NCBI RefSeq assembly: GCF_001579845.1
Contig: NZ_CP007440.1
Span: 1,492,001-1,556,000, forward strand
Reading direction: 5' to 3'
Length of the DNA stretch: 64,000 nucleotides
Origin: Rhodoplanes sp. Z2-YC6860
Lineage (GTDB): Bacteria; Pseudomonadota; Alphaproteobacteria; Rhizobiales; Xanthobacteraceae
Shown here: one piece after another, positions 1 to 64,000 of the stretch
Layout of the letters: every line of letters begins with the position of its first letter
How positions within the stretch are numbered: the stretch's first letter is position 1
The notes under the pieces: generated by a model
Seen by the model: only the letters and a program-made list of their open reading frames with translations
The model's database searches: none
Told to the model about the DNA's origin: nothing
Position numbers and translations under genes: made by a program

Positions 1-398
1 CGCAGGTAGATGCGATAGTTGACCACCGTTCGCGGCTTCAGTTTGGTCTCCGCTTCTTCGGTGAGATAACGCTCCCCGAATTCCGCGAACGTGGGCATTG
101 CCCGATCGTGGGTCCGTTTGCGGGCAGGATCCTGACCCAGCGCCACGGCGCCAAGGATCGTTCGCGCCGATTGCCGTGCCTGGTCGGGTGTCATGGTTGA
201 GGTGGAACCCAAGACCATCCGGGTCTTGCCAACCTTCCGCCCGCCGGCTCCGCTGCGGTATTCGACGCACCATCGCTTGGCGCCCGAAGGCAGGACCTTC
301 AGGCCGAATCCGCTGAGCTCGCTGTCGTAATGAATGACGGTTTTTCCGGTGGGCGTGATCGCGTCCACGACCCGCTTCGTCAGCTTCTGGCTTTCCAA
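1..398 (-). CDS. tyrosine-type site-specific integrase, N-terminal part (runs off left edge)
   Basis: Reading leftwards, the frame encodes a DUF4102-type arm-DNA-binding domain (KLTKRVVDAITPTGK, SGFGLKVLPSGAKRW, then a Gly/Lys/Arg-rich strand and MTPDQARQSARTILG) and the start of the SAM-like core-binding domain (FAEFGERYLTEEAETKLKPR). This is the order found in P4/phage-type integrases that recombine an element into a tRNA gene. About 132 residues are visible; the catalytic R-H-R-Y domain is outside the window, so activity cannot be judged. I chose a TTG start at 398 because GGAG lies 6 nt before it and it puts the arm domain at the usual N-terminal position; a GTG at 431 is the alternative. 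The gene is transcribed away from the tRNA fragment at 550-594, which fits an att-proximal int gene. Confidence 0.85.
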   Translation of the reverse strand, partial: MESQKLTKRVVDAITPTGKTVIHYDSELSGFGLKVLPSGAKRWCVEYRSGAGGRKVGKTRMVLGSTSTMTPDQARQSARTILGAVALGQDPARKRTHDRAMPTFAEFGERYLTEEAETKLKPRTVVNYRIYL

Positions 399-549
399 AT
401 CCCGCTCCGAGAGTCGCCACCGAGTCGCCACCAGAGACGGAATGTCCAGATACGACGCGACAGTGCAGTACGAGAAATCCTTAGTTTTTCTCGGGCTTTA
501 GGTAAAGTCAGAGGTCTGGGGATATCGTCAGAAAAGAGTGGAAATCATA

Positions 550-594
550 CTCATAACCTGAAGGTCGGTGGTTCAAATCCACCTCCCGCAACCA
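550..594 (+). other. 3' fragment of tRNA-fMet (CAU), probable attachment site of an integrated element
   Basis: The 45 nt hold an initiator-type anticodon loop CTCATAA, the 3' anticodon strand CCTG, an intact T arm (GGTGG-TTCAAAT-CCACC), the 3' acceptor strand TCCCGCA, discriminator A and encoded CCA. The bases to the left cannot form the CAGG anticodon strand, D arm or 5' acceptor strand, so the tRNA is cut exactly at the anticodon loop. Such a 3' end duplicate is the usual trace of integration into a tRNA gene. With the integrase at 1-398 it suggests the element lies to the left and the chromosome to the right. No gene is evident between 399 and 549 or between 595 and 869. Confidence 0.8.
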
Positions 595-869
595 AATTCG
601 ATAGTAAAATCAGTGGGTTGGGTGAAAGCCCGGCCCCCTGAAGCGTCAAGCGGGCTTGGCGCACGGCCAGTGCCCCAAGTTCCCCGTTCGGTTCAAGAAG
701 CCACGTGTCGCTGCCGCGCGATAGGCAGATTTTGCCGGGCCAATCCGGACCGAACGGCAATTCTGATCCCGCGCGGAACGTCCAGCGTCGGCCTAACCGA
801 TTCATTCGACTCGCGAATCCGCATTGGTACGCGCTTTGCGTGCCTCGCAGCCCAATCCGGGGATTTCGA

Positions 870-2402
870 ATGAGCGCCATCGACAAGAAACGACGTGAAG
901 CAATCGCGCTCCATCGGAACGGAAAGGTCCGGTCTGCGATCGGGCTGTACACCGAAATCATCCAGAGCAACCCGCGCGATTCCGAGACGCTCTATTGTCT
1001 GGGAGTCGCGAACAAGGACATCGGCGACTTTCCCTCGAGCGCCAAGTTCCTGATGGCCGCGGCGATTGTCGAGCCCAACAAGCCACTATTCCATAACGAG
1101 CTTGGCGTCGTGCTGGCGATGCTCAAGTTCACGAAAGAGGCGCTGGAGAGTTTCGATCGGGCGCTGGATCTCAACAAATCCTACAAGGAAGCTCTTTCCA
1201 ATCGCGCGAACATCCTGAAGGGGATGGCCCGATGGAGCGAGGCCTTGGACGCTTATGACAAGGCGATCGCGATCGATTCCGTTTTCCTCGACGCCATCTA
1301 CAATCGCGCCGTCACCTTGCAGGAGATGATGCGTCTCGAAGAGGCTTTGGCGGGTTATCGCAGGGTCTTGTCGCTCAAGAGGGATCATGCCAAGTCGCTC
1401 GTGAATGCGTCGATCGCCAAGCTGACGCGCGGCGATTTCGATGCGGGCTTCAGAGATTTCGAGTGGCGGTGGGATCAGAAAAGTTTTGGTCTGCAAAAAC
1501 GATCGTTCTCCAAGCCGCTGTGGCTTGGGAAGGAGCCGTTGGCGGGCAAAACGATTCTTTTGTACTGGGAACAGGGTCTCGGGGACACGATCCAATTTGC
1601 CCGTTACGCAAGCCTGGTGGCGGGCTTGGGCGCGCGGGTCATCTTGGAGGTTCAGCGGTCCCTCATGACTCTTCTGGCGGATCTTTCTGGGGTTGCGCAT
1701 CTGATCGAAGACGGCAGCGAGCCTCCTGTTCCGTTCGACTATGTCTGTCCGTTGATGAGCTTGCCGCTGGCGTTCCAAACGAGCCTTCGCAATATCCCTG
1801 CCGGCGTCCCTTACATCAAAAGCGATTCCGCGAAATCGGACGAATGGAAGAAAAGGCTCGGCCAGCGGAGAAGGCCGAGGATCGGGCTCGTCTGGTCCGG
1901 CGGGTTCAGGCCCAATCAGCCCGAATCCTGGGCGGCGAATGGAAGACGAAACATTCCTCTTGAATGCCTGGCTCCGCTCGCCGACGCGGACGTCGAATTC
2001 TACAGCCTGCAAAAAGGACAGAAGGCTGAAGAGGAACTGCGGGAGCTGGTCAATAAAGGCTGGAGCGGTCCTGCCATCATCGACTTCACCAGCTCCCTGA
2101 ATGATTTTTCGGACACCGCTGCGCTGGTCGACAATCTGGACCTGGTGGTGTCGGTCGACACGTCAACGGCGCATCTGGCCGGAGCGATGGGCAAGCCTGT
2201 CTGGATCTTGAATCGATTTGATACGTGCTGGCGCTGGCTGTTGGATCGCGCCGATAGTCCTTGGTATCCGACGGTGAAGCTCTATCGGCAGAAATCCGCG
2301 GGCGATTGGCTGGCGGTCGTCAGCGACGTCACACGGGATTTGGCGTCATACGGCGGCGCTGCCGAAACTCATCGGGAGATGAGACTGGCGGCTGCGGGAT
2401 AG
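870..2402 (+). CDS. TPR-repeat protein with glycosyltransferase-9-like C-terminal domain
   Basis: The 510-residue protein starts at ATG 870; the longer reading frame upstream covers non-coding DNA. Residues about 5-200 are tandem 34-residue TPR units (for example ALSNRANILKGMARWSEALD and AIYNRAVTLQEMMRLEEALA). Residues about 230-490 resemble the TPR-linked heptosyltransferase-like domain: LLYWEQGLGDTIQFARY, PRIGLVWSGG, and the nucleotide-sugar-site-like VVSVDTSTAHLAGAMGKPVWIL. Proteins of this architecture are common in Bradyrhizobium relatives and are usually annotated as glycosyltransferases or O-GlcNAc-transferase-like, but a substrate is not known. No signal peptide is visible. It is convergent with phnM (20 bp apart) and may be the first chromosomal gene after the att site. 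Confidence 0.8.
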   Translation: MSAIDKKRREAIALHRNGKVRSAIGLYTEIIQSNPRDSETLYCLGVANKDIGDFPSSAKFLMAAAIVEPNKPLFHNELGVVLAMLKFTKEALESFDRALDLNKSYKEALSNRANILKGMARWSEALDAYDKAIAIDSVFLDAIYNRAVTLQEMMRLEEALAGYRRVLSLKRDHAKSLVNASIAKLTRGDFDAGFRDFEWRWDQKSFGLQKRSFSKPLWLGKEPLAGKTILLYWEQGLGDTIQFARYASLVAGLGARVILEVQRSLMTLLADLSGVAHLIEDGSEPPVPFDYVCPLMSLPLAFQTSLRNIPAGVPYIKSDSAKSDEWKKRLGQRRRPRIGLVWSGGFRPNQPESWAANGRRNIPLECLAPLADADVEFYSLQKGQKAEEELRELVNKGWSGPAIIDFTSSLNDFSDTAALVDNLDLVVSVDTSTAHLAGAMGKPVWILNRFDTCWRWLLDRADSPWYPTVKLYRQKSAGDWLAVVSDVTRDLASYGGAAETHREMRLAAAG

Positions 2403-2421
2403 AAGTCGCTGATCTTCTGGC

Positions 2422-3579
2422 TCACGCTACGCGAACGCCGCAGCGCCACGTCGAGCGCACGAACGGAATGCCGTCCGCCACATGCACGCGGATCAGGTCG
2501 GCGCGCTTGCCGGCCGCGATCTCGCCGCGGTCGGTCAGCCCGACCGCTTCGGCCGGCGTCTTGGTCACGGTGCGGATCGCGGCTGGAAGTCCAAAGCCCG
2601 ACACGGCCTCGGGCAGCTTGACCGCCGCCATCAGCAGGCTCGCCGGCATGTAGTCCGACGACAGCACGTCGAGCACGCCGGCTTCGGCCAACTCCGCGGT
2701 CGCCACATTGCCGGCATGGGACCCGCCGCGCACCAGATTGGGCGCGCCCATCAGCACGCGGATGCCGGCCTTGTGCAGCGCATGCGCGGCTTCGACCGTG
2801 GTTGGAAACTCGGCGATCGCGACCTTGTCGCGGATCGCGTCGCTGACGTGTTCGAGCGTGGTGTCGTCATGACTTGCGAGCGGCGTGCCGTGCTTGTCCG
2901 CAAGCGCGACCAGCCGCCGGTAGTTGTCCGCAAAATAGGCGGCCTGGTATTCGTAGCGCTTTCGGAACAGCTCATCGAGTGCTGCATCGCTCAAGCCGCC
3001 CTTCTTGCCGCGGTAGTAGTCGCGGAGCTTGCTCTCGTCGCGGAACTGGCGCTGGCCGGGCGTGTGGTCCATCAGCGAGACGAGCCGCACGTCGTTTCGT
3101 CCGATCAGCTCGGCGGCTTCCTCGACCACGTTCGGCATCGGCACCTCACAGCGCAGATGCAGGAAATGGTCGGTGCGCAGCATGCCGCTGTCGCGGGCCT
3201 TGCCGATCGCCCTGGCGAGCGTTTCGGCCTCGCCGTCGACCTCCTCGGCACCGTCTTCGGTCCAGACGCGCAGCGAATCCAACACCGTGGTGATGCCCGA
3301 GGTTGCAAGCTGGCCGTCGAATGACACGACCGCGGCGACCGGGTCCCAGTGCACCTTGGGACGCGGCGCGTAATGGGCTTCGAGATGGTCGGTGTGCAGC
3401 TCGACGAGACCGGGCATCAGGAGGTCGCCCTTGAGGTCGTCGCCGCGCTCCGGCGGCTTGCCTTCGCCGACTTTGGCGATGGTGCTGCCGTCCATCGCAA
3501 GCCAGCCGTTGTCGATGACGCGGTCGGCCAGCACGATTCTGGCGTTGGTGAGGACTGTCGTTGGCATGCGGTCTTTCAT
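2422..3579 (-). CDS. phnM: alpha-D-ribose 1-methylphosphonate 5-triphosphate diphosphatase PhnM (copy 1)
   Basis: PhnM is an amidohydrolase-fold metalloenzyme that removes pyrophosphate from the triphosphate made by PhnGHIL, giving the 5-phosphate that PhnJ cleaves. This copy keeps the E. coli-like signatures: HTDHLE metal motif, PRPKVHWDP, SLMDHTPGQRQF, PLASHDDTT, LMGAPNLVRGGSHAGN and SSDYMPASLL. Length is about 385 residues, normal for the family. I start at ATG 3579, 7 bp after the phnL stop; ATG 3567 is an alternative and an upstream in-frame ATG at 3603 would overlap phnL. It is the last gene of the phnGHIJ-GNAT-KLM operon. A second, more divergent phnM lies at 10197-11354. Confidence 0.93.
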   Translation of the reverse strand: MKDRMPTTVLTNARIVLADRVIDNGWLAMDGSTIAKVGEGKPPERGDDLKGDLLMPGLVELHTDHLEAHYAPRPKVHWDPVAAVVSFDGQLATSGITTVLDSLRVWTEDGAEEVDGEAETLARAIGKARDSGMLRTDHFLHLRCEVPMPNVVEEAAELIGRNDVRLVSLMDHTPGQRQFRDESKLRDYYRGKKGGLSDAALDELFRKRYEYQAAYFADNYRRLVALADKHGTPLASHDDTTLEHVSDAIRDKVAIAEFPTTVEAAHALHKAGIRVLMGAPNLVRGGSHAGNVATAELAEAGVLDVLSSDYMPASLLMAAVKLPEAVSGFGLPAAIRTVTKTPAEAVGLTDRGEIAAGKRADLIRVHVADGIPFVRSTWRCGVRVA

Positions 3580-3586
3580 AGTCGGT

Positions 3587-4297
3587 TCAAGCGGCCGCGG
3601 CAAAGCCGGTCATGTCGACCACGGTGTCGGCGATGCGGTCGCGCAAGGCCTTGTCATGTACGATGGCGACGATCGCGGCGCCGCGCCGCTTGCGCTCTTC
3701 AATCAGCTGCACCACCACTTCGCTGTTCTGGGCGTCGAGCGACGCCGTCGGCTCGTCGAGCAGCAGGATCGGCCGCTCGGCGAGGAAGCCGCGGGCGATG
3801 TTGACGCGCTGCTGCTCGCCGCCCGAGAAGGTCGCGGGCGGCAGGCCCCACAGCGGGCCTGGAATGTTCAGACGGCGGAGCAGCTCGGTCGCTTTCCTCC
3901 GTGCGGCGTCGCGCGGCACGCCGCCGGCAATCAAAGGTTCGGCAACCACGTCGAGCGTCGGCACCCGCGGGATCGCGCGCAGGAACTGGCTGACGTAGCC
4001 AATGGTGTTCTTGCGCAGCCCAAGAATCTGCCGCGGCGTCGCCGAAGCGATATCCGTCCGCTCGTGAGCCTGTCCTTGGCCCTGATGCACCACGATCTGG
4101 CCGCGGTCGCAGCGATAGCTGCCGAAGATCATCTTGAGGATCGACGACTTGCCCGCGCCGGAGGGGCCCGCGAGCACCACGCATTCGCCGGTGTGGGCCG
4201 TGAAGGTCACGCCGTTGACCACCGACAGCTTCACGCCGCCTTGCAGATGCATGGTGAAGCTTTTGCTGACGTTCGCGAGTTCCAGAGCGGTTTTCAT
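3587..4297 (-). CDS. phnL: phosphonate C-P lyase system ATP-binding protein PhnL
   Basis: The 236-residue ABC-type ATPase has Walker A GPSGAGKSS (residues 44-52), a Q-loop (GYVSQFLRAIPRV), signature FSGGEQQRVNIARG, Walker B ILLLDEPTASLD and H-loop IVHDK. PhnL, despite its ABC transporter fold, is known to work with the C-P lyase core and is needed with PhnG, PhnH and PhnI for coupling phosphonate to ribose. The IPRV and PxTLDVVAEPL segments are typical of PhnL rather than PhnK. It lies 18 bp after phnK and 7 bp before phnM, within the operon. Confidence 0.93.
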   Translation of the reverse strand: MKTALELANVSKSFTMHLQGGVKLSVVNGVTFTAHTGECVVLAGPSGAGKSSILKMIFGSYRCDRGQIVVHQGQGQAHERTDIASATPRQILGLRKNTIGYVSQFLRAIPRVPTLDVVAEPLIAGGVPRDAARRKATELLRRLNIPGPLWGLPPATFSGGEQQRVNIARGFLAERPILLLDEPTASLDAQNSEVVVQLIEERKRRGAAIVAIVHDKALRDRIADTVVDMTGFAAAA

Positions 4298-4315
4298 TGT
4301 CCCGGTTTTCTTTGC

Positions 4316-5104
4316 CTACGGCGGCAGAATCGAAGCGACGAGAAGCTGGGTGTAGGGCTCGCGCGGATCGTCGAGCACCTGATCGGTCAGCCCGGTTTCG
4401 ATCACCTGGCCGCCCTTCATCACGATGATCCGGTGCGACAGGAGCCGCGCCACGCCGAGATCGTGAGTGACGATCACCGCGGACAGGCTGAGATCGGAAA
4501 CCAGCCCGCGCAGCAGATCGAGCAGGCGCGCCTGCACCGAGACATCGAGGCCGCCGGTCGGCTCGTCCATCAGCACCAGCCGCGGCTCGGTGACGAGATT
4601 GCGCGCGATCTGCAGCCGCTGCCGCATGCCGCCCGAATAGGTGCGCGGGCTGTCGTCGATCCGGCCGGGATCGATCTCGACGCGGTCGAGCCAGTTCGAG
4701 GCGTTGGTGCGAATGCGGCCGTAGTGCCGCTCGCCGATCGCCATCAGCCGCTCGCCGACATTGGCGCCGGCCGAAACACCCATGCGCAGCCCCTGGCTCG
4801 GATCCTGATGCACATAACCCCAGTCGGTGCGGGCGAGGAAACGCCGCTCGGCTTCGCCAAGCAAGGCAAGATCCCGCGTGACGCCGTCACGCATCCGGTA
4901 AAGCACGCGGCCGGAGGTGGCTTCGAGTTGCGAGCAGAGAAGTTGCAGCAGAGTCGACTTGCCGGAGCCGGACTCGCCGACCACGGCAATGACCTCGCCC
5001 TCGTAGAGCTCGAACGACACGTCGCGGCAGCCGATGTGGCGGCCGTATCGCTTGGTCAGGCCCTCGGCGATCAACAGCGGTTCGTCTCGTTGATTGTCGG
5101 TCAT
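4316..5104 (-). CDS. phnK: phosphonate C-P lyase system ATP-binding protein PhnK
   Basis: The 262-residue ABC-type ATPase starts at ATG 5104, overlapping the stop of the preceding GNAT gene by 4 nt (ATGA); the longer upstream frame runs through that gene and is rejected. Walker A is GESGSGKST (about 43-51), the signature YSGGMRQRLQIARN, Walker B LVLMDEPTGGLD. The segment VHQDPSQGLRMGVSAGANVGERLM is characteristic of PhnK. In E. coli the PhnK dimer binds PhnJ in the C-P lyase core complex and its ATPase activity is needed for turnover. Operon position after phnJ is conserved except for the inserted acetyltransferase. Confidence 0.93.
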   Translation of the reverse strand: MTDNQRDEPLLIAEGLTKRYGRHIGCRDVSFELYEGEVIAVVGESGSGKSTLLQLLCSQLEATSGRVLYRMRDGVTRDLALLGEAERRFLARTDWGYVHQDPSQGLRMGVSAGANVGERLMAIGERHYGRIRTNASNWLDRVEIDPGRIDDSPRTYSGGMRQRLQIARNLVTEPRLVLMDEPTGGLDVSVQARLLDLLRGLVSDLSLSAVIVTHDLGVARLLSHRIIVMKGGQVIETGLTDQVLDDPREPYTQLLVASILPP

Positions 5105-5568
5105 GACGCGTGCACCGGAAGATCGAGGCGAAAGCTCACGCCGTGCCGGGTGAAACCCAGCGACTCGTAGAATGCGTGCGCGCGTTCGCGGCGGGCGTTC
5201 GACGACAGCACGAGCTTGTAGCAACCTTTCCTGGCGCTCTGCTGGGCGAAATCCATCATCGCCCGGCCGATGCCGGCGCTCTGCATCTCGGGCGCGACCA
5301 CCACATCCTCGACGATGGCCGACGGCGTGCCGAGATGGCCGATGTTGTCCATGATCAGCAGCGCGAAGCTGCCGACAATGCGGCCCGCTTTCTCGGCCAC
5401 ATAGAGCGTGTAGTCGGGATAGCGGGCGAAGCGCGCGAACAGTTGCCGGGCGTCTTCCAGCGACAAGGTCTTGCCGTTGTCGAAATCGGGCTGCGCATAC
5501 AGCCGCAGCACGTCCGGCAGGTCGCGCTCGGTCGCCACGCGCGTGTGGATATCGGGCGCGTCAGTCAT
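5101..5568 (-). CDS. GNAT-family N-acetyltransferase in the phn operon (PhnO-like role possible)
   Basis: The 155-residue protein has a full GNAT fold: an N-terminal RVATERDLPDVLRLY strand-helix, the acetyl-CoA motif A region VEDVVVAPEMQSAGIGRAMM (with Q-x-x-G-I-G-R) and a C-terminal AHAFYESLGFTRHG motif. ATG 5568 overlaps the phnJ stop by 8 nt, and its stop overlaps phnK by 4 nt, so it is translationally coupled within the C-P lyase operon. In enteric bacteria PhnO, also a GNAT enzyme, acetylates aminoalkylphosphonates so that C-P lyase can use them or to detoxify 1-aminoalkylphosphonates. The same job is a reasonable inference here, but sequence identity to PhnO cannot be judged by eye. Confidence 0.85.
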   Translation of the reverse strand: MTDAPDIHTRVATERDLPDVLRLYAQPDFDNGKTLSLEDARQLFARFARYPDYTLYVAEKAGRIVGSFALLIMDNIGHLGTPSAIVEDVVVAPEMQSAGIGRAMMDFAQQSARKGCYKLVLSSNARRERAHAFYESLGFTRHGVSFRLDLPVHAS

Positions 5569-6439
5569 GTGCCGCCCCCGTCGCAGCCTTTGGCGGCGTC
5601 TGCGGTTTGTCGCCGCGCCGGCCTTGGCAGTAGTCGGTGTCGGAGCACACGAACATCCAGCCGCCGCGGTCGTCGGTGATGACTTCGTCAAGGAAGCTCT
5701 CGTCCGCACCGCACAGCGCGCAGATGCCGTCGAACCGGTAGCGCTCGAACGGATGATCCTCGAAGTCGAGCGACACCACGCTGGTGTAGGGCGGGATCGC
5801 GTAAATGCGTTTCTCGCGGCCGGCGCCGAACAGTTGCAGCGCCGGGCAGTCGTTCATTTTCGGATTGTCGAATTTCGGCGTGGGCGAGGGGTCCATCACG
5901 TAACGGCCCTGGACCTTCACCGGATACGCATAGGTCGTGGCGATGTGGCCGTGATGCGCGATGTCCTCGTAGAGCTTCACATGCATCAGGCCGTAGTCGG
6001 CGAGCGCATGCATGCGTCGCGTCTCGGTCTCGCGCGGCTTGAGAAAGCGCAAGGGCTCCGGGATCGGCACCTGGAACACGAGGATCTGGTTCGCCTTGAG
6101 CGGCGTCTCCGGAATGCGGTGCCGGGTCTGGATCACGGTGGCTTCGCTGGTCTCGGTGGTGGTCGCCACACCAGCGGTCTTGACGAAGAACTTCCGGATC
6201 GACACCGCGTTGGTGGTGTCGTCGGCGCCCTGGTCGATCACTTTAAGGACGTCGTCCGGTCCGAGCACAGCGGCGGTGACCTGCACGCCGCCGGTGCCCC
6301 AGCCGTAAGGCATCGGCATCTCGCGGCTTGCGAACGGCACCTGATAGCCGGGCACCGCCACCGCCTTGAGGATGGCGCGGCGGATCATCCGCTTGGTCTG
6401 CTCGTCGAGGTAGGCGAAGTTGTATGCGGCCGCAGTCAT
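5561..6439 (-). CDS. phnJ: alpha-D-ribose 1-methylphosphonate 5-phosphate C-P lyase PhnJ
   Basis: PhnJ is the radical-SAM enzyme that breaks the carbon-phosphorus bond, releasing the alkane and 5-phosphoribosyl 1,2-cyclic phosphate. The 292-residue protein is almost colinear with E. coli PhnJ: PGYQVPFASREMPMPYGWGT (the Gly31 region holds the catalytic glycyl radical), GADDTTNAVSIR, IPEPLRFLKPRETETR and MDPSPTPKFDNPKM. The unusual PhnJ cluster motif C-x2-C-x21-C-x5-C is intact at C240, C243, C265 and C271. The start ATG 6439 overlaps the phnI stop by 4 nt. Unlike the usual order, a GNAT gene sits between it and phnK. Confidence 0.97.
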   Translation of the reverse strand: MTAAAYNFAYLDEQTKRMIRRAILKAVAVPGYQVPFASREMPMPYGWGTGGVQVTAAVLGPDDVLKVIDQGADDTTNAVSIRKFFVKTAGVATTTETSEATVIQTRHRIPETPLKANQILVFQVPIPEPLRFLKPRETETRRMHALADYGLMHVKLYEDIAHHGHIATTYAYPVKVQGRYVMDPSPTPKFDNPKMNDCPALQLFGAGREKRIYAIPPYTSVVSLDFEDHPFERYRFDGICALCGADESFLDEVITDDRGGWMFVCSDTDYCQGRRGDKPQTPPKAATGAAHD

Positions 6440-7521
6440 TCGGCTGCCTCCTTCACAGGTTCTGACGCGGCAAACTCCTCGCGCAGCTTGCGCACCAGAC
6501 CGAGCTCGGCCTGGAAGTCGACGTAATGCGGCAGCTTCAGGTGCTCGACGAAGCCGGTGGCCTGCACGTTGTCGGAGTGCGACAGCACGAACTCCTCGTC
6601 CTGCGCCGGCGCCTTGACGTCCTCGTCGAGCTCGCGGGCGCGCAGCGCCCGATCGACCAGCGCCATCGACATCGCCTTGCGCTCGCAGTGGCCGAAGCCG
6701 AGCCCATAGCCGCGCGTGAACCGCGGCGCTTCCGTCGCCGTGCCGCGGAACTGGTTGATCATCTGGCATTCGGTGACGGTGATGCGGCCGAGCGGCACGG
6801 CAAAGCCCAGCTCCGGCGGCGTGAACTCGATCTCCACATCGCCCATGCGGATCTCGCCGGCGAACGGATGGTTGCGGCCGTAGCCGCGCTGGGTCGAATA
6901 GCCGAGCGCCAGCAGGAAGCCCTCGTCACCGCGCGCGAGGTTTTGCAGGCGCAGGTCGCGATCGGCCGGAAAGCTCAACGGATCATGCGTCAGATCGCCG
7001 GGCGCTTCGCCGGTGTCAGGGGGCGATGGCTCGACGAGATCGTCGGTGCCCAAGAGATCAGTGACACGCGGGATCGATGCGGCGCCGGCTTGCCCTTGTG
7101 TGGGCCTGTCGGCCGCTTCGGCGCTCTGCGGCTCGAGGAGCCGGTGCGTATAGTCGAAGGTCGGTCCGAGAATCTGGCCGCCCGGCAGGTCTTTGAACGC
7201 CGCCGAGATGCGCCGACGCACCGTCATCGCCGAGGTGTCGAGCGGCTCGGTGGCGCCGAACCGCGGCAGCGTCGCGCGGAAGGCGCGCAATAGAAAGATC
7301 GCTTCGATCAGATCGCCGCGCGCCTGCTTGATGGCGAGCGCCGCGAGCTCGCGATCATACAGCGAGCCTTCGTTCATCACCCGGTCGACCGCAAGCGTAA
7401 GCTGGCCCTGGATTTGCTCCAGCGTCAGCTCCGGCACGGCCGGATCGCCGCGCCGCTCGTGAGCCAACAGCCGGTGCGCATTCTCGATGGCACGTTCACC
7501 GCCTTTTGCCGCCACATACAT
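6436..7521 (-). CDS. phnI: phosphonate C-P lyase core subunit PhnI
   Basis: The 361-residue protein matches PhnI, the nucleosidase subunit that, with PhnG, PhnH and PhnL, displaces adenine from MgATP with the phosphonate. It begins MYVAAKGGERAIENAHRLL and carries QLTLAVDRVMNEGSLYDRELAALA, RRISAAFKDLPGGQILGPT, GYSTQRGYGRNHPFAGEIR and CQMINQF. Length is close to the E. coli protein (354). The start codon overlaps the phnH stop by 1 nt and the stop overlaps phnJ by 4 nt. Confidence 0.96.
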   Translation of the reverse strand: MYVAAKGGERAIENAHRLLAHERRGDPAVPELTLEQIQGQLTLAVDRVMNEGSLYDRELAALAIKQARGDLIEAIFLLRAFRATLPRFGATEPLDTSAMTVRRRISAAFKDLPGGQILGPTFDYTHRLLEPQSAEAADRPTQGQAGAASIPRVTDLLGTDDLVEPSPPDTGEAPGDLTHDPLSFPADRDLRLQNLARGDEGFLLALGYSTQRGYGRNHPFAGEIRMGDVEIEFTPPELGFAVPLGRITVTECQMINQFRGTATEAPRFTRGYGLGFGHCERKAMSMALVDRALRARELDEDVKAPAQDEEFVLSHSDNVQATGFVEHLKLPHYVDFQAELGLVRKLREEFAASEPVKEAAE

Positions 7522-8114
7522 TATGGGCTCTCCTCGGTCACATGCACCGAGCGCGGCAGCGCCGCGACGGCCTGGTTGGTGACCAGCATCAGATCAATGC
7601 CGCGCGGAAACAGCTCGCGGTTGGCGCGCAGCCGCGCCGCGATATCGGCGGGCAGGGGATCGGCGCGAAATGTCGCACGTTCGCGGATGCCGGGGCCGGT
7701 GAGCGTCAATCGCGGTCCCACGTCGAACGACTGCACCTGAAGGACGACGGTCGTCGAACGATCGGGGTAGTCGGCGGTGCCGGGATTGAACGCTTCGAAC
7801 GGCGGCAGCGCGCCGGGGGCGGCCGCAAAGGCGAAGGCCGCCTCGCGCGGATTCTGCGCGAGCGGGCAACCGCAATAGAAGCGCAGCCATTCGCGCACCG
7901 GCGCGCTGGCCGAAAGCGCAGTGTCGATCCACACCGGCGTGTCATGATCGCAGAGTGCCAGTGCGACAGCGGCCGCGGCGGGCGAGAGCGGCGAGGGCGC
8001 ATCGGCAACGCCGGAGAGCGATTGGATGCTGCCCGGCCGTGCCGTGGCATCGAGGATCGCGCGAAAGGTCGACTGTGCCGAGAGAACCGAGTGAGGGAAG
8101 TTCGCCGCGGGCAT
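7521..8114 (-). CDS. phnH: phosphonate C-P lyase core subunit PhnH
   Basis: The 197-residue protein is the PhnH subunit of the PhnGHIJ core complex; it has a PLP-transferase-like fold without cofactor. Recognisable segments are STFRAILDATARPGSI near the N-terminus, VALALCDHDTPVWID in the middle and RSVHVTEESP-type basic/acidic C-terminus. The start overlaps the phnG stop by 1 nt (TGATG), showing translational coupling. Confidence 0.92.
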   Translation of the reverse strand: MPAANFPHSVLSAQSTFRAILDATARPGSIQSLSGVADAPSPLSPAAAAVALALCDHDTPVWIDTALSASAPVREWLRFYCGCPLAQNPREAAFAFAAAPGALPPFEAFNPGTADYPDRSTTVVLQVQSFDVGPRLTLTGPGIRERATFRADPLPADIAARLRANRELFPRGIDLMLVTNQAVAALPRSVHVTEESP

Positions 8115-8596
8115 CAGCCTTCTCCTCGAACCAGCGTGAAGAATTCCACCTTGGTGGCGGCGGTCTGCCGTGCCTGCGTTTCGCGCTCGGCCTTCAGCCT
8201 CGTGCGAATCGGCGCCAGCACGGCGCGTTCGATCGCTTCGCGATGATCTCCGCTTTGCACGAGCGCGTCACACAGCGCGATCAGCTTCGCCTTGGCCTGG
8301 TCGCGGCCGAGGACATAGCCGATGCCGGCTTCGCCGGTCGCAAGCTTCACCGCGGCGCGCGCCACCGCGGCCTCGCCGAGATTGAACGGCGCGCCGTCGC
8401 CGCCGATCCGGCCGCGCAGCATCACCAGTCCGTTTTCAGGAAGGCGGATGTCGTGGTGTGCCGGAATGCCGTCGACCGAAGCGATGGCGCTCTCGATCTC
8501 CGCCACGCTGGCGCAAGCCAGCACCGCCATCGCCTCGCGGCGACGTTCGCGAATTTTTGCTTCGTCCGATGAAACCGAAGTCACAGCCTTCGCCAT
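8114..8596 (-). CDS. phnG: phosphonate C-P lyase core subunit PhnG
   Basis: The 160-residue protein is the first gene of the minus-strand operon. PhnG hallmarks are RREAMAVLACAS near the N-terminus, LPENGLVMLRGRIGGDGAPFNLGEAAVARAAVKL and GYVLGRDQAKAKLIALCDALVQ. It is part of the PhnGHI complex that makes ribose 1-phosphonate triphosphate. ATG 8596 was chosen because upstream in-frame codons cross the operator palindrome and the divergent phnF start. The 70-bp gap to phnF contains the probable PhnF operator. Confidence 0.93.
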   Translation of the reverse strand: MAKAVTSVSSDEAKIRERRREAMAVLACASVAEIESAIASVDGIPAHHDIRLPENGLVMLRGRIGGDGAPFNLGEAAVARAAVKLATGEAGIGYVLGRDQAKAKLIALCDALVQSGDHREAIERAVLAPIRTRLKAERETQARQTAATKVEFFTLVRGEG

Positions 8597-8606
8597 TGCC
8601 AGTTGT

Positions 8607-8632
8607 GAGTTGTCTATGTTAATAGACAACTC
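8607..8632. promoter_or_regulatory. perfect palindrome, probable PhnF operator between phnG and phnF
   Basis: The site reads GAGTTGTCTAT, then GTTA, then ATAGACAACTC: two exact 11-bp inverted arms around a 4-bp centre. It is only 11 bp upstream of the phnG start and 35 bp upstream of phnF. GntR/HutC-type regulators bind such palindromes, and the inner TCTAT/ATAGA core resembles the known TATAGACC-type sites of mycobacterial PhnF. Assignment to PhnF is inference from position. Confidence 0.75.
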
Positions 8633-8666
8633 TCTAGCCGCTGTCGATGAAGTTTTCGTGACACCC

Positions 8667-9428
8667 ATGACGCGCAACGCCAACCCCACCGCGGAACTGC
8701 TGGACCCTTCGCGCGATGCGCCGTCGGGCGTCTCGCTGTGGCGGCGCATTGCCGACGAGATCGAGAACTCGATTGCGCGTGGTGTGTTCGAGCCCGGCAG
8801 CAAGCTTCCGGGCGAGATGGAGATCGCGGTTCGATTCGGCGTCAACCGGCACACGGTGCGGCGCGCCATTGCGGCGCTCGCCGATCGCGGGCTGGTTCGC
8901 GCCGAGCGTGGCAGCGGCACGTTCATCGAGCAGCAGCGCATTCCCTATCCGATCAAGCAGCGGACGAGGTTCTCGGAAATCGTGGGCGGCGCAGGCCACG
9001 CCGTGAGCGGACGGCTGATTTCGAGCGCCATCGAGGAATGCAACGCGGAACTCGCCAAGTTCTTGAAAATCAAGGCCGGAACGCCTGTGGCGCGGCTGGA
9101 GAAGCTGCGTCACGCCGACCGGGTTCCGCTGTGTGCTTCGACCACCTGGCTCGATGCTGCGCGGTTTCCCGGCGCCGCCGCAGTCTATGCCTCGACAAAT
9201 TCGATCACGCGCATGCTGACCCGCTTTGGGATCAAGAATTATTCGCGCAAGAGCACGCGGGTCACCGCGGCGATTGCCGAGGCCGCCGATGCAGCGCCGC
9301 TCCGGATCGCGATCGGGCGTCCCCTGCTGGTGGTGGACAGTGTCGATATCGACGGCAATGGCATTCCGATCCTGACATCGCGGTCGCGCTTTGCCGCCGA
9401 CCGGCTCGAACTGGTGATCGAGACGTGA
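8667..9428 (+). CDS. phnF: phosphonate metabolism transcriptional regulator PhnF (GntR/HutC family)
   Basis: The 253-residue protein has an N-terminal winged helix (WRRIADEIENSIARGVFEPG, GVNRHTVRRAIAALADRGLVRAERGSGTFI) and a C-terminal UTRA effector domain (FSEIVGGAGHAVSGRL, RLEKLRHADRVPLCASTTWL, RPLLVVDSVDIDGNG). This is the PhnF arrangement. It is divergent from phnG with a perfect palindrome between the two starts, so autoregulation and repression of the C-P lyase operon are likely. The ATG at 8667 is used; the in-frame extension upstream would run across the operator. It heads a plus-strand group with the hexapeptide transferase and second phnM. Confidence 0.92.
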   Translation: MTRNANPTAELLDPSRDAPSGVSLWRRIADEIENSIARGVFEPGSKLPGEMEIAVRFGVNRHTVRRAIAALADRGLVRAERGSGTFIEQQRIPYPIKQRTRFSEIVGGAGHAVSGRLISSAIEECNAELAKFLKIKAGTPVARLEKLRHADRVPLCASTTWLDAARFPGAAAVYASTNSITRMLTRFGIKNYSRKSTRVTAAIAEAADAAPLRIAIGRPLLVVDSVDIDGNGIPILTSRSRFAADRLELVIET

Positions 9429-9533
9429 GCCGTAAGTTGTCCGCGAAATCGCCGACAAGCAGTCGGCGTCGTCATCCCATCGTCATGGTCGCTCCGCACC
9501 ACGGAGCCGCCGCAGGAGGTCAGTAGCGCCGTC

Positions 9534-10175
9534 ATGGCTGGCAAAACGCTTTCACATGATCCGGTCATCGATCCGTCCGCGCAGCTCAAAGGCTGCACGC
9601 TCGGCCGCTACACCGAAGTTGGCCCGCGCACCAAGCTTCTCGAGGTGTCGATGTCCGACTACTCCTACGTGGTCAACGACAGCGACATCGCTTATTGCAG
9701 CATCGGCAAGTTCTGCTCGATCGCGGCGATGACCCGGATCAATCCGGGCAATCATCCGATGCAGCGGGCGAGCCAGTCGCATTTCACGTATCGGGCCAGC
9801 GCTTATTTTCCCGGCGAGGAAGACGAGCACGAATTCTTCGCCTGGCGGCGGGCGCATCATGTCGCGATCGGCAACGATGTGTGGATCGGCCATGGCGCGA
9901 TCGTGCTGGCCGGGCGCAGCATCGGCGATGGCGCGGTGATCGCGGGCGGCGCCGTCGTCACCAAGGACGTGCCGCCCTACACGATCGTCGGCGGCAACCC
10001 GGCGCGGCCGATTCGGCAGCGGTTTCCGGACCACATTGCCGCGCGGATGCGCGCGCTCGCCTGGTGGAACTGGCCGCACGAACAGCTTCACGCGGCGTTG
10101 GCCGACTTTCGCAAGCTTTCCGCCGAGGAATTCCTCGATCGCTATGAAGCATCCAGCCATTCGGCGGTTGCGTGA
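9534..10175 (+). CDS. phosphonate-locus transferase, hexapeptide-repeat (left-handed beta-helix) family
   Basis: The 213-residue protein contains the imperfect hexapeptide repeats of left-handed beta-helix acyltransferases ([58 protein letters not shown]) and the typical end [14 protein letters not shown]. It fits the xenobiotic/chloramphenicol-acetyltransferase-like subgroup seen recurrently in C-P lyase loci. Its substrate is unknown; with the GNAT at 5101-5568 the locus has two candidate acetyltransferases. It lies 105 bp after phnF and 21 bp before the second phnM. Confidence 0.85.
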
Positions 10176-10196
10176 ATGAAGGTCATGAGCTGAACC

Positions 10197-11354
10197 ATGG
10201 AAATGCGGATCACAGGCGCGAACGCGCTGCTCGATGATGGCTTCGAAGTGGCGCCTGTTCACGTTAGCCCGACAGACGGTGTGATTTCGGCTATCGGCTC
10301 GGATCGTGCGAACGGCCGGACCATCGAGGCTGACGGGCTTTATCTCCTTCCTGGCATCGTAGACATGCATGGCGACGCCTTCGAGCGGCAGATGATGCCG
10401 CGGCCCGGCGTCAACGTGGCGCTCGACGTGGCGCTGGCCGACAGCGACCGGCAGGCTGTCGCGAACGGCATCACCACGATCTTCCACGGCGTGACCTGGT
10501 CGTGGGAGCCGGGACTGCGCGGCTCGGAGAACGCCCGCGCCATTCTTGCCGGGATCGAAGCGCTGCAGCCGAAGCTTGCGGCGGACACGCGCTATCACCT
10601 GCGTCACGAGACCTTCAATCTCGACGCCGAAACCGAGGTGCTCGACTGGGTTGCGGCGCGCCGCGTCGGCGCGGTGGCGTTCAACGATCATCTGCCGTCG
10701 TCCGACAGCCTGGCCAAGCGGCCCGATAAGATCAATCAGATGGTCGAGCGCGCCGGCATTCCGCGCGAGGATTTTCTGGCGCTGGTGAAAAGGCTGCATG
10801 CGAGGCGCGAGGAGGTTCCGGTTTCGATCTCGCGCATCGCTGCGGAAGCGGGTTCCCATCGCGTGCCGCTTCTGTCGCATGACGACGCCAGTCCGGAGCA
10901 GCGCCAGTGGTTTCGCGGACTCGGCTGCCGGGTCAGCGAATTTCCGGTGAACATCGAAACCGCGACCGACGCGGCCAACGCCGGCGACGCCATCGTGCTC
11001 GGCGCGCCGAACGTGATGCGCGGCAAGAGCCACATGGGCTGGGTCAATGCCGCCGAAATGGTCGGACGCGGGCTCTGCTCGATCCTGGCGTCGGACTATT
11101 ACTATCCGGCGCAATTGATCGCGGCGTTCCGGCTGGCCGAGCAGGGCACAGCGCTGCTAGAGACGGCGTGGCGGCTCGTTTCGCAGACGCCGGCGAGGGC
11201 CATGGGCCTCGACGATCGCGGAACCATCGCCGCCGGCAAACGTGCCGATCTGATCCTGGTCGAGGCCGAGGCAAAAAGCCGCCCCCGCGTGGTGGCCGTG
11301 ATTGCGGCCGGCCGGATCGTCCATCTCACCGAGCCGGACCGCATCGTCCACTGA
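10197..11354 (+). CDS. phnM: PhnM-family diphosphatase, divergent second copy
   Basis: The 385-residue amidohydrolase-fold protein keeps PhnM landmarks: LLPGIVDMHGDAFER with the H-x-D metal motif, PRPGVNVALDVALADSDRQAVANGITT, VPLLSHDDASPEQRQW, IVLGAPNVMRGKSHMG, ILASDYYYPAQLIAA and AGKRADLI. Compared with copy 1 it lacks the SLMDHTPGQRQF block and has VAFNDHLPSSD in its place. It is probably also an alpha-D-ribose 1-methylphosphonate 5-triphosphate diphosphatase, but it could act on a related triphosphate. The two copies sit in opposite arms of the same locus. An inverted repeat (CTGCAGG, 8 nt, CCTGCAG, 11372-11393) follows the stop. Confidence 0.88.
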   Translation: MEMRITGANALLDDGFEVAPVHVSPTDGVISAIGSDRANGRTIEADGLYLLPGIVDMHGDAFERQMMPRPGVNVALDVALADSDRQAVANGITTIFHGVTWSWEPGLRGSENARAILAGIEALQPKLAADTRYHLRHETFNLDAETEVLDWVAARRVGAVAFNDHLPSSDSLAKRPDKINQMVERAGIPREDFLALVKRLHARREEVPVSISRIAAEAGSHRVPLLSHDDASPEQRQWFRGLGCRVSEFPVNIETATDAANAGDAIVLGAPNVMRGKSHMGWVNAAEMVGRGLCSILASDYYYPAQLIAAFRLAEQGTALLETAWRLVSQTPARAMGLDDRGTIAAGKRADLILVEAEAKSRPRVVAVIAAGRIVHLTEPDRIVH

Positions 11355-11446
11355 CGGCGTCGGTGTCGCCTCTGCAGGTCGTTGATCCTGCAGCGGGAAT
11401 TTCCTTGTTCGCGTTGTCTAGGGAAACGGCGACAGGCGCTCGGGGC

Positions 11447-11464
11447 ACTTCATCCGACTGTCAT
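11447..11464 (+). promoter_or_regulatory. Pho-box-like site upstream of phnC
   Basis: ACTTCAT-CCGA-CTGTCAT has two 7-bp units at the 11-bp spacing of PhoB sites; the second unit is the exact consensus and the first matches at TCAT. It ends 56 bp before the phnC GTG. One half is degenerate, so this is a candidate only. A further CTGTTAC unit follows at 11471-11477. Confidence 0.45.
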
Positions 11465-11520
11465 ACGCGGCTGTTACCTCCGATCTGCTGGGCCTCATCG
11501 CTCGCATATGGGAGTGCGCT

Positions 11521-12435
11521 GTGCCGGCTGAGCCTGTCGTTCAAGCACGACACATTTCGAAATCCTTCGGCCAGGTTCGGGTGTTGAACAGCGTCAGCTT
11601 CAGCATCGAACGCGGCGAGATGGTTGGACTGATCGGCGCCTCGGGCTCCGGCAAGTCCACCTTGATCCGCACCATCGCGGGACTGACGCCGATCGACCGC
11701 AACGCCAACGGCAGCAGCCCGGCGAACGGCGAAGTCCGGCTGTTCTCGCGCCCGATCCAGCAGCGGGGCCGCATCGCGCGCTCGGCCAATGCGCTGCGCG
11801 CCCGCGTCGGCGTGATCTTCCAGCAGTTCAATCTGGTGCCGCGGCTGTCGGTGCTGACCAATGTGTGTCTCGGCCGGCTCGGCCGCATGTCGTTCATCGA
11901 CGCCACGCTCGGCCGATTCTCGATGGACGAGAAGCGGCGTGCGATGCGCGCACTGTCGCGCGTCGGCATCGCCGAACATGCGCTCAAGCGCGGCAGCGAT
12001 CTCTCCGGCGGTCAGCAGCAGCGCGCCGCCATTGCCCGCACGCTGATGCAGGGCGCCGAGTTCATCGTCGCCGACGAGCCGATCGCCTCGCTCGATCCGA
12101 GCTCGGCGCGGCGCGTGATGGATATCCTCGCCGACCTCAACCGGCGCGACAACATCACGGTGCTGGTGTCGCTGCATCAGGTCGAATACGCGCTGCGCTA
12201 CTGCCCGCGCACGATCGCGCTCAAAGCCGGCGAGATCGTCTATGACGGGCCGTCGCGCGCGCTCACGCCGGAATTCCTGGCGGCGCTTTACGGCGCCGAA
12301 AGCGAGGACCTGTTCGCCTCGATCGACTCGCGGCCGCCAGAGACGGAAGTCCGCAAGCCTTCCGCGGAGTCGAGCCTGGTTCCGTTCGACCTGGCGCGAC
12401 GCGGGGCGGATCAGCGGCCTCATCTCAACGCCTGA
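11521..12435 (+). CDS. phnC: phosphonate ABC transporter ATP-binding protein PhnC
   Basis: The 304-residue ATPase starts at GTG 11521. It has Walker A GASGSGKST (39-47), Q-loop VGVIFQQFNLVPRLSVLTNV, signature LSGGQQQRAAIAR, Walker B FIVADEPIASLDP and the H-loop VSLHQVEYAL. The insertion between Walker A and Q-loop and the phrase VLTNVCLGRLGR are typical of PhnC/PtxA. It energises import through PhnE of ligands delivered by PhnD. The C-terminal 40 residues (polar, Pro/Glu-rich) extend beyond the usual ATPase domain. Confidence 0.93.
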   Translation: MPAEPVVQARHISKSFGQVRVLNSVSFSIERGEMVGLIGASGSGKSTLIRTIAGLTPIDRNANGSSPANGEVRLFSRPIQQRGRIARSANALRARVGVIFQQFNLVPRLSVLTNVCLGRLGRMSFIDATLGRFSMDEKRRAMRALSRVGIAEHALKRGSDLSGGQQQRAAIARTLMQGAEFIVADEPIASLDPSSARRVMDILADLNRRDNITVLVSLHQVEYALRYCPRTIALKAGEIVYDGPSRALTPEFLAALYGAESEDLFASIDSRPPETEVRKPSAESSLVPFDLARRGADQRPHLNA

Positions 12436-12493
12436 CCGTTCAGCGTCGGACCTTTCTCCACGATTCCGAAATTCTGCACACACAGGAGACATC

Positions 12494-13606
12494 ATGTCAT
12501 CGCACTTCAGGAAGGCCGCATTCGCGGCCGCGGTCCTCGCGGGCAGCACCATGTTCGCGCAAGCCGAGACGCCGACCGAACTCAATTTCGGCGTGATCTC
12601 CACCGAGGCGTCGATCAATCAGAAAAAGAACTGGGAGCCGTTCGTCGAGGCGCTCTCGAAAGCCATCGGCATCAAGGTCAAGGCGTTCTACGCCACCGAC
12701 TATGCCGGCGTGATCGAGGCGATGCGCTTCAACAAGGTGCATGTCGCCTGGTACGGCAACAAATCGGCGATCGAAGCGGTGGATCGCGCCGGCGGCGAGG
12801 TGTTCGCCCAGGTGGTGTCGAAGGACGGCAGCACCGGCTACTACTCCCACATCATCGTGCGCGCGGACAGCCCGTACACCAAGGTCGAAGACATCCTGAA
12901 GTGCGACAAGTCGCTGAACTTCGGCATCGGCGATCCGAACTCGACCTCGGGCTTCCTGGTGCCGACCTCCTACATTTTCGCGGCGAAGGACATCGATCCG
13001 AAGTCCTGCTTCAAGACCGTGCGCAACGCCAGCCATCAGGCCAATGCCATGGCGGTGGCCAACAAGCAGGTCGATGCCGCGACCAACAATAGCGAAGACC
13101 TGCAGCGCGTCGAGAAGACCGCACCCGAGGCGCGCAAGCAGATCAAGGTGATCTGGACCTCGCCGATCATTCCGCTCGATCCGCTGGTGTGGCGCAAGGA
13201 TCTCGATCCGGCGATCAAGACCAAGCTCTACACCTTCCTGATGAGCTACGGCCGGCTCGGCTCCGACGAGGAAATCAAGCAGGATCGCGAGGTCCTGGCG
13301 AATCTCGTCTGGTCGCCATTCCACCCGTCGTCGAACCGGCAGCTCATCGCGGTCCGCAAGCTCGAAGCCAACAAGGACCTGATGAAGGTTCAGGGCGACG
13401 ACAAGCTCTCCGCCGCCGAGAAGCAGGAGAAGGTCGGAAAGCTCAAGGCCGAACTCGCCAAGATCGAGCAGATGGAGAAGCAGGCCGAGACCGATCCGTA
13501 TCAGACAAAGGTCGCGGACTTCATCAAGGCCGAGGCCGCCGGCGACAAGGCGACCATGAAGAAGATGATCGCGGACTTCGCCGCGGGCTTCACCGGCACC
13601 AACTGA
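12494..13606 (+). CDS. phnD: phosphonate ABC transporter substrate-binding protein PhnD
   Basis: The 370-residue periplasmic binding protein starts at ATG 12494 with AGGAG 6 nt upstream. A signal peptide ends near FAQA (about residue 24). PhnD features include NFGVISTEASINQKKNWEPF, YATDYAGVIEAMRFNKVHVAWYGN, FGIGDPNSTSGFLVPT and VDAATNNSED, the ligand-binding Y/T/S region. The last 60-70 residues are Lys/Glu/Ala-rich and predicted helical, longer than in E. coli PhnD. A strong terminator hairpin follows before phnE, which may keep binding protein levels above those of the permease. Confidence 0.95.
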   Translation: MSSHFRKAAFAAAVLAGSTMFAQAETPTELNFGVISTEASINQKKNWEPFVEALSKAIGIKVKAFYATDYAGVIEAMRFNKVHVAWYGNKSAIEAVDRAGGEVFAQVVSKDGSTGYYSHIIVRADSPYTKVEDILKCDKSLNFGIGDPNSTSGFLVPTSYIFAAKDIDPKSCFKTVRNASHQANAMAVANKQVDAATNNSEDLQRVEKTAPEARKQIKVIWTSPIIPLDPLVWRKDLDPAIKTKLYTFLMSYGRLGSDEEIKQDREVLANLVWSPFHPSSNRQLIAVRKLEANKDLMKVQGDDKLSAAEKQEKVGKLKAELAKIEQMEKQAETDPYQTKVADFIKAEAAGDKATMKKMIADFAAGFTGTN

Positions 13607-13620
13607 TCGCGGAACAGCGA

Positions 13621-13652
13621 GCGCGCCGGGTGTATAGCCCGGCGCGCTTTTT
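13621..13652 (+). terminator. strong Rho-independent-type hairpin between phnD and phnE
   Basis: GCGCGCCGGG and CCCGGCGCGC form an exact 10-bp GC stem around a 7-nt loop, followed by five T residues. It lies 14 bp after phnD and 50 bp before phnE, inside the transport operon, so it likely causes partial termination. Confidence 0.8.
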
Positions 13653-13702
13653 GTTTGCGGCATTAAACCCAGTGCTCATGTGATGAAAACGGTGGTTCAC
13701 TG

Positions 13703-14557
13703 ATGACCGATATCAATGTGACGTCCGCCGTGACATCTCTTGGACGCTCGCCTGTGGCTGACCGCACCACCGAAAACGTCGACGTTCCCGCGCATTCACT
13801 GAGCCGCCGCTCGCGGACTTGGACGCTCTGGATCATCGTGGTCGGGCTTCTGGTCTGGAGCTGGAGCCCGGCCGAGATGTACCGGGCCGGTTCCCTGTTC
13901 ACCGACTGGCGCAACATGGCCGAGTTCGGCCAGGCGTTCCTGCGCCCCAACTTTCATGAATGGCGCGGCTATCTCGAAGACATGATTGTCACGGTGCAGA
14001 TCGCGATCTGGGGCACCGCGCTCGCCGCGGTGCTCGGAGCGCCGTTCGCGATTCTCGCTTCGTCCAACATCGCGCCGCAATGGGTGGTGCAGCCGGTCCG
14101 CCGGCTGATGGACTCCTGCCGCGCCATCAACGAGATCGTGTTTGCTTTGTTGTTCGTGGTCGCCGTGGGCCTGGGTCCGTTCGCCGGCGTGATGGCGCTG
14201 TTCGTCCACAACACCGGCGTGTTCGCCAAGCTTTATTCCGAGGCCGTCGAGGCCATCGATCCCCGCCCGGTCGAGGGCCTCCGCGCCACCGGCGCGCGGC
14301 GCATTCCGGAAATTGTGTTCGGCGTGATCCCACAGGTGATTCCGCTGTGGAGTTCGTTCATTCTTTATCGGCTGGAAACCAATGTGCGTTCCGCCACGAC
14401 GCTCGGCATCGTTGGCGCGGGCGGCATCGGCCAGACGCTCTACGAAAGCATCCGTTCGTTTCAGTATGGGGAAACCGCGGCGCAGTTGATCGTCGTCGTG
14501 GTCACAGTGGTCTTGATCGATCTGAGCAGCGCGAGGCTTCGCAAGGCGCTGGTCTGA
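13703..14557 (+). CDS. phnE: phosphonate ABC transporter permease PhnE
   Basis: The 284-residue inner-membrane protein has an N-terminal cytosolic tail, a first membrane segment ([14 protein letters not shown]) and a core of about five more ([42 protein letters not shown]; and the C-terminal [16 protein letters not shown]). The EAA coupling loop [22 protein letters not shown] contacts Phn[19 protein letters not shown] is the conserved PhnE/MetI-like motif. Only one permease gene is present, so it probably acts as a homodimer; many rhizobia have two phnE genes. Confidence 0.94.
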
Positions 14558-14636
14558 AACGTCGGCCCGCCGGCTGCCTTGGCGGTTGTCATGTCGATCG
14601 CATGGCTCAAACTTGGTCGGCCGTTCGATCGGAAGG

Positions 14637-15419
14637 TCAGCCGGACACGCCCATCTGCTCCAAGGCTGCCGGCGATTCGGGCAGGACTTGACCCCCATCG
14701 ACGACAAGGGTCTGTCCGGTCACGTATGCGGCTTCCTCGGATGCGAAAAACAGGGCCGCGTTGGCGATATCCTCTACGGTGCCGAGACGCTTCATCGGAA
14801 TGCAGGCCGCCATGGACGTGAGATAGTCCTCGCCCAGGCCCTCGAGGCCTTCGGTGAGGATGTTGCCCGGCATCACCGCGTTGACCGTGATGTTGTGGGG
14901 CGCGAGCTCGATCGCCGCGGTGCGCATAAAGCCGAGTTGACCCGCTTTGCTGGCTCCGTAATGCGACCAGCCGGGATAGCCCGTGATTGGGCCGGTGATC
15001 GAAGACGTGATGACGATGCGGCCCTTTTTCTTGGCCGTCATCGCCGGCAGAACGGCGGATACCACAAGGAAGGTGCCCTTGAGATTGACCCCGATCACTT
15101 GATCGAAGTCGGCGGCGGTCATCTGGCCGAGCTTGGCCGCGGGAAAGATGCCCGCATTGGCGCAGAGAATGTCGATGCTGCCATAGCGCTCAAGCGCCGC
15201 TGCGGCCATCGCTTGACACGGCTCGGCTTCGCTGACGTCGGCGGCGAAGCACGAGGCATTCGCGCCGATCTCATCTGCCACCTTCCTGGCTTCGTCGAGA
15301 TGCCGGGAGACGACCAGGACATTGAGCCCTTCGCGGCCGAAGCGCCTGGCGATGCCGCGCCCGATTCCCTTGCTCGCCCCGGTGACGATGACGGTCTTCC
15401 CTGCAATCGATGTCAACAT
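14637..15419 (-). CDS. short-chain dehydrogenase/reductase (FabG-like)
   Basis: The 260-residue classical SDR has the NAD(P) motif TGASKGIG (13-20), CANAG (86-90), catalytic S140, Y154 and K158 (YGASK), and the C-terminal [18 protein letters not shown]. The S-R-H after beta-2 ([10 protein letters not shown]) suggests NADP preference. The substrate cannot be read from sequence. It is convergent with phnE and separated from the next gene by about 190 bp without a recognised feature; a link to phosphonate metabolism is unproven. Confidence 0.85.
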
Positions 15420-15610
15420 GACGTTCTCCGAATACGCGTCGATAAGGAACGAGCTTCCAGGGCCGCGTCAATGCCGGCCGGCTGCGCGAACATTGGATTA
15501 CGTTTTCGCGACTCAGATGTATTTGCGGTTTTGCTCGTTAAGGGCGTCAGCCAGAGACGTCTATTCGGCGGAGCAGGGTGTGGCGCTTGCGAGAGGACGC
15601 GGGACGAGCG

Positions 15611-16576
15611 TCACTTTCGCATCGCCAGCAGGAACTCGCGGGTTGCCAGGGTGCAGATCGCAATGCAGAGCGGCAGCACGAAATACAGGCAACGGAAGAT
15701 CAGGAGCGACGCCAGCAGGTCCTCCTTGGCGAACTGCGGCATCGCTACCAGGATCGCGACCTCGAACACGCCCAGGCTGCCCGGCGCATGGCTGAGGAAG
15801 CCGAGGAGCACCGCGGTCACGAAGATCACCAGCACGGTGATGAAGTCGATCTCGGGCGTCGCAGGCAGCAGCGAGTAGATCGCAAGCCCGCCGACCGTGA
15901 GGTCGACGATGCCGATCGCGATCTGCACGGCGGTCAGCCGCGCATTGGGCAACGTGACCGACCAGCCGTTGCGGCCGATGGTGCGCGGCCGCGGCAGGAG
16001 CCACAGCACGTAGCCGGCGATGATCGCAAGACCTGCAACGCCGAGCGAGCGGTTGATCCATTCCGGCAGTCGATCGACCGCACTCGCGGCCTCCGGCTCG
16101 ACGATGAAGCACAGTGACAACACCACGATGTTGCCGAGCCAGAACGTGAGGCCGGTGACGAAGGCCATCTTGGCAACATCGATAACCGACAGACCCCACG
16201 CCGAGTAGATTCGCCAGCGCACGGCGCCCGCGGTGAATACCGTTGCGCCGAGATTGTGACCGATCGAATAGCTGGTGAAGCTTGCCAGCGCCGCGATCCG
16301 ATACGGCACCCCGCCGTGGCCGATCGTGTGCAGCGAGAAGAAGTCATAGAAAGTTAACGTGATGTAACAGCAGCCGATAAAAGCAGCGGCGAATGCGATC
16401 GCATGCGGCGGCTTGTTGCGGATGGCGTCGAAGACCTTCGGCAGGTCGATGTCGCGCAGCAGAAAGAACAGCACGACACCGGCCGCAACGACGATCAGAA
16501 GGCTGATGATGATGCCGATCTTGTGCCAGCCGCGTGTACGGCTGGACTGTGCGGGCAAGCTCGTCACGTCATGCAT
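15611..16576 (-). CDS. multi-pass membrane protein, LPG-synthase transmembrane-domain family (UPF0104/YbhN-like)
   Basis: The 321-residue protein starts at ATG 16576; the longer frame runs into the promoter region. It has about eight hydrophobic segments beginning with IGIIISLLIVVAAGVVLFFLL, and the conserved family stretch ASFTSYSIGHNLGATVFTAGAVRWRIY followed by FWLGNIVVLSL and GFLSHAPGSLGVFEVAIL. These match the flippase half of MprF, without the cytosolic lysyltransferase half. Members are thought to move or protect lipids, but no function is proven. It is divergent from a glycosyltransferase gene, which suggests a role in handling a glycolipid. Confidence 0.85.
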   Translation of the reverse strand: MHDVTSLPAQSSRTRGWHKIGIIISLLIVVAAGVVLFFLLRDIDLPKVFDAIRNKPPHAIAFAAAFIGCCYITLTFYDFFSLHTIGHGGVPYRIAALASFTSYSIGHNLGATVFTAGAVRWRIYSAWGLSVIDVAKMAFVTGLTFWLGNIVVLSLCFIVEPEAASAVDRLPEWINRSLGVAGLAIIAGYVLWLLPRPRTIGRNGWSVTLPNARLTAVQIAIGIVDLTVGGLAIYSLLPATPEIDFITVLVIFVTAVLLGFLSHAPGSLGVFEVAILVAMPQFAKEDLLASLLIFRCLYFVLPLCIAICTLATREFLLAMRK

Positions 16577-16638
16577 AGGCGTCTGCGATGAGCTTCTGAT
16601 TCGGTTGATGGGAATGCGCGGCAAAGTCCCATCGAACC

Positions 16639-16656
16639 GTAACAATCTTGTTACAG
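16639..16656. promoter_or_regulatory. palindromic, Pho-box-like site in the divergent promoter
   Basis: GTAACAA-TC-TTGTTAC is an exact 7-bp inverted repeat. Read on the minus strand the same bases give CTGTAAC-AAGA-TTGTTAC, two Pho-box-like units 11 bp apart (5/7 matches each). It lies 62 bp upstream of the membrane-protein gene. A second weak candidate, GCGTCAT-ATTA-CTGGGGC at 16700-16717, points towards the glycosyltransferase. Either a dedicated regulator or PhoB could use this region. Confidence 0.4.
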
Positions 16657-16788
16657 GGCGGGGGCCCGCGAAATACCGCAAAGCGCGGGGTACACGCCAG
16701 CGTCATATTACTGGGGCATGACGACGCGGCGACAAGCCCGCTGATTCGACAGTGGCGGGCCGCTGTCCACGGCCGAGAGAAAGGTCTC

Positions 16789-17841
16789 ATGCGCGTTCTC
16801 ATCGCGACTGATGCTTGGCATCCCCAGGTTAACGGTGTGGTTCGGACTTTGACCTCCCTGGCGCGGGCCGCCAAGGGGCTCGGAGTCGATATCGAATTCC
16901 TGTCTCCCGAAGGGTTTCCTTCGCTCCCGCTGCCGACCTACCCGGGTCTGCGGCTCGCTCTGCCGAGCCGCAGGCAGATTGCGGAACGGATCGGGCAGGT
17001 CAAGCCCGACGCCATACATATCGCGACCGAAGGCACGATCGGTCTTTGGACCCGCGCCTACTGCTTGCGGCATCGCGTGCCGTTCACCACGAGCTATACG
17101 ACGCGCTTCCCCGAATACATCTCGGCACGCTGGCCAATCCCCGAAAGCGCGGTCTATGCCGCGCTGCGGCGATTTCACGCGGCGGCCTCGGTCACAATGG
17201 TGGCAACGGCGTCGTTGCGTGCGGATCTCGCATCGCGCGGGTTCGCCAATCTCGGAATGTGGACCCGCGGCGTCGACACCGAATTGTTCCGGCCCAACCG
17301 CGCCATCGAGTTGCCGTTTCCGCGACCGATCTTCGCCTGTGTCGGCCGTGTTGCAGTTGAAAAGAATCTTGAAGCCTTCCTGTCGCTCGATCTGCCTGGC
17401 ACCAAGATGGTAATCGGCGACGGTCCGGCGCTGAATGTTCTCAAGAGCCGCTTCCCCAACGCAAAGTTCATGGGGCTGATCGAGAACGGAAAGCTCGCCG
17501 CGCATCTCGCGGCCGCCGATGTGTTTGTCTTTCCGAGTCTCACCGACACGTTCGGCGTCGTGCAGCTCGAGGCGCTTGCGAGCGGCGTGCCGATTGCGGC
17601 ATTCCCGGTGACCGGCCCGAAGGACGTCGTCGCCAACAACCCGATCGGCGCGCTGAACGAAGATCTGCGCGAGGCCTGCCTTGCCGCGCTGAACGTGTCC
17701 CGCGAGGCCTGCCGCAATTTCGCGCTCGGCTATTCGTGGGAAAACAGCGCCCGCCAGTTCATCGGCAATCTCCAAGACATCAACGCGGCGCGACGCGCGC
17801 GGGCCGCGCAAATCGGCGCCGCCGCTGCGGCGCATGGATAG
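16789..17841 (+). CDS. glycosyltransferase family 4, probable diacylglycerol/glycolipid glycosyltransferase
   Basis: The 350-residue protein starts at ATG 16789 with GAGAAAGG upstream. It shows the GT-B fold of family 4: N-terminal RVLIATDAWHPQVNGVVRTL (the MGVPA-like WHPQxNGV motif), TTRFPEYISARWPIP, the linker RGVDTELFRP, then FACVGRVAVEKNLEAFL and the E-x7-E-like nucleotide-sugar motif LTDTFGVVQLEAL. This subgroup includes the Agrobacterium GT4 enzyme making glucosyl- and glucuronosyl-diacylglycerol under phosphate limitation. The neighbouring pmtA, psd and plcP-like genes support a membrane-lipid substrate; the donor sugar is not predictable. Probably co-transcribed with pmtA 52 bp downstream. 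Confidence 0.85.
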   Translation: MRVLIATDAWHPQVNGVVRTLTSLARAAKGLGVDIEFLSPEGFPSLPLPTYPGLRLALPSRRQIAERIGQVKPDAIHIATEGTIGLWTRAYCLRHRVPFTTSYTTRFPEYISARWPIPESAVYAALRRFHAAASVTMVATASLRADLASRGFANLGMWTRGVDTELFRPNRAIELPFPRPIFACVGRVAVEKNLEAFLSLDLPGTKMVIGDGPALNVLKSRFPNAKFMGLIENGKLAAHLAAADVFVFPSLTDTFGVVQLEALASGVPIAAFPVTGPKDVVANNPIGALNEDLREACLAALNVSREACRNFALGYSWENSARQFIGNLQDINAARRARAAQIGAAAAAHG

Positions 17842-17893
17842 AGAACAGGACCAAACGGTCGTCTGCACTATGCTCAAGAAGGGGACTCAAGAC

Positions 17894-18622
17894 ATGACGG
17901 ACCTGACAGCCGGCGAGCTCGACAAGAGCACCGTGGAGAAGGCGTATGACCGGTGGGCACCGGTTTATGATCTGGTGTTCGGTGCTGTGTTTGATCGTGG
18001 CCGTCAGGCCGCCATCGAGGCGGCCGAGCGGATCGGCGGTCGCATTCTCGAAGTCGGCGTGGGCACCGGCATCTCGCTGTCGGACTATTCCGGCAAGCAC
18101 AAGATCTGCGGCGTCGACATTTCGGAAGGAATGTTGATGAAGGCCCAGGAGCGCGTGGCGGAGCTCAAGCTCAAGCACGTCGAAGGCCTTTGGGTCATGG
18201 ACGCCGAGCACCTGAATTTTCCGGACGCCTCGTTCGATGTGGTGATGGCGCAATACGTCATCACCACGGTGCCGAACCCCGAAGCGACGCTCACCGAGTT
18301 CTCTCGCGTGCTCAAGCCCGGCGGCGAAATCATCCTGTGCAGCCGGGTCGGCGCCGAAGCAGGGCTTCGCCGCACGCTCGAGAAGTGGTTCGCGCCTGCC
18401 GCCCGTAAGCTTGGCTGGCGCACCGAATTCTCCTTCGAGCGTTACACCAACTGGGCGAAGGCCACGCCCGGCATGCGCCTGGTCGAGCGCCGCGCCATGC
18501 CGCCGCTTGGGCACTTCTCGCTCATCCGTTTCGGCAAGGTCGCGGACGGCTCGGCGGGCAGCCAGGGCCAGACGGGAGCCAGCGCTTCCCCGCAAACGCC
18601 ATTGCGCCGGGCTGCGGGTTAA
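17894..18622 (+). CDS. pmtA: phosphatidylethanolamine N-methyltransferase PmtA
   Basis: The 242-residue class I SAM methyltransferase starts at ATG 17894 with AAGGGGA upstream. It matches the Rhodobacter/Bradyrhizobium PmtA type: VEKAYDRWAPVYDLVFGAVF, SAM motif I ILEVGVGTGI (51-60), acidic GVDIS, VMDAEHLNFPDASFDVVMAQ, RVLKPGGEIILCSRVGAEAG and the end MPPLGHFSLIRF. The enzyme methylates PE three times to phosphatidylcholine at the cytosolic membrane face. The last 20-25 residues are a low-complexity tail. The flanking glycosyltransferase and psd make a lipid head-group cluster. Confidence 0.9.
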   Translation: MTDLTAGELDKSTVEKAYDRWAPVYDLVFGAVFDRGRQAAIEAAERIGGRILEVGVGTGISLSDYSGKHKICGVDISEGMLMKAQERVAELKLKHVEGLWVMDAEHLNFPDASFDVVMAQYVITTVPNPEATLTEFSRVLKPGGEIILCSRVGAEAGLRRTLEKWFAPAARKLGWRTEFSFERYTNWAKATPGMRLVERRAMPPLGHFSLIRFGKVADGSAGSQGQTGASASPQTPLRRAAG

Positions 18623-18730
18623 TCGAACATTGCCGGACTTGCCGTCGCCGGCAACGAGCGACGGCCGTCTCTGTCATCAGGCGTTCACCGATTCGACATA
18701 TCAGGGCTGGATGCCCCTCAAGGAGACACC

Positions 18731-19396
18731 ATGAGCAGCTTCGCTGAAGCACTGAGAGTGCAGCGCTGGGATGACCACCGCTACTATCATCACAGCCGCA
18801 TCAACCAGAGCCTGCACCTGGTCAGCGCGCTCAGCTTCCTGTTCTCCTACGTGATGCTGCTCAAGGACCCGGCGATCGCCGCTTTGACCGGCTGGCTCGT
18901 CTCCATGACAACCCGGCAGGCTGGCCACTTCTTCTTCGAGCCGAAGACCTACGATCACTACAACAAGGCCACGCACGAGCACAAAGAAGAGATCAAGATC
19001 GGCTACAACCTGCAGCGCAAGGTCGTGCTGATGTCGATCTGGGCCCTGTCGCCGGTGGTGCTGTACATCGATCCGACTCTCTTCGGCCTGTTCGAGCCGC
19101 ACACCACCGTCATGGAATTCATCCGCCACACGGCGATCATGTGGCTTGCGCTCGGCGCCGGCGGTCTCATCTTCCGGACCGTCCATCTGTTCTTCCTCTA
19201 TGACGTGCAGACCGGCCTCGTCTGGGCGACCAAGATCCTCACCGACCCCTTCAACGATGTGAAGTGGTACCACAAGGCGCCGTACTACCTGTTCGTGAAG
19301 GGCCAGCTCATCGACCCGCACACCGACGAGCAGGAGGAAGAGGGCCACGATTGGTTCGAGGAAGAAGAGCGCGAAGAGGCCCCGCGCGCGAGCTGA
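18731..19396 (+). CDS. uncharacterised multi-pass membrane protein with His/Asp-rich N-terminus
   Basis: The 221-residue protein starts at ATG 18731 with an AAGGAGA ribosome site. The N-terminus has RWDDHRYYHHSRINQSLHL, then hydrophobic segments near LHLVSALSFLFSYVMLL, AALTGWLVSM, VVLMSIWALSPVVLYI and HTAIMWLALGAGGLIFRTVH. Conserved-looking polar motifs are RQAGHFFFEPKTYDHYN and THEHKE. The clustered H/D/E residues (DDH, YHH, GHFFFEP, HEHKE) recall di-iron membrane hydroxylases or desaturases, but the canonical H-x3-H/H-x2-HH spacing is not present. The C-terminus is very acidic. I do not recognise the family; the context suggests a lipid role. Confidence 0.75.
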   Translation: MSSFAEALRVQRWDDHRYYHHSRINQSLHLVSALSFLFSYVMLLKDPAIAALTGWLVSMTTRQAGHFFFEPKTYDHYNKATHEHKEEIKIGYNLQRKVVLMSIWALSPVVLYIDPTLFGLFEPHTTVMEFIRHTAIMWLALGAGGLIFRTVHLFFLYDVQTGLVWATKILTDPFNDVKWYHKAPYYLFVKGQLIDPHTDEQEEEGHDWFEEEEREEAPRAS

Positions 19397-19450
19397 CGCT
19401 CGCGATTGCGCCCAATTCATTCGCACCCAAATTAGTCCTTGAAATGTCTG

Positions 19451-19563
19451 CCCTGGGTCCCCGCTTTCGCGGGGACGAACGGAGCAAGGGGACGCGGGGC
19501 AGCTGCCAAGGACAAGGGCACAGCTCTATCCCCGTTCGTCCCCGCGAAAGCGGGGAGCCAGGG
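19451..19563. repeat. pair of inverted intergenic palindromes
   Basis: CCCCGCTTTCGCGGGGACGAACGG occurs at 19459-19482 in one direction and its reverse complement at about 19530-19556, each flanked by a CCTGG/CCAGG extension. Each copy is itself a hairpin (CCCCGC-TTTC-GCGGGG). This type of repeat is common between genes in Bradyrhizobium relatives, and here it separates two convergent genes and may end transcription both ways. Confidence 0.7.
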
Positions 19564-19599
19564 AAACGATCGCAACTCTTGCTGATATATCGAGCGCTA

Positions 19600-21279
19600 T
19601 TACCGATGATCGCGCAACGCCGACAGCCGCTGCGCGATCATTTCTTTCAGGATGCGGCGCTTCACGGTTTTGTCGGTGGAAGCCGGATCGCACCACCACC
19701 AGCCGTCGGCCTGCATGGCCTTGGCTGCCGCGACGAAGCGGTCGGAGACCGCGGCGAAATCTTCGTCGGTATAGTTCAGCGTGAAGATCAGACGTCCGGT
19801 GCCGATCCAGCTCAGGGCCAGGCCCTCGGCGCGCATGTAGTATTGCAGCATCCAATTGTAGCGCGATGGGCAGGTGTAATAGACCAGCCAGACCGTCGAC
19901 AGGTTCGCCACGCGCACCGGAACGCCTTCGGCCTCGAAGCGGGCGTTGAGCGCGTCGGCGCGGCCGTTCCAGAGGCCGTCGAGATCGCGATAGAGCGCGA
20001 CGACCTCGGGCTTCTCGATGTGGCGCAGGAATTCGTCCATGGCGCACATGACGGCGGGATGCGAATTGAAGGTGCCGCGGGCAAGGCAGATGTCGGCAGG
20101 CCGGTCATCGCGGAAGCGCTTCATCAGGTCGCGCCGGCCGCAGATGACGCCGATCGGGAAGCCGCCGCCGACTGTCTTGCCGTAGGTGACGAGGTCGGCC
20201 TTTACGCCGAAATATTCCTGTGCACCGCCGAGCGCCAGCCGGAAGCCGAGGAACACTTCGTCGAAGATCAGCACGATGTTGCGCTCGGTGCAGACCGCGC
20301 GAAGCTCCTTCAGCCAGGCCGTGTAGGCGGCCTTGTCGAAATTCGCCCAGCGGCCGCCGTCGACCAGCGAGGTGTCGGCCGGCGCCGAGCCGTTCGGATG
20401 AAGCGCCTGCAGCGGGTTGACCAGCACACAGGCGATGTCGCGGCGCGTGCGCAGCACATGCAGCGCCTGCTCGGACATGTCGTTGAGCGTGTAGGTCTCG
20501 TGCGCCGGCACCGGGTTGCCGACGCCGGGCTGCACGTCGCCCCACCAGCCGTGATAGGCACCACAAAAACGAACCAGATGCGAGCGGCGGGTGTGGTAGC
20601 GAGCCAGCCGTACCGCCTGCATCACGGCCTCGGTGCCGGACATGTGGAACGACACTTCGTCGAGCCCGGAGATCTTCTTCAGGCGGCGGACGTTGTCGGC
20701 AATAACAGGATGGTAGGGCCCGAGCACCAGTCCAACATCGTGGGCCTGCTCGAGGCCGCGCCGCATCGCGCCTTTGTAGAAGTCGGTGCCGAGAAGATTG
20801 ACGCCGTAGGAGCCGGTCAGGTCGTAGAAACGGTTGCCATCGAGATCGGTGACGGTGACGCCTTCGGAGGACTGCACGAAGGTGCCGACGCGAAGGTGCT
20901 CCCGGACGTAACGGCTGTACTGGTAGGGCACCCGGTAGGCTTCGGTGAACTGCACGTCGGAGATGCTGTCGGCGACAGCCGCCGTGCTTGCAATGCTCTT
21001 CGGGTAGCGCGTCTCGTAAAGCGCGGCGAGCCGCGCGAAACCGTCGCGGCGGCGCGCCACGACGTCGGCCGGCGCATCGTCGGAGCAGAAGAACTGGTCA
21101 GGCCCGTATTCGTAGAACGGCACCGCCGCTGCGATCCGGCGCGACATCCGGGCGTGGCCGGCGAGCGAGCGATGCTTGGCCTTGGAGAGTTCGAGCCGCT
21201 GTTTCAGCTTGACCAGCGAGGTCGCAAGAGCCGTGACCCCGAGCCCGTAGAAAGCGAGTGCCGTGCCGCCCAGATCCAT
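19600..21279 (-). CDS. membrane-anchored class III PLP-dependent aminotransferase
   Basis: The 559-residue protein starts with a hydrophobic helix (TALAFYGLGVTALATSLVKL, about 6-25) and a basic stretch, then an extra 80-residue region before the class III aminotransferase fold. PLP landmarks are SGTEAVMQAVRLAR (214-), FCGAYHGWWGD, IFDEVFLGFR with D340, and the Schiff-base lysine K368 in LVTYGKTVGGGFPIG. This is closest to glutamate-1-semialdehyde aminomutase-like proteins, but the N-terminal anchor and extension are not seen in hemL. The gene is divergent from psd with only 35 bp between them. A role in making or changing an amino-bearing lipid head group is inference. Confidence 0.85.
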   Translation of the reverse strand: MDLGGTALAFYGLGVTALATSLVKLKQRLELSKAKHRSLAGHARMSRRIAAAVPFYEYGPDQFFCSDDAPADVVARRRDGFARLAALYETRYPKSIASTAAVADSISDVQFTEAYRVPYQYSRYVREHLRVGTFVQSSEGVTVTDLDGNRFYDLTGSYGVNLLGTDFYKGAMRRGLEQAHDVGLVLGPYHPVIADNVRRLKKISGLDEVSFHMSGTEAVMQAVRLARYHTRRSHLVRFCGAYHGWWGDVQPGVGNPVPAHETYTLNDMSEQALHVLRTRRDIACVLVNPLQALHPNGSAPADTSLVDGGRWANFDKAAYTAWLKELRAVCTERNIVLIFDEVFLGFRLALGGAQEYFGVKADLVTYGKTVGGGFPIGVICGRRDLMKRFRDDRPADICLARGTFNSHPAVMCAMDEFLRHIEKPEVVALYRDLDGLWNGRADALNARFEAEGVPVRVANLSTVWLVYYTCPSRYNWMLQYYMRAEGLALSWIGTGRLIFTLNYTDEDFAAVSDRFVAAAKAMQADGWWWCDPASTDKTVKRRILKEMIAQRLSALRDHR

Positions 21280-21314
21280 GGAAGCACCGTTTAGACCGGA
21301 GATTTAACGAATCC

Positions 21315-22181
21315 ATGACGCCGCAAACCCAATGGCTGCGTGTGTTTGAGCAGGAAGACGTCAACTTCCTCCTGACGAATCGCATCCCGCGCAGGCTCAC
21401 GACCCAGCTTCTGGGCTGGTTCAGCAAGATCGAGCAGCCCCTTGTCCGGGATCTTTCGATCGGCCTGTGGCGAACGTTTTCGGGCCTCGACCTTTCAGAG
21501 GCCAAGAAAACCGAGTTCCGGAGTATGCATGACTGCTTCATCCGGGAGCTCAAGGATGGGGCGCGGCCGTTTGCGGCGGATCCGCAGATCTTCGCCAGCC
21601 CCTGCGATGCCATTGTCGGCGCCTGCGGCACCATCGCCGGCAAGGAACTCCATCAGATCAAGGGCTTTCCCTACACGCTCGACGATCTTCTCTGCGATCC
21701 GGCGCTGGTCGAGACTCATCGCAACGGCACCTACGTGACGCTGCGGCTGACATCGAGCATGTATCACCGCTTCCACGCGCCCCATGACTGTCACGTCGAG
21801 GAGGTGCGCTACATCTCCGGCGACACCTGGAACGTGAACCCGATTGCGCTCAAGCGCGTGGAAAAGCTGTTCTGCAAGAACGAGCGCGCGGTCATCAAAA
21901 CCACGCTGGCCGCGGGCGGTCACCGCGTCACCCTGGTGCCGGTGGCCGCGATTCTCGTGGCCTGCATCCGGCTGCATTTCATCGACGTGCTGCTGAATCT
22001 CCGCCACCCGGGACCCAACGTGATCCCGTGCGATGCCACGTTGCGGAAGGGCCAGGAGATGGGCTGGTTCGAACACGGCTCGACCATCATCGTGTTCGCG
22101 CCGGGCGAGTTCAGGCTTGCCGACGGCATCGCGGAGGGCGCGACGATCCGCGCCGGCGAGCCGCTGATGCGGCTGCCGTAG
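21315..22181 (+). CDS. psd: phosphatidylserine decarboxylase proenzyme
   Basis: The 288-residue protein matches the short bacterial/eukaryotic type Psd: RDLSIGLWRTFSGLDLSEAK, FIRELKDGARPF, SPCDAIVGACG (Asp98), MYHRFHAPHDCHVEEVRYISGD (His154) and the self-cleavage site FEHGSTIIVFAPGEF. The usual LGST site reads HGST here, with Ser256 as the residue that becomes the pyruvoyl group. The enzyme makes phosphatidylethanolamine, the substrate of the PmtA encoded 3 kb upstream. No pssA gene is in the window. Start ATG 21315 is used; the longer frame overlaps the divergent aminotransferase gene. Confidence 0.9.
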   Translation: MTPQTQWLRVFEQEDVNFLLTNRIPRRLTTQLLGWFSKIEQPLVRDLSIGLWRTFSGLDLSEAKKTEFRSMHDCFIRELKDGARPFAADPQIFASPCDAIVGACGTIAGKELHQIKGFPYTLDDLLCDPALVETHRNGTYVTLRLTSSMYHRFHAPHDCHVEEVRYISGDTWNVNPIALKRVEKLFCKNERAVIKTTLAAGGHRVTLVPVAAILVACIRLHFIDVLLNLRHPGPNVIPCDATLRKGQEMGWFEHGSTIIVFAPGEFRLADGIAEGATIRAGEPLMRLP

Positions 22182-22229
22182 CGCATGTCCCGGAAAAGTG
22201 GATTCCGGTTTTCCGAAAAGGACATGCGC
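22181..22229. repeat. GCGCATGTCC palindromic intergenic repeat
   Basis: GCGCATGTCC at 22181-22190 pairs exactly with GGACATGCGC at 22220-22229, with nested CGGAAAA/TTTTCCG arms. This element is widespread in intergenic DNA of Bradyrhizobium-like genomes. It lies between the convergent psd and DUF1045 genes and overlaps the last base of psd. Confidence 0.75.
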
Positions 22230-22245
22230 CACCAAATAACGACTA

Positions 22246-22962
22246 TCAGTGGACTTCGTGAACGCCCCGGAGCGCCGCGGTGCTGAGCACCCGGAACGGC
22301 GAAGCTTGAGTGTCCTGCTTGGTCAGCGCCAGGCGATCGATCGCGATGGAGCCCGTGCGCATCCGCTGGAACAGGTCGCGAAGCACAGCGACGGCTGACT
22401 CGCGCCGTCCGACCTCGATCTTGCCGGTCAAGGTCATGTGAAAGCGGAAGTCGGCAAACAGGTATGGATAGCCCCAGCGGTCGAGGTTGGAGATCTGACT
22501 GGGATTGAGACCCGAGGCCAGCCGGCGGGCGCGTTCCTGTGCGGTCATCGGCGCGCGGAAGGCGTCGAAGATCGTGGTGCAGTCGGCCGCAAGCGCGTTG
22601 AGTACAGGGTTCGGTTGCTCCGGAACGATGGCGGCAAAGCCGCTCAGCATGGTCACGACCGGCTGGATGGTGGCGATGGTCCGGCCAATCGCCGCGAAGC
22701 TCTGAAAGGCGCTGACCAGTTGAGCCTCACCGCAGGTGGGCGCAAGATAGAATGGCGCCTTCAGCGTGGCGTGAAAGCCGTAGCGCCGCGGCTCTTCTGT
22801 GGCTTTCCGCCATTCGTCGGGCTGATCCCGGAATTGGGCGGGTGGGAAGATCGCGGTCCCGGTGTAGCAGTCGTATTGCAGGACGGTGCTGCCAAACCGG
22901 TACAGTTCGGAATCCGCCGCGGGCACGAAATAAACGGCGTATCGCGGCTCGGAATCGGTCAT
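22246..22962 (-). CDS. DUF1045 phosphonate-associated protein, 2H-phosphoesterase-like
   Basis: The 238-residue protein belongs to the DUF1045 family whose phosphonate subgroup is found near C-P lyase genes: RYAVYFVPAADSELYRFG, YDCYTG, RRYGFHATLKAPF and DFRFHMTLTGKI. The two H-x-T motifs (H64-A-T66 and H175-M-T177) are the signature of 2H phosphoesterases, which open cyclic phosphodiesters. The C-P lyase product is a ribose 1,2-cyclic phosphate that PhnP opens in E. coli, and no phnP is visible here. DUF1045 is therefore a candidate for that step (inference). It sits 8 kb from phnE, beside phoU. Confidence 0.85.
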   Translation of the reverse strand: MTDSEPRYAVYFVPAADSELYRFGSTVLQYDCYTGTAIFPPAQFRDQPDEWRKATEEPRRYGFHATLKAPFYLAPTCGEAQLVSAFQSFAAIGRTIATIQPVVTMLSGFAAIVPEQPNPVLNALAADCTTIFDAFRAPMTAQERARRLASGLNPSQISNLDRWGYPYLFADFRFHMTLTGKIEVGRRESAVAVLRDLFQRMRTGSIAIDRLALTKQDTQASPFRVLSTAALRGVHEVH

Positions 22963-23032
22963 CGATATTCTTTACGCTTTCGACTGCAGTTTTGGAACCG
23001 CAGCCGCGAGCGCTCGCAACGAGCCCGATCGG

Positions 23033-23764
23033 TCAGTGCGCGGCGGCCAGCATGAACCGCATCAAGCTGGTCGAGTCAGCTTTCGGACGTTCGTCCGGCA
23101 GCGTGCGTCCCTCGACCATGTAATACACGGACTCCGCGATGTTGGTGGCGTGATCGCCGACCCGCTCGATGTTCTTGGCGCAGAAAACCAGATGGACGCC
23201 GGACGCGACCGTGCCGGGGTCTTCCATCATGTAGGTCAGTAGCTCGCGGAACAGCGAGGTGTACATCAGGTCGACGTCGTTATCGCGGCTGCGCACCGAG
23301 GCGGCCTTGCTGCTGTCGCCGCCGGCGAAGCTGTCCAGTGCGTCGGTGAGCAGGCTGATCGCGAGGCTCATGATGTGATTGAGCCCGCGGCGTGCCTGGC
23401 GCGGCACGTCGTCCTGGCTGAGCGCCGAGACGCGCTTGGCGATGTTCTTGGCGAGATCGCCGATCCGCTCCAGGTCGCTGGAGATGCGCAGTACGGCCAC
23501 CACCTCGCGCAAGTCGACCGCCATCGGCTGGCGAGTCGCGATGGTGGCGATCGCCTTGTGCTCGATGTTGTGCTGAAGCGTATCGAGCATCACGTCGCCG
23601 AGCACGACCTTCTGGCCCTGCTCCTTGTCGTTGTTGATCAGCGAGTCGATCGCGGAGAGCAGCTGCTTTTCCACATGACCGCCCATCTCGGCGACCATGC
23701 ACTTGAGTTCCTGCAAGTCGAAGTCAAATGCCTTGGTGGTATGCTCGCTCGCTGCCAACGACAT
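23033..23764 (-). CDS. phoU: phosphate signalling complex protein PhoU
   Basis: The 243-residue protein has the two three-helix PhoU domains with metal motifs: LRISSDLERIGDLAKNIAKRV in the first half and VFCAKNIERVGDHATNIAESVYYMVEG in the second. It starts at ATG 23764 with GAGGGA upstream; the longer frame is rejected. PhoU restrains PhoR/PhoB signalling when phosphate is ample, normally with the Pst transporter. Here it is not next to pstSCAB or phoB. A well-formed Pho box lies 170 bp upstream, so it probably has its own PhoB-driven promoter. Confidence 0.94.
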   Translation of the reverse strand: MSLAASEHTTKAFDFDLQELKCMVAEMGGHVEKQLLSAIDSLINNDKEQGQKVVLGDVMLDTLQHNIEHKAIATIATRQPMAVDLREVVAVLRISSDLERIGDLAKNIAKRVSALSQDDVPRQARRGLNHIMSLAISLLTDALDSFAGGDSSKAASVRSRDNDVDLMYTSLFRELLTYMMEDPGTVASGVHLVFCAKNIERVGDHATNIAESVYYMVEGRTLPDERPKADSTSLMRFMLAAAH

Positions 23765-23933
23765 GATCAGTCCCTCGCCACGCTTTGTGCTCGCGTGGCT
23801 GACGTGAGATTCCGGTGTGAGCAAGAAATGCTTTTCGCTTGTCCGGCGTGTTTCGCTTCTTGGCGGACATGATCGCAACGGACCAAGCGCTGAGTATCGT
23901 TACTGCACCGAATCAACAAGATAGATCGAGTCG

Positions 23934-23951
23934 ATGTCAGGCAGATGACAG
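23934..23951 (-). promoter_or_regulatory. Pho box upstream of phoU
   Basis: On the minus strand the site reads CTGTCAT-CTGC-CTGACAT: 7/7 and 6/7 matches to the CTGTCAT unit at the exact 11-bp spacing. It lies between the plcP-like stop and the phoU start and points to phoU. This is the best Pho box in the window. Confidence 0.72.
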
Positions 23952-23982
23952 CAACCATCCCGGATGCCGTCGCCCACAGGTG

Positions 23983-24843
23983 TCAGACGGGCTCGACGCT
24001 CCGCTTGGAGTCCGTTCGCGCGTCCTGCATCTCGGCGGGCGCGGCAGCGGCCGGCACCGGCAGCTTGTTGGTCCATTCGATGATTTCAAATTGTCCATCG
24101 AAATGCTCGACAGCCGCGGTGCAGCTTTCCACCCAGTCGCCGCAGTTCACATAGACGAGGCCGTCGATGTCGCGGATGACGGGGTGATGGATGTGCCCGC
24201 AGACCACGCCGTCGACATGCTGGCGGCGGCCTTCGGCGGCGAGCGTCTTCTCGAACTCGCCGATGAAATTGACGGCGTTCTTGACCTTGAGCTTGATCCA
24301 GCGCGACAGCGACCAGTAGGGCAGGCCGAGCAGGCGCCGGATGGAGTTGAAATAGGTGTTGAGCGAGATCGCCAGGTCGTAGGCGTGGTTGCCAAGCAGC
24401 GCGAGCCAGCGCGCGTTGCGGATCACCACGTCGAACAGGTCGCCGTGGATGATCAGGAAGCGCCGGCCGTCGGCCGTGACGTGGATGGTGTGTTCCATCA
24501 CTTCGATGCCACCGAAGTGCGTGCCATAGAAGTTCCGCATGACCTCGTCGTGGTTGCCCGGCACATAGACGACGCGGGCGCCTTTGCGCGCCTTGCGCAG
24601 GATCTTCTGCACGACGTCGTTATGCGACTGCGGCCAGTACCAGCCGGTCTTGAGCTGCCAGCCATCGACAATGTCGCCGACCAGATAGATCAGATCGGCG
24701 TCGTAGTCGCGAAGGAAGTCGAGGAATTTTTCGGCTTGGCAGCCGCGGGTGCCAAGGTGGATGTCCGAGATGAACAGGGTGCGGACCCGGATCGGAGCAT
24801 CCTCGCCGTTGGCTTCGAACGGATGACTGGTTTGAACGTTCAT
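23983..24843 (-). CDS. plcP: calcineurin-like metallophosphoesterase, PlcP-like phospholipase C
   Basis: The 286-residue protein has all di-metal motifs of the family: SDIHLG (D27, H29), GDIVDGW (D57), GNHDE (97-100), IIHGDLFD (H133) and CGHIHHP (H217, H219). It resembles LpxH-type enzymes by motif, but the 280-300-residue size, the GWQLKTGWYWPQSHNDVVQKILR segment and the phosphate-stress context fit PlcP, which in Sinorhizobium meliloti removes head groups from PC and PE under phosphate limitation so that diacylglycerol can be glycosylated. A GT4 gene for that second step lies at 16789. LpxH-like activity is the alternative. A Pho-box-like site lies about 300 bp upstream. Confidence 0.82.
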   Translation of the reverse strand: MNVQTSHPFEANGEDAPIRVRTLFISDIHLGTRGCQAEKFLDFLRDYDADLIYLVGDIVDGWQLKTGWYWPQSHNDVVQKILRKARKGARVVYVPGNHDEVMRNFYGTHFGGIEVMEHTIHVTADGRRFLIIHGDLFDVVIRNARWLALLGNHAYDLAISLNTYFNSIRRLLGLPYWSLSRWIKLKVKNAVNFIGEFEKTLAAEGRRQHVDGVVCGHIHHPVIRDIDGLVYVNCGDWVESCTAAVEHFDGQFEIIEWTNKLPVPAAAAPAEMQDARTDSKRSVEPV

Positions 24844-25137
24844 GCCAGACCCATTGCTGATTTCTGTTTCGCCCAGATGAAATCGGTGGTGACTCCGTGC
24901 GTCCGTTTCCTGTCGTGCCGATCGGCATCGTGCCGCGAACGATAAGGGCCCACGAAGGGCCCTGACGCGATGTTCTCACTGCAACAGGATGCCGGGCCGC
25001 CGCCGGCCGAGTCGGACCGGCGCCGCGACAGTGCCGCTGAAATGAAGAACAGCGGCGCCGTGCAGGGGCGCTCGGCCAGAAGCCGTTCGGCCAGGAGAAT
25101 CACCTGCTGATCCATCCCGCCCTTATGGTGGAGCCGG
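24844..25137 (-). other. long leader of the plcP-like gene, with a doubtful small ORF
   Basis: Between the Pho-box-like site and the plcP start are almost 300 bp. They contain a hairpin AGGGCCC-ACGAA-GGGCCCT (24946-24964) and a 91-codon frame (25115 down to 24840) that has an AAGG-type ribosome site and overlaps the plcP start as ATGA. The encoded peptide has no recognisable domain and an Arg/Ser/Gly-rich, random-looking composition. It could be a coupled leader ORF or chance. Confidence 0.3.
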
Positions 25138-25155
25138 GTGACAGATCGATGACTT
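25138..25155 (-). promoter_or_regulatory. Pho-box-like site upstream of the plcP-like gene
   Basis: On the minus strand it reads AAGTCAT-CGAT-CTGTCAC: 5/7 and 7/7 matches to the unit (allowing final C/T) with exact 11-bp spacing. It is 295 bp upstream of the plcP start, with no convincing gene between. Confidence 0.6.
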
Positions 25156-25194
25156 TGCAGCCGAAAATCGGCCGTTTAACGCTTCCCGGCAGGC

Positions 25195-25515
25195 TTAAGT
25201 CGAGCTCACCAGACGGAGGCCTACGGTTCCGGCCACGATCAGGACGATACAGGCGATCCGGCTGGGATCAGCCGACTCGCCGTACATCGCCATGCCGATG
25301 ACTGCGGCGCCCACGGCGCCGATGCCGGTCCAGACCGCATAGGCGGTGCCGAATGGAACCGATTTCAATGACAGGCCCAGCATCGCGAAGCTTGCGGCAA
25401 TCGAAACGAGCGTCAGGACGCTCGGCCAGAAGCGGGTGAAGCCTTCCGAGTACTTGAGCCCCAAAATCCAGGCGATTTCGAGCGATCCGGCCGCGAGCAG
25501 GAAAAGCCAAGCCAT
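25195..25515 (-). CDS. sugE: SMR-family transporter, SugE/Gdx type (guanidinium exporter-like)
   Basis: The 106-residue protein has four membrane helices and the SMR proton/substrate glutamate E13 (AGSLEIAWILGLKYSEGFTRF). LKSVPFGTAYAVWTGIGAVGAA and GESADPSRIACIVLIVAGTVGLRL match SugE closely. SugE-type SMR proteins are now known mainly as guanidinium exporters. I looked for guanidine riboswitch hairpins upstream and did not find them. Instead a short hairpin (GCCTGTG-TTT-CACAGGC on the plus strand, 25529-25545) and a Pho-box-like site precede the gene. Confidence 0.9.
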   Translation of the reverse strand: MAWLFLLAAGSLEIAWILGLKYSEGFTRFWPSVLTLVSIAASFAMLGLSLKSVPFGTAYAVWTGIGAVGAAVIGMAMYGESADPSRIACIVLIVAGTVGLRLVSST

Positions 25516-25564
25516 GGTCCGCGATCCAGCCTGTGTTTCACAGGCCGGCCCTTAGACCGAGTCG

Positions 25565-25582
25565 ATGTCAGTGAGATGAATC
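25565..25582 (-). promoter_or_regulatory. Pho-box-like site upstream of sugE
   Basis: On the minus strand it reads GATTCAT-CTCA-CTGACAT, 11-bp spacing, matching 4/7 and 6/7. It shares the second unit and the flank GTCGATGTCAG (plus strand) with the phoU site at 23934. It lies 50 bp before sugE. Confidence 0.4.
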
Positions 25583-25620
25583 AGGCGGCGGTTCGCGGTG
25601 CGAGGCAACTGGAAAGCGCT

Positions 25621-26946
25621 CTACCGCTCGCGGAACGCGCGTGCCGCCTGGTCGTGCAGCGGCTTCACGAAATACGACAGCACGGTCCGGTCGTAGGTCT
25701 TGGCGAACATCTCGACCGGCATGCCGGGCACGAGCTTCGCGTTGCCGAGCTTCGCGCGCTCTTCCTTCGGAAGCGCCACGCGCACCGTGTAGTAATTCTG
25801 GCCGGTGCGCTGGTCCGACGTGATGTCGGCCGAGATGCGGTCGATGGTTCCGTTGATCTCCGGCGTGGTGCGTTGATTGAACGCGCTGAAGCGCAATCCC
25901 GCCAGCTGGCCGATGTGGAGCTGATCGATCTCCTGGGGCGGCACCTTGGCCTCGACCGCGAGGTCGTCGGCTTGCGGCACGATCTGCATGATCACGTCGC
26001 CCGCGCTGATCACGCCGCCCACGGTGTGCACCGAAAGCTGCAACACGTAGCCGTCCTGCGGCGCACGGATGTCGATGCGCTTGAGCTGGTCTTCGGCGGC
26101 GATCTTGCGTTCGGTGTATTCGCCGATCTTCGACTCGACGTCGCGCAGCTCCTTCGCCACCTCGCTGCTCAAATCCTGATCGACCTGGATGATCTGCAAG
26201 TCGGTCTCGAGAACCTTGCCGCGCGCGGCCGCCGATGCCGAGATCGACTGGGCGCGCTCGCCCTTCAATCGCGTCTCCTCGCGCTCGAGCGCGGTCAGCC
26301 GGGTGAGCTGAACCAGCTTCTTGTCCCAAAGATCCCGCACGCCATCGAGCTCGCGCTGGATGAGCTTGATCTCCTCCGACTTGGCGTCCTGGAGTGCGAG
26401 ATGGCCGTTGATTTCCTCTTCGAGCTGGCCGATCCGCTTTTGCAGCTGCGATTTCTGTCCGGCCCGGGCGTTGCGGCGCAGATCGAACAGCTTGCGCTCG
26501 CTGTCGAGCGCGTCCGCCACGTCGGGTTCGTTGATGCGCGCCGTCAGATCGTCGGGAAACTTCAGCATCTCGCTGCCATCGCGCTCGGCGAGCAGCCGCG
26601 CCTTCCGCGCCCGCATGTCGTCGATACCCTTGGCGACGATCGCGAGATTGGCCCGCGTGGTGGTGTCGTCGAGCCGCACCACGACGTCGCCGCCGTGCAC
26701 CAGCATGCCTTCGTGGACATTCAATTCCGCGACGATGCCGCCGGTCGGATGCTGCACCTTCTTGACGTTGGAGTTGACCACGAGCGTGCCGGAGGCCACC
26801 ACGGCGCCGGCAAGCTCGGTGGACGCGGCCCAGCCGCCGAGACCCGCGGTCAGCAGCAGCGCAATGATGGTCCCGCCGAGCAGATGGCGGCGGATCGACG
26901 GCTTCTCGCCGATGGAGTCGAGGTTTGCTTCGGTCATTGTCGTCAT
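25621..26946 (-). CDS. type I secretion membrane fusion protein (HlyD/PrsE family)
   Basis: The 441-residue adaptor has one N-terminal membrane helix (LLGGTIIALLLTAGLGGWAA), a biotinyl-lipoyl half (VASGTLVVNSNVKKVQHPTGGIVAELNVHEG), a long coiled-coil hairpin (about 120-290, with KSQLQKRIGQLEEEINGHL) and the HlyD signature RIDIRAPQDGYVLQLSVHTVGGVISAGDVIMQIVP followed by a beta-barrel. It links the ABC exporter encoded immediately upstream to an outer-membrane TolC-like protein not found here. Its start overlaps the exporter stop by 4 nt. PrsE-like proteins export RTX or glycanase-type cargo. Confidence 0.92.
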   Translation of the reverse strand: MTTMTEANLDSIGEKPSIRRHLLGGTIIALLLTAGLGGWAASTELAGAVVASGTLVVNSNVKKVQHPTGGIVAELNVHEGMLVHGGDVVVRLDDTTTRANLAIVAKGIDDMRARKARLLAERDGSEMLKFPDDLTARINEPDVADALDSERKLFDLRRNARAGQKSQLQKRIGQLEEEINGHLALQDAKSEEIKLIQRELDGVRDLWDKKLVQLTRLTALEREETRLKGERAQSISASAAARGKVLETDLQIIQVDQDLSSEVAKELRDVESKIGEYTERKIAAEDQLKRIDIRAPQDGYVLQLSVHTVGGVISAGDVIMQIVPQADDLAVEAKVPPQEIDQLHIGQLAGLRFSAFNQRTTPEINGTIDRISADITSDQRTGQNYYTVRVALPKEERAKLGNAKLVPGMPVEMFAKTYDRTVLSYFVKPLHDQAARAFRER

Positions 26947-28838
26947 CCGCCTTGCGCCATCTTGAGCGGCGCCGGAACGGCAGCCTGCTCGCGCCGCAAC
27001 ACCTTGGACAGCACGTCATCTTTGGGGCCGAACGCCTGTTGGGTGCCGCGCGCCATCACCAGAACCAGATCGACCGCGGCGAGCGCGCTCGGCCGGTGAG
27101 CGATCACGATGACGATGCCGCCGCGCGCCCGCACGCCAAGGATCGCCTTGGTCAGCGCCTCCTCGCCTTCGCTGTCGAGATTGGAGTTCGGCTCGTCGAG
27201 CACCACCAGGAACGGGTCGCCGTAAAGCGCGCGCGCCAGCGCCACGCGCTGCTGCTGGCCGGCCGACAGGTTGGTGCCCTGCTCGCCGATTGGGGTTTCG
27301 TAGCCGGACGGCAAGCCAACGATCATGTCGTGCACGCCGGCCGCTTTCGCGGCAGCCACGATGGCCTCCGGAGATGCATCCGGATCGAAGCGGGCGATAT
27401 TCTCGGCGATGGAACCCTCAATCAGCTCGACGCCTTGCGGCAGGTAACCGATGTGCTGGCCGAGCGCGCCTGCGGACCATTGGTCGAGCGACGCGCCGTC
27501 AAGGCGGACGGCGCCGCGCATCGGACGCCACACGCCGACCAGCGCGCGCGCCATCGAGGACTTGCCGGACGCGCTTGGCCCGATGACACCGAGCGCATTG
27601 CCGGCGCGGAGCGTGAAGGACACCTCCTGCACCGAAGTTTTCTGAGCGCCGGGTGGCGCCACCATCAGAGTTTCGACGGTCAGCGCCTGGGTCGGCGCCG
27701 GAAGCTGCAGCTTCTTCGGCTGCGGCGGGAGGTTCTTGAGCAACTGCTCCAGCCGGCGCCAGCTTTGGCGGGCGTTGACGAAGCCTTTCCAGTTGGCGAT
27801 CGACAGATCGACCGGTGCGAGCGCGCGGCCGGTCAGGATCGAGCTCGCGATGATGATGCCGGCCGTCGCCTCGCCCTGGATCACCAGATAAGCGCCCATG
27901 GCGAGCACGCCCGATTGCAGCATCATGCGCAGCACGCGGCCGGTGGCGCCGAAGCCGCCGGAAACGTCGTTGGCGCGGCGCTGCAGCGACAGATATTGAC
28001 CGGTCGAGGTCCGCCAGCGCGCCAGCAGCCGATCCGAGATGCCCATGGCGACCAGCACTTCGGCATTCCGCCGGCCGGTCTCGGCCAGCCGGTTGCGTTG
28101 CGCGCCCTGCTGCGCGGCGCCCTTGATCGCGTTACGCGACAGCACGTCGGTCGCGACCGTCAGGCAGATCAGGATGATCGCGCCGATCAGTGCCGTGACG
28201 CCGATCATGGTGTGGAATGCGAAGCAGATGAAGAGATAGAACGGAACCCAGGGCATATCGAACAGCGCCGTGGGGCCGGTGCTGGAGAGAAATGAGCGCA
28301 CCGCTTCGATATCGCGGATCGGCTGCGCTTCGGTGGGCTTCGCGCGCAGCGGCAGCTGGACGATCAGATCGAAGATCCGCGGGCTCAGCACATAATCCAG
28401 ATGATTGCCGACCCGGACCAGGAGGCGGCCGCGCGTGATCTCGAGCAGTGCCTGGAACCCGAACAGCGCCGATGCCAGCACGATGAGGCCCACGAGCGTT
28501 GGAACGCTGCGGCTCGGCAGCACCCGGTCGTACACTTCGAGCATGAACAGCGAGCCCGTCAGCATCAGGATGTTGATCAGGCCGCTGAAGGCTGCGACGC
28601 CGATGAAGGCACTGCGACAGGCGCTGAGCGCCTGGCGCAGTTCCGATTTCGGTGTGCCGCCGGGTTGAGAGGTCGGTGCCGGAGTTCCAACTCCGTCCCG
28701 AAACGGCTGAAGCAAGAGCCTGACCTGTTCCCAGAATTCGATTGGCAGCGTGCGTGTTGGATCAGGAGCGGCGGGAGTTCGGTCGTTTTGTTGTTTGGTT
28801 TTTGCAGACCACACGGGACGCACGTTCTTCCTGCTCAT
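26943..28838 (-). CDS. type I secretion ABC exporter, PrtD/PrsD family
   Basis: The 631-residue half-transporter has a roughly 70-residue polar N-terminal region, six membrane helices (from AFIGVAAFSGLINILMLTGS onward, with EVYDRVLPSRS and DMPWVPFYLFICFAFH typical of PrtD) and a C-terminal ATPase: Walker A GPSASGKSS, signature LSAGQQQRVALARAL, Walker B FLVVLDEPNSNLD and IAHRPSA. It uses ATP to drive unfolded C-terminal-signal proteins through the HlyD-like adaptor. The N-terminal region is longer than in most PrtD proteins. No RTX-repeat cargo gene is adjacent. Confidence 0.93.
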   Translation of the reverse strand: MSRKNVRPVWSAKTKQQNDRTPAAPDPTRTLPIEFWEQVRLLLQPFRDGVGTPAPTSQPGGTPKSELRQALSACRSAFIGVAAFSGLINILMLTGSLFMLEVYDRVLPSRSVPTLVGLIVLASALFGFQALLEITRGRLLVRVGNHLDYVLSPRIFDLIVQLPLRAKPTEAQPIRDIEAVRSFLSSTGPTALFDMPWVPFYLFICFAFHTMIGVTALIGAIILICLTVATDVLSRNAIKGAAQQGAQRNRLAETGRRNAEVLVAMGISDRLLARWRTSTGQYLSLQRRANDVSGGFGATGRVLRMMLQSGVLAMGAYLVIQGEATAGIIIASSILTGRALAPVDLSIANWKGFVNARQSWRRLEQLLKNLPPQPKKLQLPAPTQALTVETLMVAPPGAQKTSVQEVSFTLRAGNALGVIGPSASGKSSMARALVGVWRPMRGAVRLDGASLDQWSAGALGQHIGYLPQGVELIEGSIAENIARFDPDASPEAIVAAAKAAGVHDMIVGLPSGYETPIGEQGTNLSAGQQQRVALARALYGDPFLVVLDEPNSNLDSEGEEALTKAILGVRARGGIVIVIAHRPSALAAVDLVLVMARGTQQAFGPKDDVLSKVLRREQAAVPAPLKMAQGG

Positions 28839-29435
28839 CCGTCATGCCGACGGAATTGTTAAAGGCGATGGGTTGTGGGGCGCGATGCACGGACAATCGC
28901 CGCGCGTCTCTCTTCAATACTTCCGCTCTCTTAATAGTCCGTACTTCAGGTGCAAATCATTCGTACGAACGCAGCGGTTTTTGCTTAGGTCTTGTGACGC
29001 TCGTGTGATGCTTTGGCGGTTGTCGGTTTTCCGAACTTTCGAGCCGGCCGGTGGGGCTGCGACAAAAAGCGGTAGGCGCGACATCCACGACGGTGGCTCG
29101 CGCAAAAGCTCGTCGCTGCGGAGCAAACATTTCCAACGCAGCGACGTGATTTAGAATTTGCAATGGCCAGAGGTGATTGGCGGCCAGGCTGCGAAATCGC
29201 GTCAATCTTTGTGTTGCGATGCAGCGGGCAATTCCACGGTGGGCGACCCTCAGGTCTTCCCCTTAGGTCGAACTCCCCGAGTTCCATTATTTAGTATACC
29301 AGTTTGTAATCCGATGCTTAACGGGAGGATGGGAAATATCCCGCACCCGGGCTGAAAGGCTCTGCAACGGTGTTGAGCGGTCTGGGGCAAGGCTCAACGC
29401 AGCCAATGACGCCGAACTTAAAAAAGGGAATGGCC
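28839..29435. other. gene-free intergenic stretch
   Basis: About 600 bp between the divergent secretion operon and tctC. Short frames exist but lack ribosome sites and domain-like composition. The DNA is less GC-rich than the neighbourhood (for example around 28900-28985 and 29285-29310), as expected for two divergent promoters. I see no RNA gene or clear repeat. Confidence 0.5.
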
Positions 29436-30443
29436 ATGTTGCAGTTACTCAGAATGGGCTTTCTCGCCGCCACGGCGATAACTTTCGCATCAGCTGCCTC
29501 CATCGCACAGGCGGCCTGGGAACCCAGCCGTCCTGTCGAGATCGTCGTGCCCGCGGGACCGGGCGGCGGCGCCGATCAGATGGCGCGGGTGGTGCAGGGC
29601 ATCGTCACCAAGCACAACCTGATGAAGCAGTCGCTCATCGTCGTGAACAAAGCGGGCGGTGCCGGCGGCGAAGGCTTCCTCGACGTGAAGAGCGCGCGCG
29701 GCAACCCGCACAAGCTGATCATCACGCTGTCGAACCTGTTCACCACGCCGCTCGCCACCGGCATTCCCTTCAACTGGAAGGATCTCACGCCGGTCGCGAT
29801 GCTGGCGCTCGACGAGTTCGTGCTCTGGGTCAACGCCGACAAGCCCTACAAGACCGCGAAGGAGTACATCGAGGCGATCAAGGCCGCGCCTCCCGGTCAG
29901 TTCAAGATGGGCGGCACGGGCTCCAAGCAGGAAGACCAGATCATCACCGTCGCGGTCGAGAAGGCGACCGGCGTCAAGTTCACCTATATCCCGTACAAGG
30001 GCGGCGGCGAGGTCGCGGTGCAGCTCGTCGGCGGCCATGTCGACTCCACGGTGAACAATCCGATCGAAGCCGTCGCGCAATGGAAGGCCGGCAAGTTGCG
30101 GCCGCTCTGCGTGTTCGATGCCAAGACGCTCGACTACAAGGAGAAGGTCGCGGGCGACGTGGGCTGGGACAGCATCCCGACCTGCAAGTCGGCCGGCATC
30201 GATATGGAATATCTGATGCTGCGCGGCTTCTTCATGCCGCCCGGCGCCACGCCGGATCAGATCGCCTACTATGTGGAGCTGTTCAAGAAGGTCCGCGAGA
30301 CGCCCGAGTGGCAGGACCTGATGAAGAGCGGCGCGTTCAACCAGACCTTCATGACCGGCGCCGATTTCAGCAAATGGGTCGGCACCGAGGAGCAGCGTCA
30401 CCAGACGCTGATGAAGGACGCGGGCTTCCTCGCCTCCAACTAG
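29436..30443 (+). CDS. tctC: tripartite tricarboxylate transporter substrate-binding protein (Bug/TctC family)
   Basis: The 335-residue binding protein starts at ATG 29436, 6 nt after AAGGGA; an ATG at 29430 is too close to the ribosome site. A signal peptide ends near IAQA. Bug features are RPVEIVVPAGPGGGADQMARVVQGI, VVNKAGGAGGEGF and VKFTYIPYKGGGEVAVQLVGGHVDSTVNNP. It is followed by tctB and tctA, so this is a complete TTT system. The ligand is unknown; the downstream oxc-frc genes suggest oxalate or a related carboxylate (inference). Confidence 0.9.
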   Translation: MLQLLRMGFLAATAITFASAASIAQAAWEPSRPVEIVVPAGPGGGADQMARVVQGIVTKHNLMKQSLIVVNKAGGAGGEGFLDVKSARGNPHKLIITLSNLFTTPLATGIPFNWKDLTPVAMLALDEFVLWVNADKPYKTAKEYIEAIKAAPPGQFKMGGTGSKQEDQIITVAVEKATGVKFTYIPYKGGGEVAVQLVGGHVDSTVNNPIEAVAQWKAGKLRPLCVFDAKTLDYKEKVAGDVGWDSIPTCKSAGIDMEYLMLRGFFMPPGATPDQIAYYVELFKKVRETPEWQDLMKSGAFNQTFMTGADFSKWVGTEEQRHQTLMKDAGFLASN

Positions 30444-30515
30444 CACTCGAGACCGTCATCGGCGGGCTGTGCAGTCCGCCGATGACGCAGCACGGGCGAT
30501 GGCCAGGAAACGCGT

Positions 30516-30539
30516 AAGGAACCTTCCAAGGAACCTTCC
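30516..30539 (+). repeat. 12-bp tandem duplication carrying the tctB ribosome site
   Basis: AAGGAACCTTCC occurs twice, back to back, directly before the tctB ATG at 30540. The second AAGGA is at a normal ribosome-binding distance (7 nt); the first is 12 nt further up. Confidence 0.7.
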
Positions 30540-31034
30540 ATGAGCGATGTATCTGACGCCGGCCCGTTCCAGCGACGCGTCGAAATCGGCGTGGCGATCG
30601 GCACGGCGCTGTTCGGTGTCGTGGTGATGCTCGGCAGCATGCAGGTCGGCATCAACTGGGGCGTCGAAGGGCCGAAGGCGGGCTTCTTCCCGTTCTATGT
30701 CGGGCTGGTGATCGTCATCGCGAGCGGCATCAATTGCATTCGCGCGTTTTCCGAAGTCCGGCCGGACTGGGTGTTCGCGAGCTGGTCGCAGCTGCGCGCG
30801 GTGCTTTCGGTCGTCATCCCGACCGCGATCTATGTCGGAACGCTGCCGTATCTCGGCATCTACCTCACCTCGATGGTCCTGATCGGGGGCTTCATGAAAT
30901 GGCTCGGACGCTACTCGTGGCTCATGACGCTCGCGATCGCGATCGGCGTGCCGGTCCTGACCTATTTCACCTTCGAGAAATGGTTCCTGGTCCCGCTGCC
31001 CAAGGGGCCGATCGAGGATTGGCTCGGGCTGTGA
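30540..31034 (+). CDS. tctB: tripartite tricarboxylate transporter small membrane subunit TctB
   Basis: The 164-residue protein has four membrane helices: IGVAIGTALFGVVVMLGS, FFPFYVGLVIVIASGI, LSVVIPTAIYVGTLPYLGIYLTSMVLIG and LMTLAIAIGVPVLTYFTFE. The GPKAGFFPFYVG motif near the second helix and the FEKWFLVPLPKGPIE end are typical of TctB. It lies between the binding protein and the large permease. Confidence 0.9.
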   Translation: MSDVSDAGPFQRRVEIGVAIGTALFGVVVMLGSMQVGINWGVEGPKAGFFPFYVGLVIVIASGINCIRAFSEVRPDWVFASWSQLRAVLSVVIPTAIYVGTLPYLGIYLTSMVLIGGFMKWLGRYSWLMTLAIAIGVPVLTYFTFEKWFLVPLPKGPIEDWLGL

Positions 31035-31070
31035 TCGCAACGAAAGAACAACGGACGCCGGGGCGCCGAC

Positions 31071-32579
31071 ATGCTTGAAGATATCGCCAGTCTGTTTCAC
31101 GGCTTCGCTGTCGTGCTCCAGCCCTACAATCTCGGCTTGATGGTTCTGGGCATCGTGCTCGGCGTCGTCATCGGCGTGCTGCCGGGACTCGGCGGCGCCA
31201 ACGGCATCGCTATCCTGCTGCCGCTCACCTTCAGTATGTCGCCGACCTCGGCGATCATCATGCTGTCCTGCATCTACTGGGGCGCGCTGTTCGGCGGCGC
31301 CATCACCTCAGTTCTGTTCAACATTCCCGGCGAGCCGTGGTCGGTTGCCACCACGTTCGACGGCCATCCGATGGCGCAGAAGGGCCAGGCCGGCGAGGCG
31401 CTGACCGCGGCCTTCACGTCGTCGTTCGTCGGCGCGCTGTTCGCCGTCATTGTCATCACGCTGGTCGCGCCATTGGTTGCGTCGTTCGCCCTGCAATTCG
31501 GTCCGGCCGAGAAGTTCGCGGTGTTCTTCCTGGCGTTCTGCAGCTTCATCGGCATGGGCAAGGAGCCGCCGTTCAAGACGCTGGTTTCGATGATGATCGG
31601 TTTTGCGCTCGCGGCGGTCGGCCTCGACAGCGTCACGGGTCAGCTTCGCCTGACCTTCGGCTTCACCGAAATCCTCAATGGCTTCGACTTCCTGATCGCG
31701 GTGATCGGCCTGTTCGGCATCGGCGAAATCCTTCTGACCATGGAGGAGGGGCTGTCGTTCAAGGGCAAGGCCGCCGGCATCAACCCCAAAGTCGTGTGGC
31801 AGACCTGGAAGGAACTGCCTCAGTACTGGATGACATCGCTGCGTTCCTGCGTGATCGGCTGCTGGATGGGCATCTCGCCGGCCGGAGCGACGCCCGCATC
31901 GTTCATGAGCTACGGCATCGCCAAGCGCGTCTCGCCGCGCGGCGCGAACTTCGGCAAAGGCGAGATCGAAGGCGTGGTGGCGCCGGAAACCGCGGCGCAC
32001 GCCGCAGGCACTTCGGCGCTGTTGCCGATGCTGTCGCTCGGCGTGCCGGGCTCGCCGACCGCGGCCGTGCTGCTCGGCGGTCTCCTGATCTGGGGTCTGC
32101 AGCCCGGGCCGCTGCTGTTCGTCGAGCAGCGCGACTTCGTCTGGGGCCTGATCGCCTCGATGTATCTCGGCAATCTCGTGGGCCTGATCATCGTTCTGAC
32201 CATGGTTCCGCTGTTTGCCGCGATCTTACGCATTCCGTTCAGCATCATCGCGCCGATCATCCTGGTGATCTGTGCGATCGGTGCCTACACGGTGCACAAT
32301 TCGACCTTCGACGTGGTGATGATGCTGGTGTTCGGCATCGTCGGCTATGTTCTGAAGAAGACCGACTATCCGTTGGCGCCCATGGTGCTCGCCATCGTGC
32401 TCGGCGATAAAGCCGAGGAGGCGTTCCGCCAGTCCCTGCTCGCCTCGCAGGGCAAGCTCGGAGTGTTCTGGTCCAATCCGCTGGTTTCCAGCATCATGGC
32501 GCTGAGCCTGATCGCGCTGTTCTGGCCGATCATCCAGAACGGCCTGGCCTGGATGAGGCGGGCCCCCAAGGCCGCCTAG
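31071..32579 (+). CDS. tctA: tripartite tricarboxylate transporter large permease TctA
   Basis: The 502-residue permease has about 11-12 helices and TctA motifs VIGVLPGLGGANGIAILLPLTF, YWGALFGGAITSVLFNIPGEPWSVATTFDGHPMA, GEIEGVVAPETAAHAAGTSALLPMLSLGVPGSPTAAVLLGGL and the C-terminal FWPII. It is a secondary transporter driven by ion gradient and fed by TctC. Starts 36 bp after tctB, so one operon tctCBA. Confidence 0.94.
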   Translation: MLEDIASLFHGFAVVLQPYNLGLMVLGIVLGVVIGVLPGLGGANGIAILLPLTFSMSPTSAIIMLSCIYWGALFGGAITSVLFNIPGEPWSVATTFDGHPMAQKGQAGEALTAAFTSSFVGALFAVIVITLVAPLVASFALQFGPAEKFAVFFLAFCSFIGMGKEPPFKTLVSMMIGFALAAVGLDSVTGQLRLTFGFTEILNGFDFLIAVIGLFGIGEILLTMEEGLSFKGKAAGINPKVVWQTWKELPQYWMTSLRSCVIGCWMGISPAGATPASFMSYGIAKRVSPRGANFGKGEIEGVVAPETAAHAAGTSALLPMLSLGVPGSPTAAVLLGGLLIWGLQPGPLLFVEQRDFVWGLIASMYLGNLVGLIIVLTMVPLFAAILRIPFSIIAPIILVICAIGAYTVHNSTFDVVMMLVFGIVGYVLKKTDYPLAPMVLAIVLGDKAEEAFRQSLLASQGKLGVFWSNPLVSSIMALSLIALFWPIIQNGLAWMRRAPKAA

Positions 32580-32670
32580 GGCCGGGGCAATGAAAGAGCC
32601 CACATTTCAAGGCTGTTGAACCGGTCCAATCCGTGGAATATTGTATGCCAGCAACAGTGACGATCGCACG

Positions 32671-33429
32671 ATGAACGACAACGACACATCGCGCCGGTCC
32701 ATCGAGGCCCATTCGGCCGAAGCTGGTGGACGGGGAGGAGAGACGGCAGCCCGATTGGCCATCGAGCCGATCGACACCTCCTTCAGCTTCAAGAACAAGG
32801 CCTATGTGGCGCTGAAGAACGTCATCATGTCGATGGACGTCTACAAGAGCCGGCAGGACATCCGGCTTGACGAGCGGCAGCTCGCCCAGGACTTCGGCAT
32901 CAGCCGCACGCCGGTGCGCGAGGCGATGGCGCAGCTCGAGCGCGAGGGATTCGTCCGTTCGGTGCCGCGGCGCGGCGTCTACGTGGTGCGCAAGACCAAG
33001 CGCGAAGTGATCGAGATGATCACCGCGTGGGCGGCGCTCGAAGGCATGGCCGCGCGTCTCATCACGCAGACCGCGACCGACGAGCAGATCGCCTCGCTGC
33101 GCACCTGGTTTGCGACCTTCGAGAACGGCGAGCTGCGCGCGCATCTCGATGAATATTCCGAAGCCAACATCGAATTCCACCAGACCATCATCCGGTTGAG
33201 CGGCAACGGCGTGCTGCTGTCTCTGGCCGAGAATCTGTTCACCCACATGCGGATGATCCGGCGGAAGACGATCGGCGAGAAGGACCGCGTCGAGCGCTCG
33301 ATCCGCGATCACATGAACATCATCGAGGCGCTGGAAGCACGCGACACCGAGCGCGTCGCGAATCTGGTGCGCGATCATGCGCTCGGCCTCGCCGAGCATG
33401 TCGAGAAAACAGCCGACTATCTGGACTGA
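32671..33429 (+). CDS. GntR-family regulator, FadR/FCD subgroup
   Basis: The 252-residue protein has a winged helix (IRLDERQLAQDFGISRTPVREAMAQLEREGFVRSVPRRGVYV) and an all-helical FCD effector domain with metal-site residues (EANIEFHQTIIRLSGN, EHMRM-type and DHMNIIEALEARD/DHALGLAEHV). ATG 32671 is used; an upstream TTG would add ten residues. It lies between tctCBA and oxc in the same direction, 26 bp before oxc, and is the likely regulator of the oxalate module, perhaps sensing an acyl-CoA or carboxylate. Confidence 0.88.
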   Translation: MNDNDTSRRSIEAHSAEAGGRGGETAARLAIEPIDTSFSFKNKAYVALKNVIMSMDVYKSRQDIRLDERQLAQDFGISRTPVREAMAQLEREGFVRSVPRRGVYVVRKTKREVIEMITAWAALEGMAARLITQTATDEQIASLRTWFATFENGELRAHLDEYSEANIEFHQTIIRLSGNGVLLSLAENLFTHMRMIRRKTIGEKDRVERSIRDHMNIIEALEARDTERVANLVRDHALGLAEHVEKTADYLD

Positions 33430-33455
33430 TTGAAAAGAGTTGAGGGAGATTGCTC

Positions 33456-35189
33456 ATGGCGGATGCAGCAGTGAAAGAGAAGCCGGCAGCGGCCGAGGGG
33501 GAGCGTGAGCTGACCGACGGCTTCAACCTGCTGATCGAGGCGTTGAAGCTCAATGGCCTGAACACGATCTACGGTGTGCCAGGCATTCCGATCACCGACT
33601 TCGGCCGCATGGCGCAGGCCGCGGGCATCCGTGTGCTGTCGTTCCGTCATGAGCAGAACGCCGGCTATGCGGCGTCGATCGCGGGCTTCCTCACCAAGAA
33701 GCCGGGCGTCTGCCTCACCGTGTCGGCGCCGGGCTTCCTCAACGGCCTCACGGCGCTCGCACACGCCACCACCAACTGCTTCCCGATGATCCTGATGTCG
33801 GGCTCTTCGGAGCGCGAGATCGTCGACCTGCAGCAGGGCGACTACGAGGAGATGGACCAGCTCGCGATCGCCAAGCCCCTCTGCAAGGCGGCCTATCGCG
33901 TGCTGCACGCCCAGGACATCGGCATCGGGCTGGCGCGCGCGATCCGCGCCGCGGTGTCGGGGCGTCCGGGCGGCGTCTACCTCGATCTGCCGGCCAAGCT
34001 GTTCGGCCAAGTCATGGACGCCGAGAAGGGCAAGCAGTCGCTGGTCAAGGTCATCGACGCCGCGCCGGTGCAAATCCCGTCGTCGGATTCGATCAAGCGC
34101 GCGCTCGATGTGCTCAAGAGCGCCAAGCGTCCGCTGATCATCCTCGGCAAGGGTGCGGCCTACGCGCAGGCCGACGACGCGATCCGTTCCTTCGTCGAAA
34201 AGACCGGCGCGCCGTTCCTGCCGATGAGCATGGGCAAGGGCCTCCTGCCGGACACGCATCCGCAATGCGCCGGCGCGGCACGCTCGACCGTGCTGAAGGA
34301 TTCCGACGTCGTGATGCTGATCGGCGCGCGGCTCAACTGGCTGCTGTCGCACGGCAAGGGCAAGGCCTGGGGCGAAGCGCCGAAGAAGTTCATCCAGGTC
34401 GACATCGAGCCCAAGGAAATGGATTCGAACGTCGAGATCGTGGCCCCGGTGGTGGGCGACATCGGCTCCTGCGTCGGTGCGATGCTCCACGCCATGGGCG
34501 CATGGCCCGCGCCGCCGGCCGACTGGGTCAAGACCGTGACGTCGAAGCGCGACGAGAACGTCGCCAAGATGGCGCCGCGGCTCATGAACAACAACGTGCC
34601 GATGGACTATCACGGCGCTTTGGGCGTCCTCCGCGACATCGTCAAGGCGCGGCCTGACGCGATCCTCGTCAACGAAGGCGCCAACACGCTCGACCTCGCC
34701 CGCGGCATCATCGATGTCTACAAGCCGCGCAAGCGCATCGACGTCGGCACCTGGGGCATCATGGGCATCGGCATGGGCTACGCCATTGCCGCCGCCATCG
34801 AGACCGGCAAGCCTGTGCTCTGCGTCGAGGGCGACAGCGCGTTCGGCTTTTCCGGCATGGAGGTGGAGACGATCTGCCGCTACAAGCTGCCGGTCTGCAT
34901 CGTCATCTTCAACAATGACGGCATCTACCGCGGCACCGACGTCAACAACGCCAGCTCCGATCCGGCGACCACCGTGTTCGTCAAGGGCTCGCGCTACGAC
35001 AAGATGATCGAGGCCTTTGGCGGCACCGGGGTCAACGCCACCTCGCCGGACGAACTCCGCCGCGCCGTCAACGAAGCGATGGACAGTGGCAAACCCACTC
35101 TGATCAACGCCGTGATCGATCCGAAGGCCGGCAGCGAGAGCGGCCGTATCGGCAACCTCAACCCGCAAAGTGCGCTGAAGAAGAAGTAA
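33456..35189 (+). CDS. oxc: oxalyl-CoA decarboxylase
   Basis: The 577-residue ThDP enzyme converts oxalyl-CoA to formyl-CoA and CO2. ATG 33456 has GAGGGAG 7 nt upstream. It has the catalytic-Glu region [73 protein letters not shown], the ThDP motif [22 protein letters not shown]-x-CIVIFNN (GDS...NN) and [12 protein letters not shown], all typical of Oxc rather than acetolactate synthase. The C-terminal lid [14 protein letters not shown] is also characteristic. Followed by frc. Confidence 0.95.
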
Positions 35190-35198
35190 CGAGGCCGG

Positions 35199-35320
35199 TA
35201 AGGTGGGCAAAGGCGCGAAGCGCCGTGCCCACCACAAAGTCGCAAACCATGAACCACAGCTTGAAGAAATAGGCATCCATTTCGCGGGCATGGCGCCTTC
35301 GGCGCCTTAGCCCACCCTAC
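35199..35320. repeat. inverted pair of GGTGGGC-type intergenic repeats
   Basis: The segment 35199-35233 (AAGGTGGGC, a GGCGCGAAGCGCC hairpin, GTGCCCACC) is repeated inverted at 35283-35320 (GGGCATGGCGCC, TTCG, GGCGCCTTAGCCCACCC). Such GTGGGC palindromes are common in Bradyrhizobium-like intergenic DNA. The pair fills the space between oxc and frc. Confidence 0.7.
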
Positions 35321-35338
35321 GAGATCGAGGAGAATGCA

Positions 35339-36784
35339 ATGGCAGTCCGGAAGTCCGTGAAGAAATCGAAAACCAAGGCGAAAGCCAAGTCCAAGGCGGC
35401 ATCGAAGAAGGTCGTGAAGCTGGCGAAGAAGCCTGCGGCGAAGGCCAAAGCAAAGCCGGGTTCGAACGGGCTGCCGAAGCCGTCGTCGAAGCCCTTCGGT
35501 CAGGCCGGCAAGGCGCTCGACGGTGTCAAGATTCTCGACTTCACTCATGTGCAGTCGGGCCCGACCTGCACGCAGCTCCTCGCCTACATGGGCGCGGATG
35601 TCATCAAGGTGGAACGCCCCGGCGTGGGCGACATCACCCGCACCCAGCTTCGCGATGTGAAGGGCCAGGACAGCCTCTATTTCACGATGCTGAACGCCAA
35701 CAAGCGCTCGATCACCATCGACAGCAAGCACGCCAAGGGCAAGGAAATCCTCGAGCGCCTGATCAAGCACTGCGACGTGCTGGTCGAGAACTTCGCGCCC
35801 GGCGCGCTCGACCGCATGGGGCTCACCTGGGACTACATCCACAAGACAAACCCGCAGATGATCGTCGCCTCGGTGAAGGGCTTCGGCCCGGGCCCGTACG
35901 AGGACTGCAAGGTCTACGAGAACATCGCGCAATGCGCGGGCGGCGCGGCCTCGACCACCGGTTTCCGTGAAGGCCCGCCGCTCGTCACCGGCGCGCAGAT
36001 CGGCGACAGCGGCACCGGCCTGCATCTTGCCTGGGGCATCGTTTGCGCGCTCTACCAGCGCACCCGCACCGGCCGCGGCCAGAAGGTTCTGGCGTCGATG
36101 CAGGATGGCGTGCTCAACCTCGCGCGCGTCAAGCTGCGCGACCAGCAGCGTCTCGCGCACGGTCCGCTCACCGAGTACAGCCAGTACGGCGAAGGCATTG
36201 CCTTCGGCCAGGCGACGCCGCGCGCCGGCAACGACTCCGGTGGCGGCCAGCCCGGTTGGATCCTGAAGTGCAAAGGCTGGGAGACCGATCCCGATGCCTA
36301 CATCTACTTCATCACCCAGGCGCCGGTGTGGGGTCCGATCTGCGATCTGATCGGCCGGCCGGAGTGGAAGACCGATCCGGAATACGCCACGCCGCCGGCG
36401 CGGCTGCCGAAGTTGAAGGCGATCTTCAACACCATCGAAGAGTGGACGATGACCATGACCAAGTTCGAGGTCATGGAGAAGTGCAACGCCGTCGACATTC
36501 CGGTTGGCCCGATCCTGTCCATGAAGGAGATCGGCGAGGAGCAGTCGCTGCGCGACACCGGCACGGTGGTCGAGGTCGATCATCCAGGCCGCGGCAAGTA
36601 TCTCACCGTGGGCAATCCGGTGAAGTTCTCCGACTCGATCACCGAGGTGAAGCGCTCGCCGCTGCTGGGTGAGCACACCGAGGAGATCCTCACCAAGGTG
36701 CTTGGCTATTCGGCGAAGGAGCTCGCTGAGATCAAGACCTCCGGCGCGATCACCGCGCCGGAGAAGCCGGCCAAGGCGGCGTAA
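35339..36784 (+). CDS. frc: formyl-CoA:oxalate CoA-transferase with lysine-rich N-terminal extension
   Basis: The 481-residue class III CoA-transferase activates oxalate with the CoA of formyl-CoA, closing the cycle with Oxc. The enzyme part starts near residue 56 ([34 protein letters not shown]), with catalytic Asp223 in [14 protein letters not shown], the glycine loop [11 protein letters not shown] and [16 protein letters not shown]. Asp223 minus 54 equals the Asp169 of Oxalobacter Frc, so the family body is intact. The added N-terminus is Lys/Ala/Ser-rich ([17 protein letters not shown]), like histone H1 tails, and is not part of known Frc enzymes. A well-placed GAGGAG ribosome site supports ATG 35339. 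Confidence 0.94.
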
Positions 36785-36794
36785 ACCGGTCTTG

Positions 36795-36917
36795 TGTCCC
36801 GGACGCGGCGCGGCATGAAATGCCGCGCCACCGATCCCGGACGCCGGTTCGCAAAAGAAAACTTAAGTCCCGTTTCTGCGGCGCATCACTTCGTGCTGTG
36901 CCGCGCGCGGGACACGA
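36795..36917. repeat. long interrupted inverted repeat with inner hairpin
   Basis: GTGTCCCG (36795) is mirrored by CGGGACAC near 36917; inside is an exact 10-bp stem GGCGCGGCAT-GAA-ATGCCGCGCC (36807-36829). TCCCGGACGC occurs twice. It lies between frc and the formyltransferase-like gene. Confidence 0.6.
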
Positions 36918-36939
36918 AAGTAGAGCGAGGGGATAGTCC

Positions 36940-37869
36940 ATGCGTATCGTCGTTCACGGCCAGCAGGCGTTCGGCAAGGCCGTGCTGGAAGCGCTGCTCA
37001 AGCGCGGTGAGAATGTCGTCGGTGTCTATGTCGCGCCGGAAAAACCCGGCGCCAAGGCCGACCCGCTGAAGGAAGCGGCGCTCGCCGCCAACCTCCCGGT
37101 GTTCCAGCCGGACTCCTACAAGAAGCCCGAGGTCTGGGAGCAGTTCAAATCGCTGAAGCCCGACCTCCAGGTGATGGCCTTCGTCACGCTGTTCGTGCCG
37201 GAGGAATTCCTCAACATCCCGACCCACGGCTCGATTCAGTATCACCCGTCGCTGCTGCCGGCTTATCGCGGCGCAAGCGCGATCAACTGGCCGATCATCA
37301 AGGGCGAGAAGGAAACCGGGCTGTCGATCTTCTGGCCGGACAACGGCCTCGATACCGGCGACGTGCTGATCCAGAAGAAGACGCCGATCAGCGACACCGA
37401 CACGCTCGGCACGGTCTACTTCGACCGCCTGTTCCCGATGGGCGTTGACGCCATGCTGGAGTCGGTCGATCTCGTCAAAGCCGGCAAGGCGCCGCGCATC
37501 AAGCAGGACGAGTCGAAGGCGACCTACGAAGGCCGCTGTGGCGCCGACAACGGCAGGATCGACTGGGGCAAGCCCTGGGAGCAGATCGACCGGCTCATCC
37601 GCGGCTGCAATCCCGCGCCGGGCGCCTGGACCACGCTCGACGGCAAGCAGCTCAAGGTGTTCGACGCCAAGCCTCTGCCGGCGAAGGACCCCAAGGGCAT
37701 CGCCGGCAAGACCGGTGAGATCGTTGCGGTGGACGCCGACGGCTTCACCGTGGCCTGCGCCGATGGGCGCTTCAAGGTGACCCGCGTGCAGCCCGCCGAC
37801 GGCAAGAAGATCGAAGCCGGCGAATGGGCGAAGTCGGCCAACCTCGCCGTCAAAGCCAGATTCTCGTGA
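36940..37869 (+). CDS. formyl-THF hydrolase/formyltransferase-fold protein, like the N-terminal domain of ALDH1L1
   Basis: The 309-residue protein has the formyltransferase fold with HGSIQYHPSLLPAYRGASAINW, SIFWPDNGLDTGDVLIQKK and an Fmt C-terminal-like domain (GRIDWGKPWEQIDRLIRGCNPAPGAWTT). The wording and the length match the hydrolase domain of 10-formyl-THF dehydrogenase (ALDH1L1) better than Fmt: GASAINW, ATYEG and GLDTGD are shared, and catalytic H102 and D138 keep the 36-residue spacing of H106/D142. The Asn of Fmt/PurN two residues before the His is Gln here. It likely acts on 10-formyl-THF or uses formyl-CoA-derived formyl groups. It lies between frc and fhs. Confidence 0.85.
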   Translation: MRIVVHGQQAFGKAVLEALLKRGENVVGVYVAPEKPGAKADPLKEAALAANLPVFQPDSYKKPEVWEQFKSLKPDLQVMAFVTLFVPEEFLNIPTHGSIQYHPSLLPAYRGASAINWPIIKGEKETGLSIFWPDNGLDTGDVLIQKKTPISDTDTLGTVYFDRLFPMGVDAMLESVDLVKAGKAPRIKQDESKATYEGRCGADNGRIDWGKPWEQIDRLIRGCNPAPGAWTTLDGKQLKVFDAKPLPAKDPKGIAGKTGEIVAVDADGFTVACADGRFKVTRVQPADGKKIEAGEWAKSANLAVKARFS

Positions 37870-37953
37870 ACCTCCGTCGTCACGGCCGGCGCCGGGCCGG
37901 CTGTGACGAAACTCTCCCTTCCGTTTTTCTCACTCATTGATGGATCGCGCCCC

Positions 37954-39651
37954 ATGCCTGCCTCGCAGCATCAGTCTCCGAAATCCGACATTGAAATCGC
38001 CCAGGCTTCCAAGCCTCGCCGCATCCTCGACGTGGCGAAGGACAAGCTCGGCATCGCGCCCGAGAATCTCGAACCCTATGGCCACCACAAGGCCAAGGTC
38101 TCGATGGACTACATCAAGACCCTGAAGGACAAGAAGAACGGCAAGTTGGTCCTGGTCACGGCGATCAGCCCGACGCCCGCCGGCGAGGGCAAGACCACGA
38201 CCACCGTGGGCCTCACCGATGCGCTGAACTTCATTGGCAAGAAGGCGATGTGCGCGCTGCGTGAGCCGTCGCTCGGCCCGTGCTTCGGCGTGAAAGGCGG
38301 CGCGGCCGGCGGCGGCTATGCCCAGGTGATCCCGATGGAGGACATCAACCTCCACTTCACCGGCGACTTCCACGCCATCACGTCGGCGCACAATCTGCTC
38401 TCGGCGCTGATCGACAATCACATCTATTGGGGCAACGCGCTCGGCATCGACTCGCGCCGCGTCACCTGGCGGCGTGTCATGGACATGAACGACCGCGCGC
38501 TGCGCGAGATCGTCTGCTCGCTGGGCGGCGTCGCCAACGGCTATCCGCGCGAGGCGGGCTTCGACATCACGGTGGCGTCGGAGGTCATGGCGATCTTCTG
38601 TCTCGCCACCGATCTCGAAGATCTGAAGCGGCGGCTCGGCGACGTCATCGTCGGCTACACCCGCGACCGCAAGCCGGTGCGCGCCAAGGAGCTGAACGCC
38701 AATGGCGCGATGACTGCGCTGCTCAAGGACGCGATCGCACCGAACCTGGTGCAGACGCTGGAAGGCACGCCCGCGTTCATCCACGGCGGTCCGTTCGCCA
38801 ACATCGCCCACGGCTGCAACTCGGTGTCGGCGACCACCGCGGCGTTGAAGCTCGCCGATTATGTGGTGACGGAAGCCGGCTTCGGCGCCGACCTCGGCGC
38901 GGAGAAGTTCCTGGACATCAAATGCCGCAAGGCCGGCCTCAAGCCCGACTGCGTCGTCATCGTCGCGACCATCCGCGCGCTGAAGATGCACGGCGGGGTC
39001 AAGAAGGAAGACCTGAAAAAGGAGGACCTGAAGGCGCTCGAAGCCGGCATGTCGAACCTCCAGCAGCACATCGAGAACGTCAAGAAGTTCGGTATGCCGG
39101 CGGTGGTCTCGATCAATCGCTTCTCCGCCGACACCGACGCCGAAATCGCGCTGGTCAAGGAGAAGTGCAAGGCGCTCGGCGTCGAGGCGCTGATGGCCGA
39201 TCATTGGGCGATGGGCGGCGAGGGCGCGGCCGATGTCGCCAAGGCCGTCGTGAAGATCTGCGACGAGGGCAAGGCCAACCTGAAGTATCTCTACCCCGAC
39301 GAGATGCCGCTGTTCGAGAAGATCCGCACCATCTGCAAGGAGATCTACCGCGCCGACGACGCCACCGCCGACAAGTCGGTGAAGGACCAGCTCAAGACTT
39401 GGGAGGAGATGGGCTTCGCCAAGCTGCCGGTCTGCATCGCCAAGACGCAGTATTCGTTCTCGACCAATCCGGACGCCAAGGGCGCGCCCAGAGGGTTCTC
39501 GATCCCGGTGCGCGAGGTGCGGCTCTCGGCCGGCGCCGAGTTCATCGTGGCGATCTGCGGAGAGATCATGACCATGCCGGGCCTGCCCAAGGTGCCGTCG
39601 GCCGACAGCATCAACGTCAACGAGCAGGGCAAGATCGTCGGGTTGTTCTAG
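37954..39651 (+). CDS. fhs: formate-tetrahydrofolate ligase
   Basis: The 565-residue enzyme joins formate and THF with ATP to give 10-formyl-THF. The ATP site is [18 protein letters not shown]; other family blocks are [59 protein letters not shown] and [22 protein letters not shown] 37954 was chosen over an upstream GTG at 37903. With the oxc-frc-hydrolase genes upstream it can send oxalate-derived formate into C1 folate metabolism. A long inverted repeat follows the stop. Confidence 0.96.
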
Positions 39652-39676
39652 TTTCGAGCCACAACGGGGTGCCCTT

Positions 39677-39809
39677 CACCCTCCCCTGGAGGGGGAGGGT
39701 CGCTCGCGAAGCGAGCGGGGTGGGGTGAGCTTCTAGAAGTTCACCCCACCCCGTCCAGCATCTCGCTTCGCTCGATGCTTGCCGACCCTCCCCCTCCAGG
39801 GGAGGGTGA
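39677..39809. repeat. long inverted repeat with nested palindromes
   Basis: CACCCTCCCCTGGAGGGGGA, a CGCTCGCGAAGCGAGCG hairpin and GGGGTGGGGTGA (39677-39729) return inverted as TCACCCCACCCC, a CGCTTCG-containing segment and CCTCCCCCTCCAGGGGAGGG (39741-39809). The whole can fold into one large cruciform. It marks the end of the oxalate/C1 operon and probably terminates transcription. Confidence 0.75.
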
Positions 39810-39922
39810 TCGAACAAGCTGCATCACCTTCAGCACATAACACGCTTGCGTGAGCGCGCTGCACGCGCCACATCGCTTCGGTTAAGCTCCGCCCCGCTTC
39901 CTGCAAGAAGGGATACCAAACC

Positions 39923-40609
39923 ATGCTCAAGTTCTACTATTCCGCCGCGCCGAACCCGACCAAGGTCGCGCTGTTCCTCGAAGAGGCCGGACTGCCTTAC
40001 GAGGCGGTCCCGGTCGACACCCGCAAGGGCGATCAGCACAAGCCGGAATTCCTCGCCATCAATCCGAATGCCAAGGTTCCGGCGATCGTCGACGGCGACG
40101 CGGTGGTGTTCGATTCCAGCGCCATCCTGATCTATCTCGCCGAGAAGACCGGCAAGTTCATTCCAGCCAAGACCGACAAGGCTCGTGGCGAACTGTTGTC
40201 CTGGATGTTCTTCGTGTCGTCCGGCGTCGGGCCTTATTCGGGCCAGTCGGTGCACTTCCGCAATTACGCGCCGGAGAAGATTCCCTACGCCATCAACCGC
40301 TACGCCTTCGAGGCGCAGCGCCACTTCGGCATTCTCGATGCGCGGCTCGCGAAGCAGAAGTACATGCTGGGCGACACCTACACCATCGTCGACATGAACG
40401 TCTGGGGCTGGGCGCGCCTCATTCCGAATGTGCTGGGCGAGGGCGGCTGGGCCAAATTCCCGAATCTCAAGCGCGTGGTCGACGAGATCACCGCGCGGCC
40501 CGCGGCGCAGAAGGCTATGACGCTCAAGGATCGGCACCAGTTCAAGACCGAGTTCGACGAGGTCGCCAAGAAGGCGATGTTCGGCCATCTGTCCCAGCAG
40601 GTTGCCTGA
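39923..40609 (+). CDS. glutathione S-transferase, YghU/YfcG-like
   Basis: The 228-residue protein starts at ATG 39923 with AAGAAGGG upstream. The thioredoxin-like domain has FYYSAAPNPTKVALFLEEAGLPYE, the cis-Pro segment NAKVPAIVDGD and FDSSAILIYLAEKTG; the helical domain follows (VDMNVWGWARLIPN). The SAAPNPTKV start with Asn-Pro-x-Lys is typical of Nu-class/Ure2p-like GSTs with disulfide-bond reductase activity. A hairpin terminator follows. Confidence 0.9.
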   Translation: MLKFYYSAAPNPTKVALFLEEAGLPYEAVPVDTRKGDQHKPEFLAINPNAKVPAIVDGDAVVFDSSAILIYLAEKTGKFIPAKTDKARGELLSWMFFVSSGVGPYSGQSVHFRNYAPEKIPYAINRYAFEAQRHFGILDARLAKQKYMLGDTYTIVDMNVWGWARLIPNVLGEGGWAKFPNLKRVVDEITARPAAQKAMTLKDRHQFKTEFDEVAKKAMFGHLSQQVA

Positions 40610-40654
40610 CATCAAACTGCCCGGCGTTCGCCTCATTCTTCGTGATCAAGTCAG

Positions 40655-40679
40655 GAAGCCCCGCTTTTGGCGGGGCTTC
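40655..40679 (+). terminator. hairpin after the GST gene
   Basis: GAAGCCCCGC-TTTTG-GCGGGGCTTC, exact 10-bp stem, 46 bp after the GST stop, followed by GCTTTGGGG rather than a clean T run. It precedes the ribosome site of the next gene. Confidence 0.6.
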
Positions 40680-40693
40680 GCTTTGGGGGAAGC

Positions 40694-41035
40694 ATGATAC
40701 CGAAGAGCCTGTCATTCCACGATGCCGTCATCGCCGGCATCGAGCGCGAGGGGACGAGTTATGCCCTTCATGTGGAGGATGTCGCCGTCGACGACGGCGA
40801 GGATGTCATCAACGGCACGCTGGTCCTTGACGACGTGCGCCGGGTCGTCATCGATGGCAACGCCGCCGCTGAGCTCGTCATGTCCGGTGACGACGGCGAA
40901 ATTCTCGAGCTCGAAGAGCGGCCCGGTCCGGTGCTCCGCGTCGTTGTTGTCTGGACGAAGTACGAGTCGCACGACGAAACGCAGAATCTGTATCTGATCG
41001 AATGCCAATCCGTGCGGTGGGAGGCGGACGAGTAG
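40694..41035 (+). CDS. small hypothetical protein, acidic
   Basis: The 113-residue protein starts at ATG 40694 after GGGGGA. It is acidic and rich in alternating Val/Asp (DVAVDDGEDVINGTLVLDDVRRVVIDG), suggesting an all-beta fold, with the end VVVVWTKYESHDETQNLYLIEC. I do not recognise the family. Strong ribosome site and a bidirectional terminator right after it support a real gene. Confidence 0.65.
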   Translation: MIPKSLSFHDAVIAGIEREGTSYALHVEDVAVDDGEDVINGTLVLDDVRRVVIDGNAAAELVMSGDDGEILELEERPGPVLRVVVVWTKYESHDETQNLYLIECQSVRWEADE

Positions 41036-41041
41036 CGAGGC

Positions 41042-41068
41042 GATGAGGCGCCCACGGGGCGCCTCATC
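41042..41068. terminator. bidirectional terminator hairpin
   Basis: GATGAGGCGCCC-ACG-GGGCGCCTCATC is an exact 12-bp stem between the convergent genes ending at 41035 and 41083. Confidence 0.75.
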
Positions 41069-41082
41069 TGTTGTGAGCCCGC

Positions 41083-41763
41083 TCACTTCGCCGGATTGGG
41101 TCCAATCCGTTCGCCGTGCTTCACGCGCTCCGGTGCCTTGTGCACCAGCGTGTAGGCGTAGTCGACGCCGATGCCGTAGGCGCCGGAATGCTCCTGCACC
41201 AGGCCGATGACGGCATCGTAAGTCTTCTTACGCGCCCAGTCGCGCTGCCATTCGAGCAGCACCTGCTGCCAGGTCACCGGGATCACGCCGGCCTGCACCA
41301 TGCGGTCCATCGCATATTTGTGCGCGTCGGATGACGTGCCGCCGGAGGCGTCGGCCACCATGTAGATCTCGTATTGCGCATCCTTGATCGCGGAGAGCGC
41401 GAACATCAGGTTGCAGACCTCGGTCCACAGTCCCGACACCACGATCTTCTTCCGTCCGGTCGCGGCCAGCGCATCGCGGACGTTCTGATCGTCCCAGGAG
41501 TTCATCGAAGTGCGCTCGAGAATCTTGTGGGTCGGATAGACCGCGAGCAGCTCGGGATAAGTATGGCCGGAGAAGCTTTCGGTCTCCACGGTGGTGATCG
41601 TCGCCGGCACGTTGAAGATCTTGGCGGCCTTGGCGAGCGCCACCACGTTGTTCTTCAGCGTCTGGCGGTCGATGGACTGCACGCCGAAGGCCATCTGCGG
41701 CTGCTGATCGATGAACAGGACCTGGCTGTTGTCGGGCGTCAGAAGGTCGGTGAAGTTGGGCAT
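41083..41763 (-). CDS. isochorismatase-family hydrolase, YcaC-like
   Basis: The 226-residue cysteine hydrolase starts at ATG 41763 with AAGGAGA upstream. It has Asp19 in VLFIDQQPQM, the Lys-containing region, and nucleophile Cys117 in IVVSGLWTEVCNLMFALSA. This WTEVC form and the following YEIYMVADASGG are typical of the YcaC group, whose substrate is unknown. The gene is 79 bp downstream of pirin in the same direction, a pair often seen under LysR control. Confidence 0.88.
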   Translation of the reverse strand: MPNFTDLLTPDNSQVLFIDQQPQMAFGVQSIDRQTLKNNVVALAKAAKIFNVPATITTVETESFSGHTYPELLAVYPTHKILERTSMNSWDDQNVRDALAATGRKKIVVSGLWTEVCNLMFALSAIKDAQYEIYMVADASGGTSSDAHKYAMDRMVQAGVIPVTWQQVLLEWQRDWARKKTYDAVIGLVQEHSGAYGIGVDYAYTLVHKAPERVKHGERIGPNPAK

Positions 41764-41842
41764 GGTCGGTCTCCTTGGGGTTGACGTGGGTTCAAGTCGC
41801 AAAAAAAAGCTGGCGGCCTTGCGGGCCGCCAGTCGACCGCGG

Positions 41843-42547
41843 TCAGGCGGCCATGTCGAACAGCAGAATCTCGGCATCGTCCGAGGTGCCGGTCAGCTTG
41901 ATCGCGTCACCGGCATCGAGCGCCACGCCGTCGCCCGGGCGAAGCTCCTCGCCGTTGAGCGTCGCGGTGCCCTGCGCCACCTGCACCCAGCCGATGCGGC
42001 CGTCGGCAAGCTTGTGGGTGACGGTGCCGCCGTCGCCCGGAAGGGTGGCGTAGAGATCGACGTCGCGGTGGATCGTCACCGAGCCGTCGCGGCCGTCGCG
42101 CGAGCCGACCAGCTTCAGCTTGCCGCGCTTGCTCTCGGCGTCGAAGGTCTTCTGCTCGTAGCCTGGCGCAAGGCCGTCCTTTTCCGGAATGATCCAGATC
42201 TGCAGGAAGTGCACGGGCTCACTGTCCGATGCATTGAACTCGCTGTGGCGGATACCGGTGCCGGCCGACATGCGTTGCACGTCGCCCGGCCGGATCACCG
42301 AGCCGGTGCCGATGCTGTCGCGGTGCGCCAGCCCGCCTTCCAGCACGTAGGAGATGATCTCCATGTCGCTGTGCGGATGGGTGGGAAAGCCCGCGCCCGC
42401 CGCCACGCGATCGTCGTTGATCACGCGCAGCGGACCCACGCCCATGTGTTCCGGGTCGAAGTAGTGGCCGAATGAGAAGGTGTGGCGGCTGTCGAGCCAG
42501 CCGAGATCGGCGCGTCCGCGCTCTTCGGCTTTGCGGTGGTTCAGCAT
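41843..42547 (-). CDS. pirin-family bicupin (YhaK/quercetinase-like)
   Basis: The 234-residue protein starts at ATG 42547 with GGGAGA upstream. The N-terminal cupin has the metal ligands H57, H59, H101 and E103 (FPTHPHSDMEIISYV and GIRHSEFN). The RADLGWLDSRHTFSFGHYFDP start is typical of pirins. E. coli YhiW/YhhW-type pirins show quercetinase activity; the physiological substrate is unknown. It is divergent from a LysR gene that likely controls it. Confidence 0.9.
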   Translation of the reverse strand: MLNHRKAEERGRADLGWLDSRHTFSFGHYFDPEHMGVGPLRVINDDRVAAGAGFPTHPHSDMEIISYVLEGGLAHRDSIGTGSVIRPGDVQRMSAGTGIRHSEFNASDSEPVHFLQIWIIPEKDGLAPGYEQKTFDAESKRGKLKLVGSRDGRDGSVTIHRDVDLYATLPGDGGTVTHKLADGRIGWVQVAQGTATLNGEELRPGDGVALDAGDAIKLTGTSDDAEILLFDMAA

Positions 42548-42639
42548 GATTGATCTCCCGATTTGTGGGCCGTGATGGTGGCCCCGTCGTCGGTTTGAAA
42601 CGTAGGTCGTTGATTGAATAACGACAATTCTGTATGTAT

Positions 42640-42655
42640 GGAACATTCTGGTTCC
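42640..42655. promoter_or_regulatory. inverted repeat in the pirin/lysR divergent promoter
   Basis: GGAAC-ATTCTG-GTTCC lies in the 140-bp space between divergent pirin and lysR starts, in an AT-rich stretch. Size and place suit a LysR-type operator. Confidence 0.55.
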
Positions 42656-42687
42656 AAAATGGATACAATATAGCCACATCGGGAAAC

Positions 42688-43593
42688 ATGGACAAACTCG
42701 ACGCCATGAGCGCCTTCGCCCGCGTGGTCGCCGCCGGCAGCTACGCCGAGGCCGCGCGCCGGATGGGACTGACGCGGTCGGCGGTGAGCAAGGCGGTCAC
42801 CGAACTCGAGCAGCTTCTTGGCGTGCGGCTTCTCGATCGCACCACGCGCCGCGTCACGCCGACCGAGGCGGGCCGCGTCTATTACGAGCGCGTCACAGGA
42901 ATCCTCTCGGACGTCGAGAGCACCGAGAGCGCGGTGTCGCGGCTGCATGACGAGCCGAAGGGACAGCTCAAGATCAATGCGCCGATGTCGTTCGGGACGC
43001 TTTATCTCGGCCCCGCCATCGCCGAGTTCATGGTGGCCTATGCGGATTTGCGCGTCGAGCTCATTCTCAACGACCGCTTCATCGATCCGATCGAGGAGGG
43101 TGTCGACATCACGGTGCGCATCGCCGCATTGCCGGACTCAAGCCTGATCGCGCGAAAGCTCGCGCCGGCGCGGCGTGTGCTCGCGGCCTCGCCCGCTTAC
43201 TTGAAGGCACACGGCGTGCCGAAGGCGCCGGGCGATCTCGTCCATCACCGGGCTTTGAGCTTCGGCCACTCTCAGGCGGCACAGCGCTTCGAGTTGACGC
43301 AGAACGGTGAGACGCTGTCGGTGCCGGTCACGTCGTGCCTGTGTTCGAACAACGGCGACGTGCTGCGCGCCGCGGCGCTGAACGGCAACGGCATCGTGCT
43401 GCTGCCGACGTTCCTGATCGGCCCGGATATCGCGGCCAAGAAGCTCGCCGTGGTGCTGCCGGACTTCGAGCCGACCGGGCTCGGCATCTATGCGGTCTAC
43501 GCACCGAACCGCTATCTCGCGGCCAAGACCCGCGTGTTCATCGATTTCCTGGCCGAGCGGTTTGGGCCGCAGCCGGTGTGGGACCGGTTTTAG
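42688..43593 (+). CDS. LysR-family transcriptional regulator
   Basis: The 301-residue protein starts at ATG 42688. The helix-turn-helix is AFARVVAAGSYAEAARRMGLTRSAVSKAVTELEQLLGVRLLDRTTRRV; the effector domain begins GQLKINAPMSFGTLYLGP. This form (KLDAMSAF, RTTRRVTPTEAG) is the CrgA-like subgroup. It is divergent from the pirin-isochorismatase pair and is their likely regulator. It ends 5 bp before the convergent beta-lactamase gene. Confidence 0.92.
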   Translation: MDKLDAMSAFARVVAAGSYAEAARRMGLTRSAVSKAVTELEQLLGVRLLDRTTRRVTPTEAGRVYYERVTGILSDVESTESAVSRLHDEPKGQLKINAPMSFGTLYLGPAIAEFMVAYADLRVELILNDRFIDPIEEGVDITVRIAALPDSSLIARKLAPARRVLAASPAYLKAHGVPKAPGDLVHHRALSFGHSQAAQRFELTQNGETLSVPVTSCLCSNNGDVLRAAALNGNGIVLLPTFLIGPDIAAKKLAVVLPDFEPTGLGIYAVYAPNRYLAAKTRVFIDFLAERFGPQPVWDRF

Positions 43594-43598
43594 TCCTG

Positions 43599-44489
43599 TC
43601 AGCTCCGCTTGCCGCTCGACACAATCGCACGGCCGACAGCGGCAAGAGTCGCGTTGCGGTTTTCCGCCGATGCCTGCGTGCCGGTGAGATAGATGGTCAC
43701 CACGATCGGCGCGCCGCCGTCCGGCGGCCACAGCACGCCGATATCGTTCGTGGTGCCGCGCTCGCCCGAGCCGGTCTTGTCGCCGGTGCGCCAGCCGGCC
43801 GGCAGTCCGGCGCGGACCCGCGTGTCGCCGGTCTTGTTGGCCAGAAGCCATTTGGTGAGCTGGTCCTTCGAGCCTGCCGACAGCGCGTCGCCGAGCACGA
43901 GCTTCTGCACGTTGCCGAGCATCGAAAGCGGCGTCGTGGTATCGCGTGGGTCGCTGGGCAGGGCCTCGTTCAGCTCGGTCTCGAAACGATCGAGCCGGGT
44001 CATGGAATCGCCGAGCGTGCGCGCGAAATCCGTGATGCCTTTCGGCCCGCTGAGGCTCTTGAGAATGAGATTGCCGGCGGTGTTGTCGCTCACCGTCATC
44101 GCGGCTTCGCAGATCTCGGCGAGCGTCATGCCGTCGCCGCCGACGTGCTTCTCGGTGATGGGCGAATTGGCCACGATGTCCTTGGCCGAAAACACGATGC
44201 GGCGCTCGAGCTTCTCCTGGCCGCCGTCGACGCGCTTGAGCACCGCGGCCGCGCCGAGCAGCTTGAACGTGCTGCACATCGGGAAGCGCTCGTCGCCGCG
44301 ATGATCGACGCGTGCGCCGGAGCCCGTGTCCAGCACCGCGACGCCAAGCCTGCCGCCGCTTTCAAGCTCGATGCGGGTCAGTTCTGCCTTGAGCGTATCC
44401 GGCAGGCCGGCCTGCGCGCGGTTCGCCCCCAACAGCCCAAAGCCCGCCAGCGCGGCTGCGCCGGCGATCACATCCCGTCGTGTGGTCAT
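43599..44489 (-). CDS. bla: class A beta-lactamase, Tat-exported
   Basis: The 296-residue protein has all active-site motifs: S73-T-F-K76, S134-D-N136, the omega-loop E170-x-x-L-N and K238-T-G. A twin-arginine signal MTTRRDVIAGAAALAGFGLLG precedes it, which is common for chromosomal class A enzymes of alphaproteobacteria and actinobacteria. Cys72 occupies the Ambler 69 position seen in some class A enzymes, but the partner Cys238 of carbapenemases is absent (GSG). It hydrolyses beta-lactams in the periplasm; the spectrum cannot be judged. No ampR-like gene is adjacent; the convergent LysR is a CrgA type. Confidence 0.94.
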   Translation of the reverse strand: MTTRRDVIAGAAALAGFGLLGANRAQAGLPDTLKAELTRIELESGGRLGVAVLDTGSGARVDHRGDERFPMCSTFKLLGAAAVLKRVDGGQEKLERRIVFSAKDIVANSPITEKHVGGDGMTLAEICEAAMTVSDNTAGNLILKSLSGPKGITDFARTLGDSMTRLDRFETELNEALPSDPRDTTTPLSMLGNVQKLVLGDALSAGSKDQLTKWLLANKTGDTRVRAGLPAGWRTGDKTGSGERGTTNDIGVLWPPDGGAPIVVTIYLTGTQASAENRNATLAAVGRAIVSSGKRS

Positions 44490-44594
44490 GGTTTCCCCGT
44501 CGTGCGCCGCGGCTTCGCGGCGCGCGTATGTGCGACAACAACCTTGGCGGAAGTGTGAGGCGGCGGGCGGTGCGATCGTGGCGGATGTCGAAAG

Positions 44595-45584
44595 CTATTT
44601 CGGCGGTTCGGCGGTGGCCTTCAGGATCGGTTCCCAGCGTTCGATTTCGCTTTTGACATAGGCATCGAACGCGGCCGGGTTGCGCTCGGCCTTGCCGGGG
44701 ATCGAGCCGCCGAGTGCGTTGATCTTCATCCGCACACCCGGATCGTCCAGCGCCTTGTCGAGCGCGTCCGCGAGCTTCGTCACGACCGGCGCCGGCAGCC
44801 CCTTGGGTCCGAAGATGCCGGCCCAGATGCTCATGACGTAGCTCACGCCCATCTCGGTGGCGGTGGGGAGTTCCGGCAGCGAGGCGAGCCGCTCGGCGGC
44901 CGCCACCGCGTAGGCTTTGACGGTGCCGGACTTGATCTGTTCGATCACGCTGACCGACTGCTCGCAGAAGAAATCGACGTGTCCGCCGATCATATCGTTC
45001 ATCGCGGGATTGCTGCCGCGGTAGGCCACAAGCGTGGGCTTGATGCCGGTCGCGGCGTTGAACAAAAGACACGCCATGTGCGACGACGAGCCGATGCCGC
45101 CATGGGCCTCCTTGAAGCCGTTGCCCTGCTCCTTGAGGTCGGCGACGAAATCGTGGAGATCCTTCGCAGGGAAATCCTTACGAGCCACGATGATCGGCGG
45201 CGAATGCGCGGTCGGTCCGATCGGCGTGAAGTCGAGCGGGTTGTAGCGGATGTTCGGCGTCAGCACCGGCGCGGCGACATGCGAGCCCATGCTGCCGGCG
45301 AGCAGCGTGTAGCCGTCGGCCGGTGCGGTCGCGACGCGGCCGCTGCCGATCACGCCGCCCGCGCCGCCGACATTCTCGATCACCATCGATTGGCCGAGCG
45401 TCCTTGCCATCTGGTCGGTGACGATGCGCGCGATGACATCGCTTGGGCCGCCGGCCGGGAACGGCACGATCACCGTGATGGAATGGCTGGGATAGTCCTG
45501 GGCCTGTGTGGTTGCCGGGAAAGCCAGCAAAGTGGCGAGTGCGCCGGCGGCCCAAATCACCGAGAATCCGAAACGGGACTTCAT
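44595..45584 (-). CDS. orphan Bug/TctC-family substrate-binding protein
   Basis: The 329-residue periplasmic protein has a signal peptide ending near TQAQ and the Bug motifs ITVIVPFPAGGPSDVIARIV, VIENVGGAGGVIGSGRVA, ADGYTLLAGSMGSH and the C-terminal AFDAYVKSEIERWEPILKA. No tctA/tctB gene adjoins it, as is usual for the many orphan Bug proteins. The ligand is unknown. Confidence 0.9.
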   Translation of the reverse strand: MKSRFGFSVIWAAGALATLLAFPATTQAQDYPSHSITVIVPFPAGGPSDVIARIVTDQMARTLGQSMVIENVGGAGGVIGSGRVATAPADGYTLLAGSMGSHVAAPVLTPNIRYNPLDFTPIGPTAHSPPIIVARKDFPAKDLHDFVADLKEQGNGFKEAHGGIGSSSHMACLLFNAATGIKPTLVAYRGSNPAMNDMIGGHVDFFCEQSVSVIEQIKSGTVKAYAVAAAERLASLPELPTATEMGVSYVMSIWAGIFGPKGLPAPVVTKLADALDKALDDPGVRMKINALGGSIPGKAERNPAAFDAYVKSEIERWEPILKATAEPPK

Positions 45585-45608
45585 CGTCTCCTCCGCTTGT
45601 TCTCGATG

Positions 45609-45740
45609 ACCCCCACCTCATTCCTCCCCCTTTCAGGGGGAGGAAGGTCGTGCGGCACGTTTCTCCCAAACCTTCATCGAGCGGGATTCGTGCCGCGATT
45701 GCTCCCTCCCCCTGAAAGGGGGAGGGTCGGGGTGGGGGTC
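45609..45740. repeat. inverted repeat pair (CCTCCCCCT type)
   Basis: GACCCCCACCTC-x-CCTCCCCCTTTCAGGGGGAGG at 45609-45646 returns inverted as CCTCCCCCTGAAAGGGGGAGGG-x-GGGGTGGGGGTC at 45706-45740. Each half also has a short hairpin. It separates the Bug gene from the Gfo/Idh/MocA gene upstream. Confidence 0.7.
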
Positions 45741-45745
45741 ATGTT

Positions 45746-46750
45746 TCAATCGTTCTTCAAAACCTCCGCCACCTCGACGCGCCGGCCTTCGCGTGCCGAC
45801 AGGATGCCTGCGCGCACGACCGCCAATGACTCCGTCGCGTATTCGCCGCCGACCTCGGGCTTGGGTCCGCCGCGCACGGCCGCGGCAAACTCTTCCAGCT
45901 CTTCGACGAACGTGTCGTTCTTCGCGGTCGAGACCGGCGCGGGCTTGTCCTCGCCTCGTTTGAGCAGCCGCAGCCCGCCATGCATGTCGTAATAGGCGGT
46001 GGCGTCCTTGCCGTAGATGTTCATCAGGTAATATTCCGACGCGGAGGCGTAGCTCGCGTTCAGCGTCGACAGCGCGCCGCTCTCGTGTTCGAGAATGAGG
46101 CTCGCGACATCGGGGTTGTCACCGGGCAGCACGAGCTGCGCGAACTGCCCGCGCACAGCTTTGACCGGCCCCATCAGATAGGTCAGCACGTCGGTGTAGT
46201 GGATGCCGATCTGCAGCATCACACCGCCCGGCATGCCGGCGGCCTGATACCGCCACGAGCTGAGATCGATCTTGCCGAGCCGGTCGCGGCTGATATTGGC
46301 TTCGGCATTGACCAGCTTGCCGAACAAGCCGGCCTCGATCTGCTTCTTCACCCAGCGGAAATGGCTCTCGCGCCGGCGTTGATAGCCCATCCCCAGGATG
46401 ACGCCGGCTTTGCGGCACACCTCGGTGATGGCGCGTCCTTCGGACACGCTGTTGGCGATTGGCTTGTCGAGGAACACATGCTTGCCGGCCGCGGCTGCAG
46501 CGCTGGTGGTCGCCAGATGCACGTCGTTTGGCGTGGTGTTGATGATCGCTTCGATCGAACGGTCGGCCAGCACGTCGTCATAACTCGCGATCGGCTTGCA
46601 GCCGTATTTCTTGGCAAACGCCAAGCGCTTGTCTTCGGAGCGCGTATGACAGGCGACGATCTCGATCTTGTCCGAGCGCTTCATGGCGTCGGCGAGCACA
46701 TCCGACCACCAGCCCATTCCAATGCACGCGACGCGAACAGGAGTTGCCAT
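45746..46750 (-). CDS. Gfo/Idh/MocA-family oxidoreductase
   Basis: The 334-residue protein has the NAD(P) Rossmann motif RVACIGMGWWSDVLADAM, TTPNDVH, the catalytic-Lys region VFLDKPIANS (EKP-like), and the C-terminal alpha/beta domain with GGVMLQIGIHYTDVLTYLMGP (H in the active-site helix). Such enzymes oxidise or reduce sugars, inositols or other polyols. ATG 46750 is 5 bp from the glcG-like gene stop, so the two are co-transcribed. Confidence 0.9.
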   Translation of the reverse strand: MATPVRVACIGMGWWSDVLADAMKRSDKIEIVACHTRSEDKRLAFAKKYGCKPIASYDDVLADRSIEAIINTTPNDVHLATTSAAAAAGKHVFLDKPIANSVSEGRAITEVCRKAGVILGMGYQRRRESHFRWVKKQIEAGLFGKLVNAEANISRDRLGKIDLSSWRYQAAGMPGGVMLQIGIHYTDVLTYLMGPVKAVRGQFAQLVLPGDNPDVASLILEHESGALSTLNASYASASEYYLMNIYGKDATAYYDMHGGLRLLKRGEDKPAPVSTAKNDTFVEELEEFAAAVRGGPKPEVGGEYATESLAVVRAGILSAREGRRVEVAEVLKND

Positions 46751-46755
46751 TGCGG

Positions 46756-47196
46756 TCACTTCCAGCTCGCGCCGATAGATTCGACCGCGGCCTGGGCGAT
46801 CCTCTGGTCGGTCTGCCAGTCGCCGCCGCTGACGCCGACGCCGCCGATGCACTCGCCATCGCTGAGGATCGGCACGCCGCCCTCCATGGCGGTCCAGCGC
46901 TCGGGGCCTGCCGCGAGTGCGAGCCCGATCGCATGTGTCACATCAAGGTCCTGGCCCACTGCGCCTTTGGCGGTGGTCGGCCGCTTGTTGGACGCCGCGC
47001 ACACCGCCTTGGTGGTGCAGGAATGCAGCGTGTGAAACCGGCCGCCGTCCATCCGCTCCAGGATCACGACGTGTCCGCCGGCATCGACGATGCAGCACGC
47101 GATGGCGATGCCCGCCTTGCGGGCTTCGTCGACGGCAACGGCCATCATTTTCTTGGCGCCGTCGTGGGTCAGGCGCTTGGTGTCGGCAATGTACAT
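46756..47196 (-). CDS. GlcG/HbpS-family protein (DUF336)
   Basis: The 146-residue protein matches the GlcG/HbpS fold: AKKMMAVAVDEARKAGIAIACCIVDAGGHVVILERMDG, STKAVCAA-like TTKAVCAASNKRPT and the end GGVPILSDGECIGGVGVSGGDWQTDQRIAQAAVE. Members bind haem or cobalamin-like ligands or are linked to glycolate and polyol breakdown; exact role unknown. It is the first gene of a two-gene operon with the dehydrogenase. Confidence 0.88.
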   Translation of the reverse strand: MYIADTKRLTHDGAKKMMAVAVDEARKAGIAIACCIVDAGGHVVILERMDGGRFHTLHSCTTKAVCAASNKRPTTAKGAVGQDLDVTHAIGLALAAGPERWTAMEGGVPILSDGECIGGVGVSGGDWQTDQRIAQAAVESIGASWK

Positions 47197-47337
47197 GGCG
47201 TTCCCGGTTTTGAGAGACGCCCAAATTCTGCGTTATGCGGCACCGGCCATCAAGGCGGTGCGGGGGCTGGTCTTAAACGAAGGCGCCGCTCCCCGCGAAG
47301 GGAACGGCGCCAGCATGGCCGGCACACGGAAGCCCGG

Positions 47338-47604
47338 TCACGCCTTCTCCATGCACCCCGAGATGAAGAACCAGCGGTCGTCGCCGGTCAGGCCCTTCTT
47401 CTTCACCTCGGCGCGGCAGGCCTTGAGCTTCGGCCGGTTGGCCTTCCACTTCGCCCGCATCTCCTTGATCTTCTCGCGCGTCAGCGTGAGCCTGGATTTT
47501 TTCGGTTCGGGCGCGGGCGCAGCCGTCTGAGCCAGCGCCGGTACAGCGATGATCGTGGCCGACAGCAAGACTGCGGCCACTGTGGTGATCCTGGTTCGAA
47601 ACAT
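47338..47604 (-). CDS. small secreted PsiF-repeat-like protein
   Basis: The 88-residue protein starts at ATG 47604. It has a signal peptide (VAAVLLSATIIAVPALAQ), a Pro/Ala linker, a basic helix and one PsiF-like unit LKACRAEVKKKGLTGDDRWFFISGCM with its two cysteines. PsiF is a phosphate-starvation-induced periplasmic protein of unknown function in E. coli. It starts 23 bp after the MFS gene stop and is probably its operon partner. Confidence 0.7.
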   Translation of the reverse strand: MFRTRITTVAAVLLSATIIAVPALAQTAAPAPEPKKSRLTLTREKIKEMRAKWKANRPKLKACRAEVKKKGLTGDDRWFFISGCMEKA

Positions 47605-47627
47605 TTTGATCTTTCCCGGTTCGTCGA

Positions 47628-49283
47628 TCAGAGAATGCGGATTGCGCTCTTGAGCGTGAGCCATATGCCCCAGCACAGCGGAATGCCGACAAAGGCCCAG
47701 AACAGCGCGGCCTGGGCGTCGAATCCGCCCTTGCCGATGCCGAACGAGCCCGACGGCGTGCCGGCCTGGTTCTGGGCGCTGGCGGCCTGCAGCTTCGCCA
47801 CCTCGTCGGCGCTCATGTGCCACTTCGGGTCCACGGGTTTGACGAGATAGTTGCAGATCAGGCCTGCGACCAGCATGGCGCACAGCACATACATCGTCGA
47901 ATTGTAGAGCTGGTCGCGCGGCACGCCAGCGGCGAGCTGAAATTCGCGCAGATAGTTCACCACCACCGGGCCGATGATTCCGGCAGTCGACCACGCGGTG
48001 AGCAACCGGCCGTGAATCGCGCCGACGAACTGCGTCCCGAACATGTCAGCGAGGTACGCTGGCACGGTGGCGAAGCCGCCGCCATACATCGACAGGATGA
48101 TGCCGAAGGCGAGCACGAACAGCGCCTTGCTGCCGATCGAGGCGAAGAACGGCGCCGACGCGTAGAGCGCGATGCCGAGGATGAAGAACGTATAGTAGGT
48201 GTTCTTGCGCCCAATGTAGTCCGACAGCGACGCCCAGAAGAACCGGCCTGCGATGTTGAACAGCGACAGCAGGCCGGCGAAGCCCGCGGCGATCGCCGCG
48301 ATCTGGGTGCGCTGCTCAGGTGTGAGGGCGTTGAACTTCACTCCAACCTGGCCAATCAGACTGCCGGCGAAAATCTCCTGCAGCATCGGCGAGGCCATAC
48401 CGATCACGCCGATGCCGGCCGATACGTTCAGGCACAGCACCCACCAGATCAGCCAGAACTGTGGTGTCTTGTGCGCGTCCTTCAGGTGCACGTTGTACTG
48501 CGAGATCATCGCGTTCGATGCGGCCGGCGGCGTCCAGCCGTCCGGGCGCCAGCCTGCCGGCGGCAGCCGGTAGCGGAACGCACCGATCATCATGAAGCAG
48601 AAGTAGATCGCGGCCATCGCGACGAAGGTCTGCCAGACGCCGACTGAGGTGGACGTCTTGAAGGTGTTCATCAGAATGTCGGCGAGCGGTGCGCCGATCA
48701 TAGCGCCGCCGCCGAAGCCCATGATCGCCATGCCGGTCGCCATGCCGCGCCGGTCGGGAAACCACTTCACCAGCGTCGACACCGGTGAGATGTAGCCGAG
48801 ACCCAGCCCGATGCCGCCGATCACGCCGGCACCGAGCCACATCAGCCAGAGCTGGTGGGCGTAGACGCCGAGCGCCCCGAGCAGCAGCCCGCCGCACCAG
48901 CACAGCGCTGCGACGACACCCGCCTTGCGCGGGCCGACGCGCTCCAGCCAGCCGCCCCAGATCGCGGCCGCAATGCCGAGCAGCACGAAAAACAGTGTGA
49001 ACATCCAGCCGAGGCTTGCGACGCGCCAGTCGCAGGAGGTGGTGAAGAGTTCCTGCCACAAGGTGATGTCGGGACATGCCTTGGTCTGCGTCAGGCCGAT
49101 CGAGCGCGACAGCGGCAGCCAGAACACGCTGAAGCCATAGGCCATGCCGATGCACAGATGAATGCAGAGCGCGGCCGGGGGCACCAGCCAGCGGTTGAAC
49201 CCGGCCTTGGCGATGATGCGCTCGCGGTCGAGCAGGCCGGTCGTGGTGCCCACACCGGGCATGGCTTGTCCTACGGCAGTCAT
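47628..49283 (-). CDS. MFS transporter, oxalate/formate antiporter (OFA) family
   Basis: The 551-residue carrier starts at ATG 49283. It has about 12 membrane helices, including HLCIGMAYGFSVFWLPLS (a typical OFA first helix), WMFTLFFVLLGIAAAIWGGWLERVGPRKAG, GLGLGYISPVSTLVKWFPDRRGMATGMAIMGFGGGAMIGAP, and AGRFFWASLSDYIGRKNTYY. These match OxlT-like proteins. The long loop after helix 6 and the C-terminal extension with an extra hydrophobic segment are larger than in OxlT. Given oxc-frc and fdh in the window, oxalate or formate is the likely substrate (inference). A CGATAG-N7-CTATCA site lies 90 bp upstream. Confidence 0.9.
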   Translation of the reverse strand: MTAVGQAMPGVGTTTGLLDRERIIAKAGFNRWLVPPAALCIHLCIGMAYGFSVFWLPLSRSIGLTQTKACPDITLWQELFTTSCDWRVASLGWMFTLFFVLLGIAAAIWGGWLERVGPRKAGVVAALCWCGGLLLGALGVYAHQLWLMWLGAGVIGGIGLGLGYISPVSTLVKWFPDRRGMATGMAIMGFGGGAMIGAPLADILMNTFKTSTSVGVWQTFVAMAAIYFCFMMIGAFRYRLPPAGWRPDGWTPPAASNAMISQYNVHLKDAHKTPQFWLIWWVLCLNVSAGIGVIGMASPMLQEIFAGSLIGQVGVKFNALTPEQRTQIAAIAAGFAGLLSLFNIAGRFFWASLSDYIGRKNTYYTFFILGIALYASAPFFASIGSKALFVLAFGIILSMYGGGFATVPAYLADMFGTQFVGAIHGRLLTAWSTAGIIGPVVVNYLREFQLAAGVPRDQLYNSTMYVLCAMLVAGLICNYLVKPVDPKWHMSADEVAKLQAASAQNQAGTPSGSFGIGKGGFDAQAALFWAFVGIPLCWGIWLTLKSAIRIL

Positions 49284-49372
49284 GAGACGTCTCCCCGCTT
49301 TTGTTTGGTGTTCTTCGTGATAGAAAAACACCGGAGCGGGCTACCTTGAATCAAGGCAAAAATTTTATGTAT

Positions 49373-49391
49373 CGATAGTTTTTTCCTATCA
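49373..49391. promoter_or_regulatory. LysR-type operator candidate upstream of the OFA carrier
   Basis: CGATAG-TTTTTTC-CTATCA: a 5-bp GATAG/CTATC inverted repeat with 7-bp centre. The same arrangement occurs at 50455-50473 and, imperfectly, at 51501-51519. Confidence 0.6.
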
Positions 49392-49509
49392 ATATTTCAC
49401 AGGCCAGAACACGGCTTCTCGCAAACATCGATAAAATAAGGGCGCGAGCGGAGTCGGGCCGCCGCCACAATCCAATCGAAAAAACTGCCCCCGACTAAAG
49501 TCTAGGCAA

Positions 49510-50406
49510 TCAGTGCAGAAGTTCGGATGCTGTCAGCCGGGCCTGCGTGGCCAGCGCCGTGGCAAGCGGCGTCGTCAGTTCACGCTCCGGCATCACCAGG
49601 CCTACGGTGTGCACCGCCTCCGGCTCGACGATTGGGATGGCCCTGAGATCGCTCTCGTTGACCAGTGTCGACTGCGCAATCTTGTCGGGCACGATGCTGA
49701 CCCACGCGCCGGTTCGCACATGGGCGAACAGCACCGATATCGAGTCCGATTCGAGCATGATGCATGGATTCTCGCCGGTGCCGCGCAGCAGCCCCTCGAT
49801 GATGCGCCGGTTCTCGGTGTCGGGTGTGAGCAGGCACAGCTGCAGCCGCGAAACCATTTCCCAGGTTACCGTCTCGAGCAGGGCTAGTGATGAATCCTGC
49901 GTGGTCAAAAGCTGATAGCGCTCGCGATAAAGCGGAATAGCGCGGAAGCCGTTGGGTCTTGCCATGTCGACGTAGGTGACGGCCGCGTCGATATCGAGAT
50001 TTTCCAGAAGCGGCGGGATGTCGTGAGCGGGTCGCGACAGGATGGTGAACTGCACCCCCGGATGTCGCGCCGCAAGCGGCCCGGTCAGCCTCGCGCTCAT
50101 CGGGAGCGCGGCGGGGACGACGGCGATGCGCAGGCGGCCGGTGAGCCCGCGTTTCAGCGTGCTGATATCCTGCCGCATGGAGCGCGTGTCGCCGACGATG
50201 CGGCGCGCCCATTCCAGCGTGCGCTCGCCCTCGGCCGTGAGCCCGATGAAACGCGAGCCGCGCTGCACCAGCAGGACGCCGAGCGATTCTTCGAGTTGCT
50301 TCAGGCCGAGCGACAGCGACGGCTGCGACACGGCGCAGAGTTCGGCGGCGCGGCCGAAATGTTTCTCCTGGGCGAGCGCGATCAGGTATTCCAGTTTTTC
50401 GATCAT
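49510..50406 (-). CDS. LysR-family regulator (first of a tandem pair)
   Basis: The 298-residue protein begins MIEKLEYLIALAQEKHFGRAAELCAVSQPSLSLGLKQLEESLG, a LysR winged helix, and has the periplasmic-binding-like effector domain (LRIAVVPAALPMSARL; PLYRERYQLL; LCLLTPDTENRRIIEGLLR). It is clearly a paralogue of the next gene and both resemble the regulators found beside fds-type formate dehydrogenases. It lies between the OFA carrier and the fdh genes and has a perfect CGATAG-N7-CTATCG site 50 bp upstream. Confidence 0.92.
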   Translation of the reverse strand: MIEKLEYLIALAQEKHFGRAAELCAVSQPSLSLGLKQLEESLGVLLVQRGSRFIGLTAEGERTLEWARRIVGDTRSMRQDISTLKRGLTGRLRIAVVPAALPMSARLTGPLAARHPGVQFTILSRPAHDIPPLLENLDIDAAVTYVDMARPNGFRAIPLYRERYQLLTTQDSSLALLETVTWEMVSRLQLCLLTPDTENRRIIEGLLRGTGENPCIMLESDSISVLFAHVRTGAWVSIVPDKIAQSTLVNESDLRAIPIVEPEAVHTVGLVMPERELTTPLATALATQARLTASELLH

Positions 50407-50454
50407 GGAGTCCGTTCGAGGAGCATCCCGCTGGGCATCGGGCGCCGCTGGATT

Positions 50455-50473
50455 CGATAGTATCTGCCTATCG
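50455..50473. promoter_or_regulatory. LysR-type operator candidate upstream of the first lysR
   Basis: CGATAG-TATCTGC-CTATCG is an exact 6-bp inverted repeat with 7-bp centre, 49 bp before the lysR start at 50406. Confidence 0.65.
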
Positions 50474-50490
50474 GCTCAATCCAACGGTTA

Positions 50491-51414
50491 TTACGGCCGG
50501 GAACCCCTTGCTGCGACATTAAGACCGTCGAGCTGCGGCGCGAGCCGGCGTGCCTCCTCCACCAGCGCCGCTGTCGTGGGCATCATCGGCTCACGCGCCG
50601 GCGCAACGAGACCGATGGTCTGTACCGCTTCCGGATCGATGATCGGAATGGCGCGGATCGCGTCGGTGAACCCCAGCGTCTCGGCGAGCTTCGCCGGCAT
50701 GACGCTCGCCCAGCGGCCGGTCCGGACATGCGAGTAGAGCAGGATCATCGAATCCGATTCCAGCGTCGGACGCGACTCAACGCCGGCGCGCTGCAGCAGC
50801 CGGTCGATGATGCGGCGGTTTTGCATGTCGGGCGTGAGCAGGCAGAGCGGCACCTGCGCGACTTCGGCCCAGGTCACGGTCTGGCGGTCGCCGAGCGGCG
50901 CGTCGGCCGAGGTGAGCAGGCGATAGCGCTCGCGATAGAGCGGCACTGCGGTGACGTGGCCCAGTGGCTCGTTCTCGATGTAGGTGATGCCGGCGTCGAT
51001 CTCGAGATTGCCGAGCAGATCGAGCACCTCGATCGAGGTGCGCGAATAGATCGTGAAGCGCACGTTGGGGTGCTTCTCGCGATAGGGCGTGGTCAACGCC
51101 GCAACCATCGGCAGTGCGGTCGGGATCGCAGCGATACGCAACTGTCCGCTGAGGCCGTGGCGCAGCGCGTTGATCTCTTCGCGCATCGAGCGCGCGTCGC
51201 CGACAATGCGCCGTGCCCAGTCGAGGACGCGCTCGCCTTCCGGGGTGAAGCCTTGGAACCGCGAGCCGCGATTCACCAGCAGCACGCCCATCTGCTCTTC
51301 AAGCTGCTTCACGCCCGCCGACAGCGTCGGCTGCGTAACGCCGCAGGCCTCGGCGGCGCGGCCGAAGTGGTGCTCGCGAGCGAGCGCCAGGATGAAGTCG
51401 AGCTTGTCTAACAT
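50491..51414 (-). CDS. LysR-family regulator (second of a tandem pair), divergent from formate dehydrogenase genes
   Basis: The 307-residue protein starts MLDKLDFILALAREHHFGRAAEACGVTQPTLSAGVKQLEEQMG and aligns along its length with the gene at 49510 (RGSRF, EGERxLxWARRIVGD, PLYRERYRLLT, LCLLTPDMQNRRIIDRLLQ, LESDS). It is divergent from fdh with 173 bp between, the usual place for the regulator of an NAD-dependent formate dehydrogenase operon. Two candidate operators lie in that gap. Confidence 0.92.
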   Translation of the reverse strand: MLDKLDFILALAREHHFGRAAEACGVTQPTLSAGVKQLEEQMGVLLVNRGSRFQGFTPEGERVLDWARRIVGDARSMREEINALRHGLSGQLRIAAIPTALPMVAALTTPYREKHPNVRFTIYSRTSIEVLDLLGNLEIDAGITYIENEPLGHVTAVPLYRERYRLLTSADAPLGDRQTVTWAEVAQVPLCLLTPDMQNRRIIDRLLQRAGVESRPTLESDSMILLYSHVRTGRWASVMPAKLAETLGFTDAIRAIPIIDPEAVQTIGLVAPAREPMMPTTAALVEEARRLAPQLDGLNVAARGSRP

Positions 51415-51446
51415 GAGAAACGAAAACCGTTCCTAATCAACAGCTT

Positions 51447-51471
51447 AGTATCATAGGCCGCAAATGATACT
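51447..51471. promoter_or_regulatory. inverted repeat in the lysR/fdh divergent promoter
   Basis: AGTATCAT-AGGCCGCAA-ATGATACT is an exact 8-bp inverted repeat with 9-bp centre, 33 bp before the lysR start. It probably is the autoregulatory LysR site. Confidence 0.6.
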
Positions 51472-51500
51472 CAAGTCTCGCGTTGTAAACAGGGGCCGCG

Positions 51501-51519
51501 TGATCGATTTTTTCTATCG
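51501..51519. promoter_or_regulatory. imperfect copy of the CGATAG-N7-CTATCG site before fdh
   Basis: TGATCG-ATTTTTT-CTATCG keeps the right arm fully and 4/6 of the left arm. It is 69 bp upstream of the fdh beta-gene start. Confidence 0.45.
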
Positions 51520-51587
51520 CAGCATGGGAATTGTTGCGTTGCGCGACGCCTTAGATCAGTTCAATTCTGAGGCGATCGGAGCCACTG

Positions 51588-53312
51588 ATGAACGTCCAGA
51601 ATCCGCCGCCGCGCATCGGCGGCAATGGCGCGGAACCGCGCCGCCGCAAAGCCCGCCGTACCCCCAAAGGCCGCCAGGTTGATCCGCAGGCGCTTGCCGA
51701 GGTCCAGGCGCTGCTCATCGACCGTTCGCGCAAGCGCGATCTCCTGATCGAGCATCTGCATCTGATCCAGGACAAATACGGGCACATCTCGGCGGCGCAT
51801 CTTGCGGCGCTCGCCTTCGAGATGCGGCTCGCCCAGACCGAGGTCTACGAGGTCGCGACCTTCTACGCGCATTTCGACGTGGTGAAGGAGGGCGACACCG
51901 CGCCGCCGCCGGTCACGGTGCGGGTGTGCGATTCCCTCTCATGCGCGATGGCCGGCGCGGAGCATCTCCTGAACGACCTGCCGAAGCTGCTCGGCACCGG
52001 TGTGCGCGTGGTTCGCGCGCCCTGCATGGGCGCCTGCGATCATGCGCCGGTTTGCGCCGTTGGCCATGTGCAGGTGAACAGGGCGAACAACGAGGCGGTG
52101 AAAAAGCTTGCGACGCCGAACACGCACGCCCATGCGCTGAAGCCCGGCACCGATTTCGACGGCTATCGCGCGAACGGCGGCTACAAGCTGTTCGAGGAAG
52201 CGTTGGCCGGCAAGCGCACGCGCGACGAGTTCATCAAGACCGTCAGCGACGCGGGGCTGCGCGGCCTCGGCGGCGCGGGTTTTCCGACCGGCCGCAAGTG
52301 GCAGTTCGTCCGCGCCGAAAAAGGTCCGCGGCTGATGGCCGTGAACGGCGACGAGGGCGAGCCCGGCACCTTCAAGGACCGGCACTATCTCGGCCTCGAC
52401 CCGCACCGTTTCCTCGAAGGCATGCTGATCGCTGCCTGGGTGGTCGAAGCCGCCGAGGTCTACATCTATCTGCGCGACGAGTATCCCGAGATCCGGCTGA
52501 TGCTGGAGCAGGAGATCGAGAAGCTAGAAGCCGCGGGCCTCGACAGCTACACCAGAATCCATATGCGCCGCGGCGCCGGCGCTTACATCTGCGGCGAAGA
52601 ATCGGCGATGATCGAATCGATCGAAGGCAAGCGCGGCCTGCCGCGCCACCGCCCGCCCTACGTCGCGCAGGTCGGTCTGTTCGGCCGCCCGACGCTCGAG
52701 CAGAACGTCGAGACGCTCTATTGGGTCCGCGACATCATCGAAAAGGGCTCCGCATGGGTGACCTCACAGGGCCGCCATGAGCGCAAGGGCTTTCGCAGCT
52801 TCTCGGTGTCGGGCCGGGTGAAGAACCCCGGCGTCAAGCTCGCACCGGCCGGCATCACCATGCGCGAGCTCATCGAGGAGCACTGCGGCGGCATGGCGGA
52901 CGGCGAAACGTTCAAGGCCTATCTGCCGGGCGGTGCGTCAGGCGGGATTCTTCCGGCCTCGATGGCCGATGAGCCCCTCGACTTCGGCACGCTGGAAAAA
53001 TACGGCTGTTTCGTCGGTTCCCACGCGGTTGTGATCCTGTCGGAGAAGGACGATATCAAGGCTGTGGCGTTGAATCTGATGCGGTTCTTCGAGGATGAAA
53101 GCTGCGGCCAGTGCACGCCCTGCCGCGTCGGCACCGAAAAGGCCGCCAAGCTCATGGAGCAGGGGCCGTGGAACGAGGCGCTGCTCAACGAGCTGTCGAC
53201 GCTGATGCGCGATGCTTCGATCTGCGGCCTCGGCCAAGCCGCGCCGAACCCGCTGCTCTGCGTGCTGAAATTTTTCCCCGACGAGCTGAAGAAGCCGTTG
53301 GGGCGTTGGTGA
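51588..53312 (+). CDS. fdh1B: NAD-dependent formate dehydrogenase beta subunit, fused FdsG-FdsB (NuoE-NuoF)
   Basis: The 574-residue diaphorase subunit joins two complex-I-like modules. Residues 30-160 are NuoE-like with a [2Fe-2S] site (C114, C119, C146, C150). Residues 190-574 are NuoF-like, with the FMN/NAD region GLRGLGGAGFPTGRKW (223-238), GDEGEPGTFKDR and GAGAYICGEESAM, and a [4Fe-4S] site C506-x2-C509-x2-C512 with C546. It passes electrons from the FdhA subunit to NAD+. The same fused form is found in Methylobacterium FDH1. No fdsC or fdsD gene follows. Confidence 0.93.
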   Translation: MNVQNPPPRIGGNGAEPRRRKARRTPKGRQVDPQALAEVQALLIDRSRKRDLLIEHLHLIQDKYGHISAAHLAALAFEMRLAQTEVYEVATFYAHFDVVKEGDTAPPPVTVRVCDSLSCAMAGAEHLLNDLPKLLGTGVRVVRAPCMGACDHAPVCAVGHVQVNRANNEAVKKLATPNTHAHALKPGTDFDGYRANGGYKLFEEALAGKRTRDEFIKTVSDAGLRGLGGAGFPTGRKWQFVRAEKGPRLMAVNGDEGEPGTFKDRHYLGLDPHRFLEGMLIAAWVVEAAEVYIYLRDEYPEIRLMLEQEIEKLEAAGLDSYTRIHMRRGAGAYICGEESAMIESIEGKRGLPRHRPPYVAQVGLFGRPTLEQNVETLYWVRDIIEKGSAWVTSQGRHERKGFRSFSVSGRVKNPGVKLAPAGITMRELIEEHCGGMADGETFKAYLPGGASGGILPASMADEPLDFGTLEKYGCFVGSHAVVILSEKDDIKAVALNLMRFFEDESCGQCTPCRVGTEKAAKLMEQGPWNEALLNELSTLMRDASICGLGQAAPNPLLCVLKFFPDELKKPLGRW

Positions 53313-53334
53313 TCGAGACGCCTGAGATCGAAGC

Positions 53335-56124
53335 ATGACCGACACAAAACCCAACACCTTCTTCATCGACGACCGCGAGATCGACATCCGCGACGACGAG
53401 ACGATCTTCCGCGCCGCGCGCCGGCTCGACATCAAGCTGCCGCACCTCTGCTACACGCCGAAGCCTGGTTACAGGCCGGACGGTAACTGCCGCGTGTGCA
53501 TGGTCGAGATCGAGGGCGAGCGCGTGCTCGCCGCGAGCTGTATCCGCACGCCGGCGCCCGGCATGAAGGTCAAGACGCAGACCGACCGCGCCAAGACCGC
53601 GCGCCAGATGGTCGCCGAGCTTCTTCTCACCGACCAGCCTGCGATCGAAGTGGCGCACGACCCGGACAGCGAGCTCTGGAAGATCGTCAAGCGCCAGAAG
53701 CTCGAGGCCGGCCGCTTCCCCAAGCGCGACAAGGACGAGGTGCCCGCGCCCGACCGCAGCCATGTCGCCATGGCGGTCAATCTCGACGCCTGCATCCAAT
53801 GCAACCTTTGCGTCCGCGCCTGCCGCGAGGTGCAAGTCAACGACGTGATCGGCATGGCCGGCCGCGGCCACACCGAGAAGATCGTGTTCGACTTCGACGA
53901 CCCGATGGGCGATTCGACCTGCGTCGCCTGCGGCGAATGCGTGCAGGCGTGCCCGACCGGCGCGCTGATGCCCGCGACCATGGTCGACGACAAGAACGTC
54001 TACAAGGGCAAGCCCGACCGCACCGTGGACAGCGTTTGTCCCTATTGCGGCGTCGGCTGTCAGCTCACCTACCAGATCAAGGACGACAAGATTGTCGCCG
54101 TCGAAGGCAAGAACGGCCCGGCGAACCAGAACCGGCTGTGCGTGAAGGGCCGCTTCGGCTTCGACTACGTGCACAATCCGCAGCGCCTGATGAAGCCGAT
54201 GATCCGCAAGGACGGCGTGCCGAAGGTGCCGCACGAGTTCATCGATCCGATGAACCCGTGGACGCATTTCCGCGAGGCGACCTGGGAAGAGGCGCTCGAT
54301 CGCGCCGCCGGCGGCTTGAAGAAAATCCGCGATCGTGACGGTTCCGATGCGCTGGCTGGCTTTGGCTCGGCCAAGGGTTCGAACGAGGAGGCTTATCTCT
54401 TCCAGAAGCTCGTCCGCACCGGCTTTGGCACCAACAATGTCGACCACTGCACACGGCTCTGCCACGCCTCGTCGGTGTCGGCGCTGCTGGAGGGCGTCGG
54501 CTCCGCGGCCGTCACCGCGACCTTCAACGAGTGCAAGAACTCCGACCTGATCATCGTGATCGGCGCCAATCCGACCGAGAATCATCCGGTCGCCGCGACC
54601 TTCTTCAAGCAGGCGGCCAAGCGCGGCTCGAAGCTCGTGGTGATGGACCCGCGCGGCCAGGCGCTCAAGCGCCACGCCTGGAAGATGATGCAGTTCAAGA
54701 ACGGCACGGACGTTGCGATGCTCAACGCCATGCTGAACGTGATCGTCGAGGAAAAGCTTTACGATCAGCAGTACATCCAGACCTACGTCGAGGGTTTCGA
54801 CGCCTGGAAGGAGAACGTCAAGCAGTTCACGCCGGAGGAAATGGCGCCGATCTGCGGCATCGAGGCCGACACGCTCCGCGAAGTGGCGCGCGCCTATGCG
54901 CGGGCCAAGAGCGCCATCATCTTCTGGGGCATGGGCGTGTCGCAGCACACCCACGGCACCGACAACGCACGCTGTCTGATCGCGCTCGCGCTGATCACCG
55001 GACAGATCGGACGTCCCGGCACGGGGCTGCATCCGCTGCGCGGTCAGAACAACGTGCAGGGCGCGTCCGACGCGGGCCTCATTCCGATGTTCTTCCCGGA
55101 TTACAAGTCGGTTGAGGACCCGGAAGTCCGCGGCCAGTACGAGAAGGCATGGGGCGTCAAGCTGCCGCCGAAGCGCGGCAAGACCGTCGTCGAGATCATG
55201 AACGCGGTCCACGCCGACGAGATCAAGGGCATGTACGTCGAGGGCGAGAACCCGGCGATGTCCGATCCCGATCTCAATCATGCCCGGCAGGCGCTGGCGC
55301 ACCTCGAGCATCTCGTGGTGCAGGATCTCTTCCTCACCGAGACCGCCGTCTACGCCGACGTGGTGCTGCCGGCATCCGGCTGGCCTGAGAAGGACGGAAC
55401 GGTGACGAACACCAACCGTCAGGTGCAGATGGGCCGTCAGGCGATCCCGCTTCCCGGCGACACGCGTCAGGACCTCTGGATCATCACCGAGATCGCCAAC
55501 CGGCTGGGCTGCGGCTGGAATTACAAGCACATCGGCGACGTCTTCAACGAGATGGCGTCGATGATGCCGGCACTCGACAACATCACCTGGGAGCGCGTCG
55601 CGCGCGAAAGCGCCGTCACCTATCCGACCGACGCGCCGGACCAGCCGGGCCGCGACGTGGTGTTCGACAAGGGCTTCCCGCGGCCGGGCGGCTTCGCCAA
55701 GCTGGTCGCGACCAAGCTGCAGCCGCCCGACGAGGTGCCGGACACGGAGTATCCGTTCATCCTCTCGACCGGCCGCCAGCTCGAACATTGGCACACCGGC
55801 TCGATGACGCGGCGCGCCACCGTGCTCGACGCCATCGAGCCGTCGGCGATCGCGCAGCTCTCGCGCGGCACCATCGAGAGGCTCGGCATTGCCCCGGGCG
55901 ACATGGTGCGTGTCTCGACACGGCGCGGCAGCGTGGAGCTTCAGGCCCGCATGGATGATGCTGTGCCGGATGGCGTGGTGTTCATCCCGTTCGCCTACGT
56001 CGAGGCGGCGGCGAACCTGCTCACCAACCCGAAGCTCGATCCGTTCGGCAAGATTCCGGAGTTCAAGTTCTGCGCTGCGCGAGTCGAGGCCGTCGAGCCG
56101 GTGACACGGGTCGCGGCCGAATAG
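53335..56124 (+). CDS. fdh1A: formate dehydrogenase alpha subunit (Mo/W-bis-MGD, Cys-type)
   Basis: The 929-residue soluble enzyme oxidises formate to CO2. The N-terminal NuoG-like part binds a [2Fe-2S] (C39, C52, C55, C69) and two [4Fe-4S] clusters (CIQCNLCVRAC 153-163; CVACGECVQAC 196-206). The catalytic part begins with CPYCGVGC (235-242, C269) for another [4Fe-4S]. The metal ligand is Cys376 in NNVDHCTRLCHASS, so no selenocysteine is used. Later blocks are VIGANPTENHPV, GMGVSQHTHGTDNAR, HPLRGQNNVQGASD and STGRQLEHWHTGSMTRR. Whether Mo or W is used cannot be read. It follows the beta gene by 22 bp and ends with a terminator. Confidence 0.95.
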   Translation: MTDTKPNTFFIDDREIDIRDDETIFRAARRLDIKLPHLCYTPKPGYRPDGNCRVCMVEIEGERVLAASCIRTPAPGMKVKTQTDRAKTARQMVAELLLTDQPAIEVAHDPDSELWKIVKRQKLEAGRFPKRDKDEVPAPDRSHVAMAVNLDACIQCNLCVRACREVQVNDVIGMAGRGHTEKIVFDFDDPMGDSTCVACGECVQACPTGALMPATMVDDKNVYKGKPDRTVDSVCPYCGVGCQLTYQIKDDKIVAVEGKNGPANQNRLCVKGRFGFDYVHNPQRLMKPMIRKDGVPKVPHEFIDPMNPWTHFREATWEEALDRAAGGLKKIRDRDGSDALAGFGSAKGSNEEAYLFQKLVRTGFGTNNVDHCTRLCHASSVSALLEGVGSAAVTATFNECKNSDLIIVIGANPTENHPVAATFFKQAAKRGSKLVVMDPRGQALKRHAWKMMQFKNGTDVAMLNAMLNVIVEEKLYDQQYIQTYVEGFDAWKENVKQFTPEEMAPICGIEADTLREVARAYARAKSAIIFWGMGVSQHTHGTDNARCLIALALITGQIGRPGTGLHPLRGQNNVQGASDAGLIPMFFPDYKSVEDPEVRGQYEKAWGVKLPPKRGKTVVEIMNAVHADEIKGMYVEGENPAMSDPDLNHARQALAHLEHLVVQDLFLTETAVYADVVLPASGWPEKDGTVTNTNRQVQMGRQAIPLPGDTRQDLWIITEIANRLGCGWNYKHIGDVFNEMASMMPALDNITWERVARESAVTYPTDAPDQPGRDVVFDKGFPRPGGFAKLVATKLQPPDEVPDTEYPFILSTGRQLEHWHTGSMTRRATVLDAIEPSAIAQLSRGTIERLGIAPGDMVRVSTRRGSVELQARMDDAVPDGVVFIPFAYVEAAANLLTNPKLDPFGKIPEFKFCAARVEAVEPVTRVAAE

Positions 56125-56148
56125 CAGAGTCTTCGTTCTTGCGGTTGG

Positions 56149-56176
56149 AAAGGGCGGTCCGGCAGGGCCGCCCTTT
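56149..56176 (+). terminator. terminator after the formate dehydrogenase operon
   Basis: AAAGGGCGG and CCGCCCTTT form an exact 9-bp stem around a 10-nt loop, 24 bp after the fdh stop; the T-rich arm serves as the tail. Confidence 0.7.
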
Positions 56177-56266
56177 CGGTCGTTTACACTCCCGCGGCCG
56201 CCGCATAGGATTTTCGTCGAGAATACCAGAGCGCCTGCGCAACGAAAAAAGACTGAGGGAGAGACG

Positions 56267-57355
56267 ATGAACAAGGCGCGCGGCGTGGGTCTTGGCATCA
56301 TCGGATCGGGACGGATCGGCACGTTGCGCGCCCGGCTCGCCGCGGGCCATCCGGCAGTGAACCACATCGCGGTGTCGGACCTCGACCCGGCCAACGCCGA
56401 GAAGCTCGCCAAGACCGTGAGCGGCCGCTCCCACGGCAAAGACAATCTCGCGGTGATCGACGACCCCGACGTTACCGCCGTGATCGTCTCCACCAGCGAG
56501 GGCGAGCACGTCGCGCCGATGCTCGCGGCGCTCGAGCGCGGCAAGCCGGTGCTGGTCGAGAAGCCGATCGCACTCACGGTGCGGGAGGCCGACCGCGTGC
56601 TCGAGGCGCTGAAGAAATTCGGCGGCCAGATGCATGTCGGCTACAGCCGCCGCTACAAGGAACGCTACCAGATCGCCAAGGAGCAGGTGGTGAAGGCCCG
56701 CCTCGGCACGCTGACCGGCGGCGCGGCCCGCGTGTTCAACTCGCGGTCCCAGGCGCTGGCGATGCTGAAGCGCAATCCGCACGCGACGCCGGTGGTCGAT
56801 GCGCTGACCTACTATGTCGATCTGATGAACTGGCTCTTCGAGGGCCGCAAGCTCGTCGAGATTTATGCCCGCGGTCAGACCGGCGTGCTGAAGGCTGCCG
56901 GCCATGAGGTGCCGGACGTGACTTACGCGGTGCTGACCTATGACGACGGCGCCGTGGTCAATCTCGGCGTGAGCTACGCGCTGCCGGAGAAATACCCCGC
57001 GCTCGGCCATGCCGCGCGAGTCGAGGTGGTCGGCACGGGCGGCGTTCTCATTCTCGACGACGATCACACCGATCAACTGATGTACAGCGAGACCGGCGTG
57101 CCGCACGTCTATCTGCCCGATCACAACGTCAACATGGTGTTCCTGCAGAGCGGCACGCCCGGCGACTGGGCGCTGGGCGAGTTCTGGGGACCGATCGCGA
57201 ACGAGACGCGCGCCTGGCTCGATCATCTTTCGATGGGAAAGCCGTGCACGCTCGCAACGCCGCAGGATGCCCGCTTGACCTTGGAAGCGACGCTCGCGAT
57301 CGAGCATTCGATGCGGATCGGCATGCCGGTGACGCTGCCGCTGCGCGACGGCTAA
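56267..57355 (+). CDS. Gfo/Idh/MocA-family oxidoreductase, inositol-2-dehydrogenase-like
   Basis: The 362-residue protein starts at ATG 56267 with GGGAGAG upstream. It has GLGIIGSGRIGTLRARL (Rossmann), STSEGEH, VLVEKPIALTVREAD with the catalytic Lys, HVGYSRRYKERY, and DALTYYVDLMNWLFEG in the C-terminal domain. The overall form is close to inositol 2-dehydrogenases, but the substrate is uncertain. The next gene is a Bug binding protein 56 bp downstream, so a transport-plus-oxidation unit is possible. Confidence 0.88.
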   Translation: MNKARGVGLGIIGSGRIGTLRARLAAGHPAVNHIAVSDLDPANAEKLAKTVSGRSHGKDNLAVIDDPDVTAVIVSTSEGEHVAPMLAALERGKPVLVEKPIALTVREADRVLEALKKFGGQMHVGYSRRYKERYQIAKEQVVKARLGTLTGGAARVFNSRSQALAMLKRNPHATPVVDALTYYVDLMNWLFEGRKLVEIYARGQTGVLKAAGHEVPDVTYAVLTYDDGAVVNLGVSYALPEKYPALGHAARVEVVGTGGVLILDDDHTDQLMYSETGVPHVYLPDHNVNMVFLQSGTPGDWALGEFWGPIANETRAWLDHLSMGKPCTLATPQDARLTLEATLAIEHSMRIGMPVTLPLRDG

Positions 57356-57410
57356 CACCGCGGATATAGCGACCGCAGAAAACAGCGGCGCAGCAGGGAT
57401 GGAGACGGCC

Positions 57411-58394
57411 ATGGCGTACAAGTTTACGCGGCGATCGGTGCTGCAAGGCGCGCTCGCATTCGGCGCAGCGCTGCCGGGCCGGCCTGCGCGAGCGACTGGC
57501 TACCCGGATCGTCCCGTGAAGATCATCGCGCCGTTCGCGGCCGGCGGTCCGAGCGACATCACGGCGCGGCTGATGAGCGTGAAGCTCGGCGATGCGCTCG
57601 GCCAGACCTTCGTGATCGAGAACCGGCCCGGCGCAGGCTCCAATCTCGGCACCGTCGCGGTCGCGCGCAGCGCGCCCGACGGCTACACGTTGCTGATCAC
57701 GTCGAGCGCCTTCGTGGTCAATCCGAGCCTGTACAAGCAGGTCCCGTACGACGCTTTCAAAGACTTCGCGCCGGTCGCCGAGCTCGACACCTCGCCCAAC
57801 GTGTTCATCGCCGCGCCCGCCTCGGGCATCACCTCGATCAAGGAGATGATCGCGCGCGCCAAGGCGAAGCCCCACGAGCTGAGCTACGCCCATGCCGGGC
57901 TTGGCACCACGCCGCATCTTGCGGGCGAACTGCTCAAGATCATCGAAGGCGTCAGCATGACGCCCGTGCCCTATCAGGGCGGCGGGCCGGCCGTGCAGGC
58001 GGTGCTTGGCGGCACCGTGCCGGTCGGCTGCGCGTCATTGCCCGGCGCGCATCCAAGCATCAAGAGCGGCGCGCTGCGCGCGCTTGCGGTCACCGGCCCG
58101 GAGCGCTGGCACGACATGCCCGACGTGCCGACCATGATCGAGCTCGGTTACAAGGACTTCGTGGTCGACACCTTCCACTGCATGCTGGCGCCGGCCGGCA
58201 CGCCAGCGGAGATCGTCGAGCGCCTCGCCAAGGCGTCGATCGACTGCCTGAAAGAACCGGCGTTTCACGAGAAGCTGCGTTCGCTCGGCTTCGAGACCAT
58301 CGCCAACGGTCCCGACGGGCTGCGCCGCCGCATCGAAAGCGACGTGCAGCGCTATCGCGACATCATCGCCAAGGCGGGCATCGAACGGGTCTAG
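57411..58394 (+). CDS. Bug/TctC-family substrate-binding protein with Tat-type signal
   Basis: The 327-residue protein starts at ATG 57411 with GGAG upstream. The signal contains TRRSVLQGALAFGAALPG, a twin-arginine form unusual for this family. Mature motifs are VKIIAPFAAGGPSDITARLM, VIENRPGAGSNLGTVAVARSAPDGYTL, PYQGGGPAVQAVLGG and the C-terminal FHEKLRSLGFE. No permease is adjacent. Ligand unknown. Confidence 0.9.
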   Translation: MAYKFTRRSVLQGALAFGAALPGRPARATGYPDRPVKIIAPFAAGGPSDITARLMSVKLGDALGQTFVIENRPGAGSNLGTVAVARSAPDGYTLLITSSAFVVNPSLYKQVPYDAFKDFAPVAELDTSPNVFIAAPASGITSIKEMIARAKAKPHELSYAHAGLGTTPHLAGELLKIIEGVSMTPVPYQGGGPAVQAVLGGTVPVGCASLPGAHPSIKSGALRALAVTGPERWHDMPDVPTMIELGYKDFVVDTFHCMLAPAGTPAEIVERLAKASIDCLKEPAFHEKLRSLGFETIANGPDGLRRRIESDVQRYRDIIAKAGIERV

Positions 58395-58404
58395 TTCGCC
58401 TGAG

Positions 58405-59007
58405 TCACCGCACCCAGCGCGCGTCCGGATGCTCCTCGGGCACATGCACCATGGTCAGCTCGAGGCTCGTGTCGCCTTTGATGCTGACGGGCTGTGGCTG
58501 AGCGATATGCGCGGTGCGCCAGAGCTGGAGCTGGTAATCGCCCTTGCACAACTGCAGCTCGGCGCGGCCGCTCTTGTCGGTGCGTGCGTGGAACGGGCCA
58601 AGCCGGATCTCGACATCGCCGAGCGCTTCTGCCGAATCCCGCTCGGTGACCGTCACGCGGAGCTTATGCTCGGGTTTTGGCGCCATCGCGACGCTGAAGC
58701 GTGTCGCGACGGCCTCATCGATGGTTGCGCCGGGTATCAGCCGCACCTCGTATTCGTTGGCCTGCCGTGTCGGCGCCGCCACCTCGAGTGTGGTCCAGTA
58801 CAGCGCCTCGGTGCCGGGGAGCGGCGTTTGTCCCAGTGCGCCGGACGCTGCCAGGGCGCCCAACGCATCGGTCACCGCAACACGGTAGCCGTCAAGCTCG
58901 CGCCGGGATGACGACTTGGCGCCGACCTTGATTGTAAACTTTTCGCCGGCGGTCACCGGCATCGGCACGTCCCACACCGCGAGGCTGATCGTATCTGTGT
59001 CGCTCAC
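58405..59007 (-). CDS. hypothetical protein with beta-sandwich (transthyretin/Ig-like) domains
   Basis: The 200-residue protein has no signal peptide. It alternates short beta strands (EKFTIKVGAKSS; DGYRVAVTDALG; HKLRVTVTERDSAEALGDVEIRLGPFHARTDKSGRAELQLCKGDYQLQL), the second half resembling carboxypeptidase-regulatory/transthyretin-like domains. I do not recognise the family. It is 12 bp after the FAD-dependent oxidoreductase gene and is likely an accessory subunit made with it. Confidence 0.7.
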   Translation of the reverse strand: MSDTDTISLAVWDVPMPVTAGEKFTIKVGAKSSSRRELDGYRVAVTDALGALAASGALGQTPLPGTEALYWTTLEVAAPTRQANEYEVRLIPGATIDEAVATRFSVAMAPKPEHKLRVTVTERDSAEALGDVEIRLGPFHARTDKSGRAELQLCKGDYQLQLWRTAHIAQPQPVSIKGDTSLELTMVHVPEEHPDARWVR

Positions 59008-59019
59008 GGCCTTACTCCC

Positions 59020-60546
59020 TTAAGAATTCCGTTGCGCGGCATGGCGGCCGGCGATCCGGCCGAACACCAGGCAGCGGCCGAGACCGTGCTGGGCGAAGCC
59101 GCCCTGGGATTCGCCGGCGCAGTAAAGCCCCTGGATCACCTCGCCGCGGGTGTCGATCACCTGGCCATGCGTGTCGGTGCGCAATCCCGTCAGCGAGTCG
59201 TGCAGGATCGGCGTGGCCCAGGCCGCGTAGAACGGCGGCGTCGCGATCTTGTGCAGCGGCGTCGGCTTGTTGAAGTCCCTGTCCACGCCGGACGTCACGA
59301 ACGAATTGTAGCGGTTCACCGTCTCCTGCAGGGCGTCGCCCGGGATCGGTTGTTTCTGGTACGGGTTTTTGATCCTTCCCGCGAGTTCGTGGATCGTATC
59401 GGCGCTGGCGAAATAGCCGTCGGGATCGACATGCGGCGGCTCGGGCTTCCACTTCTGCCGCTTCACTGCGTCGGCATCGAAGATCGCCCAGATCGGCCCG
59501 CCGCCGTTGAGCTTGTTCTTGTCGCCATGGTTGGCTAGCGCCGCGTTGATGAAGTCGTAACCGCTGTCGAGCTCGTTCCAGAATCGCTGGCCGAACTGGT
59601 TCACCAGGATCGCTTCGTGCCAGTCCGTCACCGTGAGCCCGGTGGCCTTGCAAAGGTGGAAGATCGGACTGTCGGTCTCGTAGTAGAGGCTGAGATAGCC
59701 CCAGCGGGTGCCGACATGGCGCGTCTTGGTGATGGCGGGGCCCACTTCGCTGGTCTGCGTGCCGGTCGCCCACAGCGATGCGCCGATATCCATCGCGGCG
59801 ATCTCACCGTCGGCGCCCTGGAACGAGTAGGGCAGGCCGGCCTGCTGGTACTCCTCGGTGAGTCGTGGATCGAACATACGCCGGAAATTGACGTTGCCGG
59901 TGTGCCCGCCCGTCGCGATCACGATGCCCTTCTTGGCCTCGATCGCGATCACCTTGCCGTCCGCTTGCGCGACGATGCCGCGAACCTTCGAGCCCTTGCC
60001 TGGATCGCGCACGATCTGTGTCATCTCGTGCTTGAGCAGGATCTGCGCGCCCTTCTTGCGCGCGCTCTCCGCGAGCCTGCGAACGAGCCCGGAGCCGTTG
60101 CGGTTGCGCCGCGGCGCGACAACCTCGCTCGGGACATGCCATTCATGGGTGACGAACACCCGCGGCACGGTCGCGGCGTCCGGCGTGACGATCGGCTTGT
60201 CGATGAAGGTCACGCCGTTGTCCAGCAGGAACTGGAACGTCGGCACGCATTCGTCGGCGAAGGTGCGCACCAGATCGCGGTCGTTGTAGCGGCTGTCGCC
60301 ACGCCGGTAATTCACCCAGTCGGCGAACACCTGATCGGGCGTGTCCTTGATGTTGTGTTTCTTCTGCATGGCGTTGCCGCCGCCAAGCTGCACCCGCCCG
60401 CCGCTCAGCATGGCGTGGCCGCCGATGTCGTAATTTTCCTCGACAACAATGACGTCGGCGCCGTGGTCGCGCGCCGAAACGGCGGCTGCAAGGCCGGCCG
60501 CGCCCGCGCCGATGACCACGACGTCAGTCGAGAGATTCCATTCCAT
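59020..60546 (-). CDS. FAD-dependent oxidoreductase, fumarate-reductase/3-ketosteroid-dehydrogenase-like
   Basis: The 508-residue flavoprotein starts at ATG 60546. The FAD motif is DVVVIGAGAAGLAAAVSARDHGADVIVVEE; GGHAMLSGGRVQLGGG, GIVIATGGHTGNVNFRRMF and the C-terminal GLYCAGESQGGFAQHGLGRCLVFGRIAGRHA follow the FAD_binding_2 family. The active-site Arg/His pattern of true fumarate reductase cannot be confirmed. It is the first gene of a pair with the beta-sandwich protein. A second, different FAD_binding_2 protein lies at 62300. Confidence 0.86.
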   Translation of the reverse strand: MEWNLSTDVVVIGAGAAGLAAAVSARDHGADVIVVEENYDIGGHAMLSGGRVQLGGGNAMQKKHNIKDTPDQVFADWVNYRRGDSRYNDRDLVRTFADECVPTFQFLLDNGVTFIDKPIVTPDAATVPRVFVTHEWHVPSEVVAPRRNRNGSGLVRRLAESARKKGAQILLKHEMTQIVRDPGKGSKVRGIVAQADGKVIAIEAKKGIVIATGGHTGNVNFRRMFDPRLTEEYQQAGLPYSFQGADGEIAAMDIGASLWATGTQTSEVGPAITKTRHVGTRWGYLSLYYETDSPIFHLCKATGLTVTDWHEAILVNQFGQRFWNELDSGYDFINAALANHGDKNKLNGGGPIWAIFDADAVKRQKWKPEPPHVDPDGYFASADTIHELAGRIKNPYQKQPIPGDALQETVNRYNSFVTSGVDRDFNKPTPLHKIATPPFYAAWATPILHDSLTGLRTDTHGQVIDTRGEVIQGLYCAGESQGGFAQHGLGRCLVFGRIAGRHAAQRNS

Positions 60547-60724
60547 CCGGGAAAAAGCCTTGGGCAGGATTATTCGGCAGCACCACGCGGCCCGCATCTT
60601 GACCTGCGCAGCCGCGCGGTCAAGCCGACCACGCCCCATCGAAGACTCTGCCCGTGAATTCCAGGGCGCGGCACCAAGGCGCCACGCCCACCCAGTTTGG
60701 TTTTCTCGCTGACTCGGTTCGCGC

Positions 60725-60955
60725 CTAGCGGGTCAGCCACGTCGGGCTGACGCCATCCGGCGACAGCGGGTCTGGCGGAAGGTTCTTCCACTGATCCGGC
60801 GCGGCCGTCTGGCCCGATTGAGAGGTCGCTGGATTGGCAGGGCTCGCCAGGGCATCGCCGTTGCGAGCGCCCTTCGGCAGCAGCAGGAAAACGCCGGCCA
60901 GCAAGACGGCCCCGGCGATGCATGTGATGCAAATTTTCTTCGAAATGGCAATCAT
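60725..60955 (-). CDS. small membrane-anchored hypothetical protein
   Basis: The 76-residue protein starts at ATG 60955 after AAGGAGA. It has one N-terminal hydrophobic segment (ITCIAGAVLLAGVFLLLP), then a polar Pro/Ser-rich tail that ends PDGVSPTWLTR. No family recognised; the good ribosome site supports it. Confidence 0.55.
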   Translation of the reverse strand: MIAISKKICITCIAGAVLLAGVFLLLPKGARNGDALASPANPATSQSGQTAAPDQWKNLPPDPLSPDGVSPTWLTR

Positions 60956-61082
60956 GAGGGTCTCCTTGAAAACAGCCCCGACTGTCGGTTGTGTTAATGC
61001 GCGCTACGGTCCGTCCCTGTGATCCGCGTCACAAAGCTTCGAAATTGTCGCTTCGGTTTGCGCGTGCTGTGTAAAATGTCAC

Positions 61083-61442
61083 ATGGACCAGTTCGCGCCC
61101 GACGATTCCGAGCCACATTCCGAGATCGCCCGCCTCGAACAGCTCATCGAGGAGCTGACGTTGAAGCTCGAGACCTGCCGCAAGTATTCGGGTGCGGCAT
61201 TGGCCGCGATGGGGCTCGGCGCGGTGCTGCTCGCCGCTGGGATCTTCGGCGTGATCGCGCTCGATCCGGTGACGTTGCTGGCTGCGGCCGCCGCGCTGAT
61301 GGGCGGCATCGTGCTGGCCGGCTCCAATCGCAGCACCGCGCGCGAGATCCAGGCGCAACTCGCCGAAGCCGAGGAGGAGCGGCGCGGACTGATCGGCCGG
61401 ATTCAGCTGCGTGTGGTCACCGAGCGGCCGGTGCTGCATTAA
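61083..61442 (+). CDS. small membrane protein with flanking coiled coils
   Basis: The 119-residue protein has an acidic N-terminus, a short coiled coil (EIARLEQLIEELTLKLETC), two membrane helices (GAALAAMGLGAVLLAAGIFGVIAL and TLLAAAAALMGGIVLAG) and a C-terminal coiled coil (AREIQAQLAEAEEERRGL). Function unknown. It ends 7 bp before the convergent Imm53-like gene. Confidence 0.6.
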   Translation: MDQFAPDDSEPHSEIARLEQLIEELTLKLETCRKYSGAALAAMGLGAVLLAAGIFGVIALDPVTLLAAAAALMGGIVLAGSNRSTAREIQAQLAEAEEERRGLIGRIQLRVVTERPVLH

Positions 61443-61449
61443 GTTTTCA

Positions 61450-61761
61450 TTAAGCCTGATCGGTCCAGCGTAGAAAGCGTGACACGATTTCTTCCAGCCG
61501 CGACGCGTCGCCGGCGCCGTGCCAGATCGGACCGCTCACCTGGCAGTGCAGCCATCGCGGCGTGTTGGGATGGCCGTTGTCGTCGACACCTTCGGCCACG
61601 CGGTCAAAGCCGCGCCCCGCAAGCGCGGTCCCGGTGAGATCGACCTTCATCCACCAGCCGGGATTGTCAGTGGTCTGGATGGTGATGCCGTACCAATGCT
61701 CGCGCTCCCCGTCGCAATGGCGGCGGTGCCAATCGGCAAGCTCGGCGAGCAGAGACGGCAT
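61450..61761 (-). CDS. Imm53-like immunity-family protein
   Basis: The 103-residue protein matches the Imm53 pattern: LLAELADWHRRHCDGEREHWYGITIQTTDNPGWWMKVDL, with CDGxxEHxYGI and DNPGW as key motifs, and a C-terminal helix EIVSRFLRWTDQA. Imm53 proteins are predicted antidotes of polymorphic toxins. No toxin gene is adjacent, so this may be an orphan immunity gene or have another role. Confidence 0.75.
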   Translation of the reverse strand: MPSLLAELADWHRRHCDGEREHWYGITIQTTDNPGWWMKVDLTGTALAGRGFDRVAEGVDDNGHPNTPRWLHCQVSGPIWHGAGDASRLEEIVSRFLRWTDQA

Positions 61762-61832
61762 GGTTGTTCGACCCTTTTGATTGGGTCGGACGGAAGCTGC
61801 GTTCGGTTCAGATGGAAACCGGAACCTCCGCG

Positions 61833-62081
61833 CTACTCTTTATCCTCATCCTTGAAATACGGCTCGACCCCGCCGGTGAGCTTGATGGTGAGCGGGTTGC
61901 CGTGGCGGTCCTTCGCCTTGCCGGCTCCGACGCGGATCCAGCCTTCGCTGATGCAATATTCCTCGACGTTGGTCTTTTCCTTGCCGTTGAAGCGGATGCC
62001 GACGTCGCGCCTGAGGATTTCCTCGTTGTAGTACGGGCTTCCCGGATTGACGGACAGGCGGTCGGGAAACGGTTCGGCCAT
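61833..62081 (-). CDS. DUF3297 family protein
   Basis: The 82-residue protein matches the DUF3297 pattern nearly end to end: PDRLSVNPGSPYYNEEILRRDVGIRFNG, KTNVEEYCISEGWIRV, AGKAKDRHGNPLTIKL and GGVEPYF. The family is widespread in proteobacteria and of unknown function. Confidence 0.85.
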   Translation of the reverse strand: MAEPFPDRLSVNPGSPYYNEEILRRDVGIRFNGKEKTNVEEYCISEGWIRVGAGKAKDRHGNPLTIKLTGGVEPYFKDEDKE

Positions 62082-62299
62082 AGCGGTGTTCCTGTGCTGG
62101 ACAGGTGGCTCCTATACTCCGTTGTGGCACGCCGTCAAAATTGATGCACAGATCCTGCAACATCACCGGTGTCGGGCCCGGGCTAAACACTTGACCCAGG
62201 CATCCAGCAAGTGTTGCGGTTGAAGATGGTGTTACGTGAGGCTTCCGTCGCTGGACCAGGGTCATGGATCGCCGGGTCAAGCTCGGCGATGAAACCTGA

Positions 62300-63700
62300 G
62301 TGCTTGGCAACTTGAGTGGGAAAACAAAACATATCGTCGTCGTGGGGCAGGGGGCGGCCGGGCTCTCGGCCGCGCTCGCGGCGGCCGAAGAGGCGCGCGC
62401 CGGAAATCTCGCCACGACCGTCACCCTCATCGACAAGGCCCCCGAGCCCGAGGCCGGCGGCAACACGCGCTTCACGCCGTCCTACATGCGCATGGCCGCG
62501 GTCGACCGCGTCGAGCCGAGCTTCGTCCACGACATGCTCGAGGCGACACGCTTTCGCGGCGATGAGCAATACTTCGCAACGCTGGCGCATCACGCCCCCG
62601 CGACGGTGCAATGGATCGCGGCGCATGGCGTGCCGTTTCATCAGCCGGTCTATTATTTGGCGAAGGGCCCGCCACGCATCCAGCCGGTCGGTGGCGGCGA
62701 GACCATCCATCGCGAGCTGACGCGGGCCGCACGCGAGGCCGGCGTCATCTTCCGCTTCGGCTGCGCGGTGCAATCTCTCGTCATCGAGAGCGGCGCGGTG
62801 CGGGGCGTGCGCCTCGCCGACGGCGAGATGCTGTCGGCCGCCGCCGTCGTGCTCGCCTGCGGCGGCTTCCAGGGCAATCGCGAGATGATGCGCGAACATT
62901 TCGGCGCAGGCGGCGAGGCGGTGCCGCTGCTCGCGCCGCGCGCGCACTTCAACACCGGCGACGGCATCCGCATGGCGCTCGATCTCGGCGCCGATTTCTC
63001 CGGCGAGCGCGATGGCATGCACATCGAGCCCGTGGACCCTCGAAGCAACAATCAGGCACCGGTGGTGCTGCTCTATCCATACGGCATCGTTGTCGATCGG
63101 AACGGCCAGCGCTTCTTCGACGAAGGAGCAGGCCTCGTCCATGAGACCTGGGAGCACTTCTCCCGGCATCTGCATTTCTCGGTGCCCGGCCGCGTGGCGT
63201 TCGCGATCCTCGACGCCCGGGTGCGGCAGATCCCCGACTGGCAGCGGGCCACGCGCTCCGAGGTTCCGCCCCACGAGGCTCAAACCCTCGCGGAGCTCGC
63301 TCGCATGATCGGCGTCGATGCCGATGGCCTCGCGCGAACGGTCGCGACCTACAATGCGGCCTGCCGCGGCGATCCCAAAGCGTTCGACGCAACAATTTGT
63401 GATGGTCTCGCAGGCGCGCCGGACCTCCTGCCGCCGAAGTCGAACTGGGCGCGCGCGATCGCCGAGCCGCCCTTCCTCGCCTGGCCGTTGATCGGCGCCA
63501 TCGCCTACACGTTCGGGGGCCTTGCGACCAACGCAAAAGCCCGGGTTTTACGGGGTGGAATCGCCATTCCCGGCCTCTATGCCGCGGGCGAGATGACCGG
63601 GCATTTTTACGACACGGCGCCGAACGCCGTGTCGGTGCTGCGTGCTTTCGTGTTCGGGCGGATCGCAGGGCGGGAGGCCGCAGCGTTCGTTCGAGCCTGA
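62300..63700 (+). CDS. FAD-dependent dehydrogenase, tricarballylate-dehydrogenase/fumarate-reductase-like
   Basis: The 466-residue flavoprotein begins at GTG 62300, the best available start since the FAD motif HIVVVGQGAAGLSAALAAAEEA follows within ten residues. Other blocks are GGNTRFTPSYMRM (as in TcuA), AAAVVLACGGFQGNREMM, NTGDGIRMALDLGADFS, RFFDEGAG and the C-terminal FGGLATNAKARVLR-x-IPGLYAAGEMTGHFYDTAPNAVSVLRAFVFGRIAG. It resembles TcuA, which oxidises tricarballylate, but the TcuB/TcuC partners are not seen. Substrate uncertain. Confidence 0.85.
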   Translation: MLGNLSGKTKHIVVVGQGAAGLSAALAAAEEARAGNLATTVTLIDKAPEPEAGGNTRFTPSYMRMAAVDRVEPSFVHDMLEATRFRGDEQYFATLAHHAPATVQWIAAHGVPFHQPVYYLAKGPPRIQPVGGGETIHRELTRAAREAGVIFRFGCAVQSLVIESGAVRGVRLADGEMLSAAAVVLACGGFQGNREMMREHFGAGGEAVPLLAPRAHFNTGDGIRMALDLGADFSGERDGMHIEPVDPRSNNQAPVVLLYPYGIVVDRNGQRFFDEGAGLVHETWEHFSRHLHFSVPGRVAFAILDARVRQIPDWQRATRSEVPPHEAQTLAELARMIGVDADGLARTVATYNAACRGDPKAFDATICDGLAGAPDLLPPKSNWARAIAEPPFLAWPLIGAIAYTFGGLATNAKARVLRGGIAIPGLYAAGEMTGHFYDTAPNAVSVLRAFVFGRIAGREAAAFVRA

Positions 63701-63850
63701 AAAAATCGGAGTTCGCCGCAGGAACCTTTTCGCCGTGCGGCCGTGCGTCGCACTCAGGACACATTTGCTCGCTGTAAGGCGCCCGCCGGGGGACTTTGCT
63801 TCGCATCGCCAGGCCCGGTCATATCAAAGACCCAGAGGGGACCTGACGAA

Positions 63851-64000
63851 ATGCAGAAATGCCTGCTTGCTGCGCTATTGCTTGGTGGACTGATGACGAC
63901 GGGAGCCAGCGCGCTCGACGTGAAGGAGCTCGCGCCCTGCAAGCCCGCCGCAGCAAGATATTGCGACCGTTCCGACACCAGCATGAGCATGACCAATCTG
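63851..64000 (+). CDS. secreted cysteine-containing protein, N-terminal part (runs off right edge)
   Basis: ATG 63851 follows a GAGGGGA ribosome site. Fifty codons are visible: a signal peptide (KCLLAALLLGGLMTTGASA) and a mature start LDVKELAPCKPAAARYCDR with two cysteines, reminiscent of cysteine-rich-repeat proteins of alphaproteobacteria. The rest is outside the window. Confidence 0.6.
   Translation, partial: MQKCLLAALLLGGLMTTGASALDVKELAPCKPAAARYCDRSDTSMSMTNL

Follow-up and report, generated by a model that had tools for sequence, protein, structure and literature searches.

Three genes, encoding an Mpo1-like membrane protein (MPO), a class III aminotransferase (AT) and a pyruvoyl-type decarboxylase of the phosphatidylserine decarboxylase (PSD) family, form a conserved unit whose carriers span many proteobacteria, including Bradyrhizobium and Methylobacterium. 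Judging from sequence, we put at roughly 60% the probability that the three proteins constitute one membrane-associated, PhoB-controlled pathway that makes an aminolipid for membrane remodelling. In the window (the 64,000-nucleotide stretch of Rhodoplanes sp. Z2-YC6860 DNA that was analysed), a preliminary description had recognized PlcP-like, GT4, PmtA-like, Psd-like and flippase-like genes beside C–P lyase genes and PhoU. These assignments hold, as ORF listing and profile searches showed the named genes to be genuine ORFs that each match their family (Table 1).

Table 1. Features of the window. Likely starts of the PSD-like and flippase-half ORFs were counted from the ORF translations.
Feature	Position	Strand	Evidence
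C–P lyase and phosphonate transport cluster (phnL, phnK, phnH, phnG, phnM-type, phnC, phnE)	3587–14557		
MprF N-terminal (flippase) half-like protein	ORF 15611–16681, likely ATG 16576	−	profile match
GT4 glycosyltransferase, Agt-like by context only	ORF 16648–17841, likely ATG 16789	+	family match
PMT, PmtA/UbiE-like methyltransferase, alphaproteobacterial accessory	17834–18622	+	profile match
Weak Pho-box-like site before MPO, could be chance	18671–18688	+	11/14 consensus positions
MPO, Mpo1-like (PF06127) multi-helix membrane protein, core gene	18731–19396	+	family match, co-occurrence, synteny
AT, class III (GSAM/AMT-like) PLP aminotransferase, core gene	19600–21279	−	family match, conserved residues, co-occurrence
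PSD-like pyruvoyl-type decarboxylase, core gene	ORF 21258–22181, likely ATG 21315	+	family match
DUF1045 protein, local neighbour	22246–22962	−	PF06299 match
PhoU	23033–23878	−	228.6 bits, cut-off 130.25
Pho-box-like site before phoU	23934–23951	−	13/14 consensus positions
PlcP-like metallophosphoesterase, candidate phospholipase C	23983–24843	−	family match, context

Distribution of the core genes

MPO and AT occurred together in 24 of 398 genomes of the phylum (Pseudomonadota), and 372 had neither; one genome contained MPO alone and one AT alone, in both cases on a contig that stops nearby. Among 80 named loci, 75 had MPO, AT and the PSD-like gene together, always in identical order and orientation, and in the remaining five the contig ends within AT. 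At 30 of 31 additional loci the three genes fell inside about 6.4 kb, the exception having a PSD match at 39% identity, and a PSD-like gene was nearby in all 56 loci selected for MPO or AT. Six gammaproteobacterial loci carry a single co-directional row of AT, GT4 fusion, PSD and MPO. Co-occurrence of MPO and AT across the 398 genomes and synteny across the 80 named loci reject a chance neighbourhood, and show that the MPO, AT and PSD-like genes are linked both physically and phyletically.

The preliminary description had left open whether the gene set recurs in other genomes; the counts above place it well beyond this strain. The neighbourhood as originally drawn has to be narrowed to MPO, AT and the PSD-like gene, with the flippase gene found in 10 of the 80 loci and PhoU in 6 (matches of at least 45% identity): the flippase, PhoU and C–P lyase genes accompany these three in certain lineages without belonging to the core. 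A RefSeq-derived Sphingomonas plasmid record labels its PSD-like gene, 58% identical to that of the window, archaetidylserine decarboxylase; its Mpo1-like gene, 59% identical, is hypothetical there.

Properties of the core proteins

The membrane protein had been regarded as uncharacterised, a view that we revise since it and its orthologues match the Mpo1-like family PF06127 close to the curated cut-off. The window MPO scored 19.5 bits against this profile (below the cut-off of 24), a gammaproteobacterial orthologue (L166) passed the cut-off with 24.7 bits, and all 25 aligned orthologues matched at E ≤ 0.01. Yeast Mpo1 is a 2-hydroxy fatty acid dioxygenase that carries out Fe2+-dependent alpha-oxidation of 2-hydroxy acyl chains. 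MPO resembles it in the profile match, over residues 15–71, and in conserved histidines (the conserved residues are H16, H20, H29, H66 and E70), but the match is near threshold, the protein is about 220 aa long with extra helices beyond the matched part, and it constitutes a highly conserved family of its own. An AF2 model of MPO (mean pLDDT 77.8) had no fold match in the PDB at E ≤ 0.001. From the match close to the PF06127 threshold, we infer Mpo1-like chemistry for MPO.

In AT, residues K368, D340, H243 and R347 were at least 98% conserved among 127 copies, and the N-terminal helix is probably a membrane anchor. The nearest solved relative was the AMT domain of MycA, whether judged on sequence (6kfm, E = 1e-48) or on fold (TM 0.68/0.83), with GSAM enzymes ranking closely behind on both measures. 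AT shares its fold, PLP lysine and neighbouring motifs with the MycA AMT domain and glutamate-1-semialdehyde aminomutase, but differs from the corresponding PDB chains in an additional N-terminal part of about 75–100 residues that includes a long helix, and from HemL (glutamate-1-semialdehyde aminomutase) in scoring 168.3 bits against a model whose cut-off is 527.3. Serinol/RtxA-type amination was set aside, as nothing in this analysis connects that chemistry with the family.

The PSD-like protein retains the GST pyruvoyl-forming motif (S275 and T276 conserved to at least 98% across 114 copies) and residues D90 (100 of 101 module copies) and H144 (101 of 101). By contrast, Y137 and S166, which make phosphate/carboxyl contacts in E. 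coli PSD, and D142 are not retained: in E. coli numbering, position 137 is Arg in 101 of 101 module copies, 142 is Met in 100 and 166 is Asn in 100. Eight of 11 non-module PSD copies compared (L219–L226) retain Y137, S166 and D142; two (L227 and L228) combine Arg at 137 with a retained D142 and S166, and a short-type copy (L229), which aligns poorly, has F, N and D at 137, 166 and 142. Each of 50 carriers contains at least two PF02666 matches (in G328 the further match is a weak fragment only), making the PSD-like gene an extra copy. Given the replaced contact residues and this extra-copy status, the substrate of the PSD-like enzyme is probably not phosphatidylserine. A reading of Psd and PmtA as plain housekeeping enzymes is not supported, given the further PSD matches and the changed PSD site, and with 21 of 24 alphaproteobacterial carriers having a second PmtA-like gene.

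Variable neighbours and Pho-box-like sites

The surroundings of the core were surveyed in 56 loci from 28 lineages, covering ORFs of at least 100 aa. GT4 was nearby in 22 lineages and not found nearby in six, two of which were represented by contigs that break off at MPO. GT4 types also differ, the window GT4 and that of L176 being 30% identical. In the gammaproteobacterial GT4 fusion, the roughly 540 N-terminal residues had no Pfam or NCBIfam match in L166, no Pfam match in L171 and, for L166, no PDB match at E ≤ 1. The metallophosphoesterase, which we take to be PlcP from its context and general background, scored 48 bits against the LpxH model, under the cut-off of 134, and is therefore not LpxH by that model. 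PlcP lay near the core in 18 of 56 loci, representing 10 of 28 lineages, and was not found there in the other 18 lineages; anywhere in the genome, 42 of 50 carriers had a PlcP match and eight had none. A PMT-like gene was present in all 24 alphaproteobacterial carriers tested and in none of six others. The window PMT scored 150.7 bits against the PmtA model NF045882, whose cut-off of 390 it did not reach and which was exceeded in none of 30 genomes.

Further neighbours in some lineages were BtaA, OlsF, PstS, PhoU and PhnD. BtaA adjoins some cassette copies, an arrangement that gave appeal to a DGTS-derived head group. Such a head group, with the PSD-like enzyme acting on diacylglyceryl-homoserine, was rejected because BtaA is present in just 5 of 50 carrier genomes; the window's own genome had no BtaA match. 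Within the phosphonate cluster of the window, the cut-offs of the PhnL, PhnK, PhnH, PhnG, PhnC and PhnE models and of one PhnM-type subfamily model were exceeded, and the ORFs at the phnJ and phnI positions had no NCBIfam match at E ≤ 1e-20. The DUF1045 protein scored 234.1 bits against the phosphonate-operon model TIGR03223, slightly below its cut-off of 248.95.

Of 55 Bradyrhizobium-type loci, 52 had Pho-box-like sites close to module genes, a count that none of 100 permuted motifs reached (best, 14). Such sites were found in 6 of 16 Xanthobacteraceae-type loci (four before phoU) and in 5 of 42 other loci; in this last group, 10 of the 15 sites are located elsewhere, and a count of 4 was reached by one permuted motif. 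The window contains six sites at up to three mismatches (3.15 expected; 9 of 100 shuffles reached six); its strong site precedes phoU, and its own core genes have at best the 11/14 site before MPO.

PlcP–Agt lipid remodelling exchanges phospholipids for glycolipids under phosphate limitation and PhoB control. It has been described in Phaeobacter MED193 and SAR11 (PMC4796936) and in Methylosinus OB3b (PMC9239053). As far as the main texts of these papers go, the loci studied here are similar in having PlcP and GT4 in one neighbourhood (about 6 kb apart and not adjacent in the window), Pho-box-like sites and btaA beside some copies, but differ in that AT, the PSD-like gene and MPO are constant and PlcP and GT4 variable. 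The words 'aminotransferase' and 'decarboxylase' occur in neither main text, in agreement with the earlier placing of the membrane protein and aminotransferase outside known PlcP–Agt versions; the proposed link to phosphate-limitation lipid remodelling is likewise supported by PlcP, GT4 and the Pho-box-like sites. Searches of open-licence PMC literature (including PMC7952604, PMC10667739, PMC9239053 and PMC4796936) turned up no account of the MPO/AT/PSD-like set, and passages on unknown aminolipids of serpentinite waters (PMC10667739) give no link to cassette genes; other literature may differ.

A candidate aminolipid pathway and its alternatives

In the pathway that we favour, PhoB would switch the genes on under phosphate scarcity, and diacylglycerol would be supplied by PlcP or, where the gammaproteobacterial GT4 fusion is present, by its N-terminal part. 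The Mpo1-like protein would contribute an iron/O2 step and AT a transamination, together installing an alpha-amino-acid head, from which the PSD-like enzyme would form a primary amine by decarboxylation. This amine would be methylated in alphaproteobacteria by the PmtA-like enzyme, much as in the PE-to-PC route, and GT4 would make a companion glycolipid. We infer an amino- or glycolipid as the cassette product. PlcP, GT4 and other phosphate-response or phosphorus-free-lipid genes recur beside the core, consistent with such a pathway; counting against it, PlcP or GT4 was not found nearby in some lineages, eight of 50 carriers had no PlcP match at all, Pho-box-like sites are scarce outside Bradyrhizobium-type loci and weak at the window's own core genes, and the Mpo1-like step depends on a profile match near the threshold. 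A narrower version is tentative, with odds well short of even: the product may be a phosphorus-free counterpart of PE, made through transamination and decarboxylation, unlike BtaAB and Ols, on a head other than phosphoserine, and the PmtA-like enzyme may turn it into a PC-like lipid in alphaproteobacteria.

The PE-to-PC route through phosphatidylserine decarboxylase and PmtA also places both enzyme families close together, and the cassette might instead maintain PE and PC in phosphate stress, the PSD-like enzyme acting on phosphatidylserine, PMT methylating PE, and AT and MPO performing separate acyl-chain/aldehyde chemistry. Retention of D90, H144 and the GST motif agrees with this, and LplT and a Hydrolase_4 alpha/beta hydrolase, each adjoining some of the copies, would suit phospholipid turnover. 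We nevertheless consider such upkeep unlikely: the PSD-like changes are near-invariant where E. coli PSD contacts phosphate and carboxyl, each of the 50 carriers has at least one further PF02666 match (counting the weak fragment in G328), further copies of both families lie elsewhere in most carriers, and the strict tie of the PSD-like gene to AT and MPO, which sets the cassette apart from the PE-to-PC route, is left unexplained. Kinship of AT with the MycA AMT domain and the chemistry of the Mpo1 family would also suit a route on acyl chains, whereby AT aminates a keto-acyl chain, MPO alpha-oxidises a 2-hydroxy acyl chain and an alpha-amino acyl group is decarboxylated by the PSD-like enzyme to yield an amine- or amino-acyl lipid. 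MycA, however, aminates the beta position, which does not prepare pyruvoyl decarboxylation, and GSAM enzymes score almost as well against AT; this route appears quite unlikely.

It is very improbable that the cassette serves P or N salvage, with AT degrading amine head groups once PlcP frees them. The class III aminotransferase fold does include ethanolamine-phosphate phospho-lyase, C–P lyase genes lie within the window and DUF1045-type neighbours occur in four lineages, but PhnD, a further neighbour of this kind, is nearby in just 3 of 28 lineages, AT carries a probable membrane anchor, and lipid biosynthesis accounts better for the presence of a decarboxylase and of an Mpo1-like membrane protein. 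Least probable of all is an amino-glycolipid in which AT and the others modify a sugar head made by GT4; the frequency of GT4 nearby, its place in the gammaproteobacterial row and UDP-glucose dehydrogenase nearby in three lineages point that way, whereas the lineages in which GT4 was not found, the divergence of its types and the need of PSD-type enzymes for an alpha-amino acid substrate argue against it.

Homologues of PSD and PmtA are readily taken for enzymes of PE and PC synthesis. If the cassette makes another lipid, models of the low-phosphate membranes of Bradyrhizobium, Methylobacterium and fellow carriers miss a component, and the aminolipid pathway, if true, would mean that an aminolipid biosynthetic logic exists besides BtaAB and Ols.

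Conserved linkage of the three-gene core

The window is part of a single 8.19 Mb contig (positions 1492001-1556000). Open-reading-frame calls and family scans of the window bore out the gene list of the preliminary description. From the left, C-P lyase/phosphonate transport genes are followed by genes for an SDR reductase, an MprF-flippase-half protein, a GT4 glycosyltransferase (GT4) and a PmtA-like methyltransferase (PMT), and then by those for an Mpo1-like membrane protein (MPO), a class III aminotransferase (AT), a PSD-family decarboxylase (PSD), DUF1045, PhoU and a PlcP-like metallophosphoesterase. A contig search of genomes with MPO confirmed at least 587 relatives, and the window proteins were mapped onto the best 80 of these loci. 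All three of MPO, AT and PSD were found in 75 of these best 80, with identical order and orientation in 75/75, and in the remaining five the contig stops within AT. A GT4 match of any type lay within 6 kb of MPO in 76/80 (70 of these at ≥60% identity), and PMT did so in 72/80. The flippase (10/80), PlcP (8/80) and PhoU (6/80) were much less frequent there.

In a survey of 398 genomes of the phylum (MPO at E ≤ 1e-15, AT at E ≤ 1e-80), MPO and AT were each present in 25, the window's own genome counted, and together in 24; in the two single-gene genomes (G490 and G358), contigs end close to the gene. AT occurred in 21/200, 6/78 and 3/99 genomes of the orders of genomes G431, G255 and G357, respectively, and an orthologue of ≥65% identity in 17 of 100 genomes sampled from the window's family (own included), where the next match reached only 34%. 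Six gammaproteobacterial loci have a single co-directional row, AT > GT4 fusion > PSD > MPO. Linkage of the MPO, AT and PSD genes is close to certain.

The cassette also lies, with a methyltransferase, on a 385 kb plasmid of Sphingomonas parapaucimobilis (L230:8081-12173), where the trio is annotated as archaetidylserine decarboxylase, aminotransferase class III-fold enzyme and hypothetical protein; of 72,556 plasmid records, this one alone matched AT at E ≤ 1e-80. Two loci (L029 and L065) come from records titled Bordetella parapertussis with environmental-looking isolate names, and this taxon label may be wrong.

Neighbours were clustered (ORFs ≥100 aa) across 56 loci under 28 lineage labels. 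The loci were chosen by MPO or AT, so the presence of these two is by construction; PSD was found in 56/56. The labels are not fully independent (some stand for one named locus whose family may be counted under another label), and GT4 occurred in 22/28, PlcP-like genes in 10/28, LplT in 5/28, and PhnD, PhoU, PstS and UDP-glucose dehydrogenase in 3/28 each, with PMT seen only in alphaproteobacterial labels. LplT in locus L176 is an equivalog (510.9 bits; cut-off, 297), and PstS models were satisfied in L206 and L216. BtaA adjoins the core in L029 and lies approximately 8 kb or less from AT in genomes G783 and G679; OlsF adjoins it in L167 (841 bits) and L169 (816 bits; cut-off, 620).

The encoded proteins

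Of the cassette's proteins, the decarboxylase is the most informative. All 50 carrier genomes had at least two PF02666 matches (the second in G328 being a 22-bit fragment). Among 101 module copies (E. coli PSD numbering), residue 137 was Arg in 101, and residues 142, 165 and 166 were Met, Trp and Asn in 100 each; H144 was kept in 101/101 and D90 in 100/101. In E. coli PSD, Y137 and S166 are phosphate/carboxyl contacts. Among 11 other PSD copies (L219–L229), the eight long-type ones (L219–L226) retain Tyr, Asp and Ser at 137, 142 and 166, and L229, which is of the short type and comes from the window's own genome, aligned too poorly to count. Arg137 alone is not diagnostic, as L227 and L228, second copies of the f81 family from two small gammaproteobacterial genomes, have Arg137 yet retain D142 and S166. 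Judged from these alignments, the module PSD is a separate subfamily with a predicted change of the head-group site. The L227 and L228 copies are possibly another PSD subtype.

AT retains K368, the lysine for PLP, together with the residues that partner it, and is closest to the MycA AMT domain and GSAM by both sequence and fold, scoring below the HemL cut-off. Its AF2 model (mean pLDDT 81.5; low across the first 20 residues) has a long N-terminal helix that is likely to be a membrane anchor, although this is not proven for all orthologues because a simple hydropathy threshold at the helix was passed by only 68/127. AT-like domains (31–34% identity) were also seen inside open frames of 2425–2986 aa in relatives (L110–L113), and are possibly PKS/NRPS-borne AMT domains.

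MPO matches the Mpo1-like family PF06127 at 19.5 bits in the window and 24.7 bits in a gammaproteobacterial orthologue (cut-off, 24), and 25/25 aligned orthologues matched at E ≤ 0.01. The protein is extremely conserved, with invariant histidines, and its AF2 model had no match in the PDB at E ≤ 0.001. A second Mpo1-like gene, 49% identical, adjoins a different class III aminotransferase in genome G561 of the window's family (L172:9529-10140 and 10438-11628), with no PSD match within the 19 kb covered.

PlcP is encoded in 42/50 carrier genomes, and the eight without a match include all six tested carriers of the GT4 fusion. These fusion proteins (approximately 890–960 aa) share a DxHCHDxNS motif (6/6) in an N-terminal part of approximately 540 aa, for which no family match (Pfam/NCBIfam in L166, Pfam in L171) or PDB match (L166) was found. 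Given the six fusion genomes without a PlcP match, this part may replace PlcP.

Coordinates of gammaproteobacterial GT4 fusion genes
Feature	Locus	Position
GT4 fusion	L166	2344-5025
GT4 fusion	L167	9349-12174
GT4 fusion	L168	7374-10109
GT4 fusion	L169	3674-6355
GT4 fusion	L170	2719-5385
GT4 fusion	L171	7607-10483

Pho-box-like sites and a candidate pathway

All sites were counted with a 14-position Pho-box consensus. At ≥12/14, 105 sites were found in 2.07 Mb, 85 of which precede the module or adjoining genes, phoU included. Within a tighter region, sites occurred in 52/55 Bradyrhizobium-type loci (close relatives, not independent), 6/16 Xanthobacteraceae-type loci (window counted) and 5/42 others; each of these counts exceeded those of all 100 permuted motifs (best, 14, 3 and 4, respectively). 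In the 42 other loci, 10 of 15 sites are situated away from module genes, and in four of the six site-bearing Xanthobacteraceae-type loci, the window among them, the site precedes phoU. The window site before MPO is only 11/14; sites with up to three mismatches occur six times in its 64 kb versus 3.15 expected, and the AT–PSD gap there, approximately 35 bases, leaves little space for the site found in that position in Bradyrhizobium. These group counts against permuted motifs point to a putative Pho-box signal at the module that is strong in Bradyrhizobium and thin elsewhere.

PMT-like genes were present in 24/24 alphaproteobacterial carriers tested versus 0/6 others, paralleling the distribution of PC; 21 of the 24 have a second such gene elsewhere in the genome, the three f56 genomes being the exceptions. 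The PSD-like and PMT-like genes of one neighbourhood resemble the route from PE to PC, run on another lipid. The PlcP–Agt lipid remodelling system is already known (PMC4796936, PMC9239053); the main texts of both papers contain neither 'aminotransferase' nor 'decarboxylase'. No description of the MPO–AT–PSD cassette was found in searches of open-licence PMC papers. Given the pairing of PSD-like and PMT-like genes, the presence of PlcP and GT4, and the Pho-box-like sites, the cassette would be most simply explained as a phosphate-starvation aminolipid pathway, the chemistry of which is a proposal, and it is likely to have a role in lipid remodelling under phosphate starvation.
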